A stretch of 64,000 nucleotides of DNA from the NCBI GenBank assembly GCA_043808325.1, contig JAZDEY010000021.1, positions 40,950-104,949 on the forward strand, given 5' to 3'. Source of the stretch: JAZDEY01 sp043808325 [NCBI: Candidatus Eiseniibacteriota bacterium] (GTDB taxonomy: Bacteria > Arandabacterota > Arandabacteria > Arandabacterales). The notes beneath the pieces were generated by a model, which made no database searches, was not told the DNA's origin, and saw nothing but the letters and a program-made list of their open reading frames with translations. Below are positions 1-64,000 of the stretch, piece after piece. Position 1 is the stretch's first letter. Every line of letters starts with the position of its first letter. Position numbers and translations under genes: made by a program.

Positions 1-274
1 CCCCACCAATGGTGTCGGGTCTCTGATAGCCCATGTAAACCAGGATGCCGCTAAAGGGGCCCCGGCCCCGCTCTTCTGCCAGGAAACCGTAAGTAGTGGA
101 TCTCAAATCCAGAGCGGTCACCACGACACTATCTACGACGACCGTATCAGCAAGTGGGATGAAGCCCTGCTGGACCTGATAGATGGTCGTGTTATGGATG
201 ACTGCCGAGGCCTGTGGGACCAGCGCCAAGGAAACAAGGACAGCTACTACCGCGACAAATAATGCCTGCTTCAT
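1..274 (-). CDS. Secreted protein of unknown function, N-terminal part only
   Basis: The reading frame starts at ATG 274-272 and is still open at the window edge, so only about 91 residues are visible. It starts MKQALFVAVVAVLVSLALV and ends its signal peptide near PQASA, so it should be exported. The mature part carries hydrophobic beta-type segments (around TVVVDSVVVTALDL) and no catalytic motif. A ribosome site, AGGGAGGAACACTG, precedes the ATG. A promoter matching TTGATT-17-TACAAT lies about 120 bases upstream. The mature start resembles the secreted FlgD-tailed proteins elsewhere in the window, but its C-terminus is outside, so that is a guess. Function unknown. Confidence 0.7.
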   Translation of the reverse strand, partial: MKQALFVAVVAVLVSLALVPQASAVIHNTTIYQVQQGFIPLADTVVVDSVVVTALDLRSTTYGFLAEERGRGPFSGILVYMGYQRPDTIGG

Positions 275-349
275 CAGTGTTCCTCCCTTTCCATTTGAGC
301 AAACCCGCGCTCGCAAACCTTTACCCAGATCCCTGATGCGTCACCTCCG

Positions 350-378
350 TGGACAAGAAGCCTCCGCCGAGAGATACT
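350..378 (+). promoter_or_regulatory. Possible sigma-70-type promoter for the YihY-family gene
   Basis: TGGACA at 350-355 and GATACT at 373-378 are separated by 17 bases. It would give a leader of about 125 bases before the gene at 510. The match is moderate and rests on sequence alone. Confidence 0.35.
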
Positions 379-399
379 ACACCACTCTTAACGATAACC

Positions 400-428
400 A
401 TTGTACCGCAGTTCCGCCGATAAATCAA
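400..428 (-). promoter_or_regulatory. Sigma-70-type promoter for the secreted protein at the left edge
   Basis: On the minus strand, TTGATT (428-423) is followed after exactly 17 bases by TACAAT (405-400). It points toward the start codon at 274. Confidence 0.6.
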
Positions 429-509
429 GCAAAATGAAGCAAGCGCGGTCGAATTCAGTTGCTTGTGCGGCGGGTCTGTGCGAGCTTCTTCCGGGTGGGA
501 GGGCGATCT

Positions 510-1364
510 ATGGGCATCCTGAAGCGTGCCATGCGGATCCTTAAGGACAGCATAACCCGATATGCTGCCCACAATTGCCTTGCCCTCAGTGCATCGATCT
601 CCTTCTATGCCATGTTCTCCTTCTTCCCCTTGCTCTTGCTGACGATCTCGATATTCGCCACCGTGGTGGGCTCCTCCGACATTGCAGCGACGAGAATGGC
701 CCGGATGGTGTCGGCCGTGACCCCCGTAGGGGCCAACATAGTGATGGGCTGGGTGCGTTCGATAGCCCAGACCAAGCCCCTGGCATGGGGAATGGGCATA
801 ATTGCGTTGATCTGGGGCGCCAGACATGTGTTCAATACGCTGGCGCTAAGCGCCTCAATAATATGGGGTAGAAAGGGTTGGCGGGACATACTCCTGAGGC
901 AGCTTGTGGCTCTCTTGCTCGTGGCTTTCGCGGCCCTGATGCTCCTGGGTTCTCTGGTCCTGCCCGAGCTCCTTGAGCGGCTCAGCGCTCGGGCCCAGCT
1001 TCCCATGGGTAACCCCCTCGGGTTGATTGTGGTCATCATACCCTACGCTTTTTCTTTCATCACCTTCACTACGGTGTACCTGCTGACCTCGCCGCGGTAC
1101 GTACCTCGTAAGAACGTGGTCCTGGGGGCTGCGGTTGTCTCACTGACTTGGGAAATCGCGAAGAATGCCTTCCTGGGTTATATCCATATGACCAACATCA
1201 GCAGTGCCTACGGGTCGATTGGGGGAATCATAGTGCTGATGACATGGGTCTATTTCTCGGCAGCGATCGTGCTGTGGGGCATGGAGCTGGTCGCAGCCTC
1301 AGTGGAGCCGCGCCGGGAGCCTGTTCACCTCAAACGCAAAAAGGGTGTTCTGATCATCGACTAA
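510..1364 (+). CDS. YihY/virulence factor BrkB-family inner-membrane protein
   Basis: This is a 284-residue polytopic membrane protein of the YihY/BrkB family (formerly assigned as RNase BN). It has about six hydrophobic segments, an early conserved region (AHNCLALSASISFYAMFSFFP) and a late GSIGGIIVLMTWVYFSA segment typical of the family. The molecular role of the family is unsettled, and transport or envelope functions have been proposed. The frame extends upstream to 459, but ATG 510 is chosen because GGGAGGG lies six bases before it and the family start (MGILKRAMRILKDSI) fits there. The last 11 bases overlap the converging membrane-protein gene. The C-terminus ends in a basic cytoplasmic tail (LKRKKGVLIID). 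Confidence 0.85.
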   Translation: MGILKRAMRILKDSITRYAAHNCLALSASISFYAMFSFFPLLLLTISIFATVVGSSDIAATRMARMVSAVTPVGANIVMGWVRSIAQTKPLAWGMGIIALIWGARHVFNTLALSASIIWGRKGWRDILLRQLVALLLVAFAALMLLGSLVLPELLERLSARAQLPMGNPLGLIVVIIPYAFSFITFTTVYLLTSPRYVPRKNVVLGAAVVSLTWEIAKNAFLGYIHMTNISSAYGSIGGIIVLMTWVYFSAAIVLWGMELVAASVEPRREPVHLKRKKGVLIID

Positions 1365-1938
1365 GGGCTTGGGGGGTACGCCCCTCAACCGGCACAGGAG
1401 CACGGGCTGCGATCCGTCTGCCGACCATGATGGCAATCGGCGCTAGCACAATGAAGACCGCTACGGCGAAACTGCCTGATGTCAGAGTCCACCTGGCCAC
1501 TCCGGCCATCCCACGAACGACCCACTTCTCGAATCCAAAGAGATATATACTTGCGATCCCAAAGGCCAGGAAGCCCGAGTAGATCCCAACCGTTCCCGCT
1601 AACCAGGCCCGCCGCAAGGTCTGCCTTTCCCCGGCCCTGAGGGCCGTCCAGGCGACATCGAAGGCACAACCCTCAAGTGCAATCGCTATGAGGTGGCAAA
1701 GATAGATCTTGGGCACAAGGCACCTGATCACACCGGCCAGGACACCCGCACCGATCGAACTGCCCGGTCTGTCGAACACCATCCTCGAGATCACAAGGAA
1801 AGCCATGCCTACCGCCGTAAGGGCTCCCGCCCGAAAAGGCACATGGAATCTGTAGAACACGTCGCCCAGAGAGATCTCCGAGAGACCCCACACCAGCCCC
1901 GTAAGCAATATTACGAGCAAGCCGGCCTTCTTGGACAT
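1354..1938 (-). CDS. Small polytopic membrane protein, function unknown
   Basis: The product has 194 residues with about five hydrophobic segments and a charged C-terminal tail (RRIAARAPVPVEGR). AAGGAGGGCGCAACA stands before the ATG, so the start is well supported. The layout, with short loops and a conserved-looking PFRAGALTAVGMAFLVISR segment after the first helix, recalls the substrate-binding S components of ECF vitamin transporters. I see no diagnostic motif, so this is only a resemblance. It follows the TonB-receptor gene cluster on the same strand after a 96-base gap and may be its last member, which would fit an uptake function. Its 3' end overlaps the converging YihY-family gene by 11 bases. 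Confidence 0.6.
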   Translation of the reverse strand: MSKKAGLLVILLTGLVWGLSEISLGDVFYRFHVPFRAGALTAVGMAFLVISRMVFDRPGSSIGAGVLAGVIRCLVPKIYLCHLIAIALEGCAFDVAWTALRAGERQTLRRAWLAGTVGIYSGFLAFGIASIYLFGFEKWVVRGMAGVARWTLTSGSFAVAVFIVLAPIAIMVGRRIAARAPVPVEGRTPQALSR

Positions 1939-2034
1939 TGTTGCGCCCTCCTTGGTCAGGCAGCCTCAGCATCGCCGGTCAGGCCACGGACGTCACGAGA
2001 GCGTCTAATGCCGGTGGCTGTCAATCAAGCGGGT

Positions 2035-3456
2035 TCAGTGTAGCAGGAGATTGACAATCTTGCAATACTCCCTGCGAGCGTTGCCGTACTGGTCGCTGCG
2101 GCTCAAGGGGAAGGTCAGCAGCGCCACCTCTCCAGCGGACCACTGATTAAGGATCCCCACATAATAGTTCTCAGTCTGGGACTTGCCCACGGTGCCGGGC
2201 GGGATGTAATAGAGGGGAGTTGCGGTCGGAGCGGGCAACATACACTCCACTCCGGGGAAGATCGACTGAACCTTGAGGCTATCCAGATCTTGAGCGAGGT
2301 TCCCCTGGATGGTCCATTTCATGCAGTCGAAATTGGTCGAGCTGCCTTTGACATAAACGGAGTCGATTCCGAAGACTTGCGGCCACAACGAATCTTTGAG
2401 AGCGCCGGCTGATCCGATCGCAGCGAGACTCACTAGCAGAAGACTGCCGCCATCTTCAACGAAACTCCGCAGGTCGGACCCTGCGAATGTGAGATTGGGT
2501 GAACCCAGTTTGCCAGGGTCGTTCCAGTCGTTGTACCATATCACCAGATCGAACATCGAGAAGAGCTTGGCAAGATTGTGAGCGTAGAGGAGGCCCCCGT
2601 ACTTCTGCAAGTCAAGCACCGAGTAAGTCCTGTCACAGGAATGCAGGCCAGTTCTGTAGAACAGATCACCCGGAGCCTCGGATACTCCAGCCCTGGATGA
2701 GAGGTCGTCTACCAAGAGAATATTACCCCGAGGTTCCTTGACATACCAGGTGTAGGAGGCAACCGCGCTGGTGTCGCAGCCTGAGTCGATGGCAACCAGG
2801 TTCAGTGTCCTCCGAGTTTCGTATCTGCCTCCAAAATCCTCCGTACCGAGGGACACAAGAGTGTCGGGAGGCGAGATCTCCTTGGCGGTCTGCCGGCCTC
2901 CATCGAGCCAGACCAGATACTTGGCAATCGTGTTGTCGCCTTCCGGGTCGCTCCCGTGCCACTTAGCGAGGAACGATGGATATGTTGTGTCGGGCAGGTC
3001 GGCCAGGTCCCAGATCATGACTTCCGGCCGGCTGTTACTTACGGGGAGCCTCAACTTGCAGGGCGTCGGGTCGCGCTGTTCATCATCGTCAACTGCTCTT
3101 ACCTCGAAAAGATGGACGCTTGTGCCATGAGTAACCGGCAGATTGAAGGTCACGGTCTTCTCTTCGGTGCGGACCCAGAGCGTGTCCGTCCGACAGCCGG
3201 TTTCCTGCGGGTCGATGAACCAGCGGTATTCAAAGGCGATTACCTCCCCGTCCTTGTCGTCCCCCCACCAGGTCAGAGTCTGAGTGTAGACAGTGACGTT
3301 GCGTACGGTGTCTGAAATGGCAAGGTAGGTTTCGGGGGGGAGGTTCTGAATCGTAAGGTCCTCCTTCTGGGCGCACCCTGCGAGCACCGCCAGTACCCCC
3401 GCAACGACGAACAATGCCGCAATCCTGGTCATATGGTCGATCCGCATCTCATTCAC
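2035..3456 (-). CDS. Secreted lipoprotein with beta-sandwich repeats and a GATase-like domain
   Basis: A 473-residue lipoprotein. A hydrophobic segment (RIAALFVVAGVLAVLAGC) ends in a lipobox with Cys28. Residues about 40-240 look like two fibronectin/PKD-type beta-sandwich domains that include phrases such as VIAFEYRWFID and LFEVRAVDDDEQRDPTP. From about 245 a Rossmann-like segment begins (RGNILLVDDL), followed by DLVIWYNDW and LRSFVEDGGSLLLVS, as in class I glutamine amidotransferase-like domains of extracellular proteins. The start is a GTG at 3456, with in-frame ATGs at 3447 and 3432 as alternatives. It lies 48 bases after the FlgD-tailed protein gene and probably shares its transcript. 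The actual activity is unknown. Confidence 0.7.
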   Translation of the reverse strand: MNEMRIDHMTRIAALFVVAGVLAVLAGCAQKEDLTIQNLPPETYLAISDTVRNVTVYTQTLTWWGDDKDGEVIAFEYRWFIDPQETGCRTDTLWVRTEEKTVTFNLPVTHGTSVHLFEVRAVDDDEQRDPTPCKLRLPVSNSRPEVMIWDLADLPDTTYPSFLAKWHGSDPEGDNTIAKYLVWLDGGRQTAKEISPPDTLVSLGTEDFGGRYETRRTLNLVAIDSGCDTSAVASYTWYVKEPRGNILLVDDLSSRAGVSEAPGDLFYRTGLHSCDRTYSVLDLQKYGGLLYAHNLAKLFSMFDLVIWYNDWNDPGKLGSPNLTFAGSDLRSFVEDGGSLLLVSLAAIGSAGALKDSLWPQVFGIDSVYVKGSSTNFDCMKWTIQGNLAQDLDSLKVQSIFPGVECMLPAPTATPLYYIPPGTVGKSQTENYYVGILNQWSAGEVALLTFPLSRSDQYGNARREYCKIVNLLLH

Positions 3457-3504
3457 GATTCACCAGCCGTTCTCCTCTGCCGCCGCCAAAAGCCGTCGGC
3501 AGCG

Positions 3505-5478
3505 TCACCTGATTATCATCAACTTGCCGAGCTGGGTCTTGCCGGACTCCCGGCTCTCGACTGAGAAAATGTAGAGTCCCGTCGCAACTGCCTGGTCTCG
3601 CTCAGAGATCAGGTCCCAGGCGCACATCCCACCCGGCATTGCCACGGTTCGCTCGCCCTTGGTCTTGAGCCCCTGGACATCTACACCGGTATAGGTATCA
3701 GCATCGAATTCAAGGGTTCTGACCAGATCCCCCGCCAGAGTATAGATGCGTATGGTCGCCCGCTTGGGCAAGTTGACGAACCACACGTACTTCTCCCTGT
3801 CCCGGGCTCCGTCCCAAACGGCCTCACCCCTATAGGGGTTGGGGAAAACGCTTATGGCACCGTCTTCCTCGGCGGATGGCCCAGGCACCGTCAGCACCTT
3901 GGTTGCGAGTACCCCGCTCTGCATGCTTTCGACGCCCTGTTCAGGCACGCCCTTGTCGTAGGCCCCAACCGAAGCCCAGTACCTGAACCCATCCTTGAGG
4001 TCCGAGAGCTGGATGTGATAGGTATATAGCGTGTCTCCGAAATAAGTGGTGTCCCTCACCGATTCGAATCCAGTGTCATAGCCGAGGCCATCGATGAGAT
4101 CGAGATCGCGCACCAGTTCGAAGTCCTCGGATGTAGCGCCCGCCTTGCGGGTTATAAAGATCCGGTAACCTTCGAAATCCGGGATTTGATAGAAGGGATC
4201 CAGCTTGTCCTCCGGGTAGTTGTCCCAGTAGAGATCGATCGCACCCTTGGTCGGCTTCACTCTGAACCTGGGGGGCTGTGGGGGTGAGGGCAGGATGTAA
4301 TTGTTGTCGAAAGCCCGCTGCGCCCACTGGGCGTTCTGGATCAGGCTCTCGCGATCCATGCCGCCAAGGAAAGCGCACACGAACACGATGCTGTCACCGG
4401 AGACCATTGTTATGGGGAAAGGTCCTGCCGAGACAAGCTCGACGGGATCGTCAGTCTCAGGCTTTACCGCCTTCCAGTCGCCGATAGCGCCATTGCCCAT
4501 GAGGCGGAAGCGGTAAGGATCGGTATAGACGCCGGGACTGTCCGCCTCGGAGTGCCAGTCCCACCAGTTGAAGGACACCGGGACCTGGTCGATCGGAGGC
4601 ATGCCCTCACCCTTTGTACCCAGGAGCGCAATAGCGCCCCACGAGGGAGCGGTCCCATCCTGATAGGTGTAATGATGTTCCCCGATCATCCTCTCGTCCT
4701 CGAAGTATTCAAGAACCTTCTTGCGGAACCACGAGCCCGAAGGGGGACGCCAGGTGTCGTAGGCGCCCTTCCAACCCGACGAGAGCTCGGAGAAGATTCC
4801 GAGCCGCAAGTCGCTCAAGCTGCCGAAACCCTCGTACTTGACCGTGATACTTACGATCACGAACGCTTCCGCGAACTTGTAGCTCCACAGGTACGACCGC
4901 TGGGTGATGCCCACCCGCAGCGTTTTCCCCCGATTGGATGGCCGCGGAGGGTTGTAGTCCCGATATTGCGTGATGAAATCCTGCTCGCTCACCGCCTTCT
5001 TGGAAAAAGCCCGGCTCGAAATCAATGATGATCTTTCTTTGATCTTGCCTACGGGGTTGAATTCCGTCACGCCCGCACCCGAGCCGCCCCAGGTGCCCGA
5101 GACCGAACCCGTCGATACCACGGTGTCGCCATCGGCGTTAATGGCCCCGACCCAGATCCCTGCTCTTATCAGGTGCTCGATCTGGGAGCCCAGGGGATAC
5201 TCCATCGAAGGGGAGCGGGTGACGAAGTTGTTGCCGAAGAAACCATAGTTGGAAATCATAAGCCCCACGGCATTGCCGTCGGTCTGGCGCTGAAGGAAAT
5301 ACATCTCCTCAGCCGGAGAGAGTGGCGCACCCTCAAGCGGAAGCCTGTCCGGTCGGTCCGCCTGCACCTGACCGGGAGCCGGCGGTGCGTCATCGTGGCT
5401 TGAGGCCATCGCGGCGCCAAAGCAGGTCAGATGGGCCAGGGCAAGGGCCCCCGCCAAGATCAGATTCGGCTTCCTCAT
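3505..5478 (-). CDS. Large secreted protein with FlgD-like/type IX-like C-terminal domain
   Basis: This 657-residue exported protein opens with a signal peptide (MRKPNLILAGALALAHLTCFGAAMA). A long beta-rich region follows. A fibronectin-like stretch lies around residues 385-520 (PSPPQPPRFRVKPTKGAIDL). The tail (SVFPNPYRGEAVWDG, then TIRIYTLAGDLVRTL and GLYIFSVES) has the VxPNPF-type entry and the strand pattern of FlgD-Ig/type IX sorting domains. It is likely a surface or secreted component working with the adjacent PorV-like and TonB-receptor proteins. The start at 5478 is preferred because it overlaps the upstream stop as TAATG and has GGAAGAAAG before it. An in-frame ATG at 5493 is possible. 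Confidence 0.75.
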   Translation of the reverse strand: MRKPNLILAGALALAHLTCFGAAMASSHDDAPPAPGQVQADRPDRLPLEGAPLSPAEEMYFLQRQTDGNAVGLMISNYGFFGNNFVTRSPSMEYPLGSQIEHLIRAGIWVGAINADGDTVVSTGSVSGTWGGSGAGVTEFNPVGKIKERSSLISSRAFSKKAVSEQDFITQYRDYNPPRPSNRGKTLRVGITQRSYLWSYKFAEAFVIVSITVKYEGFGSLSDLRLGIFSELSSGWKGAYDTWRPPSGSWFRKKVLEYFEDERMIGEHHYTYQDGTAPSWGAIALLGTKGEGMPPIDQVPVSFNWWDWHSEADSPGVYTDPYRFRLMGNGAIGDWKAVKPETDDPVELVSAGPFPITMVSGDSIVFVCAFLGGMDRESLIQNAQWAQRAFDNNYILPSPPQPPRFRVKPTKGAIDLYWDNYPEDKLDPFYQIPDFEGYRIFITRKAGATSEDFELVRDLDLIDGLGYDTGFESVRDTTYFGDTLYTYHIQLSDLKDGFRYWASVGAYDKGVPEQGVESMQSGVLATKVLTVPGPSAEEDGAISVFPNPYRGEAVWDGARDREKYVWFVNLPKRATIRIYTLAGDLVRTLEFDADTYTGVDVQGLKTKGERTVAMPGGMCAWDLISERDQAVATGLYIFSVESRESGKTQLGKLMIIR

Positions 5479-6482
5479 TATTCTTTCTTCCATTGGTAAA
5501 TAATACCCGTGGCCTGATCCAGAACGTAAACGTTGTCCACGATATCGGACTCGTTGTAAGTACCCATGGCCAGCGGATCATCGAGCCTTGACGGTCCCCC
5601 CGCTGTCACGTCATTGACGATCGCGATCGAGTTACCAGCCAGGTCGAACTTGAAAATCTTGCCGAGCTCTCGATCCACCACGAAAATGCTGCCTTGCCTG
5701 GTGGCGGCCACGGCAACCGGTTTGGTCAAATTAAGCTGATTGCCTTCGGCGTCGGTGAAGGTGCTTATGTAAGGGTTCGCAGCCGAGAAGGGTATGCCCT
5801 TCTGCGGCTCGTCGATCCGTATCCGCTGCACTTGGAACTTCTCCGGATGAGCTTCGGCAATGAGCAGGGCCTCGCCGTCATAGGATATGCTCTGGGGGCG
5901 CATCACGTGGCCGATCCCAAATCCACTGTCGGCAAGATCGACCTGAAAACGCTTCCTGCCCGTGGGCCCATACGCCCTGACAAAATTCTTGACTGCATCG
6001 GCCACATAAACGTTGCCGCTGTCGTCCATGGCGAGCCCGCTGATTCTCCGCCAGTCAGGATCGGTGAATGAAGCAATCGGGTCACCGCCGCGCAGGCCGT
6101 AGATCCTTACGGTCAATGTCTCAAGGCTATCCGCTACCGCGATCGCGTACTTGCCGGCGCCGATCTTGACCGGCCTGGTAAGACCCAAGAACCCCAGGAA
6201 CACGTTGGTCGGGATGGGATCGGCGTGGCTGAAGAACGCCAGCGCCTGGCTGGGCTCGCTGTATGATACGAACATCTTGCCATTCGCAATCGACAGGCAG
6301 TTGGCGTGCTCGAACCCGGCATAGCCGTCCCAGTAGGCGTACTCTCCCAGGCGCGGTTTGCTCGGCATTTCCAAGGGCTTGTCGTACTTACCGCCGCACC
6401 CGGCGACCCATGCCACAGCCAAGGGGATTGCGATCCCGGCGATAGCCGCTCTTCTCCTCATCTTCATCCAGGGCTTTTTCAT
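5478..6482 (-). CDS. NHL/beta-propeller-type lipoprotein
   Basis: A 334-residue lipoprotein. The lipobox VAGC places the lipid on Cys29. The mature chain contains propeller-like repeats with phrases such as ISGLAMDDSGNVYVAD, PVAVAATRQGSIFVVD and ESDIVDNVYVLD, which are characteristic of NHL-repeat blades. Such proteins usually act as extracytoplasmic binding scaffolds. It sits four bases after the PorV-like gene and shares one base with the next gene, so it is clearly co-transcribed with the TonB-receptor cluster. No catalytic residues are recognisable. Confidence 0.75.
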   Translation of the reverse strand: MKKPWMKMRRRAAIAGIAIPLAVAWVAGCGGKYDKPLEMPSKPRLGEYAYWDGYAGFEHANCLSIANGKMFVSYSEPSQALAFFSHADPIPTNVFLGFLGLTRPVKIGAGKYAIAVADSLETLTVRIYGLRGGDPIASFTDPDWRRISGLAMDDSGNVYVADAVKNFVRAYGPTGRKRFQVDLADSGFGIGHVMRPQSISYDGEALLIAEAHPEKFQVQRIRIDEPQKGIPFSAANPYISTFTDAEGNQLNLTKPVAVAATRQGSIFVVDRELGKIFKFDLAGNSIAIVNDVTAGGPSRLDDPLAMGTYNESDIVDNVYVLDQATGIIYQWKKE

Positions 6483-6486
6483 CGTT

Positions 6487-7509
6487 TCATAACCCGAAGG
6501 TGAGCGAGACCCGGTGCACGGTGCCGAGGTACTGGCTCAGAGTTGCGCCATAATCGAACATCACCTGCCGCGAGAAAACCGTGGTGGTTATTCCCATGCC
6601 CAAGCTTGCCTTCAGCTCGTCGGCGTTGAAGTCATAGCCGGCCCTTACCGCCAAAGTCTTAAGAACCACAGCCTCCCCGCCGACTCTGAAAGTCTCGGCA
6701 TTGTCGGCAGGGTGACACATCTCTACGTCGACCACCGAGGTGAGCCACGGTCTCGTAACAGGCGCAAGGGCTATGCCGAACTTGAATTCAGTCGATGGGG
6801 CGTAACCTTCGTATTGCGTATCCGCGGCGCTCCCGGGGGTTCCGTTGCTGTGGCTGCCGCCGGGCTGCATGTCAGGACCGAAGTTCATCAGGGCCACGGC
6901 CATGTGCATGTTCCTGGGACCGATCTCGTACTGGGTGCCCGCGTCGAGCACCACGGCATTGGTCGTGGGCCCGCCGACCTCGACCCCGAGTTCCTCTCGG
7001 ACGTACTTGACCCCAATGCCGCCCGAGAACTTGTCGGTAAACCGCTTGCCGATCGAGCATCCGACAAGCCAGTCCGAGAAGGTGAACTCTCGGCCCGTCC
7101 CGTACGGGAAGTATTCCTGGGTTTCCATCAACTCAGCAGACAGTGAACCGAACTGGAAGGCCACAACTCCATCAAGCGACCTGATGGGCATCGCGTAGCA
7201 AGCGTGGCTATAGCCTATATCAGCCGGCCAGGAGATGTAGTTGACCGCCACCTGCTTTCCCGTCAGGTGAACCAGGCCCGCAGGATTCCAGGCGCACGCC
7301 GAAATGTCATCGCATATAGCAACGAAGGCGCCGGCCATGGAGGCCGGTCTCGCACCCAGGCCTATACGCAGAAAACTCCCCGATGATGTACCCACCCGCT
7401 GGCTTCCAAGACTGGTCTTGGCCGAGGACGGCGAAGGAAACACCAGGCAGGCCGCAATCAAACCCGCCAGGGCAATAGTTCTCGCACTTGCTCTTGTCTC
7501 GGCGCTCAC
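6487..7509 (-). CDS. PorV/PorQ-family (UPF0164-like) outer-membrane protein
   Basis: A 340-residue beta-barrel protein with a signal peptide ending near PSSAKT. The mature start (SGSFLRIGLGARPASMAGAF and then ACAWNPAGL) is the characteristic opening of PorV/PorQ-type proteins. In Bacteroidetes these handle cargo of the type IX secretion system at the outer membrane. The chain ends in amphipathic strands and a C-terminal LTFGL. The start is the GTG at 7509, which overlaps the TonB-receptor stop as GTGA; an adjacent GTG at 7512 is equally possible. The frame is open further upstream, but that part lies inside the receptor gene. The neighbouring FlgD-tailed protein is a plausible client. Confidence 0.8.
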   Translation of the reverse strand: MSAETRASARTIALAGLIAACLVFPSPSSAKTSLGSQRVGTSSGSFLRIGLGARPASMAGAFVAICDDISACAWNPAGLVHLTGKQVAVNYISWPADIGYSHACYAMPIRSLDGVVAFQFGSLSAELMETQEYFPYGTGREFTFSDWLVGCSIGKRFTDKFSGGIGVKYVREELGVEVGGPTTNAVVLDAGTQYEIGPRNMHMAVALMNFGPDMQPGGSHSNGTPGSAADTQYEGYAPSTEFKFGIALAPVTRPWLTSVVDVEMCHPADNAETFRVGGEAVVLKTLAVRAGYDFNADELKASLGMGITTTVFSRQVMFDYGATLSQYLGTVHRVSLTFGL

Positions 7510-10277
7510 CACTCTATCCCCATTCCCAGTCTGGCGCTTCTCGGAGCCCCACGCATGCTCGGATCGCTGTACCGCAGAATCGAGTAGAGACTCCTGGCTT
7601 CGTTTACATGGGAGCCCTTGCCCACTGCCGGAGTGGTGCCGGTCTCTGGATCTATCGTGCGCACCGTCCGGTCGTTGAAAACGTTCTCGATGTCGAGATA
7701 GATCTTGGCTCGGGTCCCGCGTCCGAAGTACTTGCTTATCTTGAGGTCCAGGATATTGTCCCAGGGCCCATTCTTGGAATACCGCTTGGCAACTTCTATC
7801 TGGTTCCTGGTCGGCGTATAGGGTTTGCCGCTCTGAACCAGCCACTGGGCGTAAAGGTCCCAATTGCTCGGCATCGTGACGCCCAAGAGCCGGGGATGTT
7901 CGCCTTCCGACATCCTGGCCTGAAACGCCAGGTTGAGCTTGTGGGGTCTATTCCACCAGAGGTATTCCTCGGCGAGGCTTGCCTCCCGTGCGCCGATGTC
8001 ACCGCCCTGCTCCTGGATCAGCTTCAGGGTGTTGGGGTCGGAGCTCTTGCCGGTTGCAATCGAGTAGGTGTAGACGATCGACCCGCCGATGATGTGACTT
8101 ATCTTCTTCTTAACCTCGATTTCGATTCCCCGCGAGCGGGCATAATCCATGTTGCGGTAGATGAACATCTCGCCCACGCCGGGTTTCTCGAAACTTGTAG
8201 AGGTAGGATAGTCGTAGATGTCCTTGTAGAAGAGGGTGAAGTTGGCCGCCACGGTCTCGGTAAACTGATGTCTCGCTCCGATCTCGTACTGCACCGAGAT
8301 CTCGGAATTGAGATTGGGATTCCCGATCAGGGGGAAGAGCTCGCTCGAGATCGAAGAGAGTTTCGAGTATATCCAGATGTAATTCGGCACCTGGGTGAAA
8401 TGCCCGTAGTTGAAGAACAGGTTGTCTCTGTCGGTGATCGGATGGGATATCGCTAACCGCGGACTCAAGTGCCCCTTGTACCTTCGACCGAAGAGCTCAC
8501 GTGTGTCGCGGCGGAAGTTGTCACGCGTGGTCTGGGTGATGGCCAGCCGCGTGGTGTCCGCGATCGCCCGCTCGATCTGCTCGCCCGGGAACCAGTAGTC
8601 GTACCGGAGTCCGAGATCTCCGATCAGGCCCTCGAAGTTGATCTTGTCCTGGACGTAGAGAGCCCCGCTCGCAGGATAGATATGGAAGATGTCGTGAAAC
8701 AGGCCGAGGCTGTCGGGGTCGCTCTTCCAGGGCTGCCTTATTATGATGTACTGGCTGTTTTCGGTAGCCGCGCTCAACCCCGCCTTGACCTGATGGTGGG
8801 TCGGGATTCGGGCGGTTATGTCCCAATTGAGGGTGTAGCTCTCGACGTAGCGATCGTGCCAGAGTTCGGCATCGCCGGTCTCAATGAAGTACGGAGTGTC
8901 GTTGTCGCCCAGCTGCGAGAAATCGTCCGGCTCCTTGTACTCGGTCCAGTGCCTGCCCCCGACGTCGGCATGGACGCAGTTGAAGAAGCGCGAAACCCTC
9001 AGCAGATGGAAAGTGTTCTGGTTGAGGATCTGGTTCCAGGAAAGGGCGAGGCTGTTGGCGTCCTCGGTATAAGTCAGATAATGGTCAAGGCGTCTTGCCC
9101 AGGCGTATTGAAAGCCCGATGTCTCACGAGTAACGTCGTAAGGATCGTACCGCGTATTGCCCTGATCGATCGCGATTGTCTTGGTGAAGGAAAGCGCAAG
9201 CTTGTTGTTTGACGATAGTCTCCAAGTCAGCTTGCCGTATCCCTGCCATTTGTTCTCGGCCCGTGGCGCAAGGTCCTTATATCTTATCTTCATTCCCAGG
9301 AACTTGTCTTCGTAGGATGAGTGCAGCCCGTGCGCGCCGGGGATGTTATTGATCGATGGAAGGTTAGTATCGGTGGCGTTCCCGGAGAGCCCGACGAAGT
9401 AGGTGAATTGTCCGGGGAGCCTGAGACCCATTCGGGGAAGGAGCTTAGAAGTCAAGGGTTCGGGGCCGTCCAGCCCCGCCTCGAAGCTATCGGTGTTCCA
9501 ATAGTCCAGGTCGGTTCGCTTGAGCGGCATGTGATCGACCGAGTATTCAAGGTAACCCTTGGTCTTGGATCCACCCTCCTTAAGTTTCACATCGACGATT
9601 CCGGAGAGCGCCTGGCCGTACTCGGCGCTGTAGCCGCCGGTGATCACATCCATCTCGGCGACCGATCTTGCACTGACCGAGAGCAGCGACGACTTGCCGG
9701 AGATCAAGTCCTTCATCCTTACGCCATCAATGATGTAGAGAGTCTCGTCGGCCCGGCCGCCTCTTATGTGGATCTCATCGTCGCTGTTTATCACGCCCGC
9801 CTGAAGACTGACCACGTCCTGAATGTCCTTTGCAGGCATCGTCCTGAGTTCATCCTGGGAGATCGACCTCACGGTTGAGGGAACATCCACTTCCACCATC
9901 GGCCGCTCGGCGGTCACAAGCACTTCCTTGGCGGTCCGCAAGACCGTCTTGAGGAGTTTGAAGTCGACCTGCGTGGTCGCGTAAGCTTCCACCAAGATGG
10001 AATCCTGCTGGCGCGGCTCGTAGCCCATGTAGGATGCCTTGACCGAATGCCTGCCTTCCGGCACGTTCTTGATGAAGAAGGAGCCGTCCTGCATGGATAT
10101 GGCGCCCTGGGTCGTCCCCACGACCAGGACGTTCGCGAAGGGAAGGGCGTCCTTGGTGGTTGCATCGAGCACCTTGCCACCGATGTTTCCGGGAGCAGCG
10201 GCCGCAGGCGCAACAATGAGTGCGACTGAGATGGAAGCAAGGAGCGATACTAGTACTAGCGCTGATAGTCGCTGCAT
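7506..10277 (-). CDS. TonB-dependent outer-membrane receptor
   Basis: This 923-residue receptor has a signal peptide (MQRLSALVLVSLLASISVAL). Residues about 30-115 form a carboxypeptidase-regulatory-like beta-sandwich (GNIGGKVLDATTKDALPFANV). A plug domain follows (QDELRTMPAKDIQDVVSLQ, then EIHIRGGRADETLYIIDGV). The rest is a long outer-membrane barrel that ends in an aromatic residue (GMGIEW). Such receptors import large or scarce nutrients using TonB energy; the substrate cannot be read from sequence. ATG 10277 is chosen because the signal peptide starts there. The open frame reaching 10367 lies close to the promoter at 10371-10399. It is the first gene of a cluster with PorV-like, NHL and FlgD-tailed proteins. 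Confidence 0.88.
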   Translation of the reverse strand: MQRLSALVLVSLLASISVALIVAPAAAAPGNIGGKVLDATTKDALPFANVLVVGTTQGAISMQDGSFFIKNVPEGRHSVKASYMGYEPRQQDSILVEAYATTQVDFKLLKTVLRTAKEVLVTAERPMVEVDVPSTVRSISQDELRTMPAKDIQDVVSLQAGVINSDDEIHIRGGRADETLYIIDGVRMKDLISGKSSLLSVSARSVAEMDVITGGYSAEYGQALSGIVDVKLKEGGSKTKGYLEYSVDHMPLKRTDLDYWNTDSFEAGLDGPEPLTSKLLPRMGLRLPGQFTYFVGLSGNATDTNLPSINNIPGAHGLHSSYEDKFLGMKIRYKDLAPRAENKWQGYGKLTWRLSSNNKLALSFTKTIAIDQGNTRYDPYDVTRETSGFQYAWARRLDHYLTYTEDANSLALSWNQILNQNTFHLLRVSRFFNCVHADVGGRHWTEYKEPDDFSQLGDNDTPYFIETGDAELWHDRYVESYTLNWDITARIPTHHQVKAGLSAATENSQYIIIRQPWKSDPDSLGLFHDIFHIYPASGALYVQDKINFEGLIGDLGLRYDYWFPGEQIERAIADTTRLAITQTTRDNFRRDTRELFGRRYKGHLSPRLAISHPITDRDNLFFNYGHFTQVPNYIWIYSKLSSISSELFPLIGNPNLNSEISVQYEIGARHQFTETVAANFTLFYKDIYDYPTSTSFEKPGVGEMFIYRNMDYARSRGIEIEVKKKISHIIGGSIVYTYSIATGKSSDPNTLKLIQEQGGDIGAREASLAEEYLWWNRPHKLNLAFQARMSEGEHPRLLGVTMPSNWDLYAQWLVQSGKPYTPTRNQIEVAKRYSKNGPWDNILDLKISKYFGRGTRAKIYLDIENVFNDRTVRTIDPETGTTPAVGKGSHVNEARSLYSILRYSDPSMRGAPRSARLGMGIEW

Positions 10278-10370
10278 TTTCTGCCCGCCTACCTCACTGT
10301 CTTGCGCGTTACCGCGCACCGACCTACCGAAGGTCTGCGACCCATCGAGGGTTTGAAGTCCGAGCACTTG

Positions 10371-10399
10371 ATCTTAATTTGGGATCAATCCCCAGTCAA
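10371..10399 (-). promoter_or_regulatory. Promoter of the TonB-receptor operon with palindrome in its spacer
   Basis: On the minus strand, TTGACT (10399-10394), 17 bases and TAAGAT (10376-10371) form a good sigma-70-type promoter. The spacer holds the palindrome GGGATCAATCCC at 10381-10392. A repressor bound there would block RNA polymerase directly. Confidence 0.65.
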
Positions 10400-10457
10400 C
10401 AGTGAAGTTAGATTTTGGTTGCAGCCTTCGGACCCGCGCGGGCCGCACCGGATTCCT

Positions 10458-10485
10458 TTGACAGTTTCAGTGGTTGTGGTAAGAT
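10458..10485 (+). promoter_or_regulatory. Sigma-70-type promoter facing the MscS-like remnant
   Basis: TTGACA (10458-10463), 16 bases and TAAGAT (10480-10485). It is divergent from the TonB-operon promoter and precedes a clear ribosome site at about 10492-10497. Confidence 0.6.
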
Positions 10486-10505
10486 TGGCTCGGAGGTAAC
10501 ATCGA

Positions 10506-10730
10506 ATGCAGGGACTGCTCCCGGGGATCATCTCGCCCTGGATCAAGGGTCCGATCGTTTTTGCGGTCTGGACTGTCGGGCTAATTGTCGTTATGCGAGT
10601 GACTTACAGCCGACTCAAGCGGCTGGCCGGGCGTACCCGGACCCACCTTGACGACATCATCCTGAGAGCCCTGGGCGTCCCCCTGGTGAGAGGAAGGTAT
10701 CGTGATTCCATTCCCGATAAGGAGTCTTGA
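10506..10730 (+). pseudogene. Truncated MscS-like mechanosensitive channel, N-terminal remnant
   Basis: A 74-codon frame with an intact promoter and ribosome site (CGGAGGTAACATCGA before the ATG). It encodes one transmembrane helix (GPIVFAVWTVGLIVVMRVTY) followed by LKRLAGRTRTHLDDIILRAL. That segment matches the linker just before the pore helices of small MscS-family channels (R-T-x-x-x-L-D-D). The frame then runs into unrelated sequence and stops, so the pore and beta domain are missing. Reading on after the TGA stop gives only nine codons and no channel sequence. It is best seen as the expressed stump of a decayed channel gene. A short functional membrane peptide is less likely. Confidence 0.5.
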
Positions 10731-10816
10731 CATAAAACGCGAGGACTTGCTGCTCCTTAGGCAGAGCTCCCCATCCTGATAGGCTAGTCTTGAGAGGTAG
10801 GCAAGGAGGTGGTGTG

Positions 10817-11302
10817 ATGGAATTCAAGGTCGGGCAGGATATCGTCTATCCCAAGTACGGCGTCGGAAAGATCTTGGAAATCAAGGCGAAGGCACTTCCT
10901 GAGGGTCGAACCATGGGCGTCCTGATCAGGTTCCCTGCGAGGCACATGGAGGTCTGGGTACCTGAGGAACGCCTGAGACTCACCAAGGTACGAAAGCCGG
11001 TCAACAAGGGCCAGGCGAGGAAGATCTATAGCATACTCAAACGGCGGGCAAGCTTCAGGACGTCGTCGAAGGCGAAGGAGCGTGCTCAGTTCTACAAGGA
11101 TAAGGTGCTCTCCGGCGATCCGGTCGAGCTGGCCGAGGCCGTCCGCGACCTGGCGCGGCTGTCGATCCGGAAATCACTCAATGTGAGGGAGGCCGAGATA
11201 GCTAATGCGGCCTTACGAACCCTTGTGAGGGAGCTGGCGCTTGCGACCGGGAAGGACATCGAAGTTGTTAGAGGGGAACTGGACGACATCCTTTATCGTT
11301 AG
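10817..11302 (+). CDS. carD: CarD/CdnL-family transcriptional regulator
   Basis: A 161-residue protein that opens with FKVGQDIVYPKYGVGKILEI, the RNA-polymerase-interacting domain shared by CarD, CdnL and the TRCF N-terminus. The C-terminal two thirds is helical and basic, including LRDLARLSIRKSLNVREAE-type text, as expected for the DNA-minor-groove domain. Proteins of this family bind the RNAP beta subunit and stabilise open complexes at many promoters. ATG 10817 is used because AAGGAGGTGGTGTG stands before it; the frame is open to 10790. The gene is monocistronic between the MscS remnant and a converging operon. Confidence 0.88.
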   Translation: MEFKVGQDIVYPKYGVGKILEIKAKALPEGRTMGVLIRFPARHMEVWVPEERLRLTKVRKPVNKGQARKIYSILKRRASFRTSSKAKERAQFYKDKVLSGDPVELAEAVRDLARLSIRKSLNVREAEIANAALRTLVRELALATGKDIEVVRGELDDILYR

Positions 11303-11350
11303 CAGTCCCCCTCTTGTCACGGGCTACAAGGCCTGCCGGATCCCCCGGAC

Positions 11351-11935
11351 CTAACGGGCAATCCCCGGTACCTTCTTCTCCTCCACGGGTGTCCAGATCT
11401 CGGTCACCAGCTTCTCCTTCGGGGTCTTTGCCGGATCGTTCCAGTAGATCTCGAGCGGGAAACCCTCGGTCTTGTATTGATTACGCTTGGCCCAGTCGAA
11501 GAGCAGCTTGTAAGTGTCGTTGATCTTCTCGTACGGCCCGATATGGTATGTGTATGCCACAGTGGCGACGTCCGAATACTGGAAGGTCATCCTGTCAAGC
11601 TGGGCCTGGCCCAGAGGTCCGGGATACGCCACCGGAATCATCACCTCCCACAGGAGGTCGGCCTGAGCGGTGTTCTCGGGGCTGTTGAAGAACATGCACA
11701 TCACCGGACCGGCGACCGCATAACCGCCTCGGTCGACTTCGCCGATAAGTTTCGGCATAACGGTCGATATGTCGGTGAACGGGCCCTTGTGTTTCATCAC
11801 CGCCACGGTGCGGGGCTCGGTCTTCTTGATAAGAATCTTGGTCGCGGGCTGGCCTTTGTCCTCGGCGTACACCGATGCGGCCATCGAAAATGCTGCAAGC
11901 AACAAAATCAGGACTGCGATCTTGGCGTTTCTCAT
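11351..11935 (-). CDS. Exported GyrI-like small-molecule-binding domain protein
   Basis: A 194-residue protein with a signal peptide (MRNAKIAVLILLLAAFSMAASVYA). The mature part (RTVAVMKHKGPFTDISTVMPKL ... VATVAYTYHIGPYEKINDTYKLLFDW ... FPLEIYWND) has the duplicated fold signature of GyrI-like/AraC effector-binding domains. Exported stand-alone versions are known but poorly characterised. The start overlaps the stop of the upstream M16 gene as ATGA, with GAGGAGGTGCC before it, so translation is coupled to the peptidase operon. It could bind a ligand or peptide produced by that pair; this is inference. Confidence 0.72.
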   Translation of the reverse strand: MRNAKIAVLILLLAAFSMAASVYAEDKGQPATKILIKKTEPRTVAVMKHKGPFTDISTVMPKLIGEVDRGGYAVAGPVMCMFFNSPENTAQADLLWEVMIPVAYPGPLGQAQLDRMTFQYSDVATVAYTYHIGPYEKINDTYKLLFDWAKRNQYKTEGFPLEIYWNDPAKTPKEKLVTEIWTPVEEKKVPGIAR

Positions 11936-13368
11936 TCTGCGGGCACCTCCTCCTCTTGTATCTTGATCACGTTGACTTCTCCAAAATCCTTCAACGGTCT
12001 GTCGAAGAGATCCTGGTTGCCGATCACGAGAATGGTGAGGCCGTCGGGATGCAAGCACTGGTTCCCAACGCGCTTAATGTCCTCGAGGGTCGCCGCTTGA
12101 TATGCCTTGAACTCGCGCTCCAGGGTATCAAGGGGCAGCCCGGTGATGTCGTACCATACGAGGCGATCGACTATCCGCGGGCTTGACTCATAGTCGAAAA
12201 CCTGCTGGTTTATGAACGAGTCCTTAGCAGTCGTCACCTCCTCGTTGCTCGGACCCTGATTCTCCATCTTTTCGATCTGTTCCTCGATAATTGTAAGGGC
12301 GCGCATCGCGGCATCGCTCCGCGTCTGGCAAGACGCCGTGAAAAGGCCGTAACCCCAGGGGCTATCGCCGAATCTTGCGCCCGCGCTGTAGGCAAGGCCT
12401 TCATCGCTTCGCACGCGCTTGATGATCCAGGAAGTGAAACTGCCACTGCCCAGGATCCAATTCATTATCTCGGCGCGCGGCAGGTCCGGGTTCGCGCTGT
12501 TCATACCCATGTGGCCGACAAAGATGTAAGCCTGGTTCAAGTCCTTGTAGATGTAATTGACGGATGGGACGGCCTCATATTTCATCTCCGGAATCACCGG
12601 CGTCTCCCCACCCGGCTGCCAGGCTGCAAGGACGCGGCCCAGCCTATCGAGAGCCTCCTGGCGCGTTATGTCGCCCGAAATGCCGATCACCGCGTTGTTG
12701 GGTCTCACGTACTTACTGTAGAATTCCACCACGTCTTCCCGCGGGATCGAGCTCACTGTCGCGATCGTTGCCTCGCGGCCGGCAGGATGGTTCCTGTAGA
12801 TCAGCTTGGCGAATTCCCTGCGGCCGAGTTCGTCCGGCTCGTCGGCTTTCCTCCTGATCTCTTCAATCATCGACTTCTTCTGGAGATCGATCTGAGCCGG
12901 GTCGAAAGCAGGGTTGATCAATAGGTCCGAGAACATCTCCAGCACCCTGTCCATGTCCTTGGTGAGGAAGTTCGCCGATATCTGGCCGACGTAAGGGCCC
13001 GAATATGACTCGATCGATGCACCGATGAACTCCAGCTCGTCATCCAGAGCGCCCTTGCTCAGGCTCTTGCTGCCGCCGTTTCGGACTGCCCAACCCGCCA
13101 ATTCATTGAGCCCGGTCTCCTCCTCCGGAGGGAAGCCGGTCCTGAACTTGATCACAATATTGACCACCGGGATCTCGTGGTCCTCAAGCAAGTATCCGTG
13201 CAAACCGTTTGCGAAAACCAGAGTGTCGATCTCAGGGGTTTTGAACTCGATCGGAGGGAACTTGAGCTGCTTGGGCACAGCCCCAAAAGAGGTCGCGGCC
13301 GAAAGCAGCACGAAGGCGAGAACCAATGCGAGCCGACCTTTTCCGTTTAGGGCTTTCTTACTTTCCAC
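11932..13368 (-). CDS. M16-family peptidase homologue without the zinc motif (partner subunit)
   Basis: A 478-residue exported protein of the insulinase/M16 family. The position where active members carry HxxEH reads LNELAGWAVRNGG, so the zinc ligands are absent. Later M16 features are kept (DVVEFYSKYVRPNNAVIGISGD and GLAYSAGARFGDSPWGYGLFTA, including the R/Y-type substrate-binding region). Two-subunit M16 enzymes pair one catalytic and one inactive chain, and the upstream gene is the catalytic one. The start is a GTG that overlaps the upstream stop by 11 bases, with AGGAGGCCCAAG before it. A signal segment (LALVLAFVLLSAATSFG) places it in the periplasm. Confidence 0.82.
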   Translation of the reverse strand: MESKKALNGKGRLALVLAFVLLSAATSFGAVPKQLKFPPIEFKTPEIDTLVFANGLHGYLLEDHEIPVVNIVIKFRTGFPPEEETGLNELAGWAVRNGGSKSLSKGALDDELEFIGASIESYSGPYVGQISANFLTKDMDRVLEMFSDLLINPAFDPAQIDLQKKSMIEEIRRKADEPDELGRREFAKLIYRNHPAGREATIATVSSIPREDVVEFYSKYVRPNNAVIGISGDITRQEALDRLGRVLAAWQPGGETPVIPEMKYEAVPSVNYIYKDLNQAYIFVGHMGMNSANPDLPRAEIMNWILGSGSFTSWIIKRVRSDEGLAYSAGARFGDSPWGYGLFTASCQTRSDAAMRALTIIEEQIEKMENQGPSNEEVTTAKDSFINQQVFDYESSPRIVDRLVWYDITGLPLDTLEREFKAYQAATLEDIKRVGNQCLHPDGLTILVIGNQDLFDRPLKDFGEVNVIKIQEEEVPAE

Positions 13369-15298
13369 CTTGGGCCTCCTTCTCGCCTTGCCCGGACTTC
13401 GGCTGGGCGGCCTTCATCCTCTTTGTAAGCTCCTTGGCGAGCTGCTCGCGCTCCTCGGGACCCATGGCCTGGAATTTCTGGAACAGCTCACGTTGCTCGG
13501 CCTCAGGGAGGCTGCGCACGTAGCTCATCAGGGCCTTCATGTCTATCTCTTCAGGCTCGCCTCCGGCTTCCTTCTTTTCCTCAATCTTGACCAGCGTGGC
13601 CACGGTCCGATTCTCGGGTGTAAGGTATTGCTTGGCCACATAGGAGACGTCTTCCGGCTTCACCTGCTTTATCTTCTCGAGGTCTTCGAGATAGGTGCGC
13701 CAATCACCCCGCGAAATCGCATTGAACCCTATGTTGAAAGCGATGCCCAGATTGTTTCCTAGGGTTCGAACCATCGCAGCATCGATTTTGTTCCTGATGC
13801 GCTGCATCTCGCGTTCGCTGGGAGGTTCGTTTTGGATGACCTCTATCTCTGCATATATGGCTTTCTCGACTTCTTCCGCGGTGTGAGGATATCTTGGGGC
13901 CGCATCTATCATCAGCAGGTTATCCAGCTTCTCTCCGGGACCGTTGGAAACCTCGGGCGCCTCGGACGTAAGCTGAAGTTCCTGGTAAATCTTCTTGTAA
14001 AGCCGGGATGTACGCCCGGACCCCAGCACCTCCATCAGAGCCTTGAGTGGGTAGCTGTCCGGGTGAGGAGTGGCGGGAATGTGGTATCCGATCAAGACCC
14101 GCGGGTTGGCGGTGTGCTCGACCGTCACTCGCCTTTCACCTTTCTGTTTAGGCTCCTGAGTGATCAGAGGTGCTATCGGTGCCTGGCGCGGGATTCTGCC
14201 GAAGTATCTTGTCGCCATCCGCCTTACAGTGTTGACATCCACGTCACCCACCAGGATGGCCACGGCATTGTTGGGCGCATAGAAATGTCCAAAATAGGAT
14301 TCGAGTTCGGGGCGCGTCACGTCCTGGATATCGCTCATCCAACCGATCACGGACCGTCTGTAAGGGCTTGCCTGGAAAGCGGCGGCCAGAAACGTATCGA
14401 AGAGCTGCTCGTCAGGGTCGTTCTCGCCGAGTCTTCGTTCCTCGGCCACCACGTCCCGCTCCTGGTAGAGCTCTCTGAAGATAGGATTGGCAAACCGGTC
14501 CGATTCCACCGACATCCAGAGCTCCAGCCTGTTGGATGGTAGATAAACGATGTAGGCGGTCAGGTCGTTTGCCGTGAAGGCGTTGAGCATCCTGCCGCCT
14601 TCCCGGAGATAGATGTCCCAGAACTCCTCCTTGACAATCAGGCTACTGTGCTCCCGCTGGACCTGAGCAAGCTCCATCTGGAGCCGCTTGGAGGCCAGGT
14701 AGCGGTCGTAGTAGTCAACGCCGCTATCCTCAATCAGGGTCGGGTAGCGCCCGGCCTCTTCCGGCATCTGCTTTCTGGCCTCGAGGGCGGAAACCAAAGC
14801 CTCCAGTTCCTTGAGTTTGTCGCTGCCGATCTCGTGCTTGAGGTCCTCCGGGAAGGATGAGACGATGCCTCTTACGAAATCATCATAGATCTCGAGCCGC
14901 CAGTTGCCGATCTGCCGGCGGGTGTCGGCGAGAGCGATCGCGAGATCGTCTTCCTTCTCAAGGTATTTCTTCTCTTTGGCATAGCTTAAGGTCCCGATCT
15001 TCTTGGTGCCCTTAAAGAGCATATGTTCGAGGATGTGGGAGATCCCGGTCACGCCGTCCCACTCGTTTATGCTGCCGACATTGAAGCCGATCGCGGCGAA
15101 AAAGACCGGTGCCACGGGCCGCTCGACCACGACGAATCTCATGCCGTTCGCCAGCGTGAATTCCTTGACCTTATCCTCGAGGGTTTGGGAACCGATGATC
15201 GAGGGGGTAGCCACCGTGAATGCCGTGACTGTGAGGAGAGCCAGGATTGGAAGGATCCTTGTGAAGATCCGGTTCTTCGGGCCGTTACTTCGTTCCAT
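13358..15298 (-). CDS. M16-family zinc metallopeptidase, catalytic subunit
   Basis: A 646-residue exported peptidase. The inverted zinc motif is intact as HILEH (His88, Glu91, His92), and a downstream acidic region (RELYQERDVVAEERR) supplies the third ligand. Between them lies an unusually long, charged, coiled-coil-like insertion of about 100 residues (from KEKKYLEKEDDLAIALADTR to about residue 215). The C-terminal M16C domain is present, and a Lys/Glu-rich tail ends the chain. It should act in the periplasm on peptides, together with the zinc-less partner encoded next. An ATG with AAAGGAGCGGAA before it fixes the start. The promoter lies at 15377-15405. Confidence 0.87.
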   Translation of the reverse strand: MERSNGPKNRIFTRILPILALLTVTAFTVATPSIIGSQTLEDKVKEFTLANGMRFVVVERPVAPVFFAAIGFNVGSINEWDGVTGISHILEHMLFKGTKKIGTLSYAKEKKYLEKEDDLAIALADTRRQIGNWRLEIYDDFVRGIVSSFPEDLKHEIGSDKLKELEALVSALEARKQMPEEAGRYPTLIEDSGVDYYDRYLASKRLQMELAQVQREHSSLIVKEEFWDIYLREGGRMLNAFTANDLTAYIVYLPSNRLELWMSVESDRFANPIFRELYQERDVVAEERRLGENDPDEQLFDTFLAAAFQASPYRRSVIGWMSDIQDVTRPELESYFGHFYAPNNAVAILVGDVDVNTVRRMATRYFGRIPRQAPIAPLITQEPKQKGERRVTVEHTANPRVLIGYHIPATPHPDSYPLKALMEVLGSGRTSRLYKKIYQELQLTSEAPEVSNGPGEKLDNLLMIDAAPRYPHTAEEVEKAIYAEIEVIQNEPPSEREMQRIRNKIDAAMVRTLGNNLGIAFNIGFNAISRGDWRTYLEDLEKIKQVKPEDVSYVAKQYLTPENRTVATLVKIEEKKEAGGEPEEIDMKALMSYVRSLPEAEQRELFQKFQAMGPEEREQLAKELTKRMKAAQPKSGQGEKEAQGGK

Positions 15299-15376
15299 TT
15301 CCGCTCCTTTCGATTGGTGCTTCCGTTGTGTAAGAACCTTGTCCGGCCTTACCCACCTGCGAAGTGTAACCTAGTG

Positions 15377-15405
15377 ATTATACTTTTTGGGGTGGGTGCG
15401 GGCAA
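15377..15405 (-). promoter_or_regulatory. Promoter of the M16 peptidase operon
   Basis: On the minus strand, TTGCCC (15405-15400), 17 bases and a perfect TATAAT (15382-15377). The transcript would start about 75 bases before the peptidase ATG. Confidence 0.65.
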
Positions 15406-15425
15406 GCGAAGTTTGGAATCAAGTA

Positions 15426-15454
15426 TTGATTGAAATCCCGGATGCGGGTAAGCT
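15426..15454 (+). promoter_or_regulatory. Weak candidate promoter for the TGS-domain GTPase
   Basis: TTGATT (15426-15431), 17 bases and TAAGCT (15449-15454), just upstream of the GTPase start at 15472. The -10 match is poor. Confidence 0.3.
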
Positions 15455-15471
15455 TAGAACGGTGACCTAAA

Positions 15472-16464
15472 ATGCCTGCAAATCTGACACCGCAGTACCT
15501 TGCTGCCGAACAGAAGTACAGGGAGGCCAAAACGCCTCAGGAGAAGATCCGGGCGCTTCGGGAGATGTTCTCCGTCATGCCCAAGCACAAGGGAACCGAT
15601 CGGCTCCAGGGGGACGTCAAGCGGAAGATCGCGAAACTGACCGAGGAGCTGGAGCATGTCAAGAAGTCGAGCGGCAAACGGTACAACGAGTCGGTGCCCC
15701 GGGAGGGTGCGGGGCAGATAGTCCTGCTCGGGCCGCCGAATTCGGGCAAGAGCAGCCTCATCGATCGGCTCACCCACGCCACCCCCGAGATCGGGCCCTA
15801 TCCGTTCACTACCAAGAAGGCGCTTCCCGCGATGATGCCCTATGAGGATATCCAGATTCAGATGGTGGACATGCCGCCCATCACCGAGACCGTTTACGAG
15901 GGATGGCTCGCCAACATCGTCCGCGAGTGCGATCTTGTGCTGCTTGTTGTCGGAGTCGACGAACTCGATCCCGACGGTTCCCTGAAGGTGATCTACAAGC
16001 ACATGGCGGATGCGGGCGTATTCTTTACGGGCCAGGATGTTGCGGAGGAGGATGCCTCCGGCTATCGATCGATCACGAAGAAATCGCTCCTCGCGCTCAA
16101 CAAGGCCGATCTTGGGGAGGCCGGCATCGTCAGGGACCTGATACGGCCTGTCGTGGGCGATGTCCCCATCTACGAGGTCTCCTGTACATCGGGCCTGGGA
16201 CTGGAGAACCTGCGTCAAGTTATCTACCAAGGACTCTCGATCGTCCGCGTGTACACCAAAGTGCCCGGCAAGAAGGCGGACCTATCAAAACCCTACGTTG
16301 TCAAGCGAGGAACCACGGTGTTTGAGATCGCGCGGGTGATCCACAAGGATTTCGCCGAGCGCTTGAGATTCGCTCGCGTCTGGGGCCATGCCCGATTCGA
16401 GGGTCAGCCCGTCGAGAAGGGCTACGTCCTCGAGGACAGGGACATAATCGAGATCCATATATGA
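15472..16464 (+). CDS. DRG/Obg-like GTPase with C-terminal TGS domain
   Basis: A 330-residue GTP-binding protein. The P-loop is GPPNSGKSS (residues 87-95). The switch region carries IGPYPFTTKKA, the G3 site reads VDMPPI in place of DxxG, and G4 is NKAD. The last 75 residues form a TGS domain (KPYVVKRGTTVFEIARVIHKDF ... LEDRDIIEIHI). The arrangement matches the DRG/Obg superfamily, whose members act around ribosomes or RNA. The N-terminal 80 residues are helical and highly charged. The ribosome site is weak (GGTGACCTAAA). Its stop overlaps a possible ATG of the serpin frame, so the two genes are probably one transcript although their functions look unrelated. Confidence 0.85.
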   Translation: MPANLTPQYLAAEQKYREAKTPQEKIRALREMFSVMPKHKGTDRLQGDVKRKIAKLTEELEHVKKSSGKRYNESVPREGAGQIVLLGPPNSGKSSLIDRLTHATPEIGPYPFTTKKALPAMMPYEDIQIQMVDMPPITETVYEGWLANIVRECDLVLLVVGVDELDPDGSLKVIYKHMADAGVFFTGQDVAEEDASGYRSITKKSLLALNKADLGEAGIVRDLIRPVVGDVPIYEVSCTSGLGLENLRQVIYQGLSIVRVYTKVPGKKADLSKPYVVKRGTTVFEIARVIHKDFAERLRFARVWGHARFEGQPVEKGYVLEDRDIIEIHI

Positions 16465-16493
16465 GTCGATACATAAGTCGATGGAGGTGCGCC

Positions 16494-17792
16494 GTGTCAC
16501 GCCGAAAGAGGACCTGTTGGCCTTTCCTGGTAGTGTTGTTGATAGCGGTTTTTGCCGGTTGCAGCGATCACCGATTCTGCCCCACGGAGGGGGAAGATGA
16601 CGACACCGGCGGTATGGTGCTTACCCAGGCGCAGCTAGTCTCCGCCAACAATGATTTCGCTTTCAGACTCTTCAGGGAGATTGTGGGAGACCAGCCCGAT
16701 AGCAACATCTTCATATCACCCCTGAGCGTATCGATGGCATTGGGAATGACGATGAACGGGGCCGCCCGGGCGACCCTTGACTCCATGCTGGCGACGCTCG
16801 GGTTTCCAGGCTATAGCCTCGAAAGCGCGGACCAGTGTTATCGGAATCTGATCGATCTCGTCACGGGTCTGGATCCTGCGGTCAAGTTCGAGATCGCCAA
16901 TTCGATCTGGGCCCGCGACGGGGTAACCTTCGAGCCATCCTTCCTGCAGGCTTGTCAGACCTACTTCGATGCGCAGGTGCGCAGTCTGGACTTCACGAGG
17001 GATGACGCGCCGGACACCATGAACGCCTGGGTTAAGGCAAGGACCTACGGCAAGATCGATCAAATCGTTCCCAAGCCGATGGATCCCCTTACTGTGATGG
17101 TTCTCCTCAATGCAGTTTACTTTCTGGGTGACTGGAAGTACCAGTTTGACCCCCGTGACACCCGTGATGATTCCTTCTATCCGCCGCAGGGACCGGAGAT
17201 CCGTTGCCGAATGATGTCGCGGCCGGCAGCGTCAGGCCCGGTCACACTTCTTGCCGACTACAGTGTCGTGCTTAACGATGATTTCCAGGCGGTCGATCTG
17301 CCCTATGGTGACAGCGTCTTTACGATGACGCTTGTCCTGCCGCGCCCGGGGCGGGACCTGGACTCACTGATAGCGTGGTTCAATGCCGACCGGTGGGACA
17401 GTCTCGCCGGCAGCTTTCATGGCTGCCACGGAGTCCTGTTGATGCCGAAGTTCGAGCTCAGGTACGAGTCCCGACTCGACGACATGCTCACTGCGCTCGG
17501 CATGGGAATCGCGTTCGATCCATATCGGGCCGATTTCTCAAATCTGTGCGGCTCCATGGAACTCGGCATCACCGCCGTTCGTCACAAGACCTACGTCAGG
17601 GTCGACGAGGTCGGCACCGAGGCCGCGGCCGTGACCGAGGTCGATGTAGGACCGACAAGCGTCCCCCCGGAGTGCCAGGAATTCTGGATGGAAGCGGATC
17701 ACCCGTTCATGCTTGTGATTCGAGAGAACCGGACCAACACGGTCCTCTTCATCGGCAAGATCGTCTATCCCGGCTACTTTGTGGGTGGGTAG
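16494..17792 (+). CDS. Serpin-family lipoprotein (serine protease inhibitor)
   Basis: A 432-residue protein with a lipobox (VFAGC, Cys23 from the GTG start), so it is probably membrane-anchored on the periplasmic or outer face. The serpin core is clear: FRLFREIVGDQPDSNIFISP, VSMALGMTMNGA, and near the end HPFMLVIRENRTNTVLFIGKI. The reactive-loop hinge reads VDEVGTEAAAVTEVD, close to the consensus of inhibitory serpins, so suicide inhibition of a protease is likely. The target is unknown; the secreted peptidases in this region are candidates. GTG 16494 is preferred because GGAGG stands eight bases before it. An ATG at 16461 is in frame and overlaps the GTPase stop. Confidence 0.88.
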   Translation: MSRRKRTCWPFLVVLLIAVFAGCSDHRFCPTEGEDDDTGGMVLTQAQLVSANNDFAFRLFREIVGDQPDSNIFISPLSVSMALGMTMNGAARATLDSMLATLGFPGYSLESADQCYRNLIDLVTGLDPAVKFEIANSIWARDGVTFEPSFLQACQTYFDAQVRSLDFTRDDAPDTMNAWVKARTYGKIDQIVPKPMDPLTVMVLLNAVYFLGDWKYQFDPRDTRDDSFYPPQGPEIRCRMMSRPAASGPVTLLADYSVVLNDDFQAVDLPYGDSVFTMTLVLPRPGRDLDSLIAWFNADRWDSLAGSFHGCHGVLLMPKFELRYESRLDDMLTALGMGIAFDPYRADFSNLCGSMELGITAVRHKTYVRVDEVGTEAAAVTEVDVGPTSVPPECQEFWMEADHPFMLVIRENRTNTVLFIGKIVYPGYFVGG

Positions 17793-17815
17793 CGCCGGGC
17801 ACCGCGATGAGCCTA

Positions 17816-21560
<3,745 letters not shown>

Positions 21561-21567
21561 ACGTGCC

Positions 21568-22203
21568 TCACTGAATATCCAGACGGATAGTCCCGATTTC
21601 CTCGATGTCGATCCGATAGGCACCCGGCTTGAGGGCTGAGAAGCGCATCTTTCCAGCGCGAGAGTATTTGGTCTCCGCCGCGCCGGGAGTGTAAAGCTTG
21701 GCCTTGATGCCGTCCGGCTTGGCCGACGAGGCCTCCTCTACGATCGTGACTGTGGGCTCGACGGCCTGCTTGCCCGAGATCATCTCCAGTGTGACCAGAT
21801 ACCCCGAGAGCGATTGTGCGACCCTGAGGCCCGGCTCCGGGTGCCGCTCGCCGCGGACCGGCGCAGGTGCGAGCGATACCGGCAGAAGGAGGTTCCCGGT
21901 TGTCTCGAGTAACCTGCACACGCCGCCCCTTATCGCAAGAGTGATGTCGAATTCCGAGATGCTCCCCGCCTGCCGGGCAATCAAGCCGGCGGCCCTGGCC
22001 ATTGCCGCTTCCGGCAGCGGTGCGCCGGCCGCGGACTCCGCAGCGACCAGATGTTTGAGCTCCGCGACATTGTGGAGGCAGAAGCTGCACCTTGCCAGAT
22101 GGTCCTCGATGCGCTTCCGCAGATTGGATCCAACGACACCGTCGACGTACGAGGTGACTTCGTCATCAGTGAGGCACTTGCCCCTTTGATCCTTGACCTT
22201 CAT
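21568..22203 (-). CDS. Zinc-finger (zf-HC2-like) anti-sigma factor
   Basis: A 211-residue protein. Near the N-terminus are Cys10, TDDEVTSYVDGVV and HLARCSFCLHNVAEL, which gives the HxxxCxxC zinc arrangement of ZAS-type anti-sigma domains. The rest is beta-rich, ends in a small beta-sandwich-like segment (MRFSALKPGAYRIDIEEIG), and has no transmembrane helix, so it should be cytoplasmic. It follows the ECF sigma gene by 41 bases and is presumably its regulator. Loss of zinc through thiol oxidation is a known trigger in this family and would fit the thioredoxin-like protein two genes upstream; that link is inference. The polX start lies seven bases after its stop. Confidence 0.78.
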   Translation of the reverse strand: MKVKDQRGKCLTDDEVTSYVDGVVGSNLRKRIEDHLARCSFCLHNVAELKHLVAAESAAGAPLPEAAMARAAGLIARQAGSISEFDITLAIRGGVCRLLETTGNLLLPVSLAPAPVRGERHPEPGLRVAQSLSGYLVTLEMISGKQAVEPTVTIVEEASSAKPDGIKAKLYTPGAAETKYSRAGKMRFSALKPGAYRIDIEEIGTIRLDIQ

Positions 22204-22244
22204 ATTCTCACCGGTCTCTCTCTCGTTCCCGCTAAATTAGACGC

Positions 22245-22874
22245 CTAAAGGCCGCCTTTATCAACTAGGTCCTTCAGTTTCTTGAGGGCCCGCGACTTTC
22301 TCGCCGACACCGCGTCAACCGACAAGCTCAAGAGCTCGCTGATCTCTCTGTCTTTCATACCCTCAATATAATAGAGCTGCAATATCAAACTTTCGGGAGC
22401 GGAGAGACCCTTCAAGGCCTGCTCGAGCGTAAGCCTTACCTCGAGCTCGTGATCGAGATCGAGGTCCGCCGCGAACATCTTGCCGAGCTCGTCCTCGGAG
22501 CCTTGGTCCGACCCGGCCAGCGGGGTGCTGATCGATATCGTCGGCCTCCGCTTCAAGGTCCTGAGATAGTCGTAGGTCCGGTTCCGCGCGATGCTCACCA
22601 AATAGGTGGTGAATTTGGAATCGGATTTGAAGCCCCGCAAAGCCGCACAGCGGTCGACCAGCAGCTTCTCGATGATGCTCGCAAAGATGTCCTCAGCGAG
22701 CGCGGGTTCGTGGAGGGAGAACCTGCCGAGCAGGGTGGTTACGGTTCCATAGATCAGGCTCCCGTATGATTCCAGGAACTTCCGCCAGCTCTCGTTATCC
22801 CCGGCGATACATCGTTCTATCAGTTCGCGCTCATCCATGTGTGGAGAAGATCGTACACCATTCCCAGGCGTCAT
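22245..22874 (-). CDS. ECF-type RNA polymerase sigma factor
   Basis: A 209-residue sigma factor. Region 2 includes LAEDIFASIIEKLL, FTTYLVSIARNRTYDYLRTLKRR. An acidic linker of about 40 residues follows, then region 4 (LSAPESLILQLYYIEGMKDREISELLSLSVDAVSARKSRALKKL) with a clear helix-turn-helix. It would direct RNA polymerase to a special promoter set when released by the adjacent zinc-finger protein. The start given overlaps the upstream stop as ATGA, consistent with coupling. ATG 22838 (MDERELIERC) is the more family-like start, and neither has a good ribosome site. Confidence 0.88.
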   Translation of the reverse strand: MTPGNGVRSSPHMDERELIERCIAGDNESWRKFLESYGSLIYGTVTTLLGRFSLHEPALAEDIFASIIEKLLVDRCAALRGFKSDSKFTTYLVSIARNRTYDYLRTLKRRPTISISTPLAGSDQGSEDELGKMFAADLDLDHELEVRLTLEQALKGLSAPESLILQLYYIEGMKDREISELLSLSVDAVSARKSRALKKLKDLVDKGGL

Positions 22875-23491
22875 TCGAGGGCTAAGAAGATCGAGGCGAA
22901 TATTGCGAGCGGGATCAGGACGGCCAGAGCTCGCCGGCGCCCGCCGCCCCCGCGCTCGAGCATCGCCGTAATATTGCCGTCCAGGGATTCGCCGCCACCG
23001 ACCGCGATCTTGGTCACTCGGCCCCGACCGTCCAGGAGTATGAGCGCAGGCAGAACCGCCTGGCGGATCAGGCGCGCAGGAATCGCGCGCGCGGCGTCAA
23101 CATAAACTGGAATACCGAGGTCCAGTCTTGCGGCGGCCTCTCGCGCGGCTTCATAATCTGCTACCAACACGCACGCGGGGCGGATCTCCCTGGCCTCGAT
23201 CCGTCCCGACTGACTATCGAAGTGAACTGCGCCCTCTCGGCATTTTGTTACAGCCGGATCGCATATGAAAAGGAGGGTCGGCTGTCCGGCCGCGATGCTG
23301 CCGAGGCTGAAGAGATTACCACTGAGATCGGTAAGAATGATATCGGCGCCCAGGATCGCCGTGGGCTCCGCAGTCGGGTCGCCTTCGGCAGCATGCGCCG
23401 GCCGGCCGAAGGGGGCGGCCAGTGACAGCCATGCGAGCATTGCGGCCGTAATGAGGGCTCGCCATCGGTGGCCCTTGCTGCGGAACCCCAC
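22871..23491 (-). CDS. Exported, C-terminally anchored thioredoxin-fold protein
   Basis: About 206 residues from GTG 23491. A signal segment (ITAAMLAWLSLAAPFGRPAHA) precedes a thioredoxin/AhpC-like fold (ILTDLSGNLFSLGSIAAGQPTLLFI ... IPARLIRQAVLPALILLDGRGRV). The redox site is degenerate: at the usual CxxC it reads VTKC, leaving one cysteine there and another six residues before it. A tail helix (ALAVLIPLAIFASIFLALE) would anchor the C-terminus in the membrane, so the domain faces the periplasm. It lies between the CHAT and sigma genes, with a 4-base overlap to the latter, which suggests a sensor role. The start is uncertain: the frame runs to 23641 inside the CHAT gene, and the chosen GTG lies within a partial copy of a dispersed repeat. 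Confidence 0.6.
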   Translation of the reverse strand: MGFRSKGHRWRALITAAMLAWLSLAAPFGRPAHAAEGDPTAEPTAILGADIILTDLSGNLFSLGSIAAGQPTLLFICDPAVTKCREGAVHFDSQSGRIEAREIRPACVLVADYEAAREAAARLDLGIPVYVDAARAIPARLIRQAVLPALILLDGRGRVTKIAVGGGESLDGNITAMLERGGGGRRRALAVLIPLAIFASIFLALE

Positions 23492-23504
23492 TTGCTTCGG
23501 GCCA
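23469..23504 (+). repeat. Partial third copy of the dispersed intergenic repeat
   Basis: The blocks TGGCCCTTGCTGCG (23469-23482) and ACTTGCTTCGGGCCA (23490-23504) match the core of the 175-bp repeat at 25145 in the same order. Seven diverged bases lie between them. It sits at the 5' end of the thioredoxin-like gene and contains its likely GTG. Confidence 0.55.
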
Positions 23505-23568
23505 TCCGCCGGCTCGCCGCCGCATGCCGGCGCGCGGCGCGGCCGGACAGCCGCTACCACCGCTGCGG

Positions 23569-25071
23569 CTACTGCATCTTTTCCAGGGCCGCCTTGACGG
23601 TCGCCCGCGGTGACTGCTTGACCTCGACCGAAGCCTCCCATCGCCTGTAACCTCTTTTCTCGAGCACCACATCATGATTGCCGACGGACATCTCAAAAGC
23701 ATAGGGTGTCATGCCGACTTCCTTACCGTCAATCAGTATCCGCGCGTCCTTTGGCGTGGACTCGATCACCAGGTATCCTACGGCGACCGCGCCCGGAGCT
23801 CCGGAAGATTCCTGCGGGGACGTCTGCGTGGCGCCCTCGTGGGGCGGTCCTGAAGTCTCGTTCGGCGGTTCTCGCCTGGTCGCTATGGGAATAAGGACCA
23901 GCGCAGCCAGGGCAACGATGCCGGCCGCAAGGGCGATGCGCCTCTTGGACATTCGAATGCCGCTGCCGGTCCGATCTCCGGCTCCTGCAGGCCTCCTCAC
24001 CAGGGTCAGCCGCGGGTCGCCGTAAAGCACGTAAGATGCCCAGGTGGGATCATGAAGGCCCATCCTATCCGCGGCCTCCACTCTGGACTCTCTCAGAGCC
24101 TCCCCGAATGTCTTGCCGCTGATAAGATCGGCATAGAAGCGCGATGCGACGAGCGTGGCCGACTTGCTCTTGAGATCCCACAGCGATGCTACGCAGGCCC
24201 GGGTGCCTCTCCTCAGCAGGGTCTCGACGAGGCCGAGCGAGCCCCTCCAGGTCGCCTGTGAGACAGGTGTGCAGACATTGAGGAAAGCAAATGCGGGAGC
24301 CTCCTGAAGCCCCTTGAGCGAGTAGCCGTTCAAGATCTTATCGCCGGCCAGTTTGATGCCGGTCAGGTGTTCATCCTCGGAAACCACCCCGTGCCCGCTG
24401 AAGTGCAAGACCGTGGCACCCGGGAGGTTGGCGAGGACATGCTTCTGGTCGGCCTCGGCTCCCAGGGTGATCCTGAGTGCGAAGCCCTGCCTTCCCTTGA
24501 AGACACGGCGGACCGCGTCGATCTCGTCCTCAACGTCCCGGCGGATTGCGGTGTCCTCGGACGGGTCGCCGATCACCACGATGTTGTAGGGTTCGCTGCG
24601 CGGTGATACCTGGCCCACCTTTGCCTCTTCTGCGTAGAGCACCCTTCCCAGGCATAGGCTGTGGGCGAGAAACGCTCTCCCGTCGTACATCAATTCCAGC
24701 GGAAGATAGGCGAGCGACTTGTCTATCTTGAAAATTACGTAGGGCCTTTCGGTCCCGCGGTGGTCGTCCGCGACTCGGGCAAGATCTCTGATCCGATCAC
24801 ACTCGTCCTTCAGGATCTCCTGGAAAAGTGCGAGCCCGAGCGAACGCAGCCCGGCGGCGGTCTCCGCTGCTCTCTCGGTTGCTTCCCCGGGTAGGGGGGA
24901 TTCGCACAGAGCATCGGTCACCGTCCGGTGGATGGCATTCCATATCTCATCAACCACCGACCTGTCGGCACGCCACTTCTTGACTATCGGCGAGGCTTCA
25001 AGGCGGTAGTCAATGCTGACGGAGAGCGCATCAGGTGAGGCGCACGTGATTTCAATTTCAATGGACTTCAT
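23569..25071 (-). CDS. CHAT-domain caspase-like protein with membrane helix and PEGA domain
   Basis: A 500-residue protein. Residues about 110-355 form a CHAT (caspase-like) domain with the dyad His227 (HFSGHG) and Cys267 (FLNVC), followed by GSLGLVETLLRRGTRACVASLW and YVLYGDPRLTLV. A transmembrane helix follows (about 378-397, IALAAGIVALAALVLIPIA). The C-terminus is a PEGA domain (about 430-495: GYLVIESTPKDARILIDGKEVGMTPYAFEM), a surface-exposed beta-sandwich. The layout puts the protease domain in the cytoplasm and PEGA outside. GGAGG before ATG 25071 and the promoter at 25088-25116 fix the start. It heads a cassette with a thioredoxin-like protein, an ECF sigma factor and an anti-sigma factor. 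The substrate is unknown; the anti-sigma factor is one possibility. Confidence 0.85.
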   Translation of the reverse strand: MKSIEIEITCASPDALSVSIDYRLEASPIVKKWRADRSVVDEIWNAIHRTVTDALCESPLPGEATERAAETAAGLRSLGLALFQEILKDECDRIRDLARVADDHRGTERPYVIFKIDKSLAYLPLELMYDGRAFLAHSLCLGRVLYAEEAKVGQVSPRSEPYNIVVIGDPSEDTAIRRDVEDEIDAVRRVFKGRQGFALRITLGAEADQKHVLANLPGATVLHFSGHGVVSEDEHLTGIKLAGDKILNGYSLKGLQEAPAFAFLNVCTPVSQATWRGSLGLVETLLRRGTRACVASLWDLKSKSATLVASRFYADLISGKTFGEALRESRVEAADRMGLHDPTWASYVLYGDPRLTLVRRPAGAGDRTGSGIRMSKRRIALAAGIVALAALVLIPIATRREPPNETSGPPHEGATQTSPQESSGAPGAVAVGYLVIESTPKDARILIDGKEVGMTPYAFEMSVGNHDVVLEKRGYRRWEASVEVKQSPRATVKAALEKMQ

Positions 25072-25087
25072 ACTGCCTCCATCGGCG

Positions 25088-25116
25088 ATCTTATTCGATA
25101 ATCGCGGGTGTTTCAA
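25088..25116 (-). promoter_or_regulatory. Promoter of the CHAT/sigma cassette
   Basis: On the minus strand, TTGAAA (25116-25111), 17 bases and TAAGAT (25093-25088). It lies directly beside the 175-bp repeat and could transcribe all six genes down to ligA. Confidence 0.65.
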
Positions 25117-25144
25117 GTCTGTAGATCCAGGCCCCGCCGCGGCT

Positions 25145-25319
25145 CCTCGGGGCGGAAGCCCTTGGCTCAGAGGCTCGGTGTCGATGGCCCTTGCTGCGAT
25201 ACTACACTTGCTTCGGGCCACTCGTCACCTCGCTACCGAATTGGAGTGGGCGAGGGAGAGGGGTTGATGCGGAGGCGAATGGGGTTACTGAGCCGAAGCA
25301 CAACCCCCACCGAGCGAGC
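25145..25319. repeat. Dispersed intergenic repeat, copy A (about 175 bp)
   Basis: By eye, roughly nine in ten positions match 59124-59299 in the same orientation, starting CGGAAGCCCTTNGCTCAGAG and ending ACCGAGCGAGC. The element includes two GGGGTT blocks and a closing AACCCC that can pair (GGGGTT at 25281-25286 with AACCCC near 25302-25307), so a folded DNA or RNA is possible. It encodes no recognisable protein. It fills most of the 454-base gap between the CHAT and rhomboid genes. The remainder, to 25459, is very GC-rich with short palindromes such as CCGCCGCGGCGG and shows no gene. Confidence 0.75.
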
Positions 25320-25459
25320 TCCGCCGCGGCGGTGCGCAAAGTGGCGAGCGAGCGGAGTGCCCGGAGGGCATGTCTTTCTAACCGACGGGCCTCCGCACGC
25401 GGAGCCCCCAAGTTCCAGCCCCCGCGGCGGCGGCGCGCGCGGCAGCGCCCCAAACGCGC

Positions 25460-25489
25460 TTGACACCGGTATCCGGGTTCAAATACAGT
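25460..25489 (+). promoter_or_regulatory. Promoter of the rhomboid-nfi-nth operon
   Basis: TTGACA (25460-25465), 18 bases and TACAGT (25484-25489). Transcription would start about 30 bases before the rhomboid ATG. Confidence 0.6.
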
Positions 25490-25525
25490 AGGTGATCGAG
25501 TGGAGCAAGCAGGACAGATCAGGGG

Positions 25526-26332
25526 ATGGATCCAGTGGAGTCGGGCTACCGCACATATACCTATTCCATAATTCCGTCGACCACCAAGGTCGTGCGCTGG
25601 CTGCTGATTCTGAACGTGGGCATGTTCATCCTCCAGCGCATCTTCCTCGATAGATTCCTCGGCATCTTAGGTCTGGTGCCGGCCTACTTTCTCGGCAGGG
25701 GCTACCTCTGGCAAATAGTGACGTACATGTTCATGCACGGCAGTGTCCTTCACATCTTGTTCAACATGCTCTTTCTCTGGATGATGGGTTCGGATCTCGA
25801 GCGGAATTGGGGAAGCAAGGCGTTTCTCAAGTACTACCTGGTGACGGGGTGCGGGGCCGGTTTGGTCAATGTTCTGGTTCAGCCTCACGCCTCCGTCCCA
25901 ACCATAGGCGCCTCAGGCGCCATATTCGGGATCATAATTGCCTTCGCTCTGGCTTTCCCGGACAGGGAGATCCTGCTCTACTTCCTGATAAGGCTCAAAG
26001 CCAAGCACTTCGCGGTCCTGGTCGGGGCCCTCGAATTGCTCGCGCTGCTTCTGCTTCCCAACGCAGGAATAGCAAGGTTTGCGCACCTTGGGGGGCTGGT
26101 GATCGGCTATGTTTACCTCAAGTACGACAATCTGGTGTATCCGCTTAAGAGGAGGGTGCTGACCTGGGACGCCGCGAGGGCAGAGCAGGCACGGCGCAGG
26201 GAGGAAGCTCGACAGGCGCGGGAGCGCGCAGAAATCGACCGCATTCTTGACAAGATAACCAGAGAAGGTGTCGCCTCCCTGACCCGGGAGGAGAGAAGTC
26301 TTCTCGATGATCAGAGCAGAAGGGGAAACTGA
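25526..26332 (+). CDS. Rhomboid-family intramembrane serine protease
   Basis: A 268-residue membrane protease with six hydrophobic segments. The catalytic serine is in GASGAIFG (Ser130) and the catalytic histidine in AHLGG (His187). HGSVLHILFNMLFLWMMGSDLE is the conserved region around helix 2. The last 60 residues form a charged, Arg/Glu-rich cytoplasmic helix (ARRREEARQARERAEIDRI). Rhomboids cleave membrane-spanning substrates within the bilayer. The ribosome site is weak (CAGGGG). The 3' end overlaps the endonuclease V gene by 26 bases. Protease and repair genes on one transcript may simply share expression. Confidence 0.9.
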   Translation: MDPVESGYRTYTYSIIPSTTKVVRWLLILNVGMFILQRIFLDRFLGILGLVPAYFLGRGYLWQIVTYMFMHGSVLHILFNMLFLWMMGSDLERNWGSKAFLKYYLVTGCGAGLVNVLVQPHASVPTIGASGAIFGIIIAFALAFPDREILLYFLIRLKAKHFAVLVGALELLALLLLPNAGIARFAHLGGLVIGYVYLKYDNLVYPLKRRVLTWDAARAEQARRREEARQARERAEIDRILDKITREGVASLTREERSLLDDQSRRGN

Positions 26333-27038
26333 GCCCAACTTGAAGTGCCGCAGGCTTCATCCATGGCGAGTGACCACCGCTGAGGCGAGGGGTATCCAGC
26401 AACGACTCGGGCCGATGGTCAAGGCCGCCTGGGACGGGCGGGCGGTGCGTGTCGTAGCCGGCGCCGACGTCGGATTCCCGGACAGGTCCACGGTGCTCGC
26501 CGCGGTCGTTGTGCTTTCCTATCCCGAACTCAAAGTGATCGAGACCCGCGTCGCTCGGAGGCGATGCACGTTTCCCTACGTGCCGGGGCTTCTTGCGTTT
26601 AGAGAGGCTCCGGGGCTCCTGGATGCACTCAAGGCCGTTAAGCATTCTGTGGATCTCCTCCTGTGCGATGCTCAGGGTCTCGCTCATCCGAAGGGGATGG
26701 GGCTTGCGACCCACGTCGGGATTCTGCTCGACCGGCCGGTCGTCGGCTGCGCGAAATCGCGGCTGTATGGAACCTCCGGGGAAGTTGCGGTGAAGAAAGG
26801 ATCCTATTCATATATGTCGGATCACGCGGGCCGGACGATCGGGGCCGCCTTGCGGACAAGGGACTCCGTAGAGCCGGTCTATGTCTCCGTGGGGAACCGG
26901 ATAGATCTCCACACCGCAATTGCGATGGTGCTCGCCTGCTGTCCCAGGTATCGTATTCCCGAGCCGCTGAGGCTGGCCCATAGGCTCAGCATCGGGGGTG
27001 AAGTCCGTCTGAGCGAGATGGTCAAGGAAGTCTTCTAG
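26307..27038 (+). CDS. nfi: Endonuclease V (deoxyinosine 3' endonuclease)
   Basis: A 243-residue enzyme that nicks DNA 3' to deoxyinosine and related deaminated bases. Family blocks are complete: GADVGF (metal-binding Asp54), the damage-recognition wedge FPYVPGLLAFREAP (with Glu100), CDAQGLAHPKGMGLATHVG (Asp121, His127, His136) and GCAKSRLYG. The N-terminal 15 residues are unique and may be shorter in reality. The ATG lies inside the rhomboid gene. The next gene, nth, begins 18 bases after the stop, giving a small base-damage repair operon. Confidence 0.93.
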   Translation: MIRAEGETEPNLKCRRLHPWRVTTAEARGIQQRLGPMVKAAWDGRAVRVVAGADVGFPDRSTVLAAVVVLSYPELKVIETRVARRRCTFPYVPGLLAFREAPGLLDALKAVKHSVDLLLCDAQGLAHPKGMGLATHVGILLDRPVVGCAKSRLYGTSGEVAVKKGSYSYMSDHAGRTIGAALRTRDSVEPVYVSVGNRIDLHTAIAMVLACCPRYRIPEPLRLAHRLSIGGEVRLSEMVKEVF

Positions 27039-27056
27039 ACTTGCGGAGGTAATCCG

Positions 27057-27725
27057 ATGGCGAAGCTGGGACGTGAGTCCGCGGAAGAACTCAGACAGCG
27101 CGCGAAACGGGTTGTGGGCCTTCTCAAGAAGCGGTACCCGGTGGCGACCACAGCCCTCCACTATTCGACACCGCACGAGCTGCTTGTGGCCACAGTGATG
27201 GCGGCCCAGTGCACCGACAAGAAGGTCAATGAAATTACGGCGGATCTCTTCCGAAAATACCGGAGCCCCTTTGACTTTGCCCGGGCACGGAGGGTGACCC
27301 TCGAAAAGGAGATCAGACCCTGCGGTTTCTTCCGAAACAAGGCCAGAAGCATTATCGAGCTGTCCAAGGACGTGGTGGCCAAGCATGGCGGAACAGTCCC
27401 GGATACCCTCGAGGAGTTGGTGATGCTCCGAGGGGTCGGAAGAAAGACAGCCAACGTAGTCCTGGCGGCGGTCTTCGGCAAGCCGGCGATCATTGTGGAT
27501 ACGCACATGATACGGGTGGCAACCAAACTCGGGTTTACCGACAAGAAGGATCCGGTCAAGATCGAGTTCGAACTGATGGACGTGATCGCCAGGAAGGACT
27601 GGGGTCGTTTCTCCTTCATGATCACGCTTCACGGGCGGCAGGTCTGCAAGGCCCCACGTCCGCTTTGTCACATATGCCCGGTAGAGAAGATCTGTCCTTG
27701 CCGTATGGTGTTATCGGGGGGGTAG
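27057..27725 (+). CDS. nth: Endonuclease III (DNA glycosylase/AP lyase)
   Basis: A 222-residue HhH-GPD glycosylase that removes oxidised pyrimidines and cleaves the abasic site. The helix-hairpin-helix LRGVGRKTANVVL contains catalytic Lys130, and Asp148 is in VDTH. The 4Fe-4S loop is intact as C-x6-C-x2-C-x5-C (Cys197, 204, 207, 213). CGGAGGTAATCCG before the ATG fixes the start. It is the third gene after rhomboid and nfi. The last 15 bases overlap the converging small-protein gene. Confidence 0.95.
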   Translation: MAKLGRESAEELRQRAKRVVGLLKKRYPVATTALHYSTPHELLVATVMAAQCTDKKVNEITADLFRKYRSPFDFARARRVTLEKEIRPCGFFRNKARSIIELSKDVVAKHGGTVPDTLEELVMLRGVGRKTANVVLAAVFGKPAIIVDTHMIRVATKLGFTDKKDPVKIEFELMDVIARKDWGRFSFMITLHGRQVCKAPRPLCHICPVEKICPCRMVLSGG

Positions 27726-28073
27726 GAAGGGCGGAGGGAGCCGCCTCGCGCGCCTCGGCCGGCGTCTCCTTCTTGATACTATGAAGACGACGAGCCCGGA
27801 GGAAGCAAGCAGCATCAGCACCACGTAGTCGAGGCCTGCCGAGGCTTCCTCTGCGGTGGCCAGAGAACCGGCCCGCTCGGCCTGGGTTTTGGCTTCCCTC
27901 TGCTCACACAGCCGTTGCTGGCGGGCCATCTCCTCCATTTGCCTGGCGCCCTGGGCCCTCTGAGCCGGCTCTTGGTGGATAATGGCGACCGGGAATTGTG
28001 CAGAGGGACTGGAAGGCACCGTAGCTGCAAAGACGCAAAAAACAAAAACGCACAACGCAATCCTGTCTAGCAC
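27711..28073 (-). CDS. Small exported protein with C-terminal membrane anchor
   Basis: About 120 residues from GTG 28073: a signal segment (RIALCVFVFCVFAATVPSSPSA), a charged Gln/Arg-rich helical middle (QRAQGARQMEEMARQQRL), a transmembrane helix (DYVVLMLLASSGLVVFIVS) and a very basic tail (RRRRRPRRARR). The frame is open to 28127, but the promoter TTGAAA-17-TACAAT occupies 28099-28127. Translation must therefore start inside the transcript, and GGGGGAAG just before the GTG supports 28073. Function unknown. It may bridge periplasm and cytoplasmic nucleic acid or ribosomes through the basic tail, which is only a guess. Confidence 0.55.
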   Translation of the reverse strand: MLDRIALCVFVFCVFAATVPSSPSAQFPVAIIHQEPAQRAQGARQMEEMARQQRLCEQREAKTQAERAGSLATAEEASAGLDYVVLMLLASSGLVVFIVSRRRRRPRRARRLPPPFLPPR

Positions 28074-28098
28074 TGACACCTTCCCCCGCGTTGGCCCC

Positions 28099-28127
28099 AT
28101 TGTAGCAGGAATGCGGTTGGCTTTCAA
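28099..28127 (-). promoter_or_regulatory. Promoter of the small anchored protein
   Basis: On the minus strand, TTGAAA (28127-28122), 17 bases and TACAAT (28104-28099), an almost consensus match. Confidence 0.65.
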
Positions 28128-28157
28128 GAACTTTCGGCGGCCAGGTGGTGTATCGAC

Positions 28158-29804
28158 CTACCGGACCAACAGCACCCGTGCAGTCTCCTGCATGCTCCCC
28201 AAGCTGACACGCATGAAGTACACCCCGGCGGATGCATCATGGCCGCTTTCGTTACGACCATCCCATACCGCCTCCACCTCGCCGGCGCTCAGTGCAAGAC
28301 CATCCACCGTGCGGCAGAGCCGGCCTGTTATGTCAAAGATCTCGATTTCGTAGGGGCCAGCCGTTGGGGCATCAAACCGGGCTGTCACCATCTGGGTGAA
28401 GGGATTGGGAGACACCGAGAAAGAGAAATCCAGCCTAGCCGGCACGCCAGATGAGGCCTCCTCGTAGACCTTCATCGTATAACGCTGGGGGTTGTTTCCC
28501 GTACCTGTCTTTCTGTAAACCTTTATCTGATAGTCGCCGGCCGTGGTAATCGAGTAATCCAACTCCTCTGTCTCCCCGATGCCCTCAGAAGTCGCGTTCG
28601 CCAGGAGGGTCGTTCCGAGGGCATCGTAGAGATCGATGTCCGGATCCGATATCGAGTCGGTCGCGACCCACACCTCAGTGCCCCCGTCAGGGCCGACATA
28701 GTAGCTTGACCCGACCGGATCGACCTCGACCGTGAGCTGCGTGGCCGGGAGCGTTATGCGATACCAATCGACATCCGTGTTGCCGTTGTCGATCGAGAGA
28801 TCGGTGACCACCAGCGAATCCGCAATCGTGCCCAGGATGGTCGGGGTGGTGTTTGTGTCGTTATTCTCATACGGGTCGCCGTAATGGCGCATGCCGCCCC
28901 GAATGTCATCGTCCTTTGGGCCGACACCGAGACTCGGCGAGCAAATGTAAGGCTCCAACAGCTTGGTGCAGTCGGTCGGGATCACGTGGCCGAGACCAAA
29001 GCCGTGCCCGTGCTCATGGCATATGACGTTCTTGAGGTTGCCGTAGTTGGACATGGGATTGTGGTAGAAGTCAACATCATCGGTGTCCAGGACCATGTCG
29101 CCGACGTTAGGGTAGTAGTTGTAGGCAAGGACGTTGCTCGGCCCATCGATCGAGCGGCCGCCGATTCGGACGTCTCCGCGAACCCCCAGGACACCCGAAT
29201 AGTCAGGCATATCGGCGCCGTCATCGGAAACCTCAACATAGGTGATGCCTATGACGGCCTGCCAGCGCGAAAAGGCGTTTCGGATCTTGTCCTGCCAGCC
29301 AAGGCTTCCCCAAGCGCCGGTGAAGACCGCAAAGAGGTTGCTTGCTCCCCCATCTGCCCACGTCCCATCGGGCACGAAGCCCCAGGTGAGGGTGATCGGA
29401 TTCCCGGCGGTGCCCGTGGAAGGGTTGGTGGCGGTCACGGACCAACGAGTCCGAAGATAGTAGTTCAGGGAGTTGTCTTCGCCGAAATACACCGCCAGGG
29501 TCCTGAGAATTCTCTCGGCATCCTCCGGGCGCGTATCGGGGTGGAGGCAGACGTCCACCGGGCCGGATTCGGCTAATCCGATCTCCGCCGGTTCCGCCGC
29601 TTGCTGAGCAAGCCCACGGACGGTCACATCATAGACGATGCGGTCGAAGGGATCCGTAAAGCCCGGGAGCCTGTCGCGCGTAAGAGATCGACTGCCGGGC
29701 ACAAGATCGCCTCCGGGGCCAAGAGAGAGAAGTGCAACAAGTGCGATCAATGGAACGGCTAATCTAAGGGAACGAGCAAAACGGTGACTCCTACCTGAGT
29801 TCAT
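28158..29804 (-). CDS. Matrixin-like (M10) secreted metalloprotease with FlgD-like tail
   Basis: A 548-residue exported protein. The zinc site CHEHGHGFGLGH gives HExxHxxGxxH with His263, Glu264, His267 and His273. Upstream text (IRNAFSRWQAVIGITYVEV) is the usual matrixin approach, so it should be a zinc endopeptidase. After the protease comes a pre-peptidase C-terminal beta-sandwich (about residues 315-450: DVDWYRITLPATQLTVEV ... YQIKVYRKTGT). The tail is a FlgD-Ig/type IX-like domain (FSVSPNPFTQMVTARF ... GVYFMRVSLGS). AAAGGAGAAAAGAAGC precedes the ATG, and a consensus promoter lies 90 bases upstream. The adjacent C25 peptidase and other FlgD-tailed proteins suggest a shared secretion route. 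Confidence 0.87.
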   Translation of the reverse strand: MNSGRSHRFARSLRLAVPLIALVALLSLGPGGDLVPGSRSLTRDRLPGFTDPFDRIVYDVTVRGLAQQAAEPAEIGLAESGPVDVCLHPDTRPEDAERILRTLAVYFGEDNSLNYYLRTRWSVTATNPSTGTAGNPITLTWGFVPDGTWADGGASNLFAVFTGAWGSLGWQDKIRNAFSRWQAVIGITYVEVSDDGADMPDYSGVLGVRGDVRIGGRSIDGPSNVLAYNYYPNVGDMVLDTDDVDFYHNPMSNYGNLKNVICHEHGHGFGLGHVIPTDCTKLLEPYICSPSLGVGPKDDDIRGGMRHYGDPYENNDTNTTPTILGTIADSLVVTDLSIDNGNTDVDWYRITLPATQLTVEVDPVGSSYYVGPDGGTEVWVATDSISDPDIDLYDALGTTLLANATSEGIGETEELDYSITTAGDYQIKVYRKTGTGNNPQRYTMKVYEEASSGVPARLDFSFSVSPNPFTQMVTARFDAPTAGPYEIEIFDITGRLCRTVDGLALSAGEVEAVWDGRNESGHDASAGVYFMRVSLGSMQETARVLLVR

Positions 29805-29897
29805 GCTTCTTTTCTCCTTTGGCCCCTCGGCCTTCTTCGATCAAATGATCTCGGACTGGCGAATGAACGCATCCGTTTGACTTCCACGATGGTGTGC

Positions 29898-29926
29898 ATT
29901 ATAGCATAACCCCGCCACCATTTCAA
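29898..29926 (-). promoter_or_regulatory. Consensus promoter of the matrixin gene
   Basis: On the minus strand, TTGAAA (29926-29921), 17 bases and a perfect TATAAT (29903-29898). The rest of the gap, 29927-30108, holds no gene or clear terminator that I can see. Confidence 0.75.
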
Positions 29927-30108
29927 CTGCGCATACCGGATGAGCGGTGTATCAATTTGTGTGGAAGAGTCAGGTCAGGGGGGGGAGACAAAGAGACATG
30001 GGTGGATCCTCGATTCTAAGGGTTTGCGACGAAAGGGAGATCGTGACGCAACCCGCGGCCATAGCTCGGCACCGGGACCCAAACGCGACCTGGAAGCCTG
30101 ACGCCCGG

Positions 30109-31374
30109 CTATGCCGTCTTTCTCGCCAACAGCAGTTCGATCTCCTTTTCGAGCATCTTCTCCATGCCCGGGCCGTAGCCGATGTGCTTGAAGATCATCC
30201 GGCCGGAAGGGTCCACTATATATGTCGTGGGCGTTGCCCGGACGTTGTATTGCTTGCGCGCAAACTCGGTCTCGTCTAGAAGGATCGGAGCCGTGAATGC
30301 GGCGTCGCTCGCGACCTTCTGGGTCAACTCTTTCCTACCCGTGACATCCACAACCACAATCCTGGCCCCCCTGGTCTGGTACTTGGTATTGATGGCCTCG
30401 AGGTGCGGCAACTCCGCATGACAAGGCCCTCAAGTGGGGCTCATGAAATTGAGGATGACGATGTCGCCCTTGGTGGGCTCGAAGCTCTCAGAGGCGCCCC
30501 CGAGCGTCGGCATCGTAAAAGCAATCGCAGGCTTGGCGGCCACCATCCTGTCCTGCCATACCGCGTCTTCAAACTGCTGCTTCTTCTTCGGGGTGTAACG
30601 CTCCGCAGTCATCAGGGACTCCACCGCAGCTCTCGCGTAGTCGTACTCGCCGGTCACGAGAATGTCTCTATAACTCTTGAAGGCCTTGGCAGTCTCCCCG
30701 GCCTTGAGATAAGCATCAGCCAGGTGCCGCGTCGCGTCTTCAGAGGGCTCTTCAAAGAGCTTGATCGAGTTTTCGAAGTCGGCTATCGCTTCCTTGTACA
30801 TTCCCTTCTTGTAATAAACGTAGCCCCGGCTGTCTATGCATTGAGCGCTGTCTTCGCGGCTCTGGGACAGCTCGATCGATTTCTGACACAGGGACATCGC
30901 GAGATCGAGGTCACGGCCCCGCTCGGCCAGATCGTAGCCGATGTAGTTATAAATCCATCCTGCATTCATTGGAACCGTCAGGAGTTCGGTCCCTATCAGG
31001 ACCGCCTCATCAGGCCTGGAGTCGATCTTCAGATTGTAGAGCCGGTAATACATCGTTGCCTTGCTCTCAGGATCGGTCTCCTTCTCGATGGTCTGCCGAG
31101 CGAAACCCACGAATCTGGTGGTATCTTTGAGGGCGTCGAGCATCTCCTTGGCAATCATCGAGTAGGCCCGCGCCTTCTGCTCACTCTTAGGGAAGTCCGA
31201 GATGAAGCCCTGTAGCCGATCGACCTTTGCCTCGGGGTCCGTGAGTTCGGTGATACCCTTAAGTTCAGCCTGTTCATCCGCGGGTTTGGGAGGCTGTATT
31301 CTGTCCTTGAGGACGTAACCCACGATCACCCCCGCGATCAAGACGACGACGAGAATCCAGAGCCCTGATTTCAT
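30109..31374 (-). CDS. TPR-thioredoxin protein with in-frame UGA at the first redox cysteine (probable selenoprotein)
   Basis: Read through one TGA (30432-30430), this is a single 421-residue protein. A membrane anchor (LWILVVVLIAGVIVGYVL) is followed by helical TPR-like repeats (about 60-270: DSRGYVYYKKGMYKEAIADFENSIKLF) and a TlpA-type thioredoxin domain. The sequence around the TGA reads DIVILNFMSPT-stop-GPCHAELPHLEAIN. The TGA therefore occupies the first Cys of the CxxC motif (Sec315-Gly-Pro-Cys318), and the thioredoxin fold continues in frame to ATPTTYIVDPSGRMIFKHIG. A hairpin resembling a bacterial SECIS follows the TGA. AGGGGGTAAGCG precedes the ATG. The protein would face the periplasm as a thiol oxidoreductase. 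A point-mutated pseudogene is the alternative. kbl lies 68 bases upstream on the same strand. Confidence 0.75.
30394..30432 (-). promoter_or_regulatory. Putative bacterial SECIS hairpin with recoded UGA
   Basis: Starting at the TGA (30432-30430), the minus strand can form a lower stem (30428-30422 with 30400-30394; seven pairs, one G-U). A small internal loop with a U on its 5' side follows, then an upper stem TGCGG/CCGCA (30418-30414 with 30408-30404). The apical loop AGTTG carries the GU used by SelB in Escherichia coli fdhF. The distance from UGA to the GU is 17 bases, in the usual bacterial range. Confidence 0.6.
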
Positions 31375-31442
31375 CGCTTACCCCCTGTGCCTGATTTTCT
31401 CGGCCGAGATAATTCACCTCGACCTTCCGACACTCTCCGGTT

Positions 31443-32633
31443 CTATTTTATGACATTATACTTCTTACCCACCTTGGCGAAGGCCGCGATCGCCTTGTCC
31501 AGCTGCTGCCGGTTGTGGGCGGCAGAGATCTGGACTCTGATCCTCGCCTGGCCCTTGGGAACCACCGGGTAGCTGAACCCGATCAAATAGATCCCCTCGG
31601 CTAGAAGATCCCTTGCCATATCGTGGGCAAGCTTGGCGTCTCCCAGCATGATCGGGATAATCGGGTGAACACCCGGTTTAATGTCAAAACCGTTGGCCGT
31701 CATCGCATCCCGGAAATATCTGGTGTTCGTCTCAAGCGTGTCCCTCAGTTGGGTTGTCTCGCTCAGCATTCTGAAAGCCGCGATTGCGGTGTAGACAATC
31801 GCAGGTGCCAGAGTATTGGAGAAAAGGTAAGGCCTCGATCTCTGGCGCAGCATGTCGATCAAGGCCTGCCGGCCGCTGGTGAAGCCGCCCGAGGCGCCGC
31901 CCATCGCCTTGCCCATGGTGCTGGTTATGACATCGACTCTGGCCTGTACTCCGTAGTGCTCGGCAGTGCCGCGCCCGGTCTTGCCGATAAAGCCGGTGCA
32001 GTGGGAATCATCGACCATCACCAGGGCTTCGTACTTGTCTGCAAGATCGCAGATTCGGTCCAGCTTCGCCAGGTCGCCGTCCATGGAGAAAGCCCCGTCG
32101 GTCGCGACCATTCTGATCTTCGCCGCCTGAGTCTCTTTGAGTCTTTCCTCGAGGTCGGCCATGTCCCCATGCTTATAAACCTTGCGATCGGCCTTGCACA
32201 GCCGAATTCCATCGATCACGCTGGCGTGATTCAGGGCATCGCTGATGATCGCGCATTCGGCATCGAGTAAGGTCTCAAAGAGGCCGCCGTTGGCATCGAA
32301 ACATGAGGAATAAAGTATGGTGTCGTCGGTCCCGAGGAAACTGCTGATCTCTTTCTCCAGTGTCTTGTGTATGTCCTGAGTCCCGCAGATGAAGCGGACG
32401 GATGACATGCCGTAGCCGTACTTCTCAAGGCCTTGCTTGGCTGCGGCGACAATCTTGGGATGATTGGAGAGACCCAAGTAATTGTTGGCGCAGAAGTTGA
32501 TCACTTCGCCTTCCTTGACCTTGATGTCCGATCCCTGTGGGGTGAGAATCACCCTCTCGTCCTTGTAGAGTCCTGCCTGCTTGATCTCCTCGAGCGCAGC
32601 TGCGAAACCGTCTCTTACCTTCTTCGGGAACAT
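31443..32633 (-). CDS. kbl: 2-amino-3-ketobutyrate CoA ligase (glycine C-acetyltransferase)
   Basis: A 396-residue PLP enzyme of the alpha-oxoamine synthase family. It converts 2-amino-3-oxobutyrate plus CoA to glycine and acetyl-CoA in threonine breakdown. Characteristic parts are [14 protein letters not shown], the PLP-binding [11 protein letters not shown] and the lysine site [14 protein letters not shown]. Length and end ([19 protein letters not shown]) match Kbl better than the biotin or haem synthases of the same family. GAGGAGGGTGGGTGC precedes the ATG. No threonine dehydrogenase gene is adjacent. The next gene is the UGA-containing thioredoxin-like gene, 68 bases downstream. Confidence 0.93.
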
Positions 32634-32755
32634 GCACCCACCCTCCTCTTCCTGCGGGACGTATGCGAAATGTAGTACGGGCTTAAGAAAGAACTATAAA
32701 GCAATAATCCGAAGCCGCAAGCTTTTTCGGGACGACGGATCGTGCGGACGGAATC

Positions 32756-34987
32756 CTATTTGGCAAGCGTCCGCTTGGCCCGCCTGAGACGGAGCGAATT
32801 GGTCACCACGCTGACCGAACTCACGGCCATCGCGGTCTCGGCGACTATGGGATGAAGCAGGCCGAGGGCCGCAACGGGAATAGCTATCACGTTGTAGAAG
32901 AAAGCCCAGAACAGGTTCTGCCTGATCTTGGCGAATATGGCTCGCGACAACCTGATAGCGCGCACAACCCCGAGAAGGCTTCCACCTGCCAGGGTTATGT
33001 CCGACGACTCCATCGCGATATCGGTGCCCGTGCCGATCGCGATTCCCACGTCGGCCTCGGCCAGGGCCGGCGCATCGTTTATGCCGTCGCCGACCATCAC
33101 CACCTTGCCGAACTTCTGTCTCATCTCCCTGACCTTGAGCGCCTTCTCGGTGGGAAGCACGTTGGCAAAGACGTCAACGATGCCGCATTGGGCCGCTATT
33201 GCCCGTGCGGTTGTTTCGTTGTCGCCGGTAATCATGATCACCCGGAGGCCCATGCTCTTGAGGGCCCGGATCGCCTCGATCGAATCAGGCTTGACCGTAT
33301 CGGCGACCCCAAGGAGACCCACGAGCCTGCCATCCTCGGCAACGCCAACAACTGTGTGGCCGCGGGACTGAATCTCCTGCGCTGCGTTCCTGCTTCCGGC
33401 GAGCGGGACTCCGTTTGCCTGGATGAAATCCAACTTACCGAGGATAACCTGCCTGCCGGCGATGCTTGCCCTGACCCCCAGGCCGGGCTCGGACAAAAAA
33501 TTCTCAGGCTTGGGGAGCCGCCCCTGCGCGGTAACGGCTTGCCTGGCCGCGGCAGCCTCAACTATGGCCTTGGCTATGGGATGCTCGGAGGCATATTCGA
33601 TGGAGGCCGCGGTCCGGAGCAGATGCACCTCGTCGAATCCTTCCGCAGCGACGATCTCGACCACCGAGGGCTGGCCCAAGGTCAGCGTGCCGGTCTTGTC
33701 GATTGCAACCACCTTGGCGTCCTTCGCGGTCTGGACGGCTTCGGTGCTCCGCAGGAGAACCCCAATCTCGGCGCCTACTCCGCCGCCCACCATTATCGCC
33801 GTCGGTGTGGCGAGCCCCAACGCGCACGGGCATGAGATCACAAGCACTGCCACGGCAGCGAAAACCGCGAGCGTCAGTCGTGTTGCCTCCGGATGCGTCA
33901 TGTGGAATCCCAGCACATCATGGAGAGTCCCCATCGCGTCGGGGACAAAGAGCCAGGCCAGGAGAGTCACAAGCGATATCACGAGGATCGCGGGGACGAA
34001 ATAGGCCGTTATCTTATCGGCCAGTCTCTGGATCGGGACTTTGCCTTCCTGGAATTCCTGAACCGCCCGAGCGACCTGGGCCAGGAATGTGGCTTCTCCC
34101 ACCTTGGTGGCCTTCACATTTACGGTGCCGGTCTGATTGACGGTAGCGCCGATCACCTGGTCGCCTTCGCGCTTGTCAACCGGCATCGACTCACCGGTCG
34201 CGATCGATTCATCGACCGTGGTGCGTCCCGAGACCACCACGCCATCGGTCGATATCTTCTCCCCCGGCCTGACGATGAAAACGTCTCCGGGCTGGAGGTC
34301 GCCGATGGGGATCTCCCTCTCGCCGTCAGGCGCGAGGATGGTTGCGGTCTTGGCGGCGAGTCGCAAGAGTCTCTGCACGGCATCCGATGCCCTGCCTCTG
34401 GCCCGCGCCTCAAGGTAGCGGCCCGTAAGATGTATGCCCATTATCATGGCTGCGACGGCGGCGTAGGAATCGATGCTCATGCCGGCGAGCTTCATCACCC
34501 CGGTTGCGAGCGATGAGAGGGTGCCGAGCGCAATCAGCACGTCCATATTGGGAAAGCCGTGGATCACGCTGAGCCACGCACTTCTGTAGACGCTCCGGCC
34601 GGCGTAGAAGAGCACCGGCAGCGAGAGCACCACTATGATCGCATCCAGAGCCATCGTGTGGTGGTGCCCAACCATCTCGATCAGCATCAGGGCTACGACT
34701 GGGATGCCGAGCGCCCAGGCCTGGACCACTCTGGCCCGTGCTGCTACAACCTCATCGAGTCTTGGCCGGGTTGTGGGGACAGTTGCATCGTAGCCGGCGT
34801 TCCTTATGGCCTTGATTATGCCGGCGACCGACACTCTGTCCGGATCAAAGGAGAAAGTGCCTCTTGAGGTTGCGAGATTGGCGGATGCCGAGATCACCCC
34901 GTCGAGCCGTCCGACCGCTCGCTCGATATTGGCTGCGCACGCAGCGCACTTGAGCCCCATGAGATCGAGTTGCACTTTGGTTTCCAT
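32756..34987 (-). CDS. copA: Copper-exporting P1B-type ATPase
   Basis: A 743-residue heavy-metal ATPase. One N-terminal HMA domain carries CAAC (Cys14, Cys17). Eight membrane helices follow, with the intramembranous CPC ([12 protein letters not shown]) typical of Cu+ transport, the phosphorylation site DKTGTLTLG, the TGES-type ATGESMPV loop, an HP dipeptide (SEHPIAKAI) and [10 protein letters not shown]. It pumps Cu+ out of the cytoplasm. Start 34987 is used because GGGGGGCATA precedes that ATG; the frame is open to 34999. The promoter is at 35011-35040. Copper export across the outer membrane would be completed by the cus-type operon at 38-45 kb. Confidence 0.94.
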
Positions 34988-35010
34988 TATGCCCCCCAAG
35001 ACCGCACCTC

Positions 35011-35040
35011 ACTCTACTTGTCCCGCGAAGGCCTTGTCAA
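35011..35040 (-). promoter_or_regulatory. Promoter of copA
   Basis: On the minus strand, TTGACA (35040-35035), 18 bases and TAGAGT (35016-35011), ending 24 bases before the start codon. The spacer is one base shorter than in classic CueR promoters, and no clear CueR dyad is seen. Confidence 0.6.
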
Positions 35041-35145
35041 ACAGTATCGTCCCCTGCAGGGTTTAAACCATTCAGACCTTCCCGGTGTCTAAGGTACTGG
35101 AACAGATGCGTGAAAATGGACGATCTCGGCAGGCGCCGTGTAACC

Positions 35146-35955
35146 TCATCTGGTTTCCACAAGGGAGACCTTCCTGAGGGGGGAGATGGGATCGTTTGAG
35201 TCAAGCTCGATCCAGCGTTGATCCGGCCAGTCCGGCAGTAACTCAACCTGCAGGACGGCCTCCTCGCCTCCGCCTACAACCGTTTGAGTCCAGTCACCGC
35301 TACAGCCGAAGCAGCGCACATCCCGTATGACAAGTTCCTGCTTACCTCTGTTACTTATCACCAATCTGCCCTGCGCGGCCAAGGCTTGATCTCTGATGGC
35401 TCCGCCACTCAAGCGCGAGGCCGGCTCCACGGGCAAAGGGTTCGGCGTGACCACAAGGTGGGGGCCCTCTCCTTCTGTTACTCTGCCCCGGGCCGTAATG
35501 GCGGCACGCGGCCGGATGGGATCGTTGGAATCGACGAACAGCGTCTTGGATGTGACCTCCCTGACTTCATCGCCGAGTAAGGAAAGCGACAACAGGGTCG
35601 CGCCTCCGGGAGGGATGACTTCTCTCTCGATGCCTGCAGTGAGGCACTCACAGGATGTGTAGAGCGAGACGCGCAGGGAATCGTCTCCTCGGTTGGTGAG
35701 CCGGATCTGTGTTGAGACCCGTTCTCCGCGCTTGATCGCGCCGAAATCCCAGAGTTCGCGTTCGAGCGTGATTGCAGGTCCGGGAGGGGGCTCCGTTCTG
35801 GGTGGGGCGCAGGCGACCCACAGCACTACTGTCGAGACGGCAACCATTGAGAGCTGCAGCAACCCCGAGACCCACCCGAATTTCGCGGAGCCGCAGGTCG
35901 GCGCCGTCTCGGGCGCACCGGAGGTCCTCGGGTTCAGCGTGCTCGGCTCGTGCAT
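35146..35955 (-). CDS. DUF1573-domain lipoprotein
   Basis: A 269-residue protein with an N-terminal membrane segment (LLQLSMVAVSTVVLWVAC) ending in a probable lipobox. Two ASPM-SPD-2-Hydin/DUF1573-type immunoglobulin-like domains follow. The first has WDFGAIKRGERVSTQIRLTNRGDDSL and the SCEC cysteine pair typical of DUF1573. The second has LVISNRGKQELVIRDVRCFGCSGDW. These domains are common on exported proteins of this kind of lineage and their role is not known. The gene starts four bases after the barrel-protein stop and is third in an operon with a thioredoxin-like lipoprotein. The CxC and CxxC pairs might be substrates of that thioredoxin-like protein, which is inference. Confidence 0.72.
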   Translation of the reverse strand: MHEPSTLNPRTSGAPETAPTCGSAKFGWVSGLLQLSMVAVSTVVLWVACAPPRTEPPPGPAITLERELWDFGAIKRGERVSTQIRLTNRGDDSLRVSLYTSCECLTAGIEREVIPPGGATLLSLSLLGDEVREVTSKTLFVDSNDPIRPRAAITARGRVTEGEGPHLVVTPNPLPVEPASRLSGGAIRDQALAAQGRLVISNRGKQELVIRDVRCFGCSGDWTQTVVGGGEEAVLQVELLPDWPDQRWIELDSNDPISPLRKVSLVETR

Positions 35956-35959
35956 GCGC

Positions 35960-37423
35960 CTACCAGATCGCCGCCCTGACGTAGAGGGAGATCAGGGAGA
36001 CGTCATAGTTGTGGTCGGTGGAATTGGAGGAATCGATTCGATTCGAAACATATCTTTCTTCGATTGTGATCCGAGCGTCCCTGGCGAATTCGAATGCCAG
36101 GGTGCCGACGAGAGTGATCTTCTTGGTGTCGAGGGCGAGCGTCGGGCCGTCATCCTCGAGCCCGCTGCCCGAATAGATTCCAGCAAGACCCAGGTTGAGA
36201 GCGGGGCTAAGCTTGAGATAGGTTCTCAAGCTGAACGTCGGGTGCGCCATCTTATTGGCGTCCTCTGCGGGTGCAGGAGAGCCGCTTGGCGGCGCCGGAT
36301 ATATAGTCCGGAGATACCTCGCAAAGGCCGCAACCACCACGGGGCCGCGAGCGACCTCGAGCCTGACCCTCAGGCCCTCGCGGTTCGGATTGTAGGATAG
36401 TGCCCGGAAATAGGATTCCCAGTTGGGTGATAGATAAAGGTACGAAGCCTCGGCCTTGATCGATTTGGAGGGCCGGAGATCGAGCGATACGATCCCGCCC
36501 TTACCCTGCTTGTCGGCGCATGCGACTGTCTCGCCGTCGGTGCGGACACACGAGAGATCCCTGCGGTCCCCGGCCGACTTGGTGAGTGTCCACTCGCCGC
36601 CGAGCGAAAGCGCCTTGAGTATCGGCACACTCCAGGTGATCCCGCAGACTGTGTTCTTAAAGGGCCTCACACCTGCTCGGTGAAGTGATTCCAGAGAGTT
36701 CTCATCTTCCGCGGATCTCACAGCCACGAGGCCCAGGTCAAAGAAAGAGGAGGTGCGCAGAGCATATCTGGTCAGGCTTGCCCTGCCGCCTGTGGTGATC
36801 ATCTGGTAATCGGCGTCCGCAGTTCGGGGCCGTGCGAGGAAACCATCGAGGCCGAAGGTTCCGCCGGGAGTCACGCTTGCCCTCACGCCTTCGAAGGTAA
36901 GAGCGGGGCCCAGTTCCTCCAGTGTCTCGCCGAGGATGGCGCCTGCGACGCTGGGCGCCCCGGCGCAACCGCATCCACCGCCTCCGCCCTCCGGGTCATC
37001 CTCAACGTCCCATCTCATCAAGGTAAGAGGAGTGTAAGACGTGCTGTAGTAACCAAGCTGCGACCTCAAGGTCGGGGTCTCGTAGGCGATGAAAGCGCTT
37101 CCCAGCTCCGAGGAGAGATAGTCAGGGCCAGCAAGCAGCACTTCCCTGCCCTCGTTGGAGACCCTTATCATACCGCCCACCTTGACTTCGTCAGTCAAAG
37201 GATAGGCAGCCTCGAGTACGAAGCGGTGCTTGAGCGAGTATCCCTCCCCGAGGGATTCGCCGTAGGTCCCGCTGAGAGCTCCGGAATCAGCCGAATCGAC
37301 GTGTCTGAGCCTGAGCCTGACATCGCCGGTGATGTCAAGGCCTTGATCGAGCGCGTAGGCGCTTGCCCAGAGTACCAGGCTCAGGGCGGCGGCTGCACCG
37401 AGCGCTATGCAGATGCTACGCAT
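35960..37423 (-). CDS. Predicted outer-membrane beta-barrel protein
   Basis: A 487-residue exported protein with a signal peptide (MRSICIALGAAAALSLVLWASAYA). It has long runs of alternating hydrophobic residues (ITGDVRLRLRHVD, KHRFVLEAAYPLTDEVKVGGMI, ISLYVRAAIW at the very end) and a terminal aromatic residue, all typical of porin-like barrels. A Gly/Cys-rich stretch at about residues 146-155 (EGGGGGCGCAGAP) would lie in a loop and is unusual. ATG 37423 follows GGGAGTATCTC. It stands ten bases after the thioredoxin-like lipoprotein gene and four before the DUF1573 gene. Function unknown. Confidence 0.7.
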   Translation of the reverse strand: MRSICIALGAAAALSLVLWASAYALDQGLDITGDVRLRLRHVDSADSGALSGTYGESLGEGYSLKHRFVLEAAYPLTDEVKVGGMIRVSNEGREVLLAGPDYLSSELGSAFIAYETPTLRSQLGYYSTSYTPLTLMRWDVEDDPEGGGGGCGCAGAPSVAGAILGETLEELGPALTFEGVRASVTPGGTFGLDGFLARPRTADADYQMITTGGRASLTRYALRTSSFFDLGLVAVRSAEDENSLESLHRAGVRPFKNTVCGITWSVPILKALSLGGEWTLTKSAGDRRDLSCVRTDGETVACADKQGKGGIVSLDLRPSKSIKAEASYLYLSPNWESYFRALSYNPNREGLRVRLEVARGPVVVAAFARYLRTIYPAPPSGSPAPAEDANKMAHPTFSLRTYLKLSPALNLGLAGIYSGSGLEDDGPTLALDTKKITLVGTLAFEFARDARITIEERYVSNRIDSSNSTDHNYDVSLISLYVRAAIW

Positions 37424-37433
37424 GAGATACTCC

Positions 37434-38000
37434 CTACTTCCCCTTGGATCCGCCCGGTGTTGCCGCCTTGACCTCATTGGCTATCACCTGGTCGAGGGCC
37501 TCGGACAGCATCGCTCGAAGATCCGGCGGATGGTCGTATTGAACAAGAGTAAGCGCGCGATCCCGGTTGACGATGAATACGCTGAACGTGTAATCGGCTG
37601 CCCTGTATGCCCGGGCCGCGCGCGTTCTTGGATCCCAGACATTGACGAATCCGAGGCCTTCGGACTTGAGGAAGGCTTTGACGCCTTGAACATTCTCGAG
37701 GTCGAAGTTGACACCCACGAAGGATATGCCCTCGCCGCTGTATTGCCGGTAGACCCGATCACAATCGACGAGTGCCTCCCTGCAGGTCGGGCATGCCATG
37801 CTCCAGATCACGATCACGGTACCCACGCTCGCCTGGAAGGTTTTCGCAAAATTGATCTCCTCGTCTGCTGCGAGACTCAGAAGACTGAAGGCCGGTGCCG
37901 GGGCCCCCACCTTGAGCCGCTCGGGCCCCTTGACCGGAACCTTCGCACAACCTGCCACCAGGGCAAGGCATAAACAGATCGCGAGAGCCGTCGATCTCAT
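37434..38000 (-). CDS. TlpA-like thioredoxin-fold lipoprotein
   Basis: A 188-residue lipoprotein with lipobox LVAGC (Cys18). The AhpC/TSA-thioredoxin fold is clear (KVGAPAPAFSLLSLAADEEINF ... GTVIVIWSMACPTCREALVD ... SFVGVNFDLENVQGVKAFLKS). The active site CPTC is intact, in contrast to the UGA-containing homologue at 30.1 kb. It would work as a periplasmic thiol oxidoreductase attached to a membrane. GAGGAGGTATC before the ATG and the promoter at 38093-38121 make it the first gene of the operon with the barrel and DUF1573 proteins, possible partners with paired cysteines. Confidence 0.85.
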   Translation of the reverse strand: MRSTALAICLCLALVAGCAKVPVKGPERLKVGAPAPAFSLLSLAADEEINFAKTFQASVGTVIVIWSMACPTCREALVDCDRVYRQYSGEGISFVGVNFDLENVQGVKAFLKSEGLGFVNVWDPRTRAARAYRAADYTFSVFIVNRDRALTLVQYDHPPDLRAMLSEALDQVIANEVKAATPGGSKGK

Positions 38001-38045
38001 GATACCTCCTCACAGAAAGCGTGCGTGACGACCGAATGCCACCAA

Positions 38046-38065
38046 CGGCCTATGGCTTTAGGCCG
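38046..38065 (-). promoter_or_regulatory. Leader hairpin before the TlpA-like operon
   Basis: CGGCCTA (38046-38052) and TAGGCCG (38059-38065) form a perfect 7-bp stem with a 6-base loop inside the predicted 5' leader. There is no T-run, so it is not a standard terminator. It could be an RNA control site. Confidence 0.35.
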
Positions 38066-38092
38066 CAGTTGCCTTCGGCGATCCCCTTGAGG

Positions 38093-38121
38093 ATTCTAAC
38101 CCCGATTGTGCTTTAAGACAA
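38093..38121 (-). promoter_or_regulatory. Promoter of the TlpA-like/barrel/DUF1573 operon
   Basis: On the minus strand, TTGTCT (38121-38116), 17 bases and TAGAAT (38098-38093). Confidence 0.5.
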
Positions 38122-38185
38122 GGCTTCCGAGAACGCCGGCAAGGCCCAGAAGGAAACTGCCAAGCGGACAAGCGAAGTTTCGCTG

Positions 38186-39508
38186 CTATGGTTCGAAGGC
38201 TGCAAGCGCTTCGATCTGGGCCAGCAGCTTCTCGCGCTCGATGCGCATCTGGGCGGCCATGAGCCTCGTCTCAAGAAGCATCCGTTCGTTGTCGAGCAAC
38301 TCGGAAAGCGGCGTCTTGCCGGCCCGGTAGCCGGTCCGGCTTATCTGGACCATCTCTTCGAGCCGGGGGATGATCGAACCCTCAAGCAGCGTAACCTGGC
38401 GCTCGGCGTCCCGCATATCGTAAAGCATCAACACGGCCTCAGCCTTGAAATCACTCTCGGCCTGCCTGCGCATCGCACGGTTTGCTTCCAGATCCGCCTG
38501 GGCCTGCCTGATTGAAGCCTGAATCGCCTCACGCCGGACAATGGGTGCTGTGATCATCGCCATGATGCTCTTGGCCATACCATCGAGGTCGCCCGCGAGC
38601 GTGAGCCCGAGATCGGGAATATACTGTTGCCGCATCAACTTGACGGCTTCCTCTTTGCCCTTGGCCTCATTAGCGAGAGCTGCAAGCTCGGGATTGCGCT
38701 CCGCAAGGAGAGCCAGGATCTGGGCGTCGGTGTAGGGTAAATCTCTCGGTGCCGGAAGATCCTTGGGGAGCGTAAGCGGTGCGTAAGAGTCGCGGCCGAG
38801 CAGCGCATTGATTGCGGCCACTTGACCCGACACCCTCGACTTGAGGGTCTCGACCTCGTTTGCGGCAAGATCGCGGTCGGTCCGGGTCCTGAGCACCTCC
38901 TCGCTGGATGCCGTTCCGGTCCGCAGGCCGGCGCCCGCGGTCTCCGAGGCGATCTCAAGAATCGAGACCTCGGTCTCCTTGATCCGGATGGATTCCCCTA
39001 AGAGCGCAAAGTCATAGTAGGCGGCGAGCACCCTGGTCCTGAGTGCCAACTTGCCGCCATCGAAGCGCCGGCCTGCGGCCCGAGCCATCTCGAGTGCCCG
39101 GCGCCCCGCGGTGGTGAGCTTCCCCGGCCAAGGCAGATTGCCCATGGGATCGTTTCCCACGCCCAGGGTCGTCTGCCGAAGGGACGTCTTGCCCTCTTCG
39201 AACATGGACTCAAAAGAGATTGCCAGATTGGTCCCGGGGCTCGCCTCCTGAGGGATCGCCTCCAGCGCGACGATCCAATCCCAGTAGAGCTTCTCCAGGT
39301 CGGCGTTAGCGGCGTAAGCGTATTCCAGGATGTCTTTGATTGAAGCATCGGCTGCAAGCGCTGCCGGCTCGTGTTTCTGGTATGCCAGGTGTGCGCGTTC
39401 GCGTTCCTCGCGCTCGCCCCGTGGATGAAGCGCGCATGATGTGGTGGCGAGGACGGCCAAGAGCAGGCCTGCGAGTAACCCCGCCTTTATGCGCGTAAGT
39501 CCCGTCAC
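38186..39508 (-). CDS. TolC/CusC-like outer-membrane efflux protein
   Basis: A 440-residue outer-membrane factor. An N-terminal signal segment (IKAGLLAGLLLAVLATTSC) is followed by long amphipathic helices (EEVLRTRTDRDLAANEVETLKSRVSGQVAAINALLG, AIQASIRQAQADLEANRAMRRQ) and the late RTGYRAGKTPLSELLDNERMLLE, the hallmark of the OEP family. It forms the outer-membrane channel of an RND pump. The start is GTG 39508, which overlaps the cusA stop as GTGA; the open frame continues upstream only as antisense-like text within cusA. It is the last gene of the cusB-cusA operon. The lipobox TTSC is atypical, so lipidation is uncertain. Confidence 0.85.
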   Translation of the reverse strand: MTGLTRIKAGLLAGLLLAVLATTSCALHPRGEREERERAHLAYQKHEPAALAADASIKDILEYAYAANADLEKLYWDWIVALEAIPQEASPGTNLAISFESMFEEGKTSLRQTTLGVGNDPMGNLPWPGKLTTAGRRALEMARAAGRRFDGGKLALRTRVLAAYYDFALLGESIRIKETEVSILEIASETAGAGLRTGTASSEEVLRTRTDRDLAANEVETLKSRVSGQVAAINALLGRDSYAPLTLPKDLPAPRDLPYTDAQILALLAERNPELAALANEAKGKEEAVKLMRQQYIPDLGLTLAGDLDGMAKSIMAMITAPIVRREAIQASIRQAQADLEANRAMRRQAESDFKAEAVLMLYDMRDAERQVTLLEGSIIPRLEEMVQISRTGYRAGKTPLSELLDNERMLLETRLMAAQMRIEREKLLAQIEALAAFEP

Positions 39509-42500
39509 GGCTCTGTCCTTTCCCATTCCTTCCGGAGCTGCCAGTGTTTCACGAGATAGAAGATCACCGGATAGACCAGCAGTTCCATCAAGAAGCTGAT
39601 CGTGATCCCGCCCACGAGCGGGGCCACCAGTCTGCGGGTGACATCGGAGCCGGTCCCCGTCACCCACAAGAGCGGAAGCAAGCCGATCATGTCGGTCGCC
39701 ACCGTCATGGTCTTGGGCCGGATTCGCTTGACCGCCCCTTCGTGGATGGCGTCGAAGAGATCGCTGCGGTCCCTCATCCGGCCTTCGCCCTTGAAGCGCG
39801 TAAAGGTGTTGTCGAGATACAAGAGCATCACCTGGCCGGTCTCGGCATCGACCCCCAAGAGAGCGATGATTCCGACCCACACCGCGAGGCTCATGTTGTA
39901 GTGGAGCAGATGAAGGAACCAGAAGGCCCCGATAAGGCTGAAGGGCACGGCCAGCAGCACCACGCCCACCCGGAACCAACTCCTGTTGCTTATGTACAGC
40001 AAGAGCACGATCAGGGCGAAGGTGATCGGCACCACAATCCGCAGCCGTGCATTGGCCTTCTCGAGGTACTCGAACCGGCCCGACCACACCCGGTGATAAC
40101 CGGCGGGCAGCGGGACTTCCTCTTCGACCACTCGCCGCGCATCCTTGACATAGCCGCCAAGATCGCGTCCGGCTATGTCGACGAAGACCCAGGCCGTGCG
40201 GCGCGCGTCCTCGCTCCGGATCATAGGCGGGCCCGGATTGATCTTGATGTCGGCGATCTCGCCCAGCGGGATCTGGGACCCGGTCGGCGCGGCTACCAGG
40301 ACCTGCCTGAGCGCCGGGATGTTGTCCCTGAGCTCGCGCGAATACCGGACATTGACGTTGTAGCGTTCGAGGCCCTCGACGGTGGTTGTGACGTTCATAC
40401 CGCCCAGTGCGGTCATCACCACGTCCTGGATGTCGCCTACCGTGAGACCGTACCGGGCCGCATCCTCACGCCTAGGGGTGACATCAAGGTAGTAGCCCCC
40501 GGTTGTGCGTTCCGGATAGGCACTGATCGTCCCCGGAACGCCTCGAATTGCGACCGCGCAGCGCTGCGCAAGATCGGAAAGAACCTCAAGATCGGACCCC
40601 ATGATCTTGATCCCCACCGGTGTCTTAATGCCGGTTGAGAGCATATTGATTCGGTTCTCGATGGGGAAGGGCCAGGCATTGGCAAGTCCCGGGAAGCTCA
40701 CAACGTCGTTGAGTCCTGGCGCGTGGTAGCCGTTGGGCTCGGTCCATCCAAAGATGAGCTCATCGGTGGTGATCAGCCGTTCCTCGGGCCAGAAGGTCTT
40801 GGTGAAGGGAGCCTTGAGCCACCCCGGCCACCCTCCAAAGAAGCGCCCAACCTTGCGGCGCCGCCAGTGATTTCGGTCGGGGTCCAGCTGGACCACGGTC
40901 TCAATCATCGAGAGCGGAGCCGGATCGGTTGCGGTCTCCGCTCGGCCGATCTTCCCGTGAACGCTCGTGACCTCGGGAAAAGTCTTGATCAACTTATCGG
41001 TCTGTTGCAGCAGTTCCTTGCTCTTGGTGACGCTGATGCTGGGATCGGTGGTCGGCATATAGAGCAGGTCGCCCTCATCGAGGGGCGGCATGAATTCCGA
41101 TCCGATCCTCATCATGGGATAGATGGTCGAGGCGCCGACCAGGAGCACCACGATCAAGGTGGTCTTCGGGCGCCTCATCACGGCTCGGAAGAAGAAATTG
41201 TAGATCGACTGGGAAAGCCGGTTGAGAGGGTTCCTATCCTCGTCCGGGATCTTACCGCGGATAAAGTACACCATGAGGACCGGCACAATTGTGATTCCCA
41301 GGATCGCCCCCGCTGCGATCGCGAAGGTCTTGGTATATGCAAGCGGCTTAAACAGCCTGCCGGACTGCTCGCCCAGGACGAAGATGGGCAAGAACGACAC
41401 CGTGATCACCAGCATCGAGAAGAAGAGACTGGGACCCACTTCGCGCGCGGCTTCAAGGATTATCTCGGTCCTGGGTCGCGCCGGCAGACCCTGGGCCACA
41501 CGTTCCTTCTCACGCGCGAGATGCTTGTGCGCGTTCTCGATCATAACGACGCCGGAGTCCACCATCACGCCGACCGCCAGGGCCAGGCCGCCCAAGCTCA
41601 TTATGTTGGCATTGATGCCCAGGAGCTGCATCACCAGAATCGAGGCCAAAAGCCCGATCGGCAGCACGATGATTGCGACCATGGCGGAACTGACGTGCGC
41701 CAGAAACACGATGCAGATCAGGGCGACCACTACGAGTTCCTCGGTCACCGCGGTTCGAAGCGTGCCTACAGCTCGCCGGATCAGCGCCGAGCGGTCGTAC
41801 GTGGTCTTGATCGCGACACCGGGCGGCAAGCCGTCTTCCAGCTCCGCGAGCTTGGCTTTCACATCTTTGATCGTGCGATAGGCGTTGACGCCGAATCGTG
41901 AGACGATCACTCCACCGACCGCCTCACCCTCGCCGTTCCATTCACCGGCGCCACGCCGGCTCTCGCCGCCAATCGCAAGCGAGGCCACATTGCCGAGCAA
42001 GATCGGGGTGCCGTTGGGGCCGACGCCTATGGGGACGAGGGCAAGATCCTGGAGTCCCTTGATGTAGCCGCGGCTCCGCACCATGTATTCCTTCTCGGAC
42101 ATCTCGATCACTGATCCGCCGACGTCGTTGTTGCTGCGTTCGATCGCCATCACGACGTCCTTAAGCGGCAGGCGATAGGCCAAGAGCTGGTCGGGGTCGA
42201 GGATCACCTGATACTGGCGGACGAAGCCGCCGATTGAGGCGACCTCCGAGACCCCTTCCACCGCGGTCAGCGGAAAGCGGAGGTACCAGTCCTGGACCGT
42301 CCGAAGTTCCGCAAGATCCTGATTTGCCGACACGAGCGGTTTGCCGTCCAGAGGGCACTTGCCCGGGGCGTCGAAGGCGCGGATCCTCTTCAGGGTCTTA
42401 CGGTGCTTCTGCGGCGCATCTTCAGGCTTTGCGTACCAGGTCCCGGTATCGTGTTGCCAGAGACCCCGCGGATGATCCTGGCAATAGTAACCGGGGTAGA

Positions 42501-42930
42501 GGACATACTGGTAAACCCAACCGACGCCGGTCGCATCGGGGCCGAGTTTGGGTTCCACGCCCTGAGGGAGCCTGTCGCGCACGAAGTTCAGGTACTCGAG
42601 CACGCGACTGCGTGCCCAGTAGATATCGGTGCCATCCTCGAAGATCACGTAGACGAAGGAGATCTCGAACATGCTGAAGCCGCGAACGTAGGTGGCGCTC
42701 GGCACCGAGAGCATGGCGCTGCTCAAAGGGTAAGTGACCTGATCGTCGACCACCTGGGGCGCTTGGCCGGGATATTCGGTCACGATGATGATCTGCACAT
42801 CCGAGAGATCCGGAATGGCATCGAGCCGCATGTTCCTTATGGCCCAGATGCCGAGCCCGGTAACGATCGCGGTGATGACCACGACCAGAATCTTGTTCCT
42901 GACCGAATACTCAATGATTTTCGAAATCAT
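39505..42930 (-). CDS. cusA: CusA/CzcA-type heavy-metal RND efflux pump with Cys/His-containing insert
   Basis: A 1141-residue RND transporter with the usual two groups of six membrane helices (MSLGGLALAVGVMVDSGVVMIENAHKHL is the second helix block with the proton-relay Asp). Family text includes LDAIPDLSDVQIIIVTEYPGQAPQVVDDQVTYPL and VYVIFEDGTDIYWARSRV. It exports Cu+/Ag+ or related metals through the CusB and outer-membrane partners. Compared with ordinary CusA, about 56 extra residues are inserted at 147-203 of the periplasmic domain, carrying Cys150, Cys192 and several His (YYCQDHPRG ... APGKCPLDGKPL). This could be an added metal-handling site. The start ATG lies 10 bases after the cusB stop. 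Confidence 0.92.
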   Translation of the reverse strand: MISKIIEYSVRNKILVVVITAIVTGLGIWAIRNMRLDAIPDLSDVQIIIVTEYPGQAPQVVDDQVTYPLSSAMLSVPSATYVRGFSMFEISFVYVIFEDGTDIYWARSRVLEYLNFVRDRLPQGVEPKLGPDATGVGWVYQYVLYPGYYCQDHPRGLWQHDTGTWYAKPEDAPQKHRKTLKRIRAFDAPGKCPLDGKPLVSANQDLAELRTVQDWYLRFPLTAVEGVSEVASIGGFVRQYQVILDPDQLLAYRLPLKDVVMAIERSNNDVGGSVIEMSEKEYMVRSRGYIKGLQDLALVPIGVGPNGTPILLGNVASLAIGGESRRGAGEWNGEGEAVGGVIVSRFGVNAYRTIKDVKAKLAELEDGLPPGVAIKTTYDRSALIRRAVGTLRTAVTEELVVVALICIVFLAHVSSAMVAIIVLPIGLLASILVMQLLGINANIMSLGGLALAVGVMVDSGVVMIENAHKHLAREKERVAQGLPARPRTEIILEAAREVGPSLFFSMLVITVSFLPIFVLGEQSGRLFKPLAYTKTFAIAAGAILGITIVPVLMVYFIRGKIPDEDRNPLNRLSQSIYNFFFRAVMRRPKTTLIVVLLVGASTIYPMMRIGSEFMPPLDEGDLLYMPTTDPSISVTKSKELLQQTDKLIKTFPEVTSVHGKIGRAETATDPAPLSMIETVVQLDPDRNHWRRRKVGRFFGGWPGWLKAPFTKTFWPEERLITTDELIFGWTEPNGYHAPGLNDVVSFPGLANAWPFPIENRINMLSTGIKTPVGIKIMGSDLEVLSDLAQRCAVAIRGVPGTISAYPERTTGGYYLDVTPRREDAARYGLTVGDIQDVVMTALGGMNVTTTVEGLERYNVNVRYSRELRDNIPALRQVLVAAPTGSQIPLGEIADIKINPGPPMIRSEDARRTAWVFVDIAGRDLGGYVKDARRVVEEEVPLPAGYHRVWSGRFEYLEKANARLRIVVPITFALIVLLLYISNRSWFRVGVVLLAVPFSLIGAFWFLHLLHYNMSLAVWVGIIALLGVDAETGQVMLLYLDNTFTRFKGEGRMRDRSDLFDAIHEGAVKRIRPKTMTVATDMIGLLPLLWVTGTGSDVTRRLVAPLVGGITISFLMELLVYPVIFYLVKHWQLRKEWERTEP

Positions 42931-42940
42931 TCAGCGCTCT

Positions 42941-44875
42941 CTACTTGGTGGCCCCGGTTTCAATGGTGCGCGAGATCTGCCCGCACTCGAGCATCGACGA
43001 GCCATAGAAGGGATTGGCGATTCGTTCTTCCACCTGGAGCCAGTCTCCCGGATACATGGAACAATGGACCACGTATAGCTTGCTGCCTACGGCCTTGGAA
43101 GGCGTGACGTGATCGACAAGATGGAGCACGCTTTCACTCAGGGCTCTGAATTGCCTACGCTCGTCTGCGACGGAGGGCGCATCCATGGCAAGCGAGCCTG
43201 CGAGTATGCCCTGGGCAATCGGCTCCAACTCGCCCGCGCCCACTCTGCCGGCAAGGGCCTGGGCTGCCTCGGTGAGAGCTTGGATCGACGCGCTTCCTAC
43301 TGCGCCATCACCGGCGAGGGCTCGCGCCATGTCCAAATACGCCATGACGATCGCGTCCGTCTTGCGCGTGATCTCGGTATCGGTCTCCCGGGCGGCAGCC
43401 GCCCCCTGACTGTTCAGAGCGGCCTCAGTACCGGCCGCCGGCGCCGCCGCGGGCTCAAGCAGCCGCTTCGCGGTCAGCTTCTGAATCGCCTCTCGCGTAC
43501 GGCTCTCCGTATCCAACAGAAATTGTCCGCTGGTCACCACGGTCTCGCCCGGCGCCAGTCCCTCGAGAATCTGAATCGTGCCGTCCGTGGTTTCGATTCC
43601 GGTCTTGACCGAGCGCGGATCGAAACGTCCGCCGCTTAGGGCAACGAAAACGATCTGCCGCCTGCCGGTGTCGATAACGGCTTCACGAGGTATCTGGACG
43701 ACATCCTGGCCGATGTCGATCCCGATCTCGACAGTGGCGTACATCCCGGGCTTCAGGGCCAGGTCGGGATTGGGAAAAGCGATCCTGGCTACAACGGTAC
43801 GCGTGTCGGGATCAAGTTGCGAATTGATGAAGATGACCTCTCCCGAGACCGAATCCTGCGCGAGGCCCTGTACGCGGGCGATGCCCCGCTCTCCCAGCTT
43901 AACGAGCGAAAGTTGGCTCGCGTAGATCTGAGCATCGAGCCAGACCACCGATTGATCGACAATGCGGAAGAGCCTTTGGCCGGCCTCGATCGCCGATCCC
44001 TGGACCACGTCCTTCTCCGTAATGAAGCCGGTGGCCGGGCTCCGGAAGGTGACGGTCTGGCTCACCTTGCGCGACCCCAGAAGCGCATCGATATCGCCTG
44101 TGGCGACGCCCCATAGCTCGAGCTTACCCCTTGCATTGTCGACAAGCGCCTGGGATTCCGCCCTCAAATCCGGGTCAGCGTCCTCGGGCAGCTTCTCGAG
44201 GGCACGCTTTGCAGCCAGCAGCTCTTCCTGGGCCACCAGAAGATCCGGGCTATAGAGATCAAGCAGGGGAGCACCTTTTCTCACCAGCATGCCTTCGGCA
44301 TTGGCGTACAGGCGCTCCACAAAGCCGGCAACCTTTAGTGTGACGTCGTACTGATTGGGCTCGGCCGCGCGGAAATATCCCACGGTCCGGAGCGTGGTCG
44401 CGAGCGGGCCCCGAGTGACCTCGGCGACACGCAGCCCCATGTTCTGGGTTACAACCGGGTCAATTGTGACCGTCGGACCGCCGCGGACCTCATCCTCGTA
44501 GACCGGAACAAGGTCCATTCCCATGGGGCTCATGCCGGGCTTGTCGGAGACATAAGGCGGGTTCATCATGGGATCCCAGTAATAGAGGATCTTGCGCTCT
44601 TGGCCCGCGGTCTCCGCTTTGCCGGCCGCCTCTGCCCGGGTCGCCTCCTGACGAATGGGAGTGAGCTTCATCCCGCAGATGGGGCAGTTGCCCGGCTTGT
44701 CCTGCATCACCTGCGGGTGCATGGAACAGGTCCAGAGAGTAGGTTTGGCGCCGGACTCGGCCGCTGAGGCGGCTCCGCCAGATGCTTTCGGTGCGTCTGA
44801 TCGAGCAAGTGCGGGGAACGCACATATCGAAGCCACAATCAAGATGGCAAGCCACTCATGCCGATAGCTGCTCAT
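42941..44875 (-). CDS. cusB: CusB-type RND adaptor with two heavy-metal-binding segments and a DUF3347-like tail
   Basis: A 644-residue periplasmic adaptor. After the signal peptide comes a heavy-metal-binding domain with WTCSMHPQVMQDKPGNCPICGMKL, then a second, Met-rich, cysteine-free version (YYWDPMMNPPYVSDKPGMSPMGMDLVP). The membrane-fusion core follows (VAGFVERLYANAEGMLVRKGAPLLDLYSPDL, helical hairpin, VVTSGQFLLDTESR). The C-terminal 150 residues resemble DUF3347 and end with VVHCSMYPGDWLQVEERIANPFYGSSML. Such adaptors pass Cu+/Ag+ to CusA. GGGAGGCTTTGAACG precedes the ATG. It is the first gene of the operon, and an inverted repeat lies upstream at 44947-44966. Confidence 0.92.
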   Translation of the reverse strand: MSSYRHEWLAILIVASICAFPALARSDAPKASGGAASAAESGAKPTLWTCSMHPQVMQDKPGNCPICGMKLTPIRQEATRAEAAGKAETAGQERKILYYWDPMMNPPYVSDKPGMSPMGMDLVPVYEDEVRGGPTVTIDPVVTQNMGLRVAEVTRGPLATTLRTVGYFRAAEPNQYDVTLKVAGFVERLYANAEGMLVRKGAPLLDLYSPDLLVAQEELLAAKRALEKLPEDADPDLRAESQALVDNARGKLELWGVATGDIDALLGSRKVSQTVTFRSPATGFITEKDVVQGSAIEAGQRLFRIVDQSVVWLDAQIYASQLSLVKLGERGIARVQGLAQDSVSGEVIFINSQLDPDTRTVVARIAFPNPDLALKPGMYATVEIGIDIGQDVVQIPREAVIDTGRRQIVFVALSGGRFDPRSVKTGIETTDGTIQILEGLAPGETVVTSGQFLLDTESRTREAIQKLTAKRLLEPAAAPAAGTEAALNSQGAAAARETDTEITRKTDAIVMAYLDMARALAGDGAVGSASIQALTEAAQALAGRVGAGELEPIAQGILAGSLAMDAPSVADERRQFRALSESVLHLVDHVTPSKAVGSKLYVVHCSMYPGDWLQVEERIANPFYGSSMLECGQISRTIETGATK

Positions 44876-44946
44876 CGTTCAAAGCCTCCCGTCTGCCAGG
44901 ACCTGCCTCCGGAAGATACAACCTCGACACCCAGATATGTGTTTCA

Positions 44947-44966
44947 GATCTGATCAACGTCAGATC
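44947..44966. promoter_or_regulatory. Inverted repeat in the cusB/PDZ intergenic region, candidate operator
   Basis: GATCTGA (44947-44953) and TCAGATC (44960-44966) are perfectly inverted with six bases between. It lies 72 bases before cusB in the 328-base divergent gap. No good promoter for cusB was recognised nearby, so an activator site is possible. The rest of the gap holds the PDZ-gene promoter. Confidence 0.4.
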
Positions 44967-45083
44967 CCATCTAGGATGTTCAGAATCCAAGACCTTCATT
45001 GATGCCCGGAAGCCAGCATATATCCTCCCACCGATCAGGCAAAGGTTTTTTTGCAGGACCGGATACCCTTGGCCTTTGGATGC

Positions 45084-45112
45084 TTGCCAACGCCTGGCAG
45101 TTCACTTATTAT
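45084..45112 (+). promoter_or_regulatory. Promoter of the double-PDZ protein gene
   Basis: TTGCCA (45084-45089), 17 bases and TATTAT (45107-45112). The leader would be about 85 bases long. Confidence 0.65.
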
Positions 45113-45127
45113 GGAACCCCGACCCGG

Positions 45128-45141
45128 AACCTCCGGAGGTT
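45128..45141. promoter_or_regulatory. 14-bp palindrome just downstream of the PDZ-gene promoter
   Basis: AACCTCCGGAGGTT is a perfect palindrome starting about nine bases after the predicted transcription start, a usual repressor position. It also contains GGAGG, but lies too far from the ATG to be the ribosome site. Confidence 0.4.
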
Positions 45142-45203
45142 TCAGGGGTTTAAGCAAAATGTGGAATGAGGCCAAGATTCCCCAGTGAAAGGAGACGACG
45201 GAC

Positions 45204-46202
45204 ATGAAGCCTCTCTTGATCTTGCTTGTGCTTACCCTCGCCCTCGGGATTACGGGCGCGGCAAATGCTAAGGACGAGGGTTGGCTCGGAGTAATGCTTC
45301 AACCGCTTACCGATGATCTCATCGATGCTATGAACCTCGGCAAGGGCGTCGAGGGAGTTCTCGTGAGCGATGTTGTCGACGGCAGCCCTGCCGAGGCGGC
45401 CGGTATCGAGAAGGGTGATGTCATAACCGAGGTCGACGGCACTTCAATCACTTCGACGGAAGGTGCGATCGAGAAAGTCCGGTCTTTTGTTCCCGGCGAC
45501 AAGGTCAAGATTGTGGTTCTGCGTGACGGCAAGAAAGAGGTCGTCACGGCTGTGCTGGGTAAACGCGAAGCCGAGATCGTGAAAGAAGTGACCAGGAGGG
45601 GCGGGGGCGAAAAGGACGATGAAGATTACTACAACCTGAAGATCCCGCATATGGAGAAGATCTTCAGAGATTTTAGGCCGGCGCCGGGGGGCCACATCGG
45701 TGTGCGGATTCAGGACATTTCGGCAGATCTTGGGTCCTACTTTGGCGTGGGCGAAGGCCAGGGTGTCCTGATTCTTGACGTCGAAGAGGACAGCCCGGCG
45801 GCCAGGGCCGGGCTCAAGGCCGGCGATATCGTGATCAAGGTCGACGGCAAGGACATGACCTCCACGGGCGAATTCGCGAGCTACATTAGAGATACCGAAC
45901 CGGGGCAGACCGTCGAGCTCACGCTTAAGCGAAACAAGGAGACCAGGCGCATATCGGTTGAGGTCGCCGAAGGTCCCAATGCCTCCAGAGTCTTTATCGA
46001 AAGGATGGGCAAGCCTGACGTTAGAATGATGCGAGGCGGATGTTGTCTTCCCGGCAAAGAGCCGATGGGTATGATGGAGCGGATGGAGCCGCCCGTGCCG
46101 GGTGAGCCTATGATGATGCGTGACAATCTCAGGCAGGAGATCGACCACCTCAAGCAGGAGATCGAGGCCCTGAGGCAGGAGATCGACGGTCTCAAGAAAT
46201 AA
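45204..46202 (+). CDS. Exported double-PDZ protein with Met-rich linker and coiled-coil tail
   Basis: A 332-residue exported protein with a signal peptide (MKPLLILLVLTLALGITGAANA). Two PDZ domains follow: about 25-115 (GWLGVMLQPL ... SPAEAAGIEKGDVITEVDG) and about 160-250 (HIGVRIQDISADLGSYFGV ... SPAARAGLKAGDIVIKVDG). There is no protease domain, unlike HtrA. Residues about 270-306 are rich in Met with a Cys pair (VRMMRGGCCLPGKEPMGMMERME ... MMMRD). The end is a regular coiled coil (LRQEIDHLKQEIEALRQEID). AAAGGAGACGACGGAC precedes the ATG. It is divergent from the copper efflux operon, and the Met/Cys patch suggests copper binding, which is inference. It may instead be a general periplasmic adaptor. 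Confidence 0.82.
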   Translation: MKPLLILLVLTLALGITGAANAKDEGWLGVMLQPLTDDLIDAMNLGKGVEGVLVSDVVDGSPAEAAGIEKGDVITEVDGTSITSTEGAIEKVRSFVPGDKVKIVVLRDGKKEVVTAVLGKREAEIVKEVTRRGGGEKDDEDYYNLKIPHMEKIFRDFRPAPGGHIGVRIQDISADLGSYFGVGEGQGVLILDVEEDSPAARAGLKAGDIVIKVDGKDMTSTGEFASYIRDTEPGQTVELTLKRNKETRRISVEVAEGPNASRVFIERMGKPDVRMMRGGCCLPGKEPMGMMERMEPPVPGEPMMMRDNLRQEIDHLKQEIEALRQEIDGLKK

Positions 46203-46327
46203 GACTGGTGTGGCAAGACCGGTTGTGCGCTGGATTCAACCGCTTGGCGGCAGAGTTCACCGGGGGCGAGCTCGCCTGGTCGCGACACGATGACATCATA
46301 GTTGTTTCGGACGAGCAGACTGCCGAT

Positions 46328-46333
46328 TAGAAT
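46328..46333 (+). promoter_or_regulatory. -10 element immediately before a start codon (possible leaderless mRNA)
   Basis: TAGAAT ends seven bases before the A of ATG 46340, and no ribosome site is present. The -35 region (TTTCGG, 17 bases away) is poor. Confidence 0.35.
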
Positions 46334-46339
46334 GTAGAT

Positions 46340-47131
46340 ATGAGACGACATTGTGTCGCGGCCCTGCTGGCTTCCACAGTTACCTGTGCAGCACTGCTTT
46401 GTCCTCCGGCAGGTATGGCGGAAGATCTGCCTGGCAAGGAGATCTCCTTGCCCGAAGGCCAGGTCAGCGATCGCTTCTACAGCTATCTTATCGGGCTCGT
46501 GGACGCCAACGTCTGCGGGGTGATCGATGACCGGCAGCTCGACAAGGTGCTCAAGGACTACAGGGGCAAGACCGCGATCCCCTTTGAAAAGATCACGGCG
46601 ATCAGGCGGGAATGCGCTGCCGGCTCTACCGTCCGAGATGTCTCGATAGCCTTCCGAGGGAACCTGAAGACCCCTGTTCCCTATGGGATTCTCGGATACC
46701 ATCCCGGCTCGGTTACGGCAAGCACCACGGTCGACTTCCTTGAATGGTACAATCCGTCACAGAAGATTTCCTTTGGCAAGCAGGAATCGATCGAGCTCTC
46801 CCAGGTCTTTGTCTTCGGTGTCTACCGGGGCTGGGCGGTCGTAGATATCGACTCCTGGGTCGACAAGGTCCTGGGCGACCTTCTAGATGATACGCGGATC
46901 GTGGTTATGGTGCTCTTCAAGTACAAGGGGGAATGGCACGGACTTGCTGCGGGCTACGGCCTCTCCGGTGAGGGCAGGAGCGGCATTTTCAATTTCCACA
47001 CCAATAAGATCCTATTTCCAACGCCGCGCGAACTCCAGGTACTGGCTCCCTATTTCCGCAACTTCGTAGTGCGGACCAAGCACCTCAATGCGCCGATGCC
47101 GCCGCAGGACGTTTGGAAGTACCGGCGATAG
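46340..47131 (+). CDS. Exported protein of unknown function
   Basis: A 263-residue protein with a signal peptide (CVAALLASTVTCAALLCPPAGMA). The mature part is mixed alpha/beta (VSDRFYSYLIGLVDANVCGVIDD, RDVSIAFRGNLKTPVPYGILGYHPGSV, VFVFGVYRGWAVVDIDSWVDKVLGDLLDD, WHGLAAGYGLSGEGRSGIFNFHTNKILFPTPREL). The even hydrophobic pattern and lack of repeats suggest one compact domain. I do not recognise the family. No ribosome site precedes the ATG, and a -10 box lies directly upstream. Its 3' end converges with a truncated fmdB fragment. Confidence 0.65.
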   Translation: MRRHCVAALLASTVTCAALLCPPAGMAEDLPGKEISLPEGQVSDRFYSYLIGLVDANVCGVIDDRQLDKVLKDYRGKTAIPFEKITAIRRECAAGSTVRDVSIAFRGNLKTPVPYGILGYHPGSVTASTTVDFLEWYNPSQKISFGKQESIELSQVFVFGVYRGWAVVDIDSWVDKVLGDLLDDTRIVVMVLFKYKGEWHGLAAGYGLSGEGRSGIFNFHTNKILFPTPRELQVLAPYFRNFVVRTKHLNAPMPPQDVWKYRR

Positions 47132-47167
47132 TGAGAAGCTCGCAGGGACCGCGCCGAAGTCGATGCT

Positions 47168-47215
47168 CTCAAACTGAAAACCACATTGGCCGCACTTGTA
47201 TTCTCTGATAGGCAA
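47168..47215 (-). pseudogene. Truncated FmdB-family zinc-ribbon gene
   Basis: AAGGAGGTTTGAACT followed by a TTG start at 47215 opens with PIREYKCGQCGFQFE, the unmistakable N-terminus of FmdB-type regulatory zinc-ribbon proteins (usually MPxYEYxCxxCGxxFE). After these 16 codons the family text ends. The frame continues only through the tail and antisense of the neighbouring gene to 47012. The second CxxC of the ribbon is missing. It is a remnant, though its ribosome site is intact. Confidence 0.6.
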
Positions 47216-47269
47216 AGTTCAAACCTCCTTCCTGGCCCTTTGATGCAAACATCTCGATAGTGGTTTCAT

Positions 47270-47299
47270 ATTGACCCTGCTTGGGATAGCCTCTAAAGT
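47270..47299 (+). promoter_or_regulatory. Candidate promoter of the GlmU-like gene
   Basis: TTGACC (47270-47275), 18 bases and TAAAGT (47294-47299), about 25 bases before the predicted ribosome site. Confidence 0.5.
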
Positions 47300-47330
47300 A
47301 GATACCGACGGTTCTTCCGAGGAGGTAAGT

Positions 47331-48578
47331 ATGGCTGGACCTCTTATTGTTTTTGAGGACGATCTCTTCCGTGATCTCTTTCCCCTGACCCTTACCAGGC
47401 CCGCGTCGGATCTTCTTTGCGGCACTATGACGCTCGAAGAGAAGCTGCGTGCGGGGCTCGGCGGGCCGGGCACAGTCATTCACGCCAGAGACTACCTTGA
47501 TCTGGATGACCGCTGCCGTGCCGCCTCGTACGCCGAGCTTTTCCGCAACCACGACGTACTGACCTTCGTCAATGGACGCCTGGTCTTTCGGGATGGGGCA
47601 TTTGAAGCGATCGATCCGGGCTGGGTCGGCAAGTACGTATCGGGCACCACCGTGGTCGTCGCGAATCTCCCCAAGGATCGCATCGCAAGCCTGGACCGCT
47701 GCCTTGGAGCGCCGCTTGACCCCGGCGTCTTCGAGGGCCTCCCCGCAAGAGCGATCGAGGCCTGCCTGGTTCGGTACCCCTGGGATCTGATCAATCTGAA
47801 CGGCGAAGAGATTGCCAACGATTTCCGGCGGCTGGGTGGGAGCGGGATCGAACTGGACCCGCCGCCCGGGGTAATCCTCGCCAACGAAGCCGAGATCCGT
47901 ATTGCCAAGGACGCGGTCTTGAGCCCAGGTGTCGTCGTAGATGCGTCCAAGGGTCCCGTGAATATTGCAGGCGGTGCCGCGGTGATGGCAAATGCTTCGC
48001 TGGCGGGCCCGCTTCACGTCGGCCCTGGAAGCATAGTCAAAATGGGCGCGAGGATCTATGGCGGGACCAGCCTTGGCCCGATCTCGCGGGTCGGCGGGGA
48101 GATCGCGGAGAGCGTGATCCAGGGCTACTCCAACAAACAGCACGACGGTTTCCTGGGGCACTCGTATCTTGGCCAGTGGGTCAATATCGGCGCCGGCACT
48201 GAGACCAGTGACATGAAGAACAACTATTCCACGGTCAAGGTCTCGATCGGTTCTGAGTCGGTCGATTCCGGCCAGGTCTTCGCAGGCCTCTTCATGGGGG
48301 ATCACTCAAAATCGGGGATCGGCACAACCTTCAACACCGGCACGGTCGTAGGTGCCTGCTGCAATGTCTACGGCGCCGGCTATCCCCCCAAGTATATTCC
48401 ATCTTTCACCTGGGGCGGGGCACCCGGATTTGTCGAGCACAGACTGGAAGCCGCGCTTGCAACCGCGCGGCGGGCAATGGAGAGACGGGGCAAAGCGCTT
48501 GGCCCTCGTAGCGAAGCGGCCCTGAGGAAGGTCTTCACACTTACCAGGACCGACCGCACCGCCTTTCTCGGTAAGTAG
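47331..48578 (+). CDS. GlmU-like putative sugar nucleotidyltransferase with left-handed beta-helix
   Basis: A 415-residue protein. The N-terminal domain (LIVFEDDLFRDLFPLTLTRPASDLLCGTMTLEEKL ... FVNGRLVFRDG) matches the degenerate GlmU N-terminal-like domain found in a family of putative sugar nucleotidyltransferases. The C-terminal half is a hexapeptide left-handed beta-helix (AVLSPGVVVDASKGPVNIAGGAAVMANASLAGPLHVGPGSIVKMG ... NIGAGTETSDMKNNYSTVKV). The classic pyrophosphorylase loop (GxGTRM) is not seen, so activity is open. It may be an acyl- or nucleotidyl-transferase of cell-surface sugar metabolism. GAGGAGGTAAGT precedes ATG 47331; the frame reaches back to 47271. Confidence 0.82.
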   Translation: MAGPLIVFEDDLFRDLFPLTLTRPASDLLCGTMTLEEKLRAGLGGPGTVIHARDYLDLDDRCRAASYAELFRNHDVLTFVNGRLVFRDGAFEAIDPGWVGKYVSGTTVVVANLPKDRIASLDRCLGAPLDPGVFEGLPARAIEACLVRYPWDLINLNGEEIANDFRRLGGSGIELDPPPGVILANEAEIRIAKDAVLSPGVVVDASKGPVNIAGGAAVMANASLAGPLHVGPGSIVKMGARIYGGTSLGPISRVGGEIAESVIQGYSNKQHDGFLGHSYLGQWVNIGAGTETSDMKNNYSTVKVSIGSESVDSGQVFAGLFMGDHSKSGIGTTFNTGTVVGACCNVYGAGYPPKYIPSFTWGGAPGFVEHRLEAALATARRAMERRGKALGPRSEAALRKVFTLTRTDRTAFLGK

Positions 48579-48667
48579 CTCGACGGGGCTCCCGCGAAAT
48601 CAGGGACGGTCGCGGCAGAGACACTTCTTGAACGTGGGTCTGGAAGGCCCGTAGCGTCGGAGGGCCG

Positions 48668-51600
48668 ATGGGATTCTGTCCGCATTGCGGCAGGGAGCTA
48701 TCCAACCACGAGGCCGAGTGCCCCGGCTGCGGGCTCACGATTCCTGCGACCGATCTCACCAAGGCCGCCGATGCGACGCTCCCCGGCACCCTGGCCACCC
48801 AGCCTGAAGAGAAGCCCCTCGAGAAGGGCCGCGTTCTTGGCGGCCGCTACGAGATACTGGAGATAATCGGCAAGGGTGGGATGGGTTGGGTATATAAGGC
48901 CAGAGATCGAGAGATCGATCGCCTGGTCGCCCTCAAAGTGATCCGACATGATCTCGCTAAGGATGATATTGCGATCAAGCGGTTCCGGGACGAGATCGTC
49001 CTTGCCCGCAAGGTAACCCACAAGAACGTACTACGGATCTATGACATCGCCGAGGCCGAGGGCATCAAGTTCATCTCGATGCCCTACATCGAGGGCCAAG
49101 ATCTCAAGACCGTGATCACGGAGAAGGGCGCCCTCGGCATAGACGAGACGATCAGGATCGCCAGCCAGGTGGCCCATGCTTTGAAGTGCGCTCACGAAGC
49201 TGGGGTGATTCATCGGGACCTGAAGCCGCAGAACATAATGATCGACCGTGAGGGAACCGCCTACGTCACCGATTTCGGAATCGCCAAGAGCACCGAGGCG
49301 GGGGGGCTCACGGTGACCGGGCAGATAATCGGAACGCCCGAGTATATGTCCCCCGAGCAGGCGGAAGGCCTTGAGGTGGATCATCGGACGGACCTCTACT
49401 CATTCGGCCTCGTGGTCTATGAGATGCTGACAGGCCAGGTCGCCTTCAAGGCCGACAGCATCATCTCCACTCTGATGAAGCGCCTCAGGGAATACGCCGA
49501 GCCCCCGTCCCGGGTGAATCCTGCGGTGCCCGCGTGGCTCGACAAGCTCACGATGAAGGCCCTGGAGCGGAAACCGGATGACAGGTATGGGTCCGTCGAC
49601 CAGATCCTCGCCGACATCGAGAGTCAAACGGTCAAGCTCAAGCGCAGGCTGGGGCGCAGGTCTATCGCTCTCGTCGCGGCGCTGGTGGGATTGGCGGCGA
49701 TCGTCACCGTCGCATTGGTCCTCAGACCGGCGCTGGTGTTCCACAAGGCAAGAACCTACCTGGCGATCCTGCCCTTCGAAAACAACGCCGGCGAGAGCCG
49801 GCTTGACTGGTTGGTCTCCGGCATTCCGGATAATCTCACCGCCGATCTGGCACAGTCCAAGTTCTTTAGAATCATGAGCCCTGAACGGCTGCGCCAGATG
49901 GTCCACGACCTGGGTGCTGACATGCGCGAGGTTGCTGCACCGGAGGTCACTCGCCGACTTGCGGAGGCCGCCGGGTTGGAGGCCGTTGCCTTCGGCAGCT
50001 TCATCAAGTCCGGAGATGAGATAAGGATAACCCTGAAGGTCGAGAATGCCCGGAACCAGGAAATCCTGGGCACCGATATGGTGAAGGGTTCGGAGGCCGA
50101 CCTCTTGGCCATGATCGACGACCTCGGCAACCGCACCAAGAGGATCTTCAATCTCAGCCAGAAAGACATCGATGCCGACTTCGGCAAGGAGGCCGCGGCC
50201 CAGCGGACCAAGTCGGTCAAGGCGGCGGCCGAGTTTGCCAAGGGGCTGGAGTTCTCATACAGGGGAGCCTCGCTGGATGCGGCCAAGGCATTCGAGGCCG
50301 CAATCAGCTCCGATCCCGATTTCGCGATGGCCTACGCCAAGGCCGCCGACGCCTACCAGAAACTTGGCTATGATGAGAAGGCGGAGCAGCTCTCGCTCAC
50401 GGCCGTAGACAAACTGGTGAAATTCATGGACCGGGTCCCGCCCGCGGACAGGACCTTCATCATGGCGAGCCACGCCGGCATCACCAACAACGCCGATGAG
50501 GCGGTCGAGTCCTATAAGGAATTTATTGCCAAGTATCCCGATGACCCCGAAGGCTATTACAAGCTGGGCGTCACCTATGCCTCCGTGAGCGAGTGGAAGG
50601 GCGCCGAAGAGAATTTCCGCAAGGCCATAAGCCTTGATCCCAAGTTCGGCCCGGCGCGCTTCGAGCTCGGGAAAGTGCTCATAAACCTGGACGAGCTCGA
50701 TAGGGCTCTTCCTGAGCTCCAGCAGGTCCTGAAGCAGGACCAGGATATGGGCAACCGCGAAGGTGAAGCGGACGCCCTAAATGCGATTGGCGTGGTCTAC
50801 AAACGCAAGAATGACTTCGAGAAGGCTCTCACCTATTACCAGGCTTCCACGAAAATAAAGGAGGATCTTGGGGACAAACGCGGGCTTGCGGCAAGTCTGG
50901 GAAACATCGGCTCGATTTACGAAATCATGGGCAAGAGGGAGCAGGCCCTGTCGGTGCTGAAGACGTCACTGGAGATCAGAAAGGAAATCGGGGATAAGAA
51001 AGGCATTTCGACCGCACTCAACAAGATCGGCCAGATATATCAGTCCGATGGCAGGTTAGAAGAGGCTCTCACCAATTACGAAAGGAGCTACGAGCTGAGG
51101 AAAGAGCTTGGCTCCAAGGACCTGATGGCTTCGTCGCTGTCGGATATGGGCACGGTCTATTCCCTGATGGGGCGTTACGATAAGGGTGTGGAGATGGATT
51201 CCATGGCGCTGGCTCTCCGGATGGAGACCGGCGAGCCGCGGGACCAGGCACAGAGCCTGAGGAACATTGCCGAGACCCTGATCAGTCGCGGACAGTTCGG
51301 TGACGCGTGGGCTCGTCTGGCGCAGGCAATCGCGATTGACACTCAGATCGGGGACGCCCGCATCATCGCGAGGGACAATCAGGCCTTGGCGCAGTATTAC
51401 CTCTCCAAGGGCAGGGTTGACAGTGCAATGGTCTGCCTGACCGAGGCCCTCCAGGCCCAGAATTCTATCGAAGATAAACCGTATGCCGCGGTTACGATGA
51501 GCTTTCTGGGTGACGCCTATTTTCGCAAGGGCGAATATACCCTGGCGCTCCGAAGCCTTGACGGAGCGCTCGCGATTGCCGGCGAGACCCAAGACAAGGA

Positions 51601-52330
51601 ACTCGGGGCAAATGCCCTGGTGCTCAAAGCCAACATCTTCTACGAGCTTGGCTACCAACCGGGACTTGATTCGGTGCTGGCCGCACTCGACACGTACGAT
51701 CAGGCGTACTTGAGCCATCAGCTGGGCTGTCATCTCAGTGTCACACAGGTGCGGGGTGGTGTCTCGGCAAGGTCCGGGGCTGACCTGCCGAGGGCCTGTG
51801 GAGCAATACTTGAGTCCATCGGCCGGGAGGACGTGAGATGCCGCGGGGCTACCATGCTCCTGTGCGTGAGAGCGCATATGTCCGAGGGGCGGCAGGACGA
51901 GGCGAAGCAGGCTCTGGCGACTGTCCGAGCGGAGGCCCGAGAGATTGGGCTTCGCGATCTTGAGGCCGAGTCTATGCGGTTGCTCGCCGAGGTCCTGGCA
52001 GAGCAGGGGACGCTCGAGGAGGCGTCCGACCTTTCGGAGCAGGCCCTCGCGATCGCCGACCGGCTCGGTATATTCGACGTGGACTATCTCTTTACCTGTG
52101 GGGATATAAGCGCAGCCGCAGGCAGCCGCGACGCGGCCGCCGACTACTACGGCCGCGCGCTTGACCGGACAGCGTCCGTGGTTGAAGCAAAGTGCCCCCG
52201 CCGGCTCAAGCAATACTTCCTCTCCAGCAAAGACGTGCCCGGTTACGCGGCCAATCTGGCGGACCTTCTCCGCGGGACGGGCCGCGAGACCGAGGTGCGT
52301 TCCCTCAAAGCCAGATTAGGCTTGAAATAA
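48668..52330 (+). CDS. Transmembrane Ser/Thr protein kinase with N-terminal zinc ribbon and C-terminal TPR array
   Basis: A 1220-residue PknB-type kinase. A zinc ribbon (Cys4, 7, 18, 21) leads into the kinase domain (about 60-320): glycine loop GKGGMGWVY, Lys90, HRDLKPQN with catalytic Asp184, DFG at 202-204, and APE-like SPEQ. A single membrane helix lies at about 333-353. Next is a TolB/FlgO-like alpha-beta domain (YLAILPFENNAGESRLDWLVSGIPDNL), and then more than a dozen TPR units to the end (SLGNIGSIYEIMGKREQAL and similar). The TPRs would be outside the cytoplasm. It probably senses an envelope signal and phosphorylates cytoplasmic targets. GGAGGGCCG precedes the ATG. Confidence 0.92.
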   Translation: MGFCPHCGRELSNHEAECPGCGLTIPATDLTKAADATLPGTLATQPEEKPLEKGRVLGGRYEILEIIGKGGMGWVYKARDREIDRLVALKVIRHDLAKDDIAIKRFRDEIVLARKVTHKNVLRIYDIAEAEGIKFISMPYIEGQDLKTVITEKGALGIDETIRIASQVAHALKCAHEAGVIHRDLKPQNIMIDREGTAYVTDFGIAKSTEAGGLTVTGQIIGTPEYMSPEQAEGLEVDHRTDLYSFGLVVYEMLTGQVAFKADSIISTLMKRLREYAEPPSRVNPAVPAWLDKLTMKALERKPDDRYGSVDQILADIESQTVKLKRRLGRRSIALVAALVGLAAIVTVALVLRPALVFHKARTYLAILPFENNAGESRLDWLVSGIPDNLTADLAQSKFFRIMSPERLRQMVHDLGADMREVAAPEVTRRLAEAAGLEAVAFGSFIKSGDEIRITLKVENARNQEILGTDMVKGSEADLLAMIDDLGNRTKRIFNLSQKDIDADFGKEAAAQRTKSVKAAAEFAKGLEFSYRGASLDAAKAFEAAISSDPDFAMAYAKAADAYQKLGYDEKAEQLSLTAVDKLVKFMDRVPPADRTFIMASHAGITNNADEAVESYKEFIAKYPDDPEGYYKLGVTYASVSEWKGAEENFRKAISLDPKFGPARFELGKVLINLDELDRALPELQQVLKQDQDMGNREGEADALNAIGVVYKRKNDFEKALTYYQASTKIKEDLGDKRGLAASLGNIGSIYEIMGKREQALSVLKTSLEIRKEIGDKKGISTALNKIGQIYQSDGRLEEALTNYERSYELRKELGSKDLMASSLSDMGTVYSLMGRYDKGVEMDSMALALRMETGEPRDQAQSLRNIAETLISRGQFGDAWARLAQAIAIDTQIGDARIIARDNQALAQYYLSKGRVDSAMVCLTEALQAQNSIEDKPYAAVTMSFLGDAYFRKGEYTLALRSLDGALAIAGETQDKELGANALVLKANIFYELGYQPGLDSVLAALDTYDQAYLSHQLGCHLSVTQVRGGVSARSGADLPRACGAILESIGREDVRCRGATMLLCVRAHMSEGRQDEAKQALATVRAEAREIGLRDLEAESMRLLAEVLAEQGTLEEASDLSEQALAIADRLGIFDVDYLFTCGDISAAAGSRDAAADYYGRALDRTASVVEAKCPRRLKQYFLSSKDVPGYAANLADLLRGTGRETEVRSLKARLGLK

Positions 52331-52350
52331 CACCTCAGTAATGCTACACT
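52322..52350 (+). promoter_or_regulatory. Promoter of the secreted FlgD-tailed protein gene
   Basis: TTGAAA (52322-52327), 17 bases and TACACT (52345-52350). The -35 lies inside the last codons of the kinase gene. Confidence 0.65.
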
Positions 52351-52377
52351 CGGGGACACATCGATAGGAGGATTACC

Positions 52378-54798
52378 ATGAAGCTGCGGTCCTGTCTTGG
52401 GCTGGTATGGGTGCCGGTTTTCGGGCTGGCTCTCATGTTCGCGTCGGCTGTTCCTGCTCGCGCCGACTTCCAGTTTGTCCGAAGCATTCCCGCGCCTTAC
52501 GAGAGCGACAATCTGACGGGCCTCGATACGGCCGGCCAGTTGTTGGTTGCGACCGATCAACCCTATGGCGATTGCTCGAACGACTGTTCTCTACTGTATC
52601 TTATCGATCCGGCGGACGGCACGGTCACGAGGGAGGCCATCTTCCCGGAGCCTCCACCGGGCTGTGACGAAGAGGCGGCGTATCTTACATCCTGCGCCTA
52701 CGTGGGGGATAATATCTACTGGGTGGCTGACGCCTGCGGTGACGTGATGAAGGTCTTGTGGACCTCGGAGGATCTGACCGTCGTCGAGAGTTTCATGGCC
52801 CCGAGCTGCTGCGACGAGAATCCTTATCCGACCGGCATGGTCTCGCGAGGAGTCCACCTGTACCTGGTCGATCCCAGCAGCCATTGGATAGTGGCCTACG
52901 ATGACAGTTTCGACACGGTGGCCTATACGCTCGCTCTACCCGAGAGGATTGTTGAGCCTTCAAGTGTGACGCTCTATCGGGGGAATTTCCTTGTGGCTTC
53001 GGAGGTCGCCGATACGCTCTTCGAAGTCGATAGCGAAGGCGCTGTCGTGGAAGCCCACTGGCTCGAAGACCTCGGGGAAACCTGCGTACACGGTGTGACC
53101 TTTATCGGCGATGAGCTCTACGTTGCGGGCTCGACGTCTCAGATCCTTATATTCGAACCGATCTCCTTCACCACAGAGGTGCCTCCGGGTGACAGTGTCG
53201 TTGTTGAAGCCGTGCCTGACCTCGTTACGGTAACCTTTGACAGTGTTTCAACGGGAGGGACTCTCGAGGCCAGTGTCTCCGGCAGCGATTCCTGCCCTGC
53301 CCCGCCGGGCGTAACACTCCTCCCGGACTTCTACTCCTTGAGCACCGATGCTCTTTTTGAGTATGCTGCTCAAGTCGTCGTCGCGACCACAGAACCGCTG
53401 CCCCCCGGGATTGAAACCAAGTACCTGCGGGTATTTGTGAGGCCATCCGGGGCGTGCCAGGCTTATCGCGATATTACCGTGGGGCCGGCAGAGGAAACCC
53501 GTACGCTCCTGGCTAATTATCGATCCAAGTCCGAGGATGATGAATTCTCGGTTTTCGTGCTGGGCGAGGACCGAAGAGCCCCACGCCAGGTGATCGAGCT
53601 CAAGTTCGAGATCCTGGAGGGCACTATCGATGCAGGCGAGGACTCGATCCCGCCCGACGTGCTTGCGAGGGTCCGATCTCTGCTCGATGGGGCTCGGGAT
53701 GCCTACTATCACGGCAGTTCCGATCCGGCAGCGACTTTGGCCGACAGCATAGCGATGATCGTCAGAGCGACGCCCGCGATCCCTCATACCTACGATCCGG
53801 AGATCTCGGGGCGCAATCTGGCTGGGCGCTTGATCAGCGACGCCCACACTCTCGGTTTCAGCCTCAGGTTCTCGGCAGAGGAGGCGACGCCGACAGCAGC
53901 GCTGATGGCGCCGGAGCTCGTGAACTTCAGCCGGGACGGCTGGGGCAGGGCTTGCATCGAGGCGCCCGCAGGCTTTAGCGCCGGCGAAGTGGATCCTGAA
54001 CACATTTTCCTCATGCATACGGTCAGGGCCGTTCCTGATTCCGTCAGTGCCGGAGACTGCGATAGTGACGGCACAGATGAGATCATAGCGGTATTCTCTA
54101 GATCCCAGATCAAGGCCGCTCTCGAAGATCCGACCCCACAGCCCAAAACTGTTACCTGCTTTATGTCAGGCTTTGAGGTCTACGCGGATGTGACGATCGG
54201 TGTTCTTGGGCTCGCTGTAGGGATGATGGAAGAAGGCCCATACTTGGCCGGCAGCACCCAGCGCGTCATCTGGGAGGATACCGAGTGCGGCTTCTTAGCT
54301 ACATCGGCTTCCCTGTGGTACTCGCCTGATGCAGGCGCAACCTGGGAGCTTGTGGCGGCCGATGTCGCCCAGCCTTACTATGACTGGGCGGTCCCCGAGT
54401 TGGAGACTGAACGTGGGGTGCTCAAGGTCGTGTGTACCAGCGACGAGGGTTTGACCGGTGCGGTCCTGAGCGGCCAGTTCACAATCAAGAGCTCAGCCGG
54501 CTTAGTGGACGCCGATCAAACAGGCGAGCCCGGGGTGACTATCAGGCCGAACCCATCGGCATCCGCGTTCGCAATCGACCTGGCCTTGCAGGGCAACCAC
54601 GGGGTCATGGTCTCCATCTATTCGGTCAGGGGCGAGCTTGTGAAGACCATGTTTGCTGGTCAGGCCCCGCATGGCACGCTCGCGCTTTTCTGGAGAGGCG
54701 ATAACGAGGACGGTGCCCACGTATCGTCCGGTGCCTACTTCATTGTGGTGCGAGACGGCCTCACAACACTCACTCGGAAGGTGATATTGGAGCGGTAG
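52378..54798 (+). CDS. Secreted protein with propeller-like N-terminal region and FlgD-like tail
   Basis: An 806-residue exported protein with a signal peptide ending near VPARA. Residues about 30-260 read like beta-propeller blades (NLTGLDTAGQLLVATD ... GDNIYWVADACGDVMKVLW ... GNFLVASEVADTLFEVD), with several paired cysteines suggesting disulfides. A middle region (about 270-560) is beta-rich with an EF-hand-like acidic stretch (GDCDSDGTDEII). The C-terminus (VTIRPNPSASAFAIDLAL ... GVMVSIYSVRGELVKTMFAG ... GAYFIVVRDGL) is a FlgD-Ig/type IX-like sorting domain. AGGAGGATTACC precedes the ATG, and it has its own promoter. Function unknown beyond likely extracellular binding. Confidence 0.75.
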   Translation: MKLRSCLGLVWVPVFGLALMFASAVPARADFQFVRSIPAPYESDNLTGLDTAGQLLVATDQPYGDCSNDCSLLYLIDPADGTVTREAIFPEPPPGCDEEAAYLTSCAYVGDNIYWVADACGDVMKVLWTSEDLTVVESFMAPSCCDENPYPTGMVSRGVHLYLVDPSSHWIVAYDDSFDTVAYTLALPERIVEPSSVTLYRGNFLVASEVADTLFEVDSEGAVVEAHWLEDLGETCVHGVTFIGDELYVAGSTSQILIFEPISFTTEVPPGDSVVVEAVPDLVTVTFDSVSTGGTLEASVSGSDSCPAPPGVTLLPDFYSLSTDALFEYAAQVVVATTEPLPPGIETKYLRVFVRPSGACQAYRDITVGPAEETRTLLANYRSKSEDDEFSVFVLGEDRRAPRQVIELKFEILEGTIDAGEDSIPPDVLARVRSLLDGARDAYYHGSSDPAATLADSIAMIVRATPAIPHTYDPEISGRNLAGRLISDAHTLGFSLRFSAEEATPTAALMAPELVNFSRDGWGRACIEAPAGFSAGEVDPEHIFLMHTVRAVPDSVSAGDCDSDGTDEIIAVFSRSQIKAALEDPTPQPKTVTCFMSGFEVYADVTIGVLGLAVGMMEEGPYLAGSTQRVIWEDTECGFLATSASLWYSPDAGATWELVAADVAQPYYDWAVPELETERGVLKVVCTSDEGLTGAVLSGQFTIKSSAGLVDADQTGEPGVTIRPNPSASAFAIDLALQGNHGVMVSIYSVRGELVKTMFAGQAPHGTLALFWRGDNEDGAHVSSGAYFIVVRDGLTTLTRKVILER

Positions 54799-54819
54799 TT
54801 CCGCGACAGCACTAGACCC

Positions 54820-56460
54820 TTAAGCCGGGCCCTCGCGATCGAGGGGCGCGCACTGCGTCAGGCGCTTGAGGATAACCAGGGTCATATCGTCGGCGATAGG
54901 CTCCTCCTCGCGGAACGCGTCCAGCGCCGAGAGGATGGCCTCGGTCAGTTCTGCCGCCGTCCTGGTGCGGTTATTGACGAGGATCTCTTTGAGTCTGGCT
55001 TCCTCGAATAGGTCCCCACTCTTGTTCATGCACTCGGTCACGCCATCGCTGAACAGAACGAAAACATCGCCGGCCGAGACCATCTGCTCGAAGGCCTGAT
55101 ACTCGGTATTGGGCAGTATCCCAAGGGGGATTCCGCTGACCTCGAGGGCCGAGATCCGTCCGTCAGTCATCACCACGTAGGGAGGATTGTGCCCGGCATT
55201 GGCATAAGTGATCCGGCACACATCGGGCTCGAGAACGAGATAAAACATGGTTATGAATCTACCCACCCCGACGCGCTCCAAGAGGTCGCCGTTCATCTGT
55301 CTCAGGATCTCCCCCGGCTCGGTTACGCCGGTCGTCTTCGATCTCAAGATTGCCTGGAGATTGGACATCAGCATCGCAGCTCCGATGCCTTTACCGGACA
55401 CGTCGGCGATAGCGATCCCATATGACCGGCCGATGGGAATCACGTCGAAGTAGTCGCCCCCCACCTCTCTGGACGGGCGGTTGAAACAGGCAATATCGTA
55501 GCCCGTGATCTGTGGGATGGTCTTTGGGAACAGGTTGTGCTGTATGTCCTTCGCGATTTCGATTTCGGTGTCCAGTCGCTCCTTCTCCTTCGCGATCTCT
55601 CCCAGGAGGGTGTTTTCGATCTTCTCGGCGATCATCCCCGAAAGCGAGGAGAAGAAGAGAAGGTCGGTCTCGCCGAACTGACGATCCAATTCCGTCGTAT
55701 CCACGTACAAGATCCCGACGGTCTTCTCTCCATTCCATAGCGGCGTACATATTGCGGATCTGATCCTCAAAGTCATAATGCTTTCGCTCTTCCGGAGATT
55801 CTCGTCGCCTGCGACATCCCTTATGAGAATCGCCTGATTCTCCTTTATGGCCTTGCTTGCTATGGATTGGCTGATCGCGAACTTGCCTCCCGACCTCGCT
55901 CTCGAGAAGTAGGCGCGCGGAACAAGCGAACCGTCCTTGCCGACCAAGAGGATCGCTGCCCGCTCGGCGCTTGTCTTCTCCACGCAGGCGACCAGGATCG
56001 AGTCGAGGAGACTCTCGAGAGGCTTAGTCTGAACCATCTCCCTGGCGATTGCCGCCACCGTCTCAAGCAACACAAGGGGCGCCATCACTTTGGCCGTGGG
56101 TGAGGGTCTGGCCAGGTTCACCGTTGATGAGGGTTTCTCCACCACTTTGTCCTTCAGGAAGGACATGCTATCGGCAGGCTCGAATACTATCTTTGCGCTT
56201 CCTACGCCGATCACCCCGCCCGGCGTGAGTTCCGCCGGCTGCAGCAGACGGCTCCCGTTGAGGAAGGTGCCGTTGCGGCTGTCGATGTCGCGGACGAAGT
56301 ACTTATCGCCGGATCGAAAGATCTCGGCTTGCCTCCTGGAGACCATGGGGTCGTCTATGTGGATTTCGCTGTCCGGGAGACGCCCTATCCGTAAGGGCGA
56401 TTTTTCACTGGAGAGCAGTTTCTCCTCGCCCGTGCCGAGTGCTATGAAGAAAGACGCCAA
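54820..56460 (-). CDS. FHA-GAF-SpoIIE (PP2C-type) phosphatase
   Basis: A 546-residue cytoplasmic signalling protein. An FHA domain at the N-terminus (LRIGRLPDSEIHIDDPMVSRRQAEIF ... RDIDSRNGTFLNGSRL) binds phosphothreonine peptides. A GAF domain lies at about 130-290 (FSRARSGGKFAISQSIASKAI ... AICTPLWNGEKTVGILYVDT). The C-terminal 250 residues are a SpoIIE/RsbU phosphatase with the metal-binding GGDYFDVI, GIAIADVSGKGIGAAMLM and VLFSDGVTECMN. The Ser/Thr kinase encoded at 48.7 kb is a natural source of phosphorylated FHA ligands. Such phosphatases often control anti-anti-sigma proteins. It converges with the preceding secreted-protein gene over 21 bases. Confidence 0.92.
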   Translation of the reverse strand: MASFFIALGTGEEKLLSSEKSPLRIGRLPDSEIHIDDPMVSRRQAEIFRSGDKYFVRDIDSRNGTFLNGSRLLQPAELTPGGVIGVGSAKIVFEPADSMSFLKDKVVEKPSSTVNLARPSPTAKVMAPLVLLETVAAIAREMVQTKPLESLLDSILVACVEKTSAERAAILLVGKDGSLVPRAYFSRARSGGKFAISQSIASKAIKENQAILIRDVAGDENLRKSESIMTLRIRSAICTPLWNGEKTVGILYVDTTELDRQFGETDLLFFSSLSGMIAEKIENTLLGEIAKEKERLDTEIEIAKDIQHNLFPKTIPQITGYDIACFNRPSREVGGDYFDVIPIGRSYGIAIADVSGKGIGAAMLMSNLQAILRSKTTGVTEPGEILRQMNGDLLERVGVGRFITMFYLVLEPDVCRITYANAGHNPPYVVMTDGRISALEVSGIPLGILPNTEYQAFEQMVSAGDVFVLFSDGVTECMNKSGDLFEEARLKEILVNNRTRTAAELTEAILSALDAFREEEPIADDMTLVILKRLTQCAPLDREGPA

Positions 56461-56508
56461 TTCTCACCTCGCCAAAGAGATTGCCGTAGGATTCACAGCC
56501 GCTAACAG

Positions 56509-56535
56509 ATTATCCCCCGCAGCAAATGGCGTCAA
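56509..56535 (-). promoter_or_regulatory. Candidate promoter of the FHA-GAF-SpoIIE gene
   Basis: On the minus strand, TTGACG (56535-56530), only 15 bases, then GATAAT (56514-56509). Good boxes, but a short spacer. Confidence 0.4.
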
Positions 56536-56594
56536 GCTCTGGTGTGCGTCTGGTGCGCGGGCTCCGCCTCAGTAGTGCAGGATCCCTGCCCCGG

Positions 56595-59024
56595 CTACTT
56601 CAGAATCACCAGCTTTGTCCTTGCCGAGATCGCGCCACACTCAACTCTGACGAAGTAAATTCCAGGCGGGACGCGGCTCCCGCTGGCTGTCCGGCCGTCC
56701 CAGGTCACCCGGGTGCGCTGGTCGGTTCCGGAAGCGGCCAGGTTCGCGATCGACCTTCCGGCCGCATCATAGATGCCGACTGAAACACGGGGTGATGCTC
56801 CGGCGGCCGCGCGAATCACGCTCGCGGGCAGCGAGAAGCACATCGTGGCCGAACCGGTCGCAGGATTGGGTGTGACCGCCAGATTCATCCCGCGAAGGAG
56901 ATCCCCCGCGGCGACTCCGGACGTGCCGTCCCCAACGTGGGCAGAGCCCAGGTGAGGCATGTAGCCGTTCTTGGTGATCGTCACGAGCACGGTCCCGGTA
57001 TCGGCGGGCGAAACCTCAAATGAGGCAGTTCCGTCGCCCATGGTTTCGGTAACCAGATAGACATCGTTGCCCTTCCACAGGCAGATTCTTGCCTGGCACA
57101 CGGGCGAGCCGCCTGAGGATACCGACACCGTGAAGATGTGGTTCCCGGTCTCGATCTCTGTCGGGTACGAGGCCGCGAGTGCCTTGGGCGTATCCAACCA
57201 CACCGGTGTCTCGGGGTCGCCCAGCAGGTTCAGTGAGAACTGGGTCCACCGGTCGGCGTCGTCGTAGGTCGAATAGGGTATCCGCTGGACCTTGGCGTCG
57301 GCGTGAATCGCCCCTAGGTTCACGAAGCCTCTCAGGAAGATTGACTTAAAGAATTCCCGATCGAACATGTCGCCGGTACCGTAGCCCGATGCTCCGGGCC
57401 AGTACCAGCCGTAGCGCGAATTGCCGACAAAGAAGCCGCCGCCGTTCGGGGATTCGAGGAATGATCTGCCGAGCGATCCCATCACGCCGTCAAGAGCGGC
57501 CGGATCGCACGCCAGGGTATAAAAGACCGTGTAGCGCGGCGCATTGGTGAGGGCCATCATGTCGTCCGAGGTGATGGCATCCGGCCCGATCGCCAGGACG
57601 GTCACATTGCCGTGGCCGTCGTGATTCACAATCCCTTTGCCTGAATTCAAAGCGTTCATTACGGTGGTGTAATTCTCGTTTCCGCTGGATTCATAGAGCT
57701 TCTGTATGGGATCGAACCTCGCGGGTACCGACTCGTTGTCGATCATGTTCTTATTGATGGCGCCGTCTGTATCTTCATCGAGCCATTCGGCCATGAAGGA
57801 CATACGGAGCTGGTAATCGGTCGGGAGGCTGTAAAGACCCTCATATGTAAGGACCTTATAGACGGTGGTCGAGCACTGAAGGCCCGTATTCCCAGGCAAT
57901 CTGCCCACATAGACATCCGGGTAGAGGTCGGTTCCATCGGTGGTCTCTCCCCAGTATGAGTCGTTGTCCTGGTTCCAGCTTCCATCCAAGTCGGCGAAGT
58001 AAAGATCGCACGGAATGAAGTCATCGACCGTGCCATAGACGTCGCAGTAGCATCCGCGCAGATAAGTGATCGCCTTCATTGCCGTTCCGCCGAGCGTCAC
58101 CCACATGGTGCCGTGATTGAGATAGTAGTCCTTGATGCAGTTGCGGAGCTTCTCTGGGTTGTCCCTGCCGGGATAGGAGGCGGTTATCTCCTGCCAGGTC
58201 TTGATCGCCGCCGGGACACCTTTGCGGGTCTTCCAATCGCGGAGTGGGGCATATTCGTCAGCATGATTCTCATGGCATATTATCAGGTACTCGACCGCTG
58301 TCGGCCCCTCGAGGGTACCCGCGGCCGGGAAGTCAGCCTCGATGTCGGAAGGGTTCTCGACCATCTTGGCAACGATCTCGTTTCTGAGCCGGGCCACGTT
58401 TGCAGTCTCGCGCGGGAGGGCCGGCTCGGAAGCACAATCGGCAAAGTCCACCCGGAACGCTATCTCGCGATTGAAAAGGAGCCTGCGCTCGGCCGGCACA
58501 TACTGCACCGGGAAGATCTTGATACTGGCGACCCTTCGTCCTGCCATGCTGCCGGTCGATGCGAGCACAACCGGGGAAGCAGGATAGGGAGAAGCCGACC
58601 CGTAGATCCTCTGATCGGGCATCACGGGTTCGGGCATCTCGATCGATGAGAGCGGGATCTCCCGCTGGCCGGGAAGAATCAGGTATTCGCCCGGCAGAGT
58701 CGATACCTTCTGAGATTCAACTACCACCTGCCGGATTTCTTTTCCGCGGGGAACATATACCTGGATCACCTTGACGGGTAGACAGGGCAACCCCAAATCA
58801 CGGGTGATCTCCAGGCCATCCATCTTTAAGAGCTGGAAGGGCTGGTTCTGGTACGGTTCGTCAGCCAGGTAGCGCTCCTCGGCCTTGAGGCCCTGCTCGG
58901 AGAAATCCACCGAAAATGTCTGAGCGACCTCGGAGGCTTGCGGTGCGGTTGGGATGGCGAGAAGCGCGGATGACATCGTGATCGACACAAAAAGAAAAAC
59001 GCCGGCGGCGCATTTCGTTCTCAT
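56595..59024 (-). CDS. Gingipain-like C25 cysteine peptidase with FlgD-like tail
   Basis: An 809-residue exported protein. After the signal peptide and a propeptide-like region with beta strands (VEYLIICHENHADEYAPLRDWKTRKGVPAAIKTW), the C25 catalytic domain spans about 245-560. Catalytic His471 is in NHDGHGN and Cys506 in FYTLACDPAALD. A C25-associated beta-sandwich follows (YPTEIETGNHIFTVSVSSGGSPV). The end is a FlgD-Ig/type IX-like domain (LAVTPNPATGSATMCF ... GIYDAAGRSIANL ... GIYFVRVECG). Such peptidases in Bacteroidetes reach the surface through type IX secretion. A strong promoter lies 37 bases upstream of the ATG. The serpin at 16.5 kb inhibits mainly serine proteases but could also meet cysteine proteases. 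Confidence 0.9.
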   Translation of the reverse strand: MRTKCAAGVFLFVSITMSSALLAIPTAPQASEVAQTFSVDFSEQGLKAEERYLADEPYQNQPFQLLKMDGLEITRDLGLPCLPVKVIQVYVPRGKEIRQVVVESQKVSTLPGEYLILPGQREIPLSSIEMPEPVMPDQRIYGSASPYPASPVVLASTGSMAGRRVASIKIFPVQYVPAERRLLFNREIAFRVDFADCASEPALPRETANVARLRNEIVAKMVENPSDIEADFPAAGTLEGPTAVEYLIICHENHADEYAPLRDWKTRKGVPAAIKTWQEITASYPGRDNPEKLRNCIKDYYLNHGTMWVTLGGTAMKAITYLRGCYCDVYGTVDDFIPCDLYFADLDGSWNQDNDSYWGETTDGTDLYPDVYVGRLPGNTGLQCSTTVYKVLTYEGLYSLPTDYQLRMSFMAEWLDEDTDGAINKNMIDNESVPARFDPIQKLYESSGNENYTTVMNALNSGKGIVNHDGHGNVTVLAIGPDAITSDDMMALTNAPRYTVFYTLACDPAALDGVMGSLGRSFLESPNGGGFFVGNSRYGWYWPGASGYGTGDMFDREFFKSIFLRGFVNLGAIHADAKVQRIPYSTYDDADRWTQFSLNLLGDPETPVWLDTPKALAASYPTEIETGNHIFTVSVSSGGSPVCQARICLWKGNDVYLVTETMGDGTASFEVSPADTGTVLVTITKNGYMPHLGSAHVGDGTSGVAAGDLLRGMNLAVTPNPATGSATMCFSLPASVIRAAAGASPRVSVGIYDAAGRSIANLAASGTDQRTRVTWDGRTASGSRVPPGIYFVRVECGAISARTKLVILK

Positions 59025-59060
59025 CGTCTACCTTCCTTCGTTGGCTCTGCGGTCTCCTTT

Positions 59061-59089
59061 ATGATATACCAAATGTGCCCGCCGGTCAA
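59061..59089 (-). promoter_or_regulatory. Promoter of the C25 peptidase gene
   Basis: On the minus strand, TTGACC (59089-59084), 17 bases and TATCAT (59066-59061). AAAGGAG follows at about 59060-59054. It directly abuts the second copy of the 175-bp repeat. Confidence 0.7.
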
Positions 59090-59123
59090 GCAACTTCGGG
59101 CCTCGTCGGACCCGGCTGTGGCG

Positions 59124-59299
59124 CCTCAGGGCGGAAGCCCTTCGCTCAGAGGCTCGGTGCCGATGGCCCTTGCTGCGATACTACACTTGCTGCGGGCCAC
59201 TCGTCACCTCGCTGCCGGACTGAATTGGGCGAGGGAGAGGGGTTGATGCGGAGGCGAATGGGGTTATTGAGCCGAAGCACAACCCCCGACCGAGCGAGC
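59124..59299. repeat. Dispersed intergenic repeat, copy B (about 176 bp)
   Basis: It matches copy A at 25145-25319 in the same orientation with only scattered differences and one single-base length difference. As with copy A, it stands directly upstream of a minus-strand promoter. The stem-forming blocks GGGGTT and AACCCC are conserved. The 30-bp start of the element (GGCGCCTCAGGGCGGAAGCC and onward, 59120-59149) recurs at 59308-59337, so the element is followed by a partial tandem copy. The gap from 59338 to 59512 shows no further gene. Confidence 0.75.
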
Positions 59300-59307
59300 C
59301 TCCAGTT

Positions 59308-59337
59308 GGCGCCTCAGGGCGGAAGCCCTTCGCTCAG
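59308..59337. repeat. Partial tandem copy of the repeat's left end
   Basis: Thirty bases identical to 59120-59149, in direct orientation, nine bases after the end of copy B. Confidence 0.8.
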
Positions 59338-59512
59338 TAACTGATATTCGCTCCGGGCAATCCGCCCTATCGGTGCCCTGGTGGCGGGTCTTCCCGGATA
59401 CCTGTCTTGATACTTGTGTGGATTTCCACCCCAGTCTGCGGTATCCTATCGGGGGTCTGGGTAACCCCTACGGTCGTGGGCTCGAGAGAGCATCGATTCG
59501 GAGGAGCTGCAT

Positions 59513-59734
59513 ATGGCAACTATAAAAGTGAACTGCGTAGGAGAGACCTGTCCTATTCCTTTGGTAGAAACGCGCAAGGCGCTCCGGAATGCTCAGAAGG
59601 GCGATGTCGTCGAGGTGACCGGAACCCACCCGGCTTCTAAGAAGGAGATCCCGATGGCAGTTAAAGCAATGGGACTCGAGCTCCTGGGCATCGAGGACGA
59701 GGGCGAGAAGTGGACGATAAAAATACGCAAGTGA
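59513..59734 (+). CDS. tusA: TusA/SirA-family sulfur carrier
   Basis: A 73-residue protein with the family signature CVGETCPIPLVETRKAL, in which Cys13 of CPxP carries persulfide sulfur. It then reads GDVVEVTGTHPASKKEIPMAVKAMG, the usual two-layer alpha/beta fold. TusA-like proteins relay sulfur from cysteine desulfurases or from DsrE-type proteins. GGAGGAGCTGCAT precedes the ATG. It is the first of a run with DsrE2, an IscS-like protein and an IscU-DUF59 protein, so it likely works in sulfur delivery to Fe-S clusters or another acceptor. Confidence 0.9.
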   Translation: MATIKVNCVGETCPIPLVETRKALRNAQKGDVVEVTGTHPASKKEIPMAVKAMGLELLGIEDEGEKWTIKIRK

Positions 59735-59744
59735 GGTTAGAGCC

Positions 59745-60164
59745 GTGGCAGACAAACTCACCATAGTGGTTCATAGCGGCGATATGGACAAGATCTACAG
59801 CGCAATGATCATAGCCAACGGCGCCCTGGCGATGGGCATGGAAGCATCGCTTTTCTTCACCTTCTGGGGCCTGATGCGCCTCAAGAAGGGCGGGCTTGAG
59901 AAGGGCCCGCTCTCCAAGATGCACATGCTGGGCCTCGGCAAATGGACGGTCATGCGGCGAATGAAGAAGGCCAACGTGGCCTCACTCGACAGACTCTTTA
60001 AGGACTTCAAGGAGCTGGGCGGCAAGATCATCGCCTGCGACATGACCATGGACATCATGGGAATCAAGCCTGACGATCTCAGGCAGGATCTTATAACCGA
60101 CTGCGGGGCGGTCGGCAGTTTTCTTCAGGAGGCCCGGGAATCGAAGGTTACGTTGTTCATATAG
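59745..60164 (+). CDS. DsrE2-family sulfur-relay protein
   Basis: A 139-residue protein (KLTIVVHSGDMDKIYSAMIIANGALAMGMEASLFFTFWGLMRL ... KELGGKIIACDMTMDIMGIKPDDL) of the DsrE/DsrF-like, DsrE2 type. Members typically sit beside TusA and sulfur-handling genes and carry a reactive cysteine in IIACDMTMDIMG, present here. They are thought to move persulfide sulfur. The start is a GTG ten bases after the tusA stop with GAGGTTAGAGCC before it. A hydrophobic segment (ASLFFTFWGLM) could contact the membrane. Confidence 0.85.
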   Translation: MADKLTIVVHSGDMDKIYSAMIIANGALAMGMEASLFFTFWGLMRLKKGGLEKGPLSKMHMLGLGKWTVMRRMKKANVASLDRLFKDFKELGGKIIACDMTMDIMGIKPDDLRQDLITDCGAVGSFLQEARESKVTLFI

Positions 60165-60227
60165 TCGTATGGGACTGATTGCAGGAGCGGGTTGGGGCGT
60201 GCCAGGGCGCGCCGATCTTGTGACTGT

Positions 60228-60256
60228 TTGTTAAGGATCCACTTGTTAAGGATCCA
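60228..60256. repeat. Tandem 14-bp direct repeat
   Basis: TTGTTAAGGATCCA occurs at 60228-60241 and 60243-60256, shortly before the desulfurase-like start. It may be a replication-slippage duplication or a pair of regulator half-sites. Confidence 0.6.
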
Positions 60257-60273
60257 TATGTTTGGGGTGAGCG

Positions 60274-61449
60274 ATGTCGCGCGAAGTGGTCTATCTCGAT
60301 AACGCCGCAAGCACGCGGCTCGATGAGCGGGTGCTCGAGGCCATGAGGCCGTATTTCTTTGACGTCTATGCTGTCGCCACGTCGGAATTCGGCTACTCGC
60401 TGGGGATTGAAGCCAAGGATGCCCTTGAGAAGGCGCGCGAGACCGTGAGCGGCGCTCTGGGTGCGTCGCCCCAGGAGGTTGTCTTCACCTCAGGCGATAC
60501 CGAAGCGAGCAACCTTGCGGTCAAAGGGGTCGCGAGGGCTCTGGCAGAGAAAAAGGGAAAGCATATCGTAATCTCCAGGATCGAGGATTTCCCGGTCTTG
60601 AACAGCGCGCAGGCCCTGGAGAGGCAGGGATTCCGAATCACCTATCTCAACGTCGACCGCGACGGCTTGGTCGATCCGGGCGAGCTTGAGAAATCGCTCA
60701 CGGGCGAGACCATACTTGTCTCGGTGCAGCACGCCAACCAGGAGATCGGCACGGTTCAGGATATCGGGGAGATCGCGAGCATCTGTAAGGCGAGAGGCGT
60801 CATCTTCCATACCGATGCTACTCATACCTTCAAGAGGTTGCCGCTGGACGCTTCCAAGATCCCCGTGGACCTAATTACGTTCTCTCCCCACACGATTCAC
60901 GGCCCCAAGGGGATCGGCGCGCTCTACGTCCGCAAGGGAACGCCGCTTGCCAAGCTGATGGACGGCGGTTTTCAGGAATTCAATCTGAGGGCGGGGCTTG
61001 AGAACATCCCGGCGGCGGTCGGTTTCGCCCGCGCGGCCGAACTCGTGACCCCCGAGGAGAACGAGGGGCTCAAGGCGATGAGGGATCGACTGCTCGATCG
61101 CGCACTCTCCGAGATATCCAACACCACCCTCAACGGCCACCGCACGCGCCGCACTCCTCAAAACGCCAATGTGACTTTTCATCTGGTGGAGGGCGAGTCC
61201 ATTACACTCCACCTTGATATGAGAGGCTTTGAGGTGAGCACCGGCTCGGCCTGCTTCAGCCGCTCGCTCGAAGGGAGCCACGTGATCATGGGCATAGGAG
61301 GCGACCACGAACGCGCCCATGGTTCGGTGCGATTCACCTTCGGACGTTTCAACAGGATGGAAGAGGTCGACGCGGTCGTGGAGGCCGTGGGTGAGGTGGT
61401 GAAGGAGCTCCGGGCCATAAGCCCGTTGAGAGGAGGTTCCGCCACATGA
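60274..61449 (+). CDS. IscS/NifS-family cysteine desulfurase homologue lacking the PLP-binding lysine
   Basis: A 391-residue class V aminotransferase-fold protein close to IscS/NifS in most blocks: VYLDNAASTRLD, FTSGDTEASNLAVKG, QHANQEIGTVQDI, FHTDATHTF (the PLP-nitrogen Asp is present) and catalytic Cys327 in STGSACFS. At the cofactor lysine, where the family has S-x-H-K-x-x-GPKG, this protein has SPHTIHGPKG: Thr207, codon ACG at 60892-60894. Nearby Lys212 is the conserved one of GPKG. Desulfurase chemistry by the usual Schiff base therefore looks impossible. It may act as a cysteine-donating scaffold partner for the IscU-like protein encoded next, as proposed for Archaeoglobus fulgidus IscS. 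GGGGTGAGCG precedes the ATG. Confidence 0.82.
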   Translation: MSREVVYLDNAASTRLDERVLEAMRPYFFDVYAVATSEFGYSLGIEAKDALEKARETVSGALGASPQEVVFTSGDTEASNLAVKGVARALAEKKGKHIVISRIEDFPVLNSAQALERQGFRITYLNVDRDGLVDPGELEKSLTGETILVSVQHANQEIGTVQDIGEIASICKARGVIFHTDATHTFKRLPLDASKIPVDLITFSPHTIHGPKGIGALYVRKGTPLAKLMDGGFQEFNLRAGLENIPAAVGFARAAELVTPEENEGLKAMRDRLLDRALSEISNTTLNGHRTRRTPQNANVTFHLVEGESITLHLDMRGFEVSTGSACFSRSLEGSHVIMGIGGDHERAHGSVRFTFGRFNRMEEVDAVVEAVGEVVKELRAISPLRGGSAT

Positions 61450-62081
61450 AATTCCCTTACAGCGAGAAAGTGCTCGAGCATTTCCGTCATCCTCGGAACG
61501 TGGGACACATGGACAGTCCCGACGGTAAGTCGATGGAGGGTAGCCCCGCCTGTGGAGACATGGTGGCCGTCTATATAAAGGTAAACCCCGAGACCAGGCG
61601 AATCGATGACATCAAGTTTGAATCCTACGGGTGTGCATCCAATATCGCCACGGGCTCGATCATCACCGAGATGGCCAAGGGCAAGACCCTCGATGAGGCC
61701 AGGAAGATAAGCTGGAAGGAGGCCTCCGAGGCCTTGGGCGGGCTTCCGCCGATCAAGGCGCACTGCTCGGTGCTGGCGGTCGAGGGCCTGCGAGCGGCCA
61801 TACGTGACTATGAGGAGCGCCACGGCCTGGTGACCGCGCAGGAGCCTACTACCCGCGAAGTCGTGGAGCGCCGCCTCAAACACGTGATGAATCCTCTGAC
61901 CGGCCTTGACGTGGTCCGCACCAATTTCATTAGGCAAGTGGATGTGAAAGAGGGCGCGGTGCGCATCCTGATCGACCTGCCCGCCGATCACCAGTTCGCC
62001 AAAGCGATCCGGGAGGACATTGAGGAGAAGCTCCGGCCGCTGTGGGATGTGAAGGAAGTCAAGGTCGAGTTCACGGAGTAA
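61446..62081 (+). CDS. IscU-like Fe-S scaffold fused to a DUF59/MIP18-like domain
   Basis: A 211-residue fusion. Residues 1-125 are an IscU/NifU-N scaffold with the three cluster cysteines: Cys36 (GSPACGDM), Cys63 (YGCASNIATGSII) and Cys107 (AHCSVLAVEGL); Asp38 is also present. Residues about 137-211 (VVERRLKHVMNPLTGLDVVRTNFIRQVDVKEGAVRILIDLP ... LRPLWDVKEVKVEFTE) resemble the DUF59/MIP18 family that assists Fe-S cluster transfer. It assembles Fe-S clusters and may hand them on through its own second domain. Its ATG overlaps the desulfurase-like stop as ATGA, with GAGGAGGTTCC before it. Confidence 0.87.
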   Translation: MKFPYSEKVLEHFRHPRNVGHMDSPDGKSMEGSPACGDMVAVYIKVNPETRRIDDIKFESYGCASNIATGSIITEMAKGKTLDEARKISWKEASEALGGLPPIKAHCSVLAVEGLRAAIRDYEERHGLVTAQEPTTREVVERRLKHVMNPLTGLDVVRTNFIRQVDVKEGAVRILIDLPADHQFAKAIREDIEEKLRPLWDVKEVKVEFTE

Positions 62082-62125
62082 GGTGGTAGCTGGGATCAAA
62101 GGAGAGCGCGCGGCGCGAGGGAGCG

Positions 62126-62677
62126 ATGGATAGAGACTTTGTCAGGATAAGCAAGTTCCTCAGCCTTGTCTTGAGACATCGGCCGGAATCGATAGGCCTT
62201 TCCCTGGATCGGCACGGGTGGGCGGACATCGACGATCTCGTGAGGGCGGCAGCCGCGGCCGGGGTCGCGATTGACAGCAAGACCCTTGAGAGAATCGTCC
62301 GCGAGAGCGAGAAGAAGCGGTTCACCCTGAGCGATGACGGCAGGAGGATCAAGGCCAACTATGGGCATTCGATCGACATCGACCTCGGCCTCGAGCAACG
62401 GGAACCGCCTGAGCTCCTCTTTCATGGTACCGCAACCGATCAAGTCGAGGCGATCAAACAGGAAGGCATCGGCCGCAGAGGCAGGCGCTATGTTCACCTC
62501 TCCGCGGACGATGCGACCGCCCTGGAGGTGGGGAGGCGGCACGGGGACCCGGTGGTGCTCAAGGTGCAGGCCAGGCTGATGCACGAGCATGGATTTGAAT
62601 TCTATCTCTCGGAAAGCGATATATGGCTCACGCGGAGCGTACCACCTTTCTATGTCTTGTTCCCTGAGGCGCCGTGA
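62126..62677 (+). CDS. kptA: RNA 2'-phosphotransferase (Tpt1/KptA)
   Basis: A 183-residue enzyme that transfers an internal RNA 2'-phosphate to NAD+, giving ADP-ribose cyclic phosphate. Family blocks: ISKFLSLVLRHRPESIGLSLD at the N-terminal winged helix, then YGHSIDID, LFHGTATDQVEAIKQEGI, RRYVHLSADDATALEVGRRHG and FYLSESDIWLT. The catalytic Arg-His-Arg and His-Gly-Thr residues are present. In bacteria its substrate is unclear because there is no tRNA splicing of the yeast kind. GAGGGAGCG precedes the ATG. It lies 44 bases after the IscU-fusion gene and overlaps the next gene by four bases. Confidence 0.93.
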   Translation: MDRDFVRISKFLSLVLRHRPESIGLSLDRHGWADIDDLVRAAAAAGVAIDSKTLERIVRESEKKRFTLSDDGRRIKANYGHSIDIDLGLEQREPPELLFHGTATDQVEAIKQEGIGRRGRRYVHLSADDATALEVGRRHGDPVVLKVQARLMHEHGFEFYLSESDIWLTRSVPPFYVLFPEAP

Positions 62678-63651
62678 CCCTTGCCGGTAGTATCCCGCCG
62701 ATTCACATTCTTGCCTCTATCATGTCGGACCCGCGCGTGCTGGGTGAGACCGCTGCGGTTTGCACGTCGGCTCTCTGGACCGTCTGTGCGATCCTCTTCG
62801 CCTCCGCCGGCAAGAGGATTGGGGCGCTCAGCGTCAATGCTTACCGCGTGGTGATGGCGACAGTCCTCCTTGCGACCGCTCACCTCATAGCCTTCGGCAC
62901 AGTCGTGCCCCATGCGAGCGGCAACCAATGGTTCTACATGGGCTTGAGTGGCGTGATAGGTCTGGCGATCGGCGACTTCGGATACTTCGGGGCCCTCATA
63001 ATGATCGGACCACGCCGGGGAGTGCTGCTGATGTCCATGGCACCTATCTTCTCAGCGGTCACCGCATATTTCGTGCTGGGCGAGGTTCTGAGCGCCTGGA
63101 ATCTGGCCGGCATTGCCCTGACCCTCGCGGGCGTCTTCGTCGTGATTCTTGATGAGAACGTTCACGCCAGCGAGGTGAGCCCCACCAGAGCGCACAAGTT
63201 CTACGGTGTCCTTTGCGGCCTGGGCGGCTCGCTCGGCCAGGGAATCAGTCTTGTCGTCTCGAAGTATGGGATGGTGGTTGCCGGCGGGCAAGGTGCTCCG
63301 CCGCTTAACCCACTTTCGGCGACTCTGGTCCGTATGATCGTGGCAGCGACTTCCGTCTGGCTTATCGTTGTGGCTTCAGGGAGACTCCCGAGCGTGCTCG
63401 CTTCCCGCAAAGATAGCAAGGCGATCCTCCGCACCTCTGGCGGGGCGCTGACCGGGCCCTTCCTCGGGGTGTGGCTCTCGATGGTGGCGGTCACCCATAC
63501 GGTCGCGGGCGTTGCCGCAACCCTGATGTCCCTGATGCCGGTGATGGTGATTCCTGTGTTATGGCTGGTCTATCGCCAGAAGACCAGCTGGCGGGGTATC
63601 GTCGGGGCGGCAACAACGGTGGTGGGCGTAGCCATCCTCTTCCTACGGTAA
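62674..63651 (+). CDS. DMT/EamA-family membrane transporter
   Basis: A 325-residue membrane protein with ten hydrophobic segments in two EamA-type halves (LGETAAVCTSALWTVCAILFASAG ... GVLLMSMAPIFSAVTAYFVLGEVLSAW; THTVAGVAATLMSLMPVMVIPVLWLVY). DMT-superfamily members export metabolites or amino acids; the substrate is unknown. GTG 62674 overlaps the kptA stop as GTGA and has GAGGCGCC before it. An internal ATG at 62722 is an alternative. Its TAA stop lies at the very edge of the left arm of a long palindrome. Confidence 0.85.
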   Translation: MTLAGSIPPIHILASIMSDPRVLGETAAVCTSALWTVCAILFASAGKRIGALSVNAYRVVMATVLLATAHLIAFGTVVPHASGNQWFYMGLSGVIGLAIGDFGYFGALIMIGPRRGVLLMSMAPIFSAVTAYFVLGEVLSAWNLAGIALTLAGVFVVILDENVHASEVSPTRAHKFYGVLCGLGGSLGQGISLVVSKYGMVVAGGQGAPPLNPLSATLVRMIVAATSVWLIVVASGRLPSVLASRKDSKAILRTSGGALTGPFLGVWLSMVAVTHTVAGVAATLMSLMPVMVIPVLWLVYRQKTSWRGIVGAATTVVGVAILFLR

Positions 63652-63737
63652 ATAGGGACACACCCCATTTTCCTCAGGTGACCTACGTCACGCCATCAAG
63701 GCTGGCGCGAGATCGAAAGTGGGGTGTGTCCCTATTT
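63650..63737. repeat. Long imperfect palindrome (REP/RAYT-like), probable bidirectional terminator
   Basis: AAATAGGGACACACCCC (63650-63666) is perfectly complementary to GGGGTGTGTCCCTATTT (63721-63737), and the pairing extends six more bases with one G-T. The loop holds smaller inverted pairs (GTGAC/GTCAC and GCCA/TGGC). Both flanking genes end inside the arms. Elements of this look are often mobilised by REP-associated tyrosine transposases. Confidence 0.7.
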
Positions 63738-63860
63738 TTCGACGGCGTCGCGGCCGGCGCGGCGCGCCTGCTCGAGCACTTCCGTGTTGCTGCGGACATC
63801 GCCCGGCTCGTAAGCCCCCGGAGCGAGGATGCTGGCAAAGAGAGTAGCCTTCACGTAATC
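63732..63860 (-). pseudogene. C-terminal fragment of a gene cut by an insertion sequence
   Basis: Minus-strand codons from the IS junction read DYVKATLFASILAPGAYEPG and continue DVRSNTEVLEQARRAGRDAVEK to a TAG at 63734-63732 inside the palindrome. Codon use looks like that of the neighbours. The upstream part of the gene is on the other side of the insertion, outside the window. The family is not recognised from 40 residues. Confidence 0.5.
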
Positions 63861-63862
63861 TA

Positions 63863-64000
63863 GTGTCGTGTCCCATAAACAAGTTGATTAATGTATGGTT
63901 CTGCGCATATAGTGGGTACCGTTCCTATCGACAAGGAGGTACTCATGAAAGCCGGCCGGCCAAGAGGGCTGCTTGTGTTGTCGGATGAGGAGAAATCCGA
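63863..64000 (+). mobile_element. IS630-like insertion sequence, left end
   Basis: Sequence character changes at TA 63861-63862, the dinucleotide target typical of IS630. The putative terminal sequence starts GTGTCGTGTCCCATAAAC. The transposase gene begins 82 bases inside. The right end is outside the window. Confidence 0.6.
63945..64000 (+). CDS. IS630-family transposase, N-terminal start only
   Basis: ATG 63945 follows CAAGGAGGTACTC and encodes MKAGRPRGLLVLSDEEKS before the window ends. That opening (basic GRP motif, then L-x-LSDEE) is typical of IS630-family transposases with an N-terminal helix-turn-helix. Only 18 codons are visible, so the family call rests on this start and the TA junction. 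Confidence 0.6.
   Translation, partial: MKAGRPRGLLVLSDEEKS

What the first reader, a model, noticed from the sequence alone, without database searches (positions are those of the whole stretch)
30109..31374. In-frame UGA replaces the first cysteine of a thioredoxin CxxC motif: probable new selenoprotein
The minus-strand frame reads ILNFMSPT, TGA, GPCHAELPHLE. The protein before the TGA ends exactly at the redox site, and the protein after it continues the thioredoxin fold in frame, giving UxxC. A random stop would rarely fall on precisely this codon. The combination of TPR-like repeats, membrane anchor and Sec-type TlpA domain is, to my knowledge, not a described selenoprotein family. A TGT/TGC-to-TGA mutation is the alternative.
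Basis: partly seen in the sequence, partly recalled or inferred. Interest (0 to 1): 0.92.

Follow-up and report, generated by a model that had tools for sequence, protein, structure and literature searches.

The report
Selenium-using thioredoxin with TPR repeats
A bacterial gene whose internal UGA codon sits exactly at the catalytic cysteine of a thioredoxin-like enzyme very probably reads that codon as selenocysteine; selenium thioredoxins of this kind are known, but this one is joined to a membrane-anchored repeat protein, a combination I did not find described.

Summary
Observation confirmed. On the minus strand (31374 to 30109) a 421-codon gene (membrane helix, TPR repeats, TlpA/ResA-type thioredoxin domain) has one in-frame TGA (30432-30430) at the first active-site cysteine (U315-GPC). 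Coding continues unchanged after it, and TGA is otherwise an ordinary stop here. Directly downstream lies a hairpin that meets the published bacterial SECIS rules and is far stronger than the peptide requires: 0 of 5000 synonymous recodings fold as well; 2 of 1600 random coding positions in the window reach z -4. TlpA genes of Nitrospirota and Desulfobacterota genomes carry TGA at the same codon with a hairpin of the same register: 17 of 17 TGA genes from protein searches (window included) show the loop signature, against 1 of 47 cysteine homologues. Best explanation: a genuine selenoprotein, a membrane-tethered UxxC thiol-disulfide oxidoreductase. UxxC TlpA-like selenoproteins are a published class; the TPR-TlpA architecture looks like a new variant. 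Not testable here: selA/B/C/D in this organism (no genome held) and reads over the codon. No close full-length relative was found, and a covariance model built from the other Sec genes does not single out this site.

The parts
30109..31374 (-). Whole selenoprotein gene, 421 residues with U315, stop TAG; a ribosome-binding-like GGGGG lies 6 bases 5' of the ATG
   Evidence: GC3 continuous across the TGA
31309..31371 (-). N-terminal membrane anchor helix (residues 2-22)
   Evidence: hydrophobic run in the translation; helix 2-22 in the model, at low confidence; membrane role inferred
30655..30909 (-). TPR region with recognisable repeats (residues about 156-240); the helical stretch 32-151 before it may also be repeat-like
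   Evidence: Pfam TPR_1, TPR_2, TPR_12; consensus TPR proteins in PDB by sequence; helices 32-151 in the model
30139..30537 (-). TlpA/ResA-type thioredoxin domain (residues 280-412), with P382 at the cis-Pro position and E321 of the CxxCxxE motif
   Evidence: Pfam AhpC-TSA, Redoxin, Thioredoxin_2; PDB sequence hits 3gl3, 3kcm, ResA; Foldseek top hits ResA, TM-score by target about 0.9; P382, E321, C318 invariant in 13 aligned rows
30430..30432 (-). In-frame TGA (Sec-315), first residue of UGPC
   Evidence: the same codon is TGA in 4 Nitrospirota genes and 13 Desulfobacterota places found by protein search
30421..30423 (-). Resolving cysteine codon TGT (Cys-318)
30394..30428 (-). Bacterial SECIS-like hairpin: lower stem GGCCUUG/CGAGGCC, upper stem UGCGG/CCGCA, loop AGUUG starting 16 nt after UGA; -20.9 to -23.1 kcal/mol depending on the stretch folded
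   Evidence: pairing compared with Sec homologues

Best explanation
The gene encodes a selenoprotein. SelB, bound to the hairpin right after the UGA, delivers Sec-tRNA(Sec) to codon 315. The product is held in the inner membrane by its N-terminal helix, with TPR repeats and a TlpA/ResA-type thioredoxin domain outside the cytoplasm. Sec315 attacks disulfides (or selenenylsulfides) of client proteins, Cys318 resolves the mixed bond, and E321 and Pro382 play their usual ResA/TlpA roles; the TPR part probably docks clients or partners. Shown here: the reading frame, the domain, the position, the hairpin and its non-random strength, and TGA plus hairpin at the same codon in homologues of other phyla. 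Inferred: actual Sec insertion in this organism, topology, direction of catalysis and the TPR role.
For: Frame and position. The hairpin meets the published bSECIS constraints (loop 3-9 nt, stem 4-16 bp, G in the first two loop positions, spacing 16-37 nt, MFE at most -7.5; PMC13188914 Fig. 2 legend; checked). Its MFE is reached by 0 of 3000 and 0 of 5000 synonymous recodings; of 1600 random coding positions in the window 2 reach z -4, the lowest being -4.59, and 3 reach its MFE of -23.1, against z -4.42 at the site. The same codon is TGA in 4 of 6 fetched Nitrospirota places flagged with a stop and in 13 of 13 listed Desulfobacterota places flagged with one TGA. 17 of 17 distinct TGA genes from protein searches (window counted) have GAG[G/T] at the loop and at least 5 of 6 pairs in register, and 15 of 17 pass the generic bSECIS filter; of 47 Cys genes 1, 7 and 8 do. 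Pairing: 4 of 6 pairs change on both sides among 33 Sec genes, 0 of 500 shuffles. SelB is over the curated cut-off in 22 of 23 genomes chosen for a UxxC TlpA gene and 12 of 19 others.
Against: No selenocysteine machinery could be looked for in the window's own genome; no tRNA gene and no Rfam match in the window. No full-length relative was seen: no listed match spans both parts in 198 Nitrospirota and 345 Desulfobacterota genomes (capped lists, 5 to 9 candidates scored per genome), 0 of 897 matching plasmid records cover 80% of the query, and the viral contigs gave none. Conservation of the TGA within this very family is therefore untested. A covariance model from 32 other Sec genes does not single out the window site (8.2 bits, rank 2 of 18 matches at chance level) and scores some Cys genes higher (up to 23.5 bits): the likeness is limited to loop and register. 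Without the window row the covariation is modest (2 of 6 pairs, 22 of 500 shuffles as high) and a slid control has a slightly higher covariation score (0.164 against 0.157). The generic bSECIS filter alone passes 482 of 1981 TGAs of the window. The synonymous test misses likely Sec genes (L028 z -0.13). Two of six flagged Nitrospirota places had Cys at this codon.
Confidence: 0.92

Rival explanations
1. A recent TGC/TGT-to-TGA nonsense mutation (or a sequencing or assembly error) in an ordinary CGPC TlpA gene; the product is truncated or the base is wrong.
For: One base change separates TGY from TGA; CGPC occurs among the Cys homologues (L022, L024, L027); no close relatives and no reads to check.
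Against: It would have to hit the one codon where homologues in two other phyla use TGA and coincide with a hairpin whose z score 1 or 2 of 1600 coding positions reach, in the register and with the loop signature of the TGA genes. Codon bias after the TGA is intact.
Confidence: 0.06
2. UGA is reassigned or suppressed to Trp, Cys or Gly throughout this genome rather than read as Sec.
For: Reading through gives a full domain.
Against: 12 of 34 inspected ORFs end in TGA; the only other TGA with coding-like flanks is an antisense shadow; the hairpin would be unexplained.
Confidence: 0.01
3. Two separate genes: a membrane-anchored TPR protein that ends at the TGA, and a downstream thioredoxin-like ORF.
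For: Table 11 gives ORFs 30430-31374 and 30109-30411.
Against: The split falls inside the fold, between strand 305-311 and helix 316-335, and the downstream ORF as listed starts after the CxxC motif and lacks it.
Confidence: 0.01

Closest known systems
UxxC TlpA-like selenoproteins: 'Thiol-disulfide isomerase-like protein' (cd02966, UxxC) and 'Prx-like thiol:disulfide oxidoreductase' (PF00578, UxxC/UxxU), as listed in PMC13188914 (the latter also in PMC9312934)
   Same: Same domain superfamily, Sec at the first position of CxxC
   Different: Listed as domain families; the word tetratricopeptide does not occur in PMC13188914. I saw passages and tables only, and cd02966 itself was not searched
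Nitrospirota and Desulfobacterota UxxC TlpA genes found here (L059, L041, L173 and others)
   Same: TGA at the same codon, hairpin in the same register, loop beginning AG[G/U]
   Different: The 21 Nitrospirota proteins are 192-222 residues long without room for the TPR part; many read UPWC, UPNC or UPLC rather than UGPC; stem mostly GGAAGG/CCUUCC
ResA / StoA / DsbE (CcmG) thiol-disulfide oxidoreductases
   Same: Fold and CxxCxxE spacing; top solved structures for the domain
   Different: Cys in place of Sec, no TPR (recalled); the window protein scores below the NCBIfam cut-offs (69.9 bits against 170 for ResA)
ResA-like WAxxUGC motif-containing protein (NCBIfam NF041054)
   Same: A Sec-type ResA-like family by its name
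   Different: UGC rather than UxxC; the window protein scores 22.3 bits against a cut-off of 300
CnoX chaperedoxin (thioredoxin plus TPR)
   Same: Thioredoxin fold joined to TPR repeats (PMC6282202: search listing and start of abstract only; TPR detail recalled)
   Different: Recalled: Trx domain first, cytoplasmic, thioredoxin rather than TlpA type, no Sec

Membership tests
Bacterial selenoprotein gene | In-frame UGA with the protein continuing in frame and homologous on both sides | tested here: met
Bacterial selenoprotein gene | UGA pairs with a conserved Cys in homologues | tested here: met
   47 distinct Cys homologues aligned at this codon; domain level only, no full-length relatives
Bacterial selenoprotein gene | bSECIS hairpin directly downstream meeting published constraints | tested here: met
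   the spacing of 16 nt is at the lower bound
Bacterial selenoprotein gene | TGA-containing homologues in other organisms | tested here: met
   (TlpA domain level only)
Bacterial selenoprotein gene | selA, selB, selC, selD in the same genome | not testable with these tools
   no genome held for the window
UxxC TlpA-like (cd02966/PF00578) selenoproteins | AhpC-TSA/TlpA-like domain with UxxC | tested here: met
   PF00578 59.8 bits against cut-off 26; cd02966 itself was not searched
NCBIfam NF041054 WAxxUGC_long | Score over the curated cut-off and UGC motif | tested here: not met
   22.3 of 300 bits; the motif is UGPC
ResA (NF002854) | Score over the curated cut-off | tested here: not met
   69.9 of 170 bits; the fold matches ResA

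The most novel reading that the evidence does not exclude
A previously undescribed selenoprotein architecture: a membrane-anchored TPR scaffold carrying a Sec (UGPC) TlpA domain, probably in a lineage outside the two phyla searched, whose SECIS uses the same 16-nt spacing and AG[G/U] loop as UxxC TlpA genes of those phyla. This would imply either inheritance or transfer of the domain together with its SECIS, or repeated convergence on codons that fit both the protein (E-L-P) and SelB.
Probability: 0.55. Interest if true: 0.5.

Novelty: new variant of a known kind. Interest (0 to 1): 0.45.

Why it matters
Standard annotation splits this gene at the active site (the table 11 ORFs). The finding adds a further lineage and a TPR-linked architecture to the UxxC TlpA selenoproteins. 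It also shows a simple loop signature (GAG followed by G or T over the loop, 16 nt after UGA) that 17 of 17 TGA genes and 1 of 47 Cys genes had at this codon, which could help to find more.

Tried and rejected
Genome-contig scan with the whole protein: 7 loci, all matching only the TPR repeats; not relatives, but they served as doors to genome handles. Search for full-length relatives in 198 and 345 genomes of the two phyla reached: no listed match spans TPR and TlpA parts; the lists are capped and only 5 to 9 candidates per genome were scored. Viral contigs: none; the 78 pattern matches there included no TlpA gene by HMM and serve as a chance control. Plasmids by tblastn (10 of 897 records listed): partial matches only. 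A plasmid search with the neighbouring glycine C-acetyltransferase gene told nothing about the lineage.

Held-out covariance model R1 did not discriminate; rejected as evidence. Generic bSECIS filter alone: unspecific. Tree of 36 TlpA domains: the window row is a long branch with unsure place; one origin of Sec is not rejected (p-AU 0.21) and not shown; the 17 other Sec rows group with weak support (74/77).

Global reassignment of TGA rejected. Second selenoprotein in the window: none found by the codon-use scan.

Paper searches (20 of 29, 15 of 19, 12 of 14, 8 of 59 and 8 of 8 papers listed): no listed paper is about a TPR-TlpA selenoprotein; only open-licence PMC papers are held. In PMC13188914, PMC9312934, PMC2398784, PMC1088965 and PMC12013277 I saw found passages, with parts of tables and legends, not whole texts. 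My notebook says 8 control genomes; a recount of the table gives 7.

Full report
What is there. The minus-strand gene 31374-30109 has 421 codons with a single in-frame TGA at codon 315 (30432-30430) and ends in TAG. The first part has a hydrophobic N-terminal helix and TPR repeats; the last 140 residues are an AhpC-TSA/Redoxin/Thioredoxin_2 domain whose match runs across the TGA. By sequence, the nearest solved structures for this domain are a Chlorobium DsbE-like protein (3gl3), a Geobacter thioredoxin-family protein (3kcm) and ResA (engineered TPR proteins match the repeat part). By fold they are ResA and 3gl3, with TM-scores of about 0.9 over the target. The model is confident in the C-terminal domain (block means mostly 85-96) and weak in part of the TPR region (mean pLDDT 66.2 overall). 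Residue 315 stands just before the active-site helix. U315, C318 and E321 have the CxxCxxE spacing of ResA, whose C74, C77 and E80 variants appear among the hits. C318, E321 and P382 are invariant among 13 aligned Sec genes, the window included.

Is it more than a stray stop? Codon bias is the same on both sides (GC3 0.73 and 0.78), and TGA ends 12 of 34 inspected ORFs, so it is a normal stop in this organism. Among all TGAs of the window, only this one and a weaker antisense site have coding-like sequence on both sides by the thresholds used.

The hairpin. The 53 bases from the TGA fold at -23.1 kcal/mol (z -3.5 against dinucleotide shuffles, 1 of 200 as good). The structure meets the published bSECIS rules (read in the legend of Fig. 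2 of PMC13188914; checked): loop AGUUG of 5 nt, upper stem of 5 bp, G in loop position 2 followed by U, 16 nt between UGA and loop. The rules alone are loose: 482 of 1981 TGAs in the window pass. The energy is not loose: 0 of 3000 and 0 of 5000 synonymous recodings of the same peptide fold as well. Of 1600 random coding positions of the window, 7 reach z -3, 2 reach -4 and the lowest is -4.59, against -4.42 here; 3 reach an MFE of -23.1. With local codon usage the site scores -4.62, and 18 Cys homologues score between -1.66 and +1.44. The four Nitrospirota TGA genes score -3.40, -1.80, -1.74 and -0.13, so the test is not sensitive.

Relatives. Searching genomes of two phyla reached through unrelated TPR hits, I found TlpA-domain genes with TGA at exactly this codon. 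Of 6 fetched Nitrospirota places flagged with a TGA, 4 have it at this codon and 2 have Cys there. Of the Desulfobacterota matches listed (a capped list), 13 were flagged with one TGA and 13 of 13 have it at this codon. The phylum names are inferred from the titles of loci L001, L002, L005 and L006; the title of L007 says Deferribacteres, but its genome was drawn in one phylum with that of L001. Of 17 distinct TGA genes found by protein search, window included, 17 carry GAG followed by G or T at the loop, 17 pair at 5 or 6 of the 6 in-register positions, and 15 pass the generic filter. Of 47 distinct Cys homologues the figures are 1, 7 and 8.

A codon pattern chosen after the first four genes (so biased for the loop) hit 35 of 395 Nitrospirota genomes (control, pattern reversed: 7 genomes by my count). 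Of 88 distinct sites in the loci then held, 22 including the window are TlpA genes by an HMM made from the homologues, and 66 are not; none of the 22 is from a viral contig. In the alignment of 33 Sec genes 99.0% of pair cells are standard pairs, and 4 of 6 pairs change on both sides (0 of 500 shuffles as high). Without the window it is 2 of 6 (22 of 500 shuffles), and the structure slid by one column has a covariation score of 0.164 against 0.157. Much of the covariation thus comes from the window itself against a rather uniform set.

Machinery. SelB above its curated cut-off is present in 22 of 23 genomes chosen for a UxxC TlpA gene (two of these, G182 and G557, judged from the matched letters only; the exception is G699, completeness not told) and in 12 of 19 genomes taken from the best TlpA matches without a pattern match. 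The association is in the expected direction, but it concerns other organisms. For the window's own organism nothing could be tested.

Results against or neutral. The held-out covariance model does not recognise the window site above noise, and some Cys genes score higher, probably because they encode a similar peptide. The tree does not place the window domain (end branch 1.68) and neither shows nor rejects one origin of Sec (p-AU 0.21). No full-length relative was found. So the shared loop may be inherited or convergent. TTG is used for 131 of 1275 leucines (10.3%) in 24 window ORFs, so GAG-TTG is an uncommon but not rare choice.

What it is. Best reading: a selenoprotein thiol-disulfide oxidoreductase of TlpA/ResA type, probably acting outside the cytoplasm, with Sec as attacking residue and Cys318 as resolving residue, tethered to a TPR scaffold. 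The gene lies 3' of a glycine C-acetyltransferase gene (31443-32633; TIGR01822 over its cut-off) and a P-type metal ATPase gene with an HMA domain (32756-34999) on the same strand; any functional link is speculation.

Novelty. UxxC thioredoxin-fold selenoproteins are common in the tables I saw. PF00578 UxxC is listed in PMC13188914 and PMC9312934, and cd02966 UxxC in PMC13188914 (passages and tables). The five paper searches listed no paper on a TPR-TlpA selenoprotein, and no NCBIfam model in the list for this protein is above its cut-off. I therefore call it a new variant of a known kind.

Noticed in passing
35146-35955 (-): DUF1573 protein; DUF1573 proteins with a UGC Sec motif are a listed selenoprotein family (PMC13188914). 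Here the sequence reads SCEC, with cysteines.
   Followed up: no
32756-34999 (-) and 38186-44875 (-): P-type metal ATPase with HMA domain, outer-membrane efflux protein and CusB/HlyD-like protein: a probable heavy-metal efflux cluster; the large ORF 39505-42930 between them was not searched.
   Followed up: no
28158-29804 (-), 52378-54798 (+), 56595-59024 (-): Proteins with FlgD-like or Por-type C-terminal sorting tails (some below the curated cut-offs), one matrixin-like metalloprotease and one with a sub-cut-off match to the T9SS sortase PorU; suggests an FCB-type bacterium.
   Followed up: no
L041 and L042 (G022, G012): Nitrospirota UPLC TlpA genes form a fully supported pair on a long branch beside the UPWC clade; like the window they read NFM in place of NFW and may be a separate Sec family.
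   Followed up: partly
L176, L177: Divergent Desulfobacterota UxxC genes (FFKTFUPNC, FFGTAUPAC) without the Trp before Sec; L177 has a strong hairpin (-20.2 kcal/mol).
   Followed up: no
48668-52330 (+): 1220-residue protein with Ser/Thr kinase and TPR-type matches.
   Followed up: no
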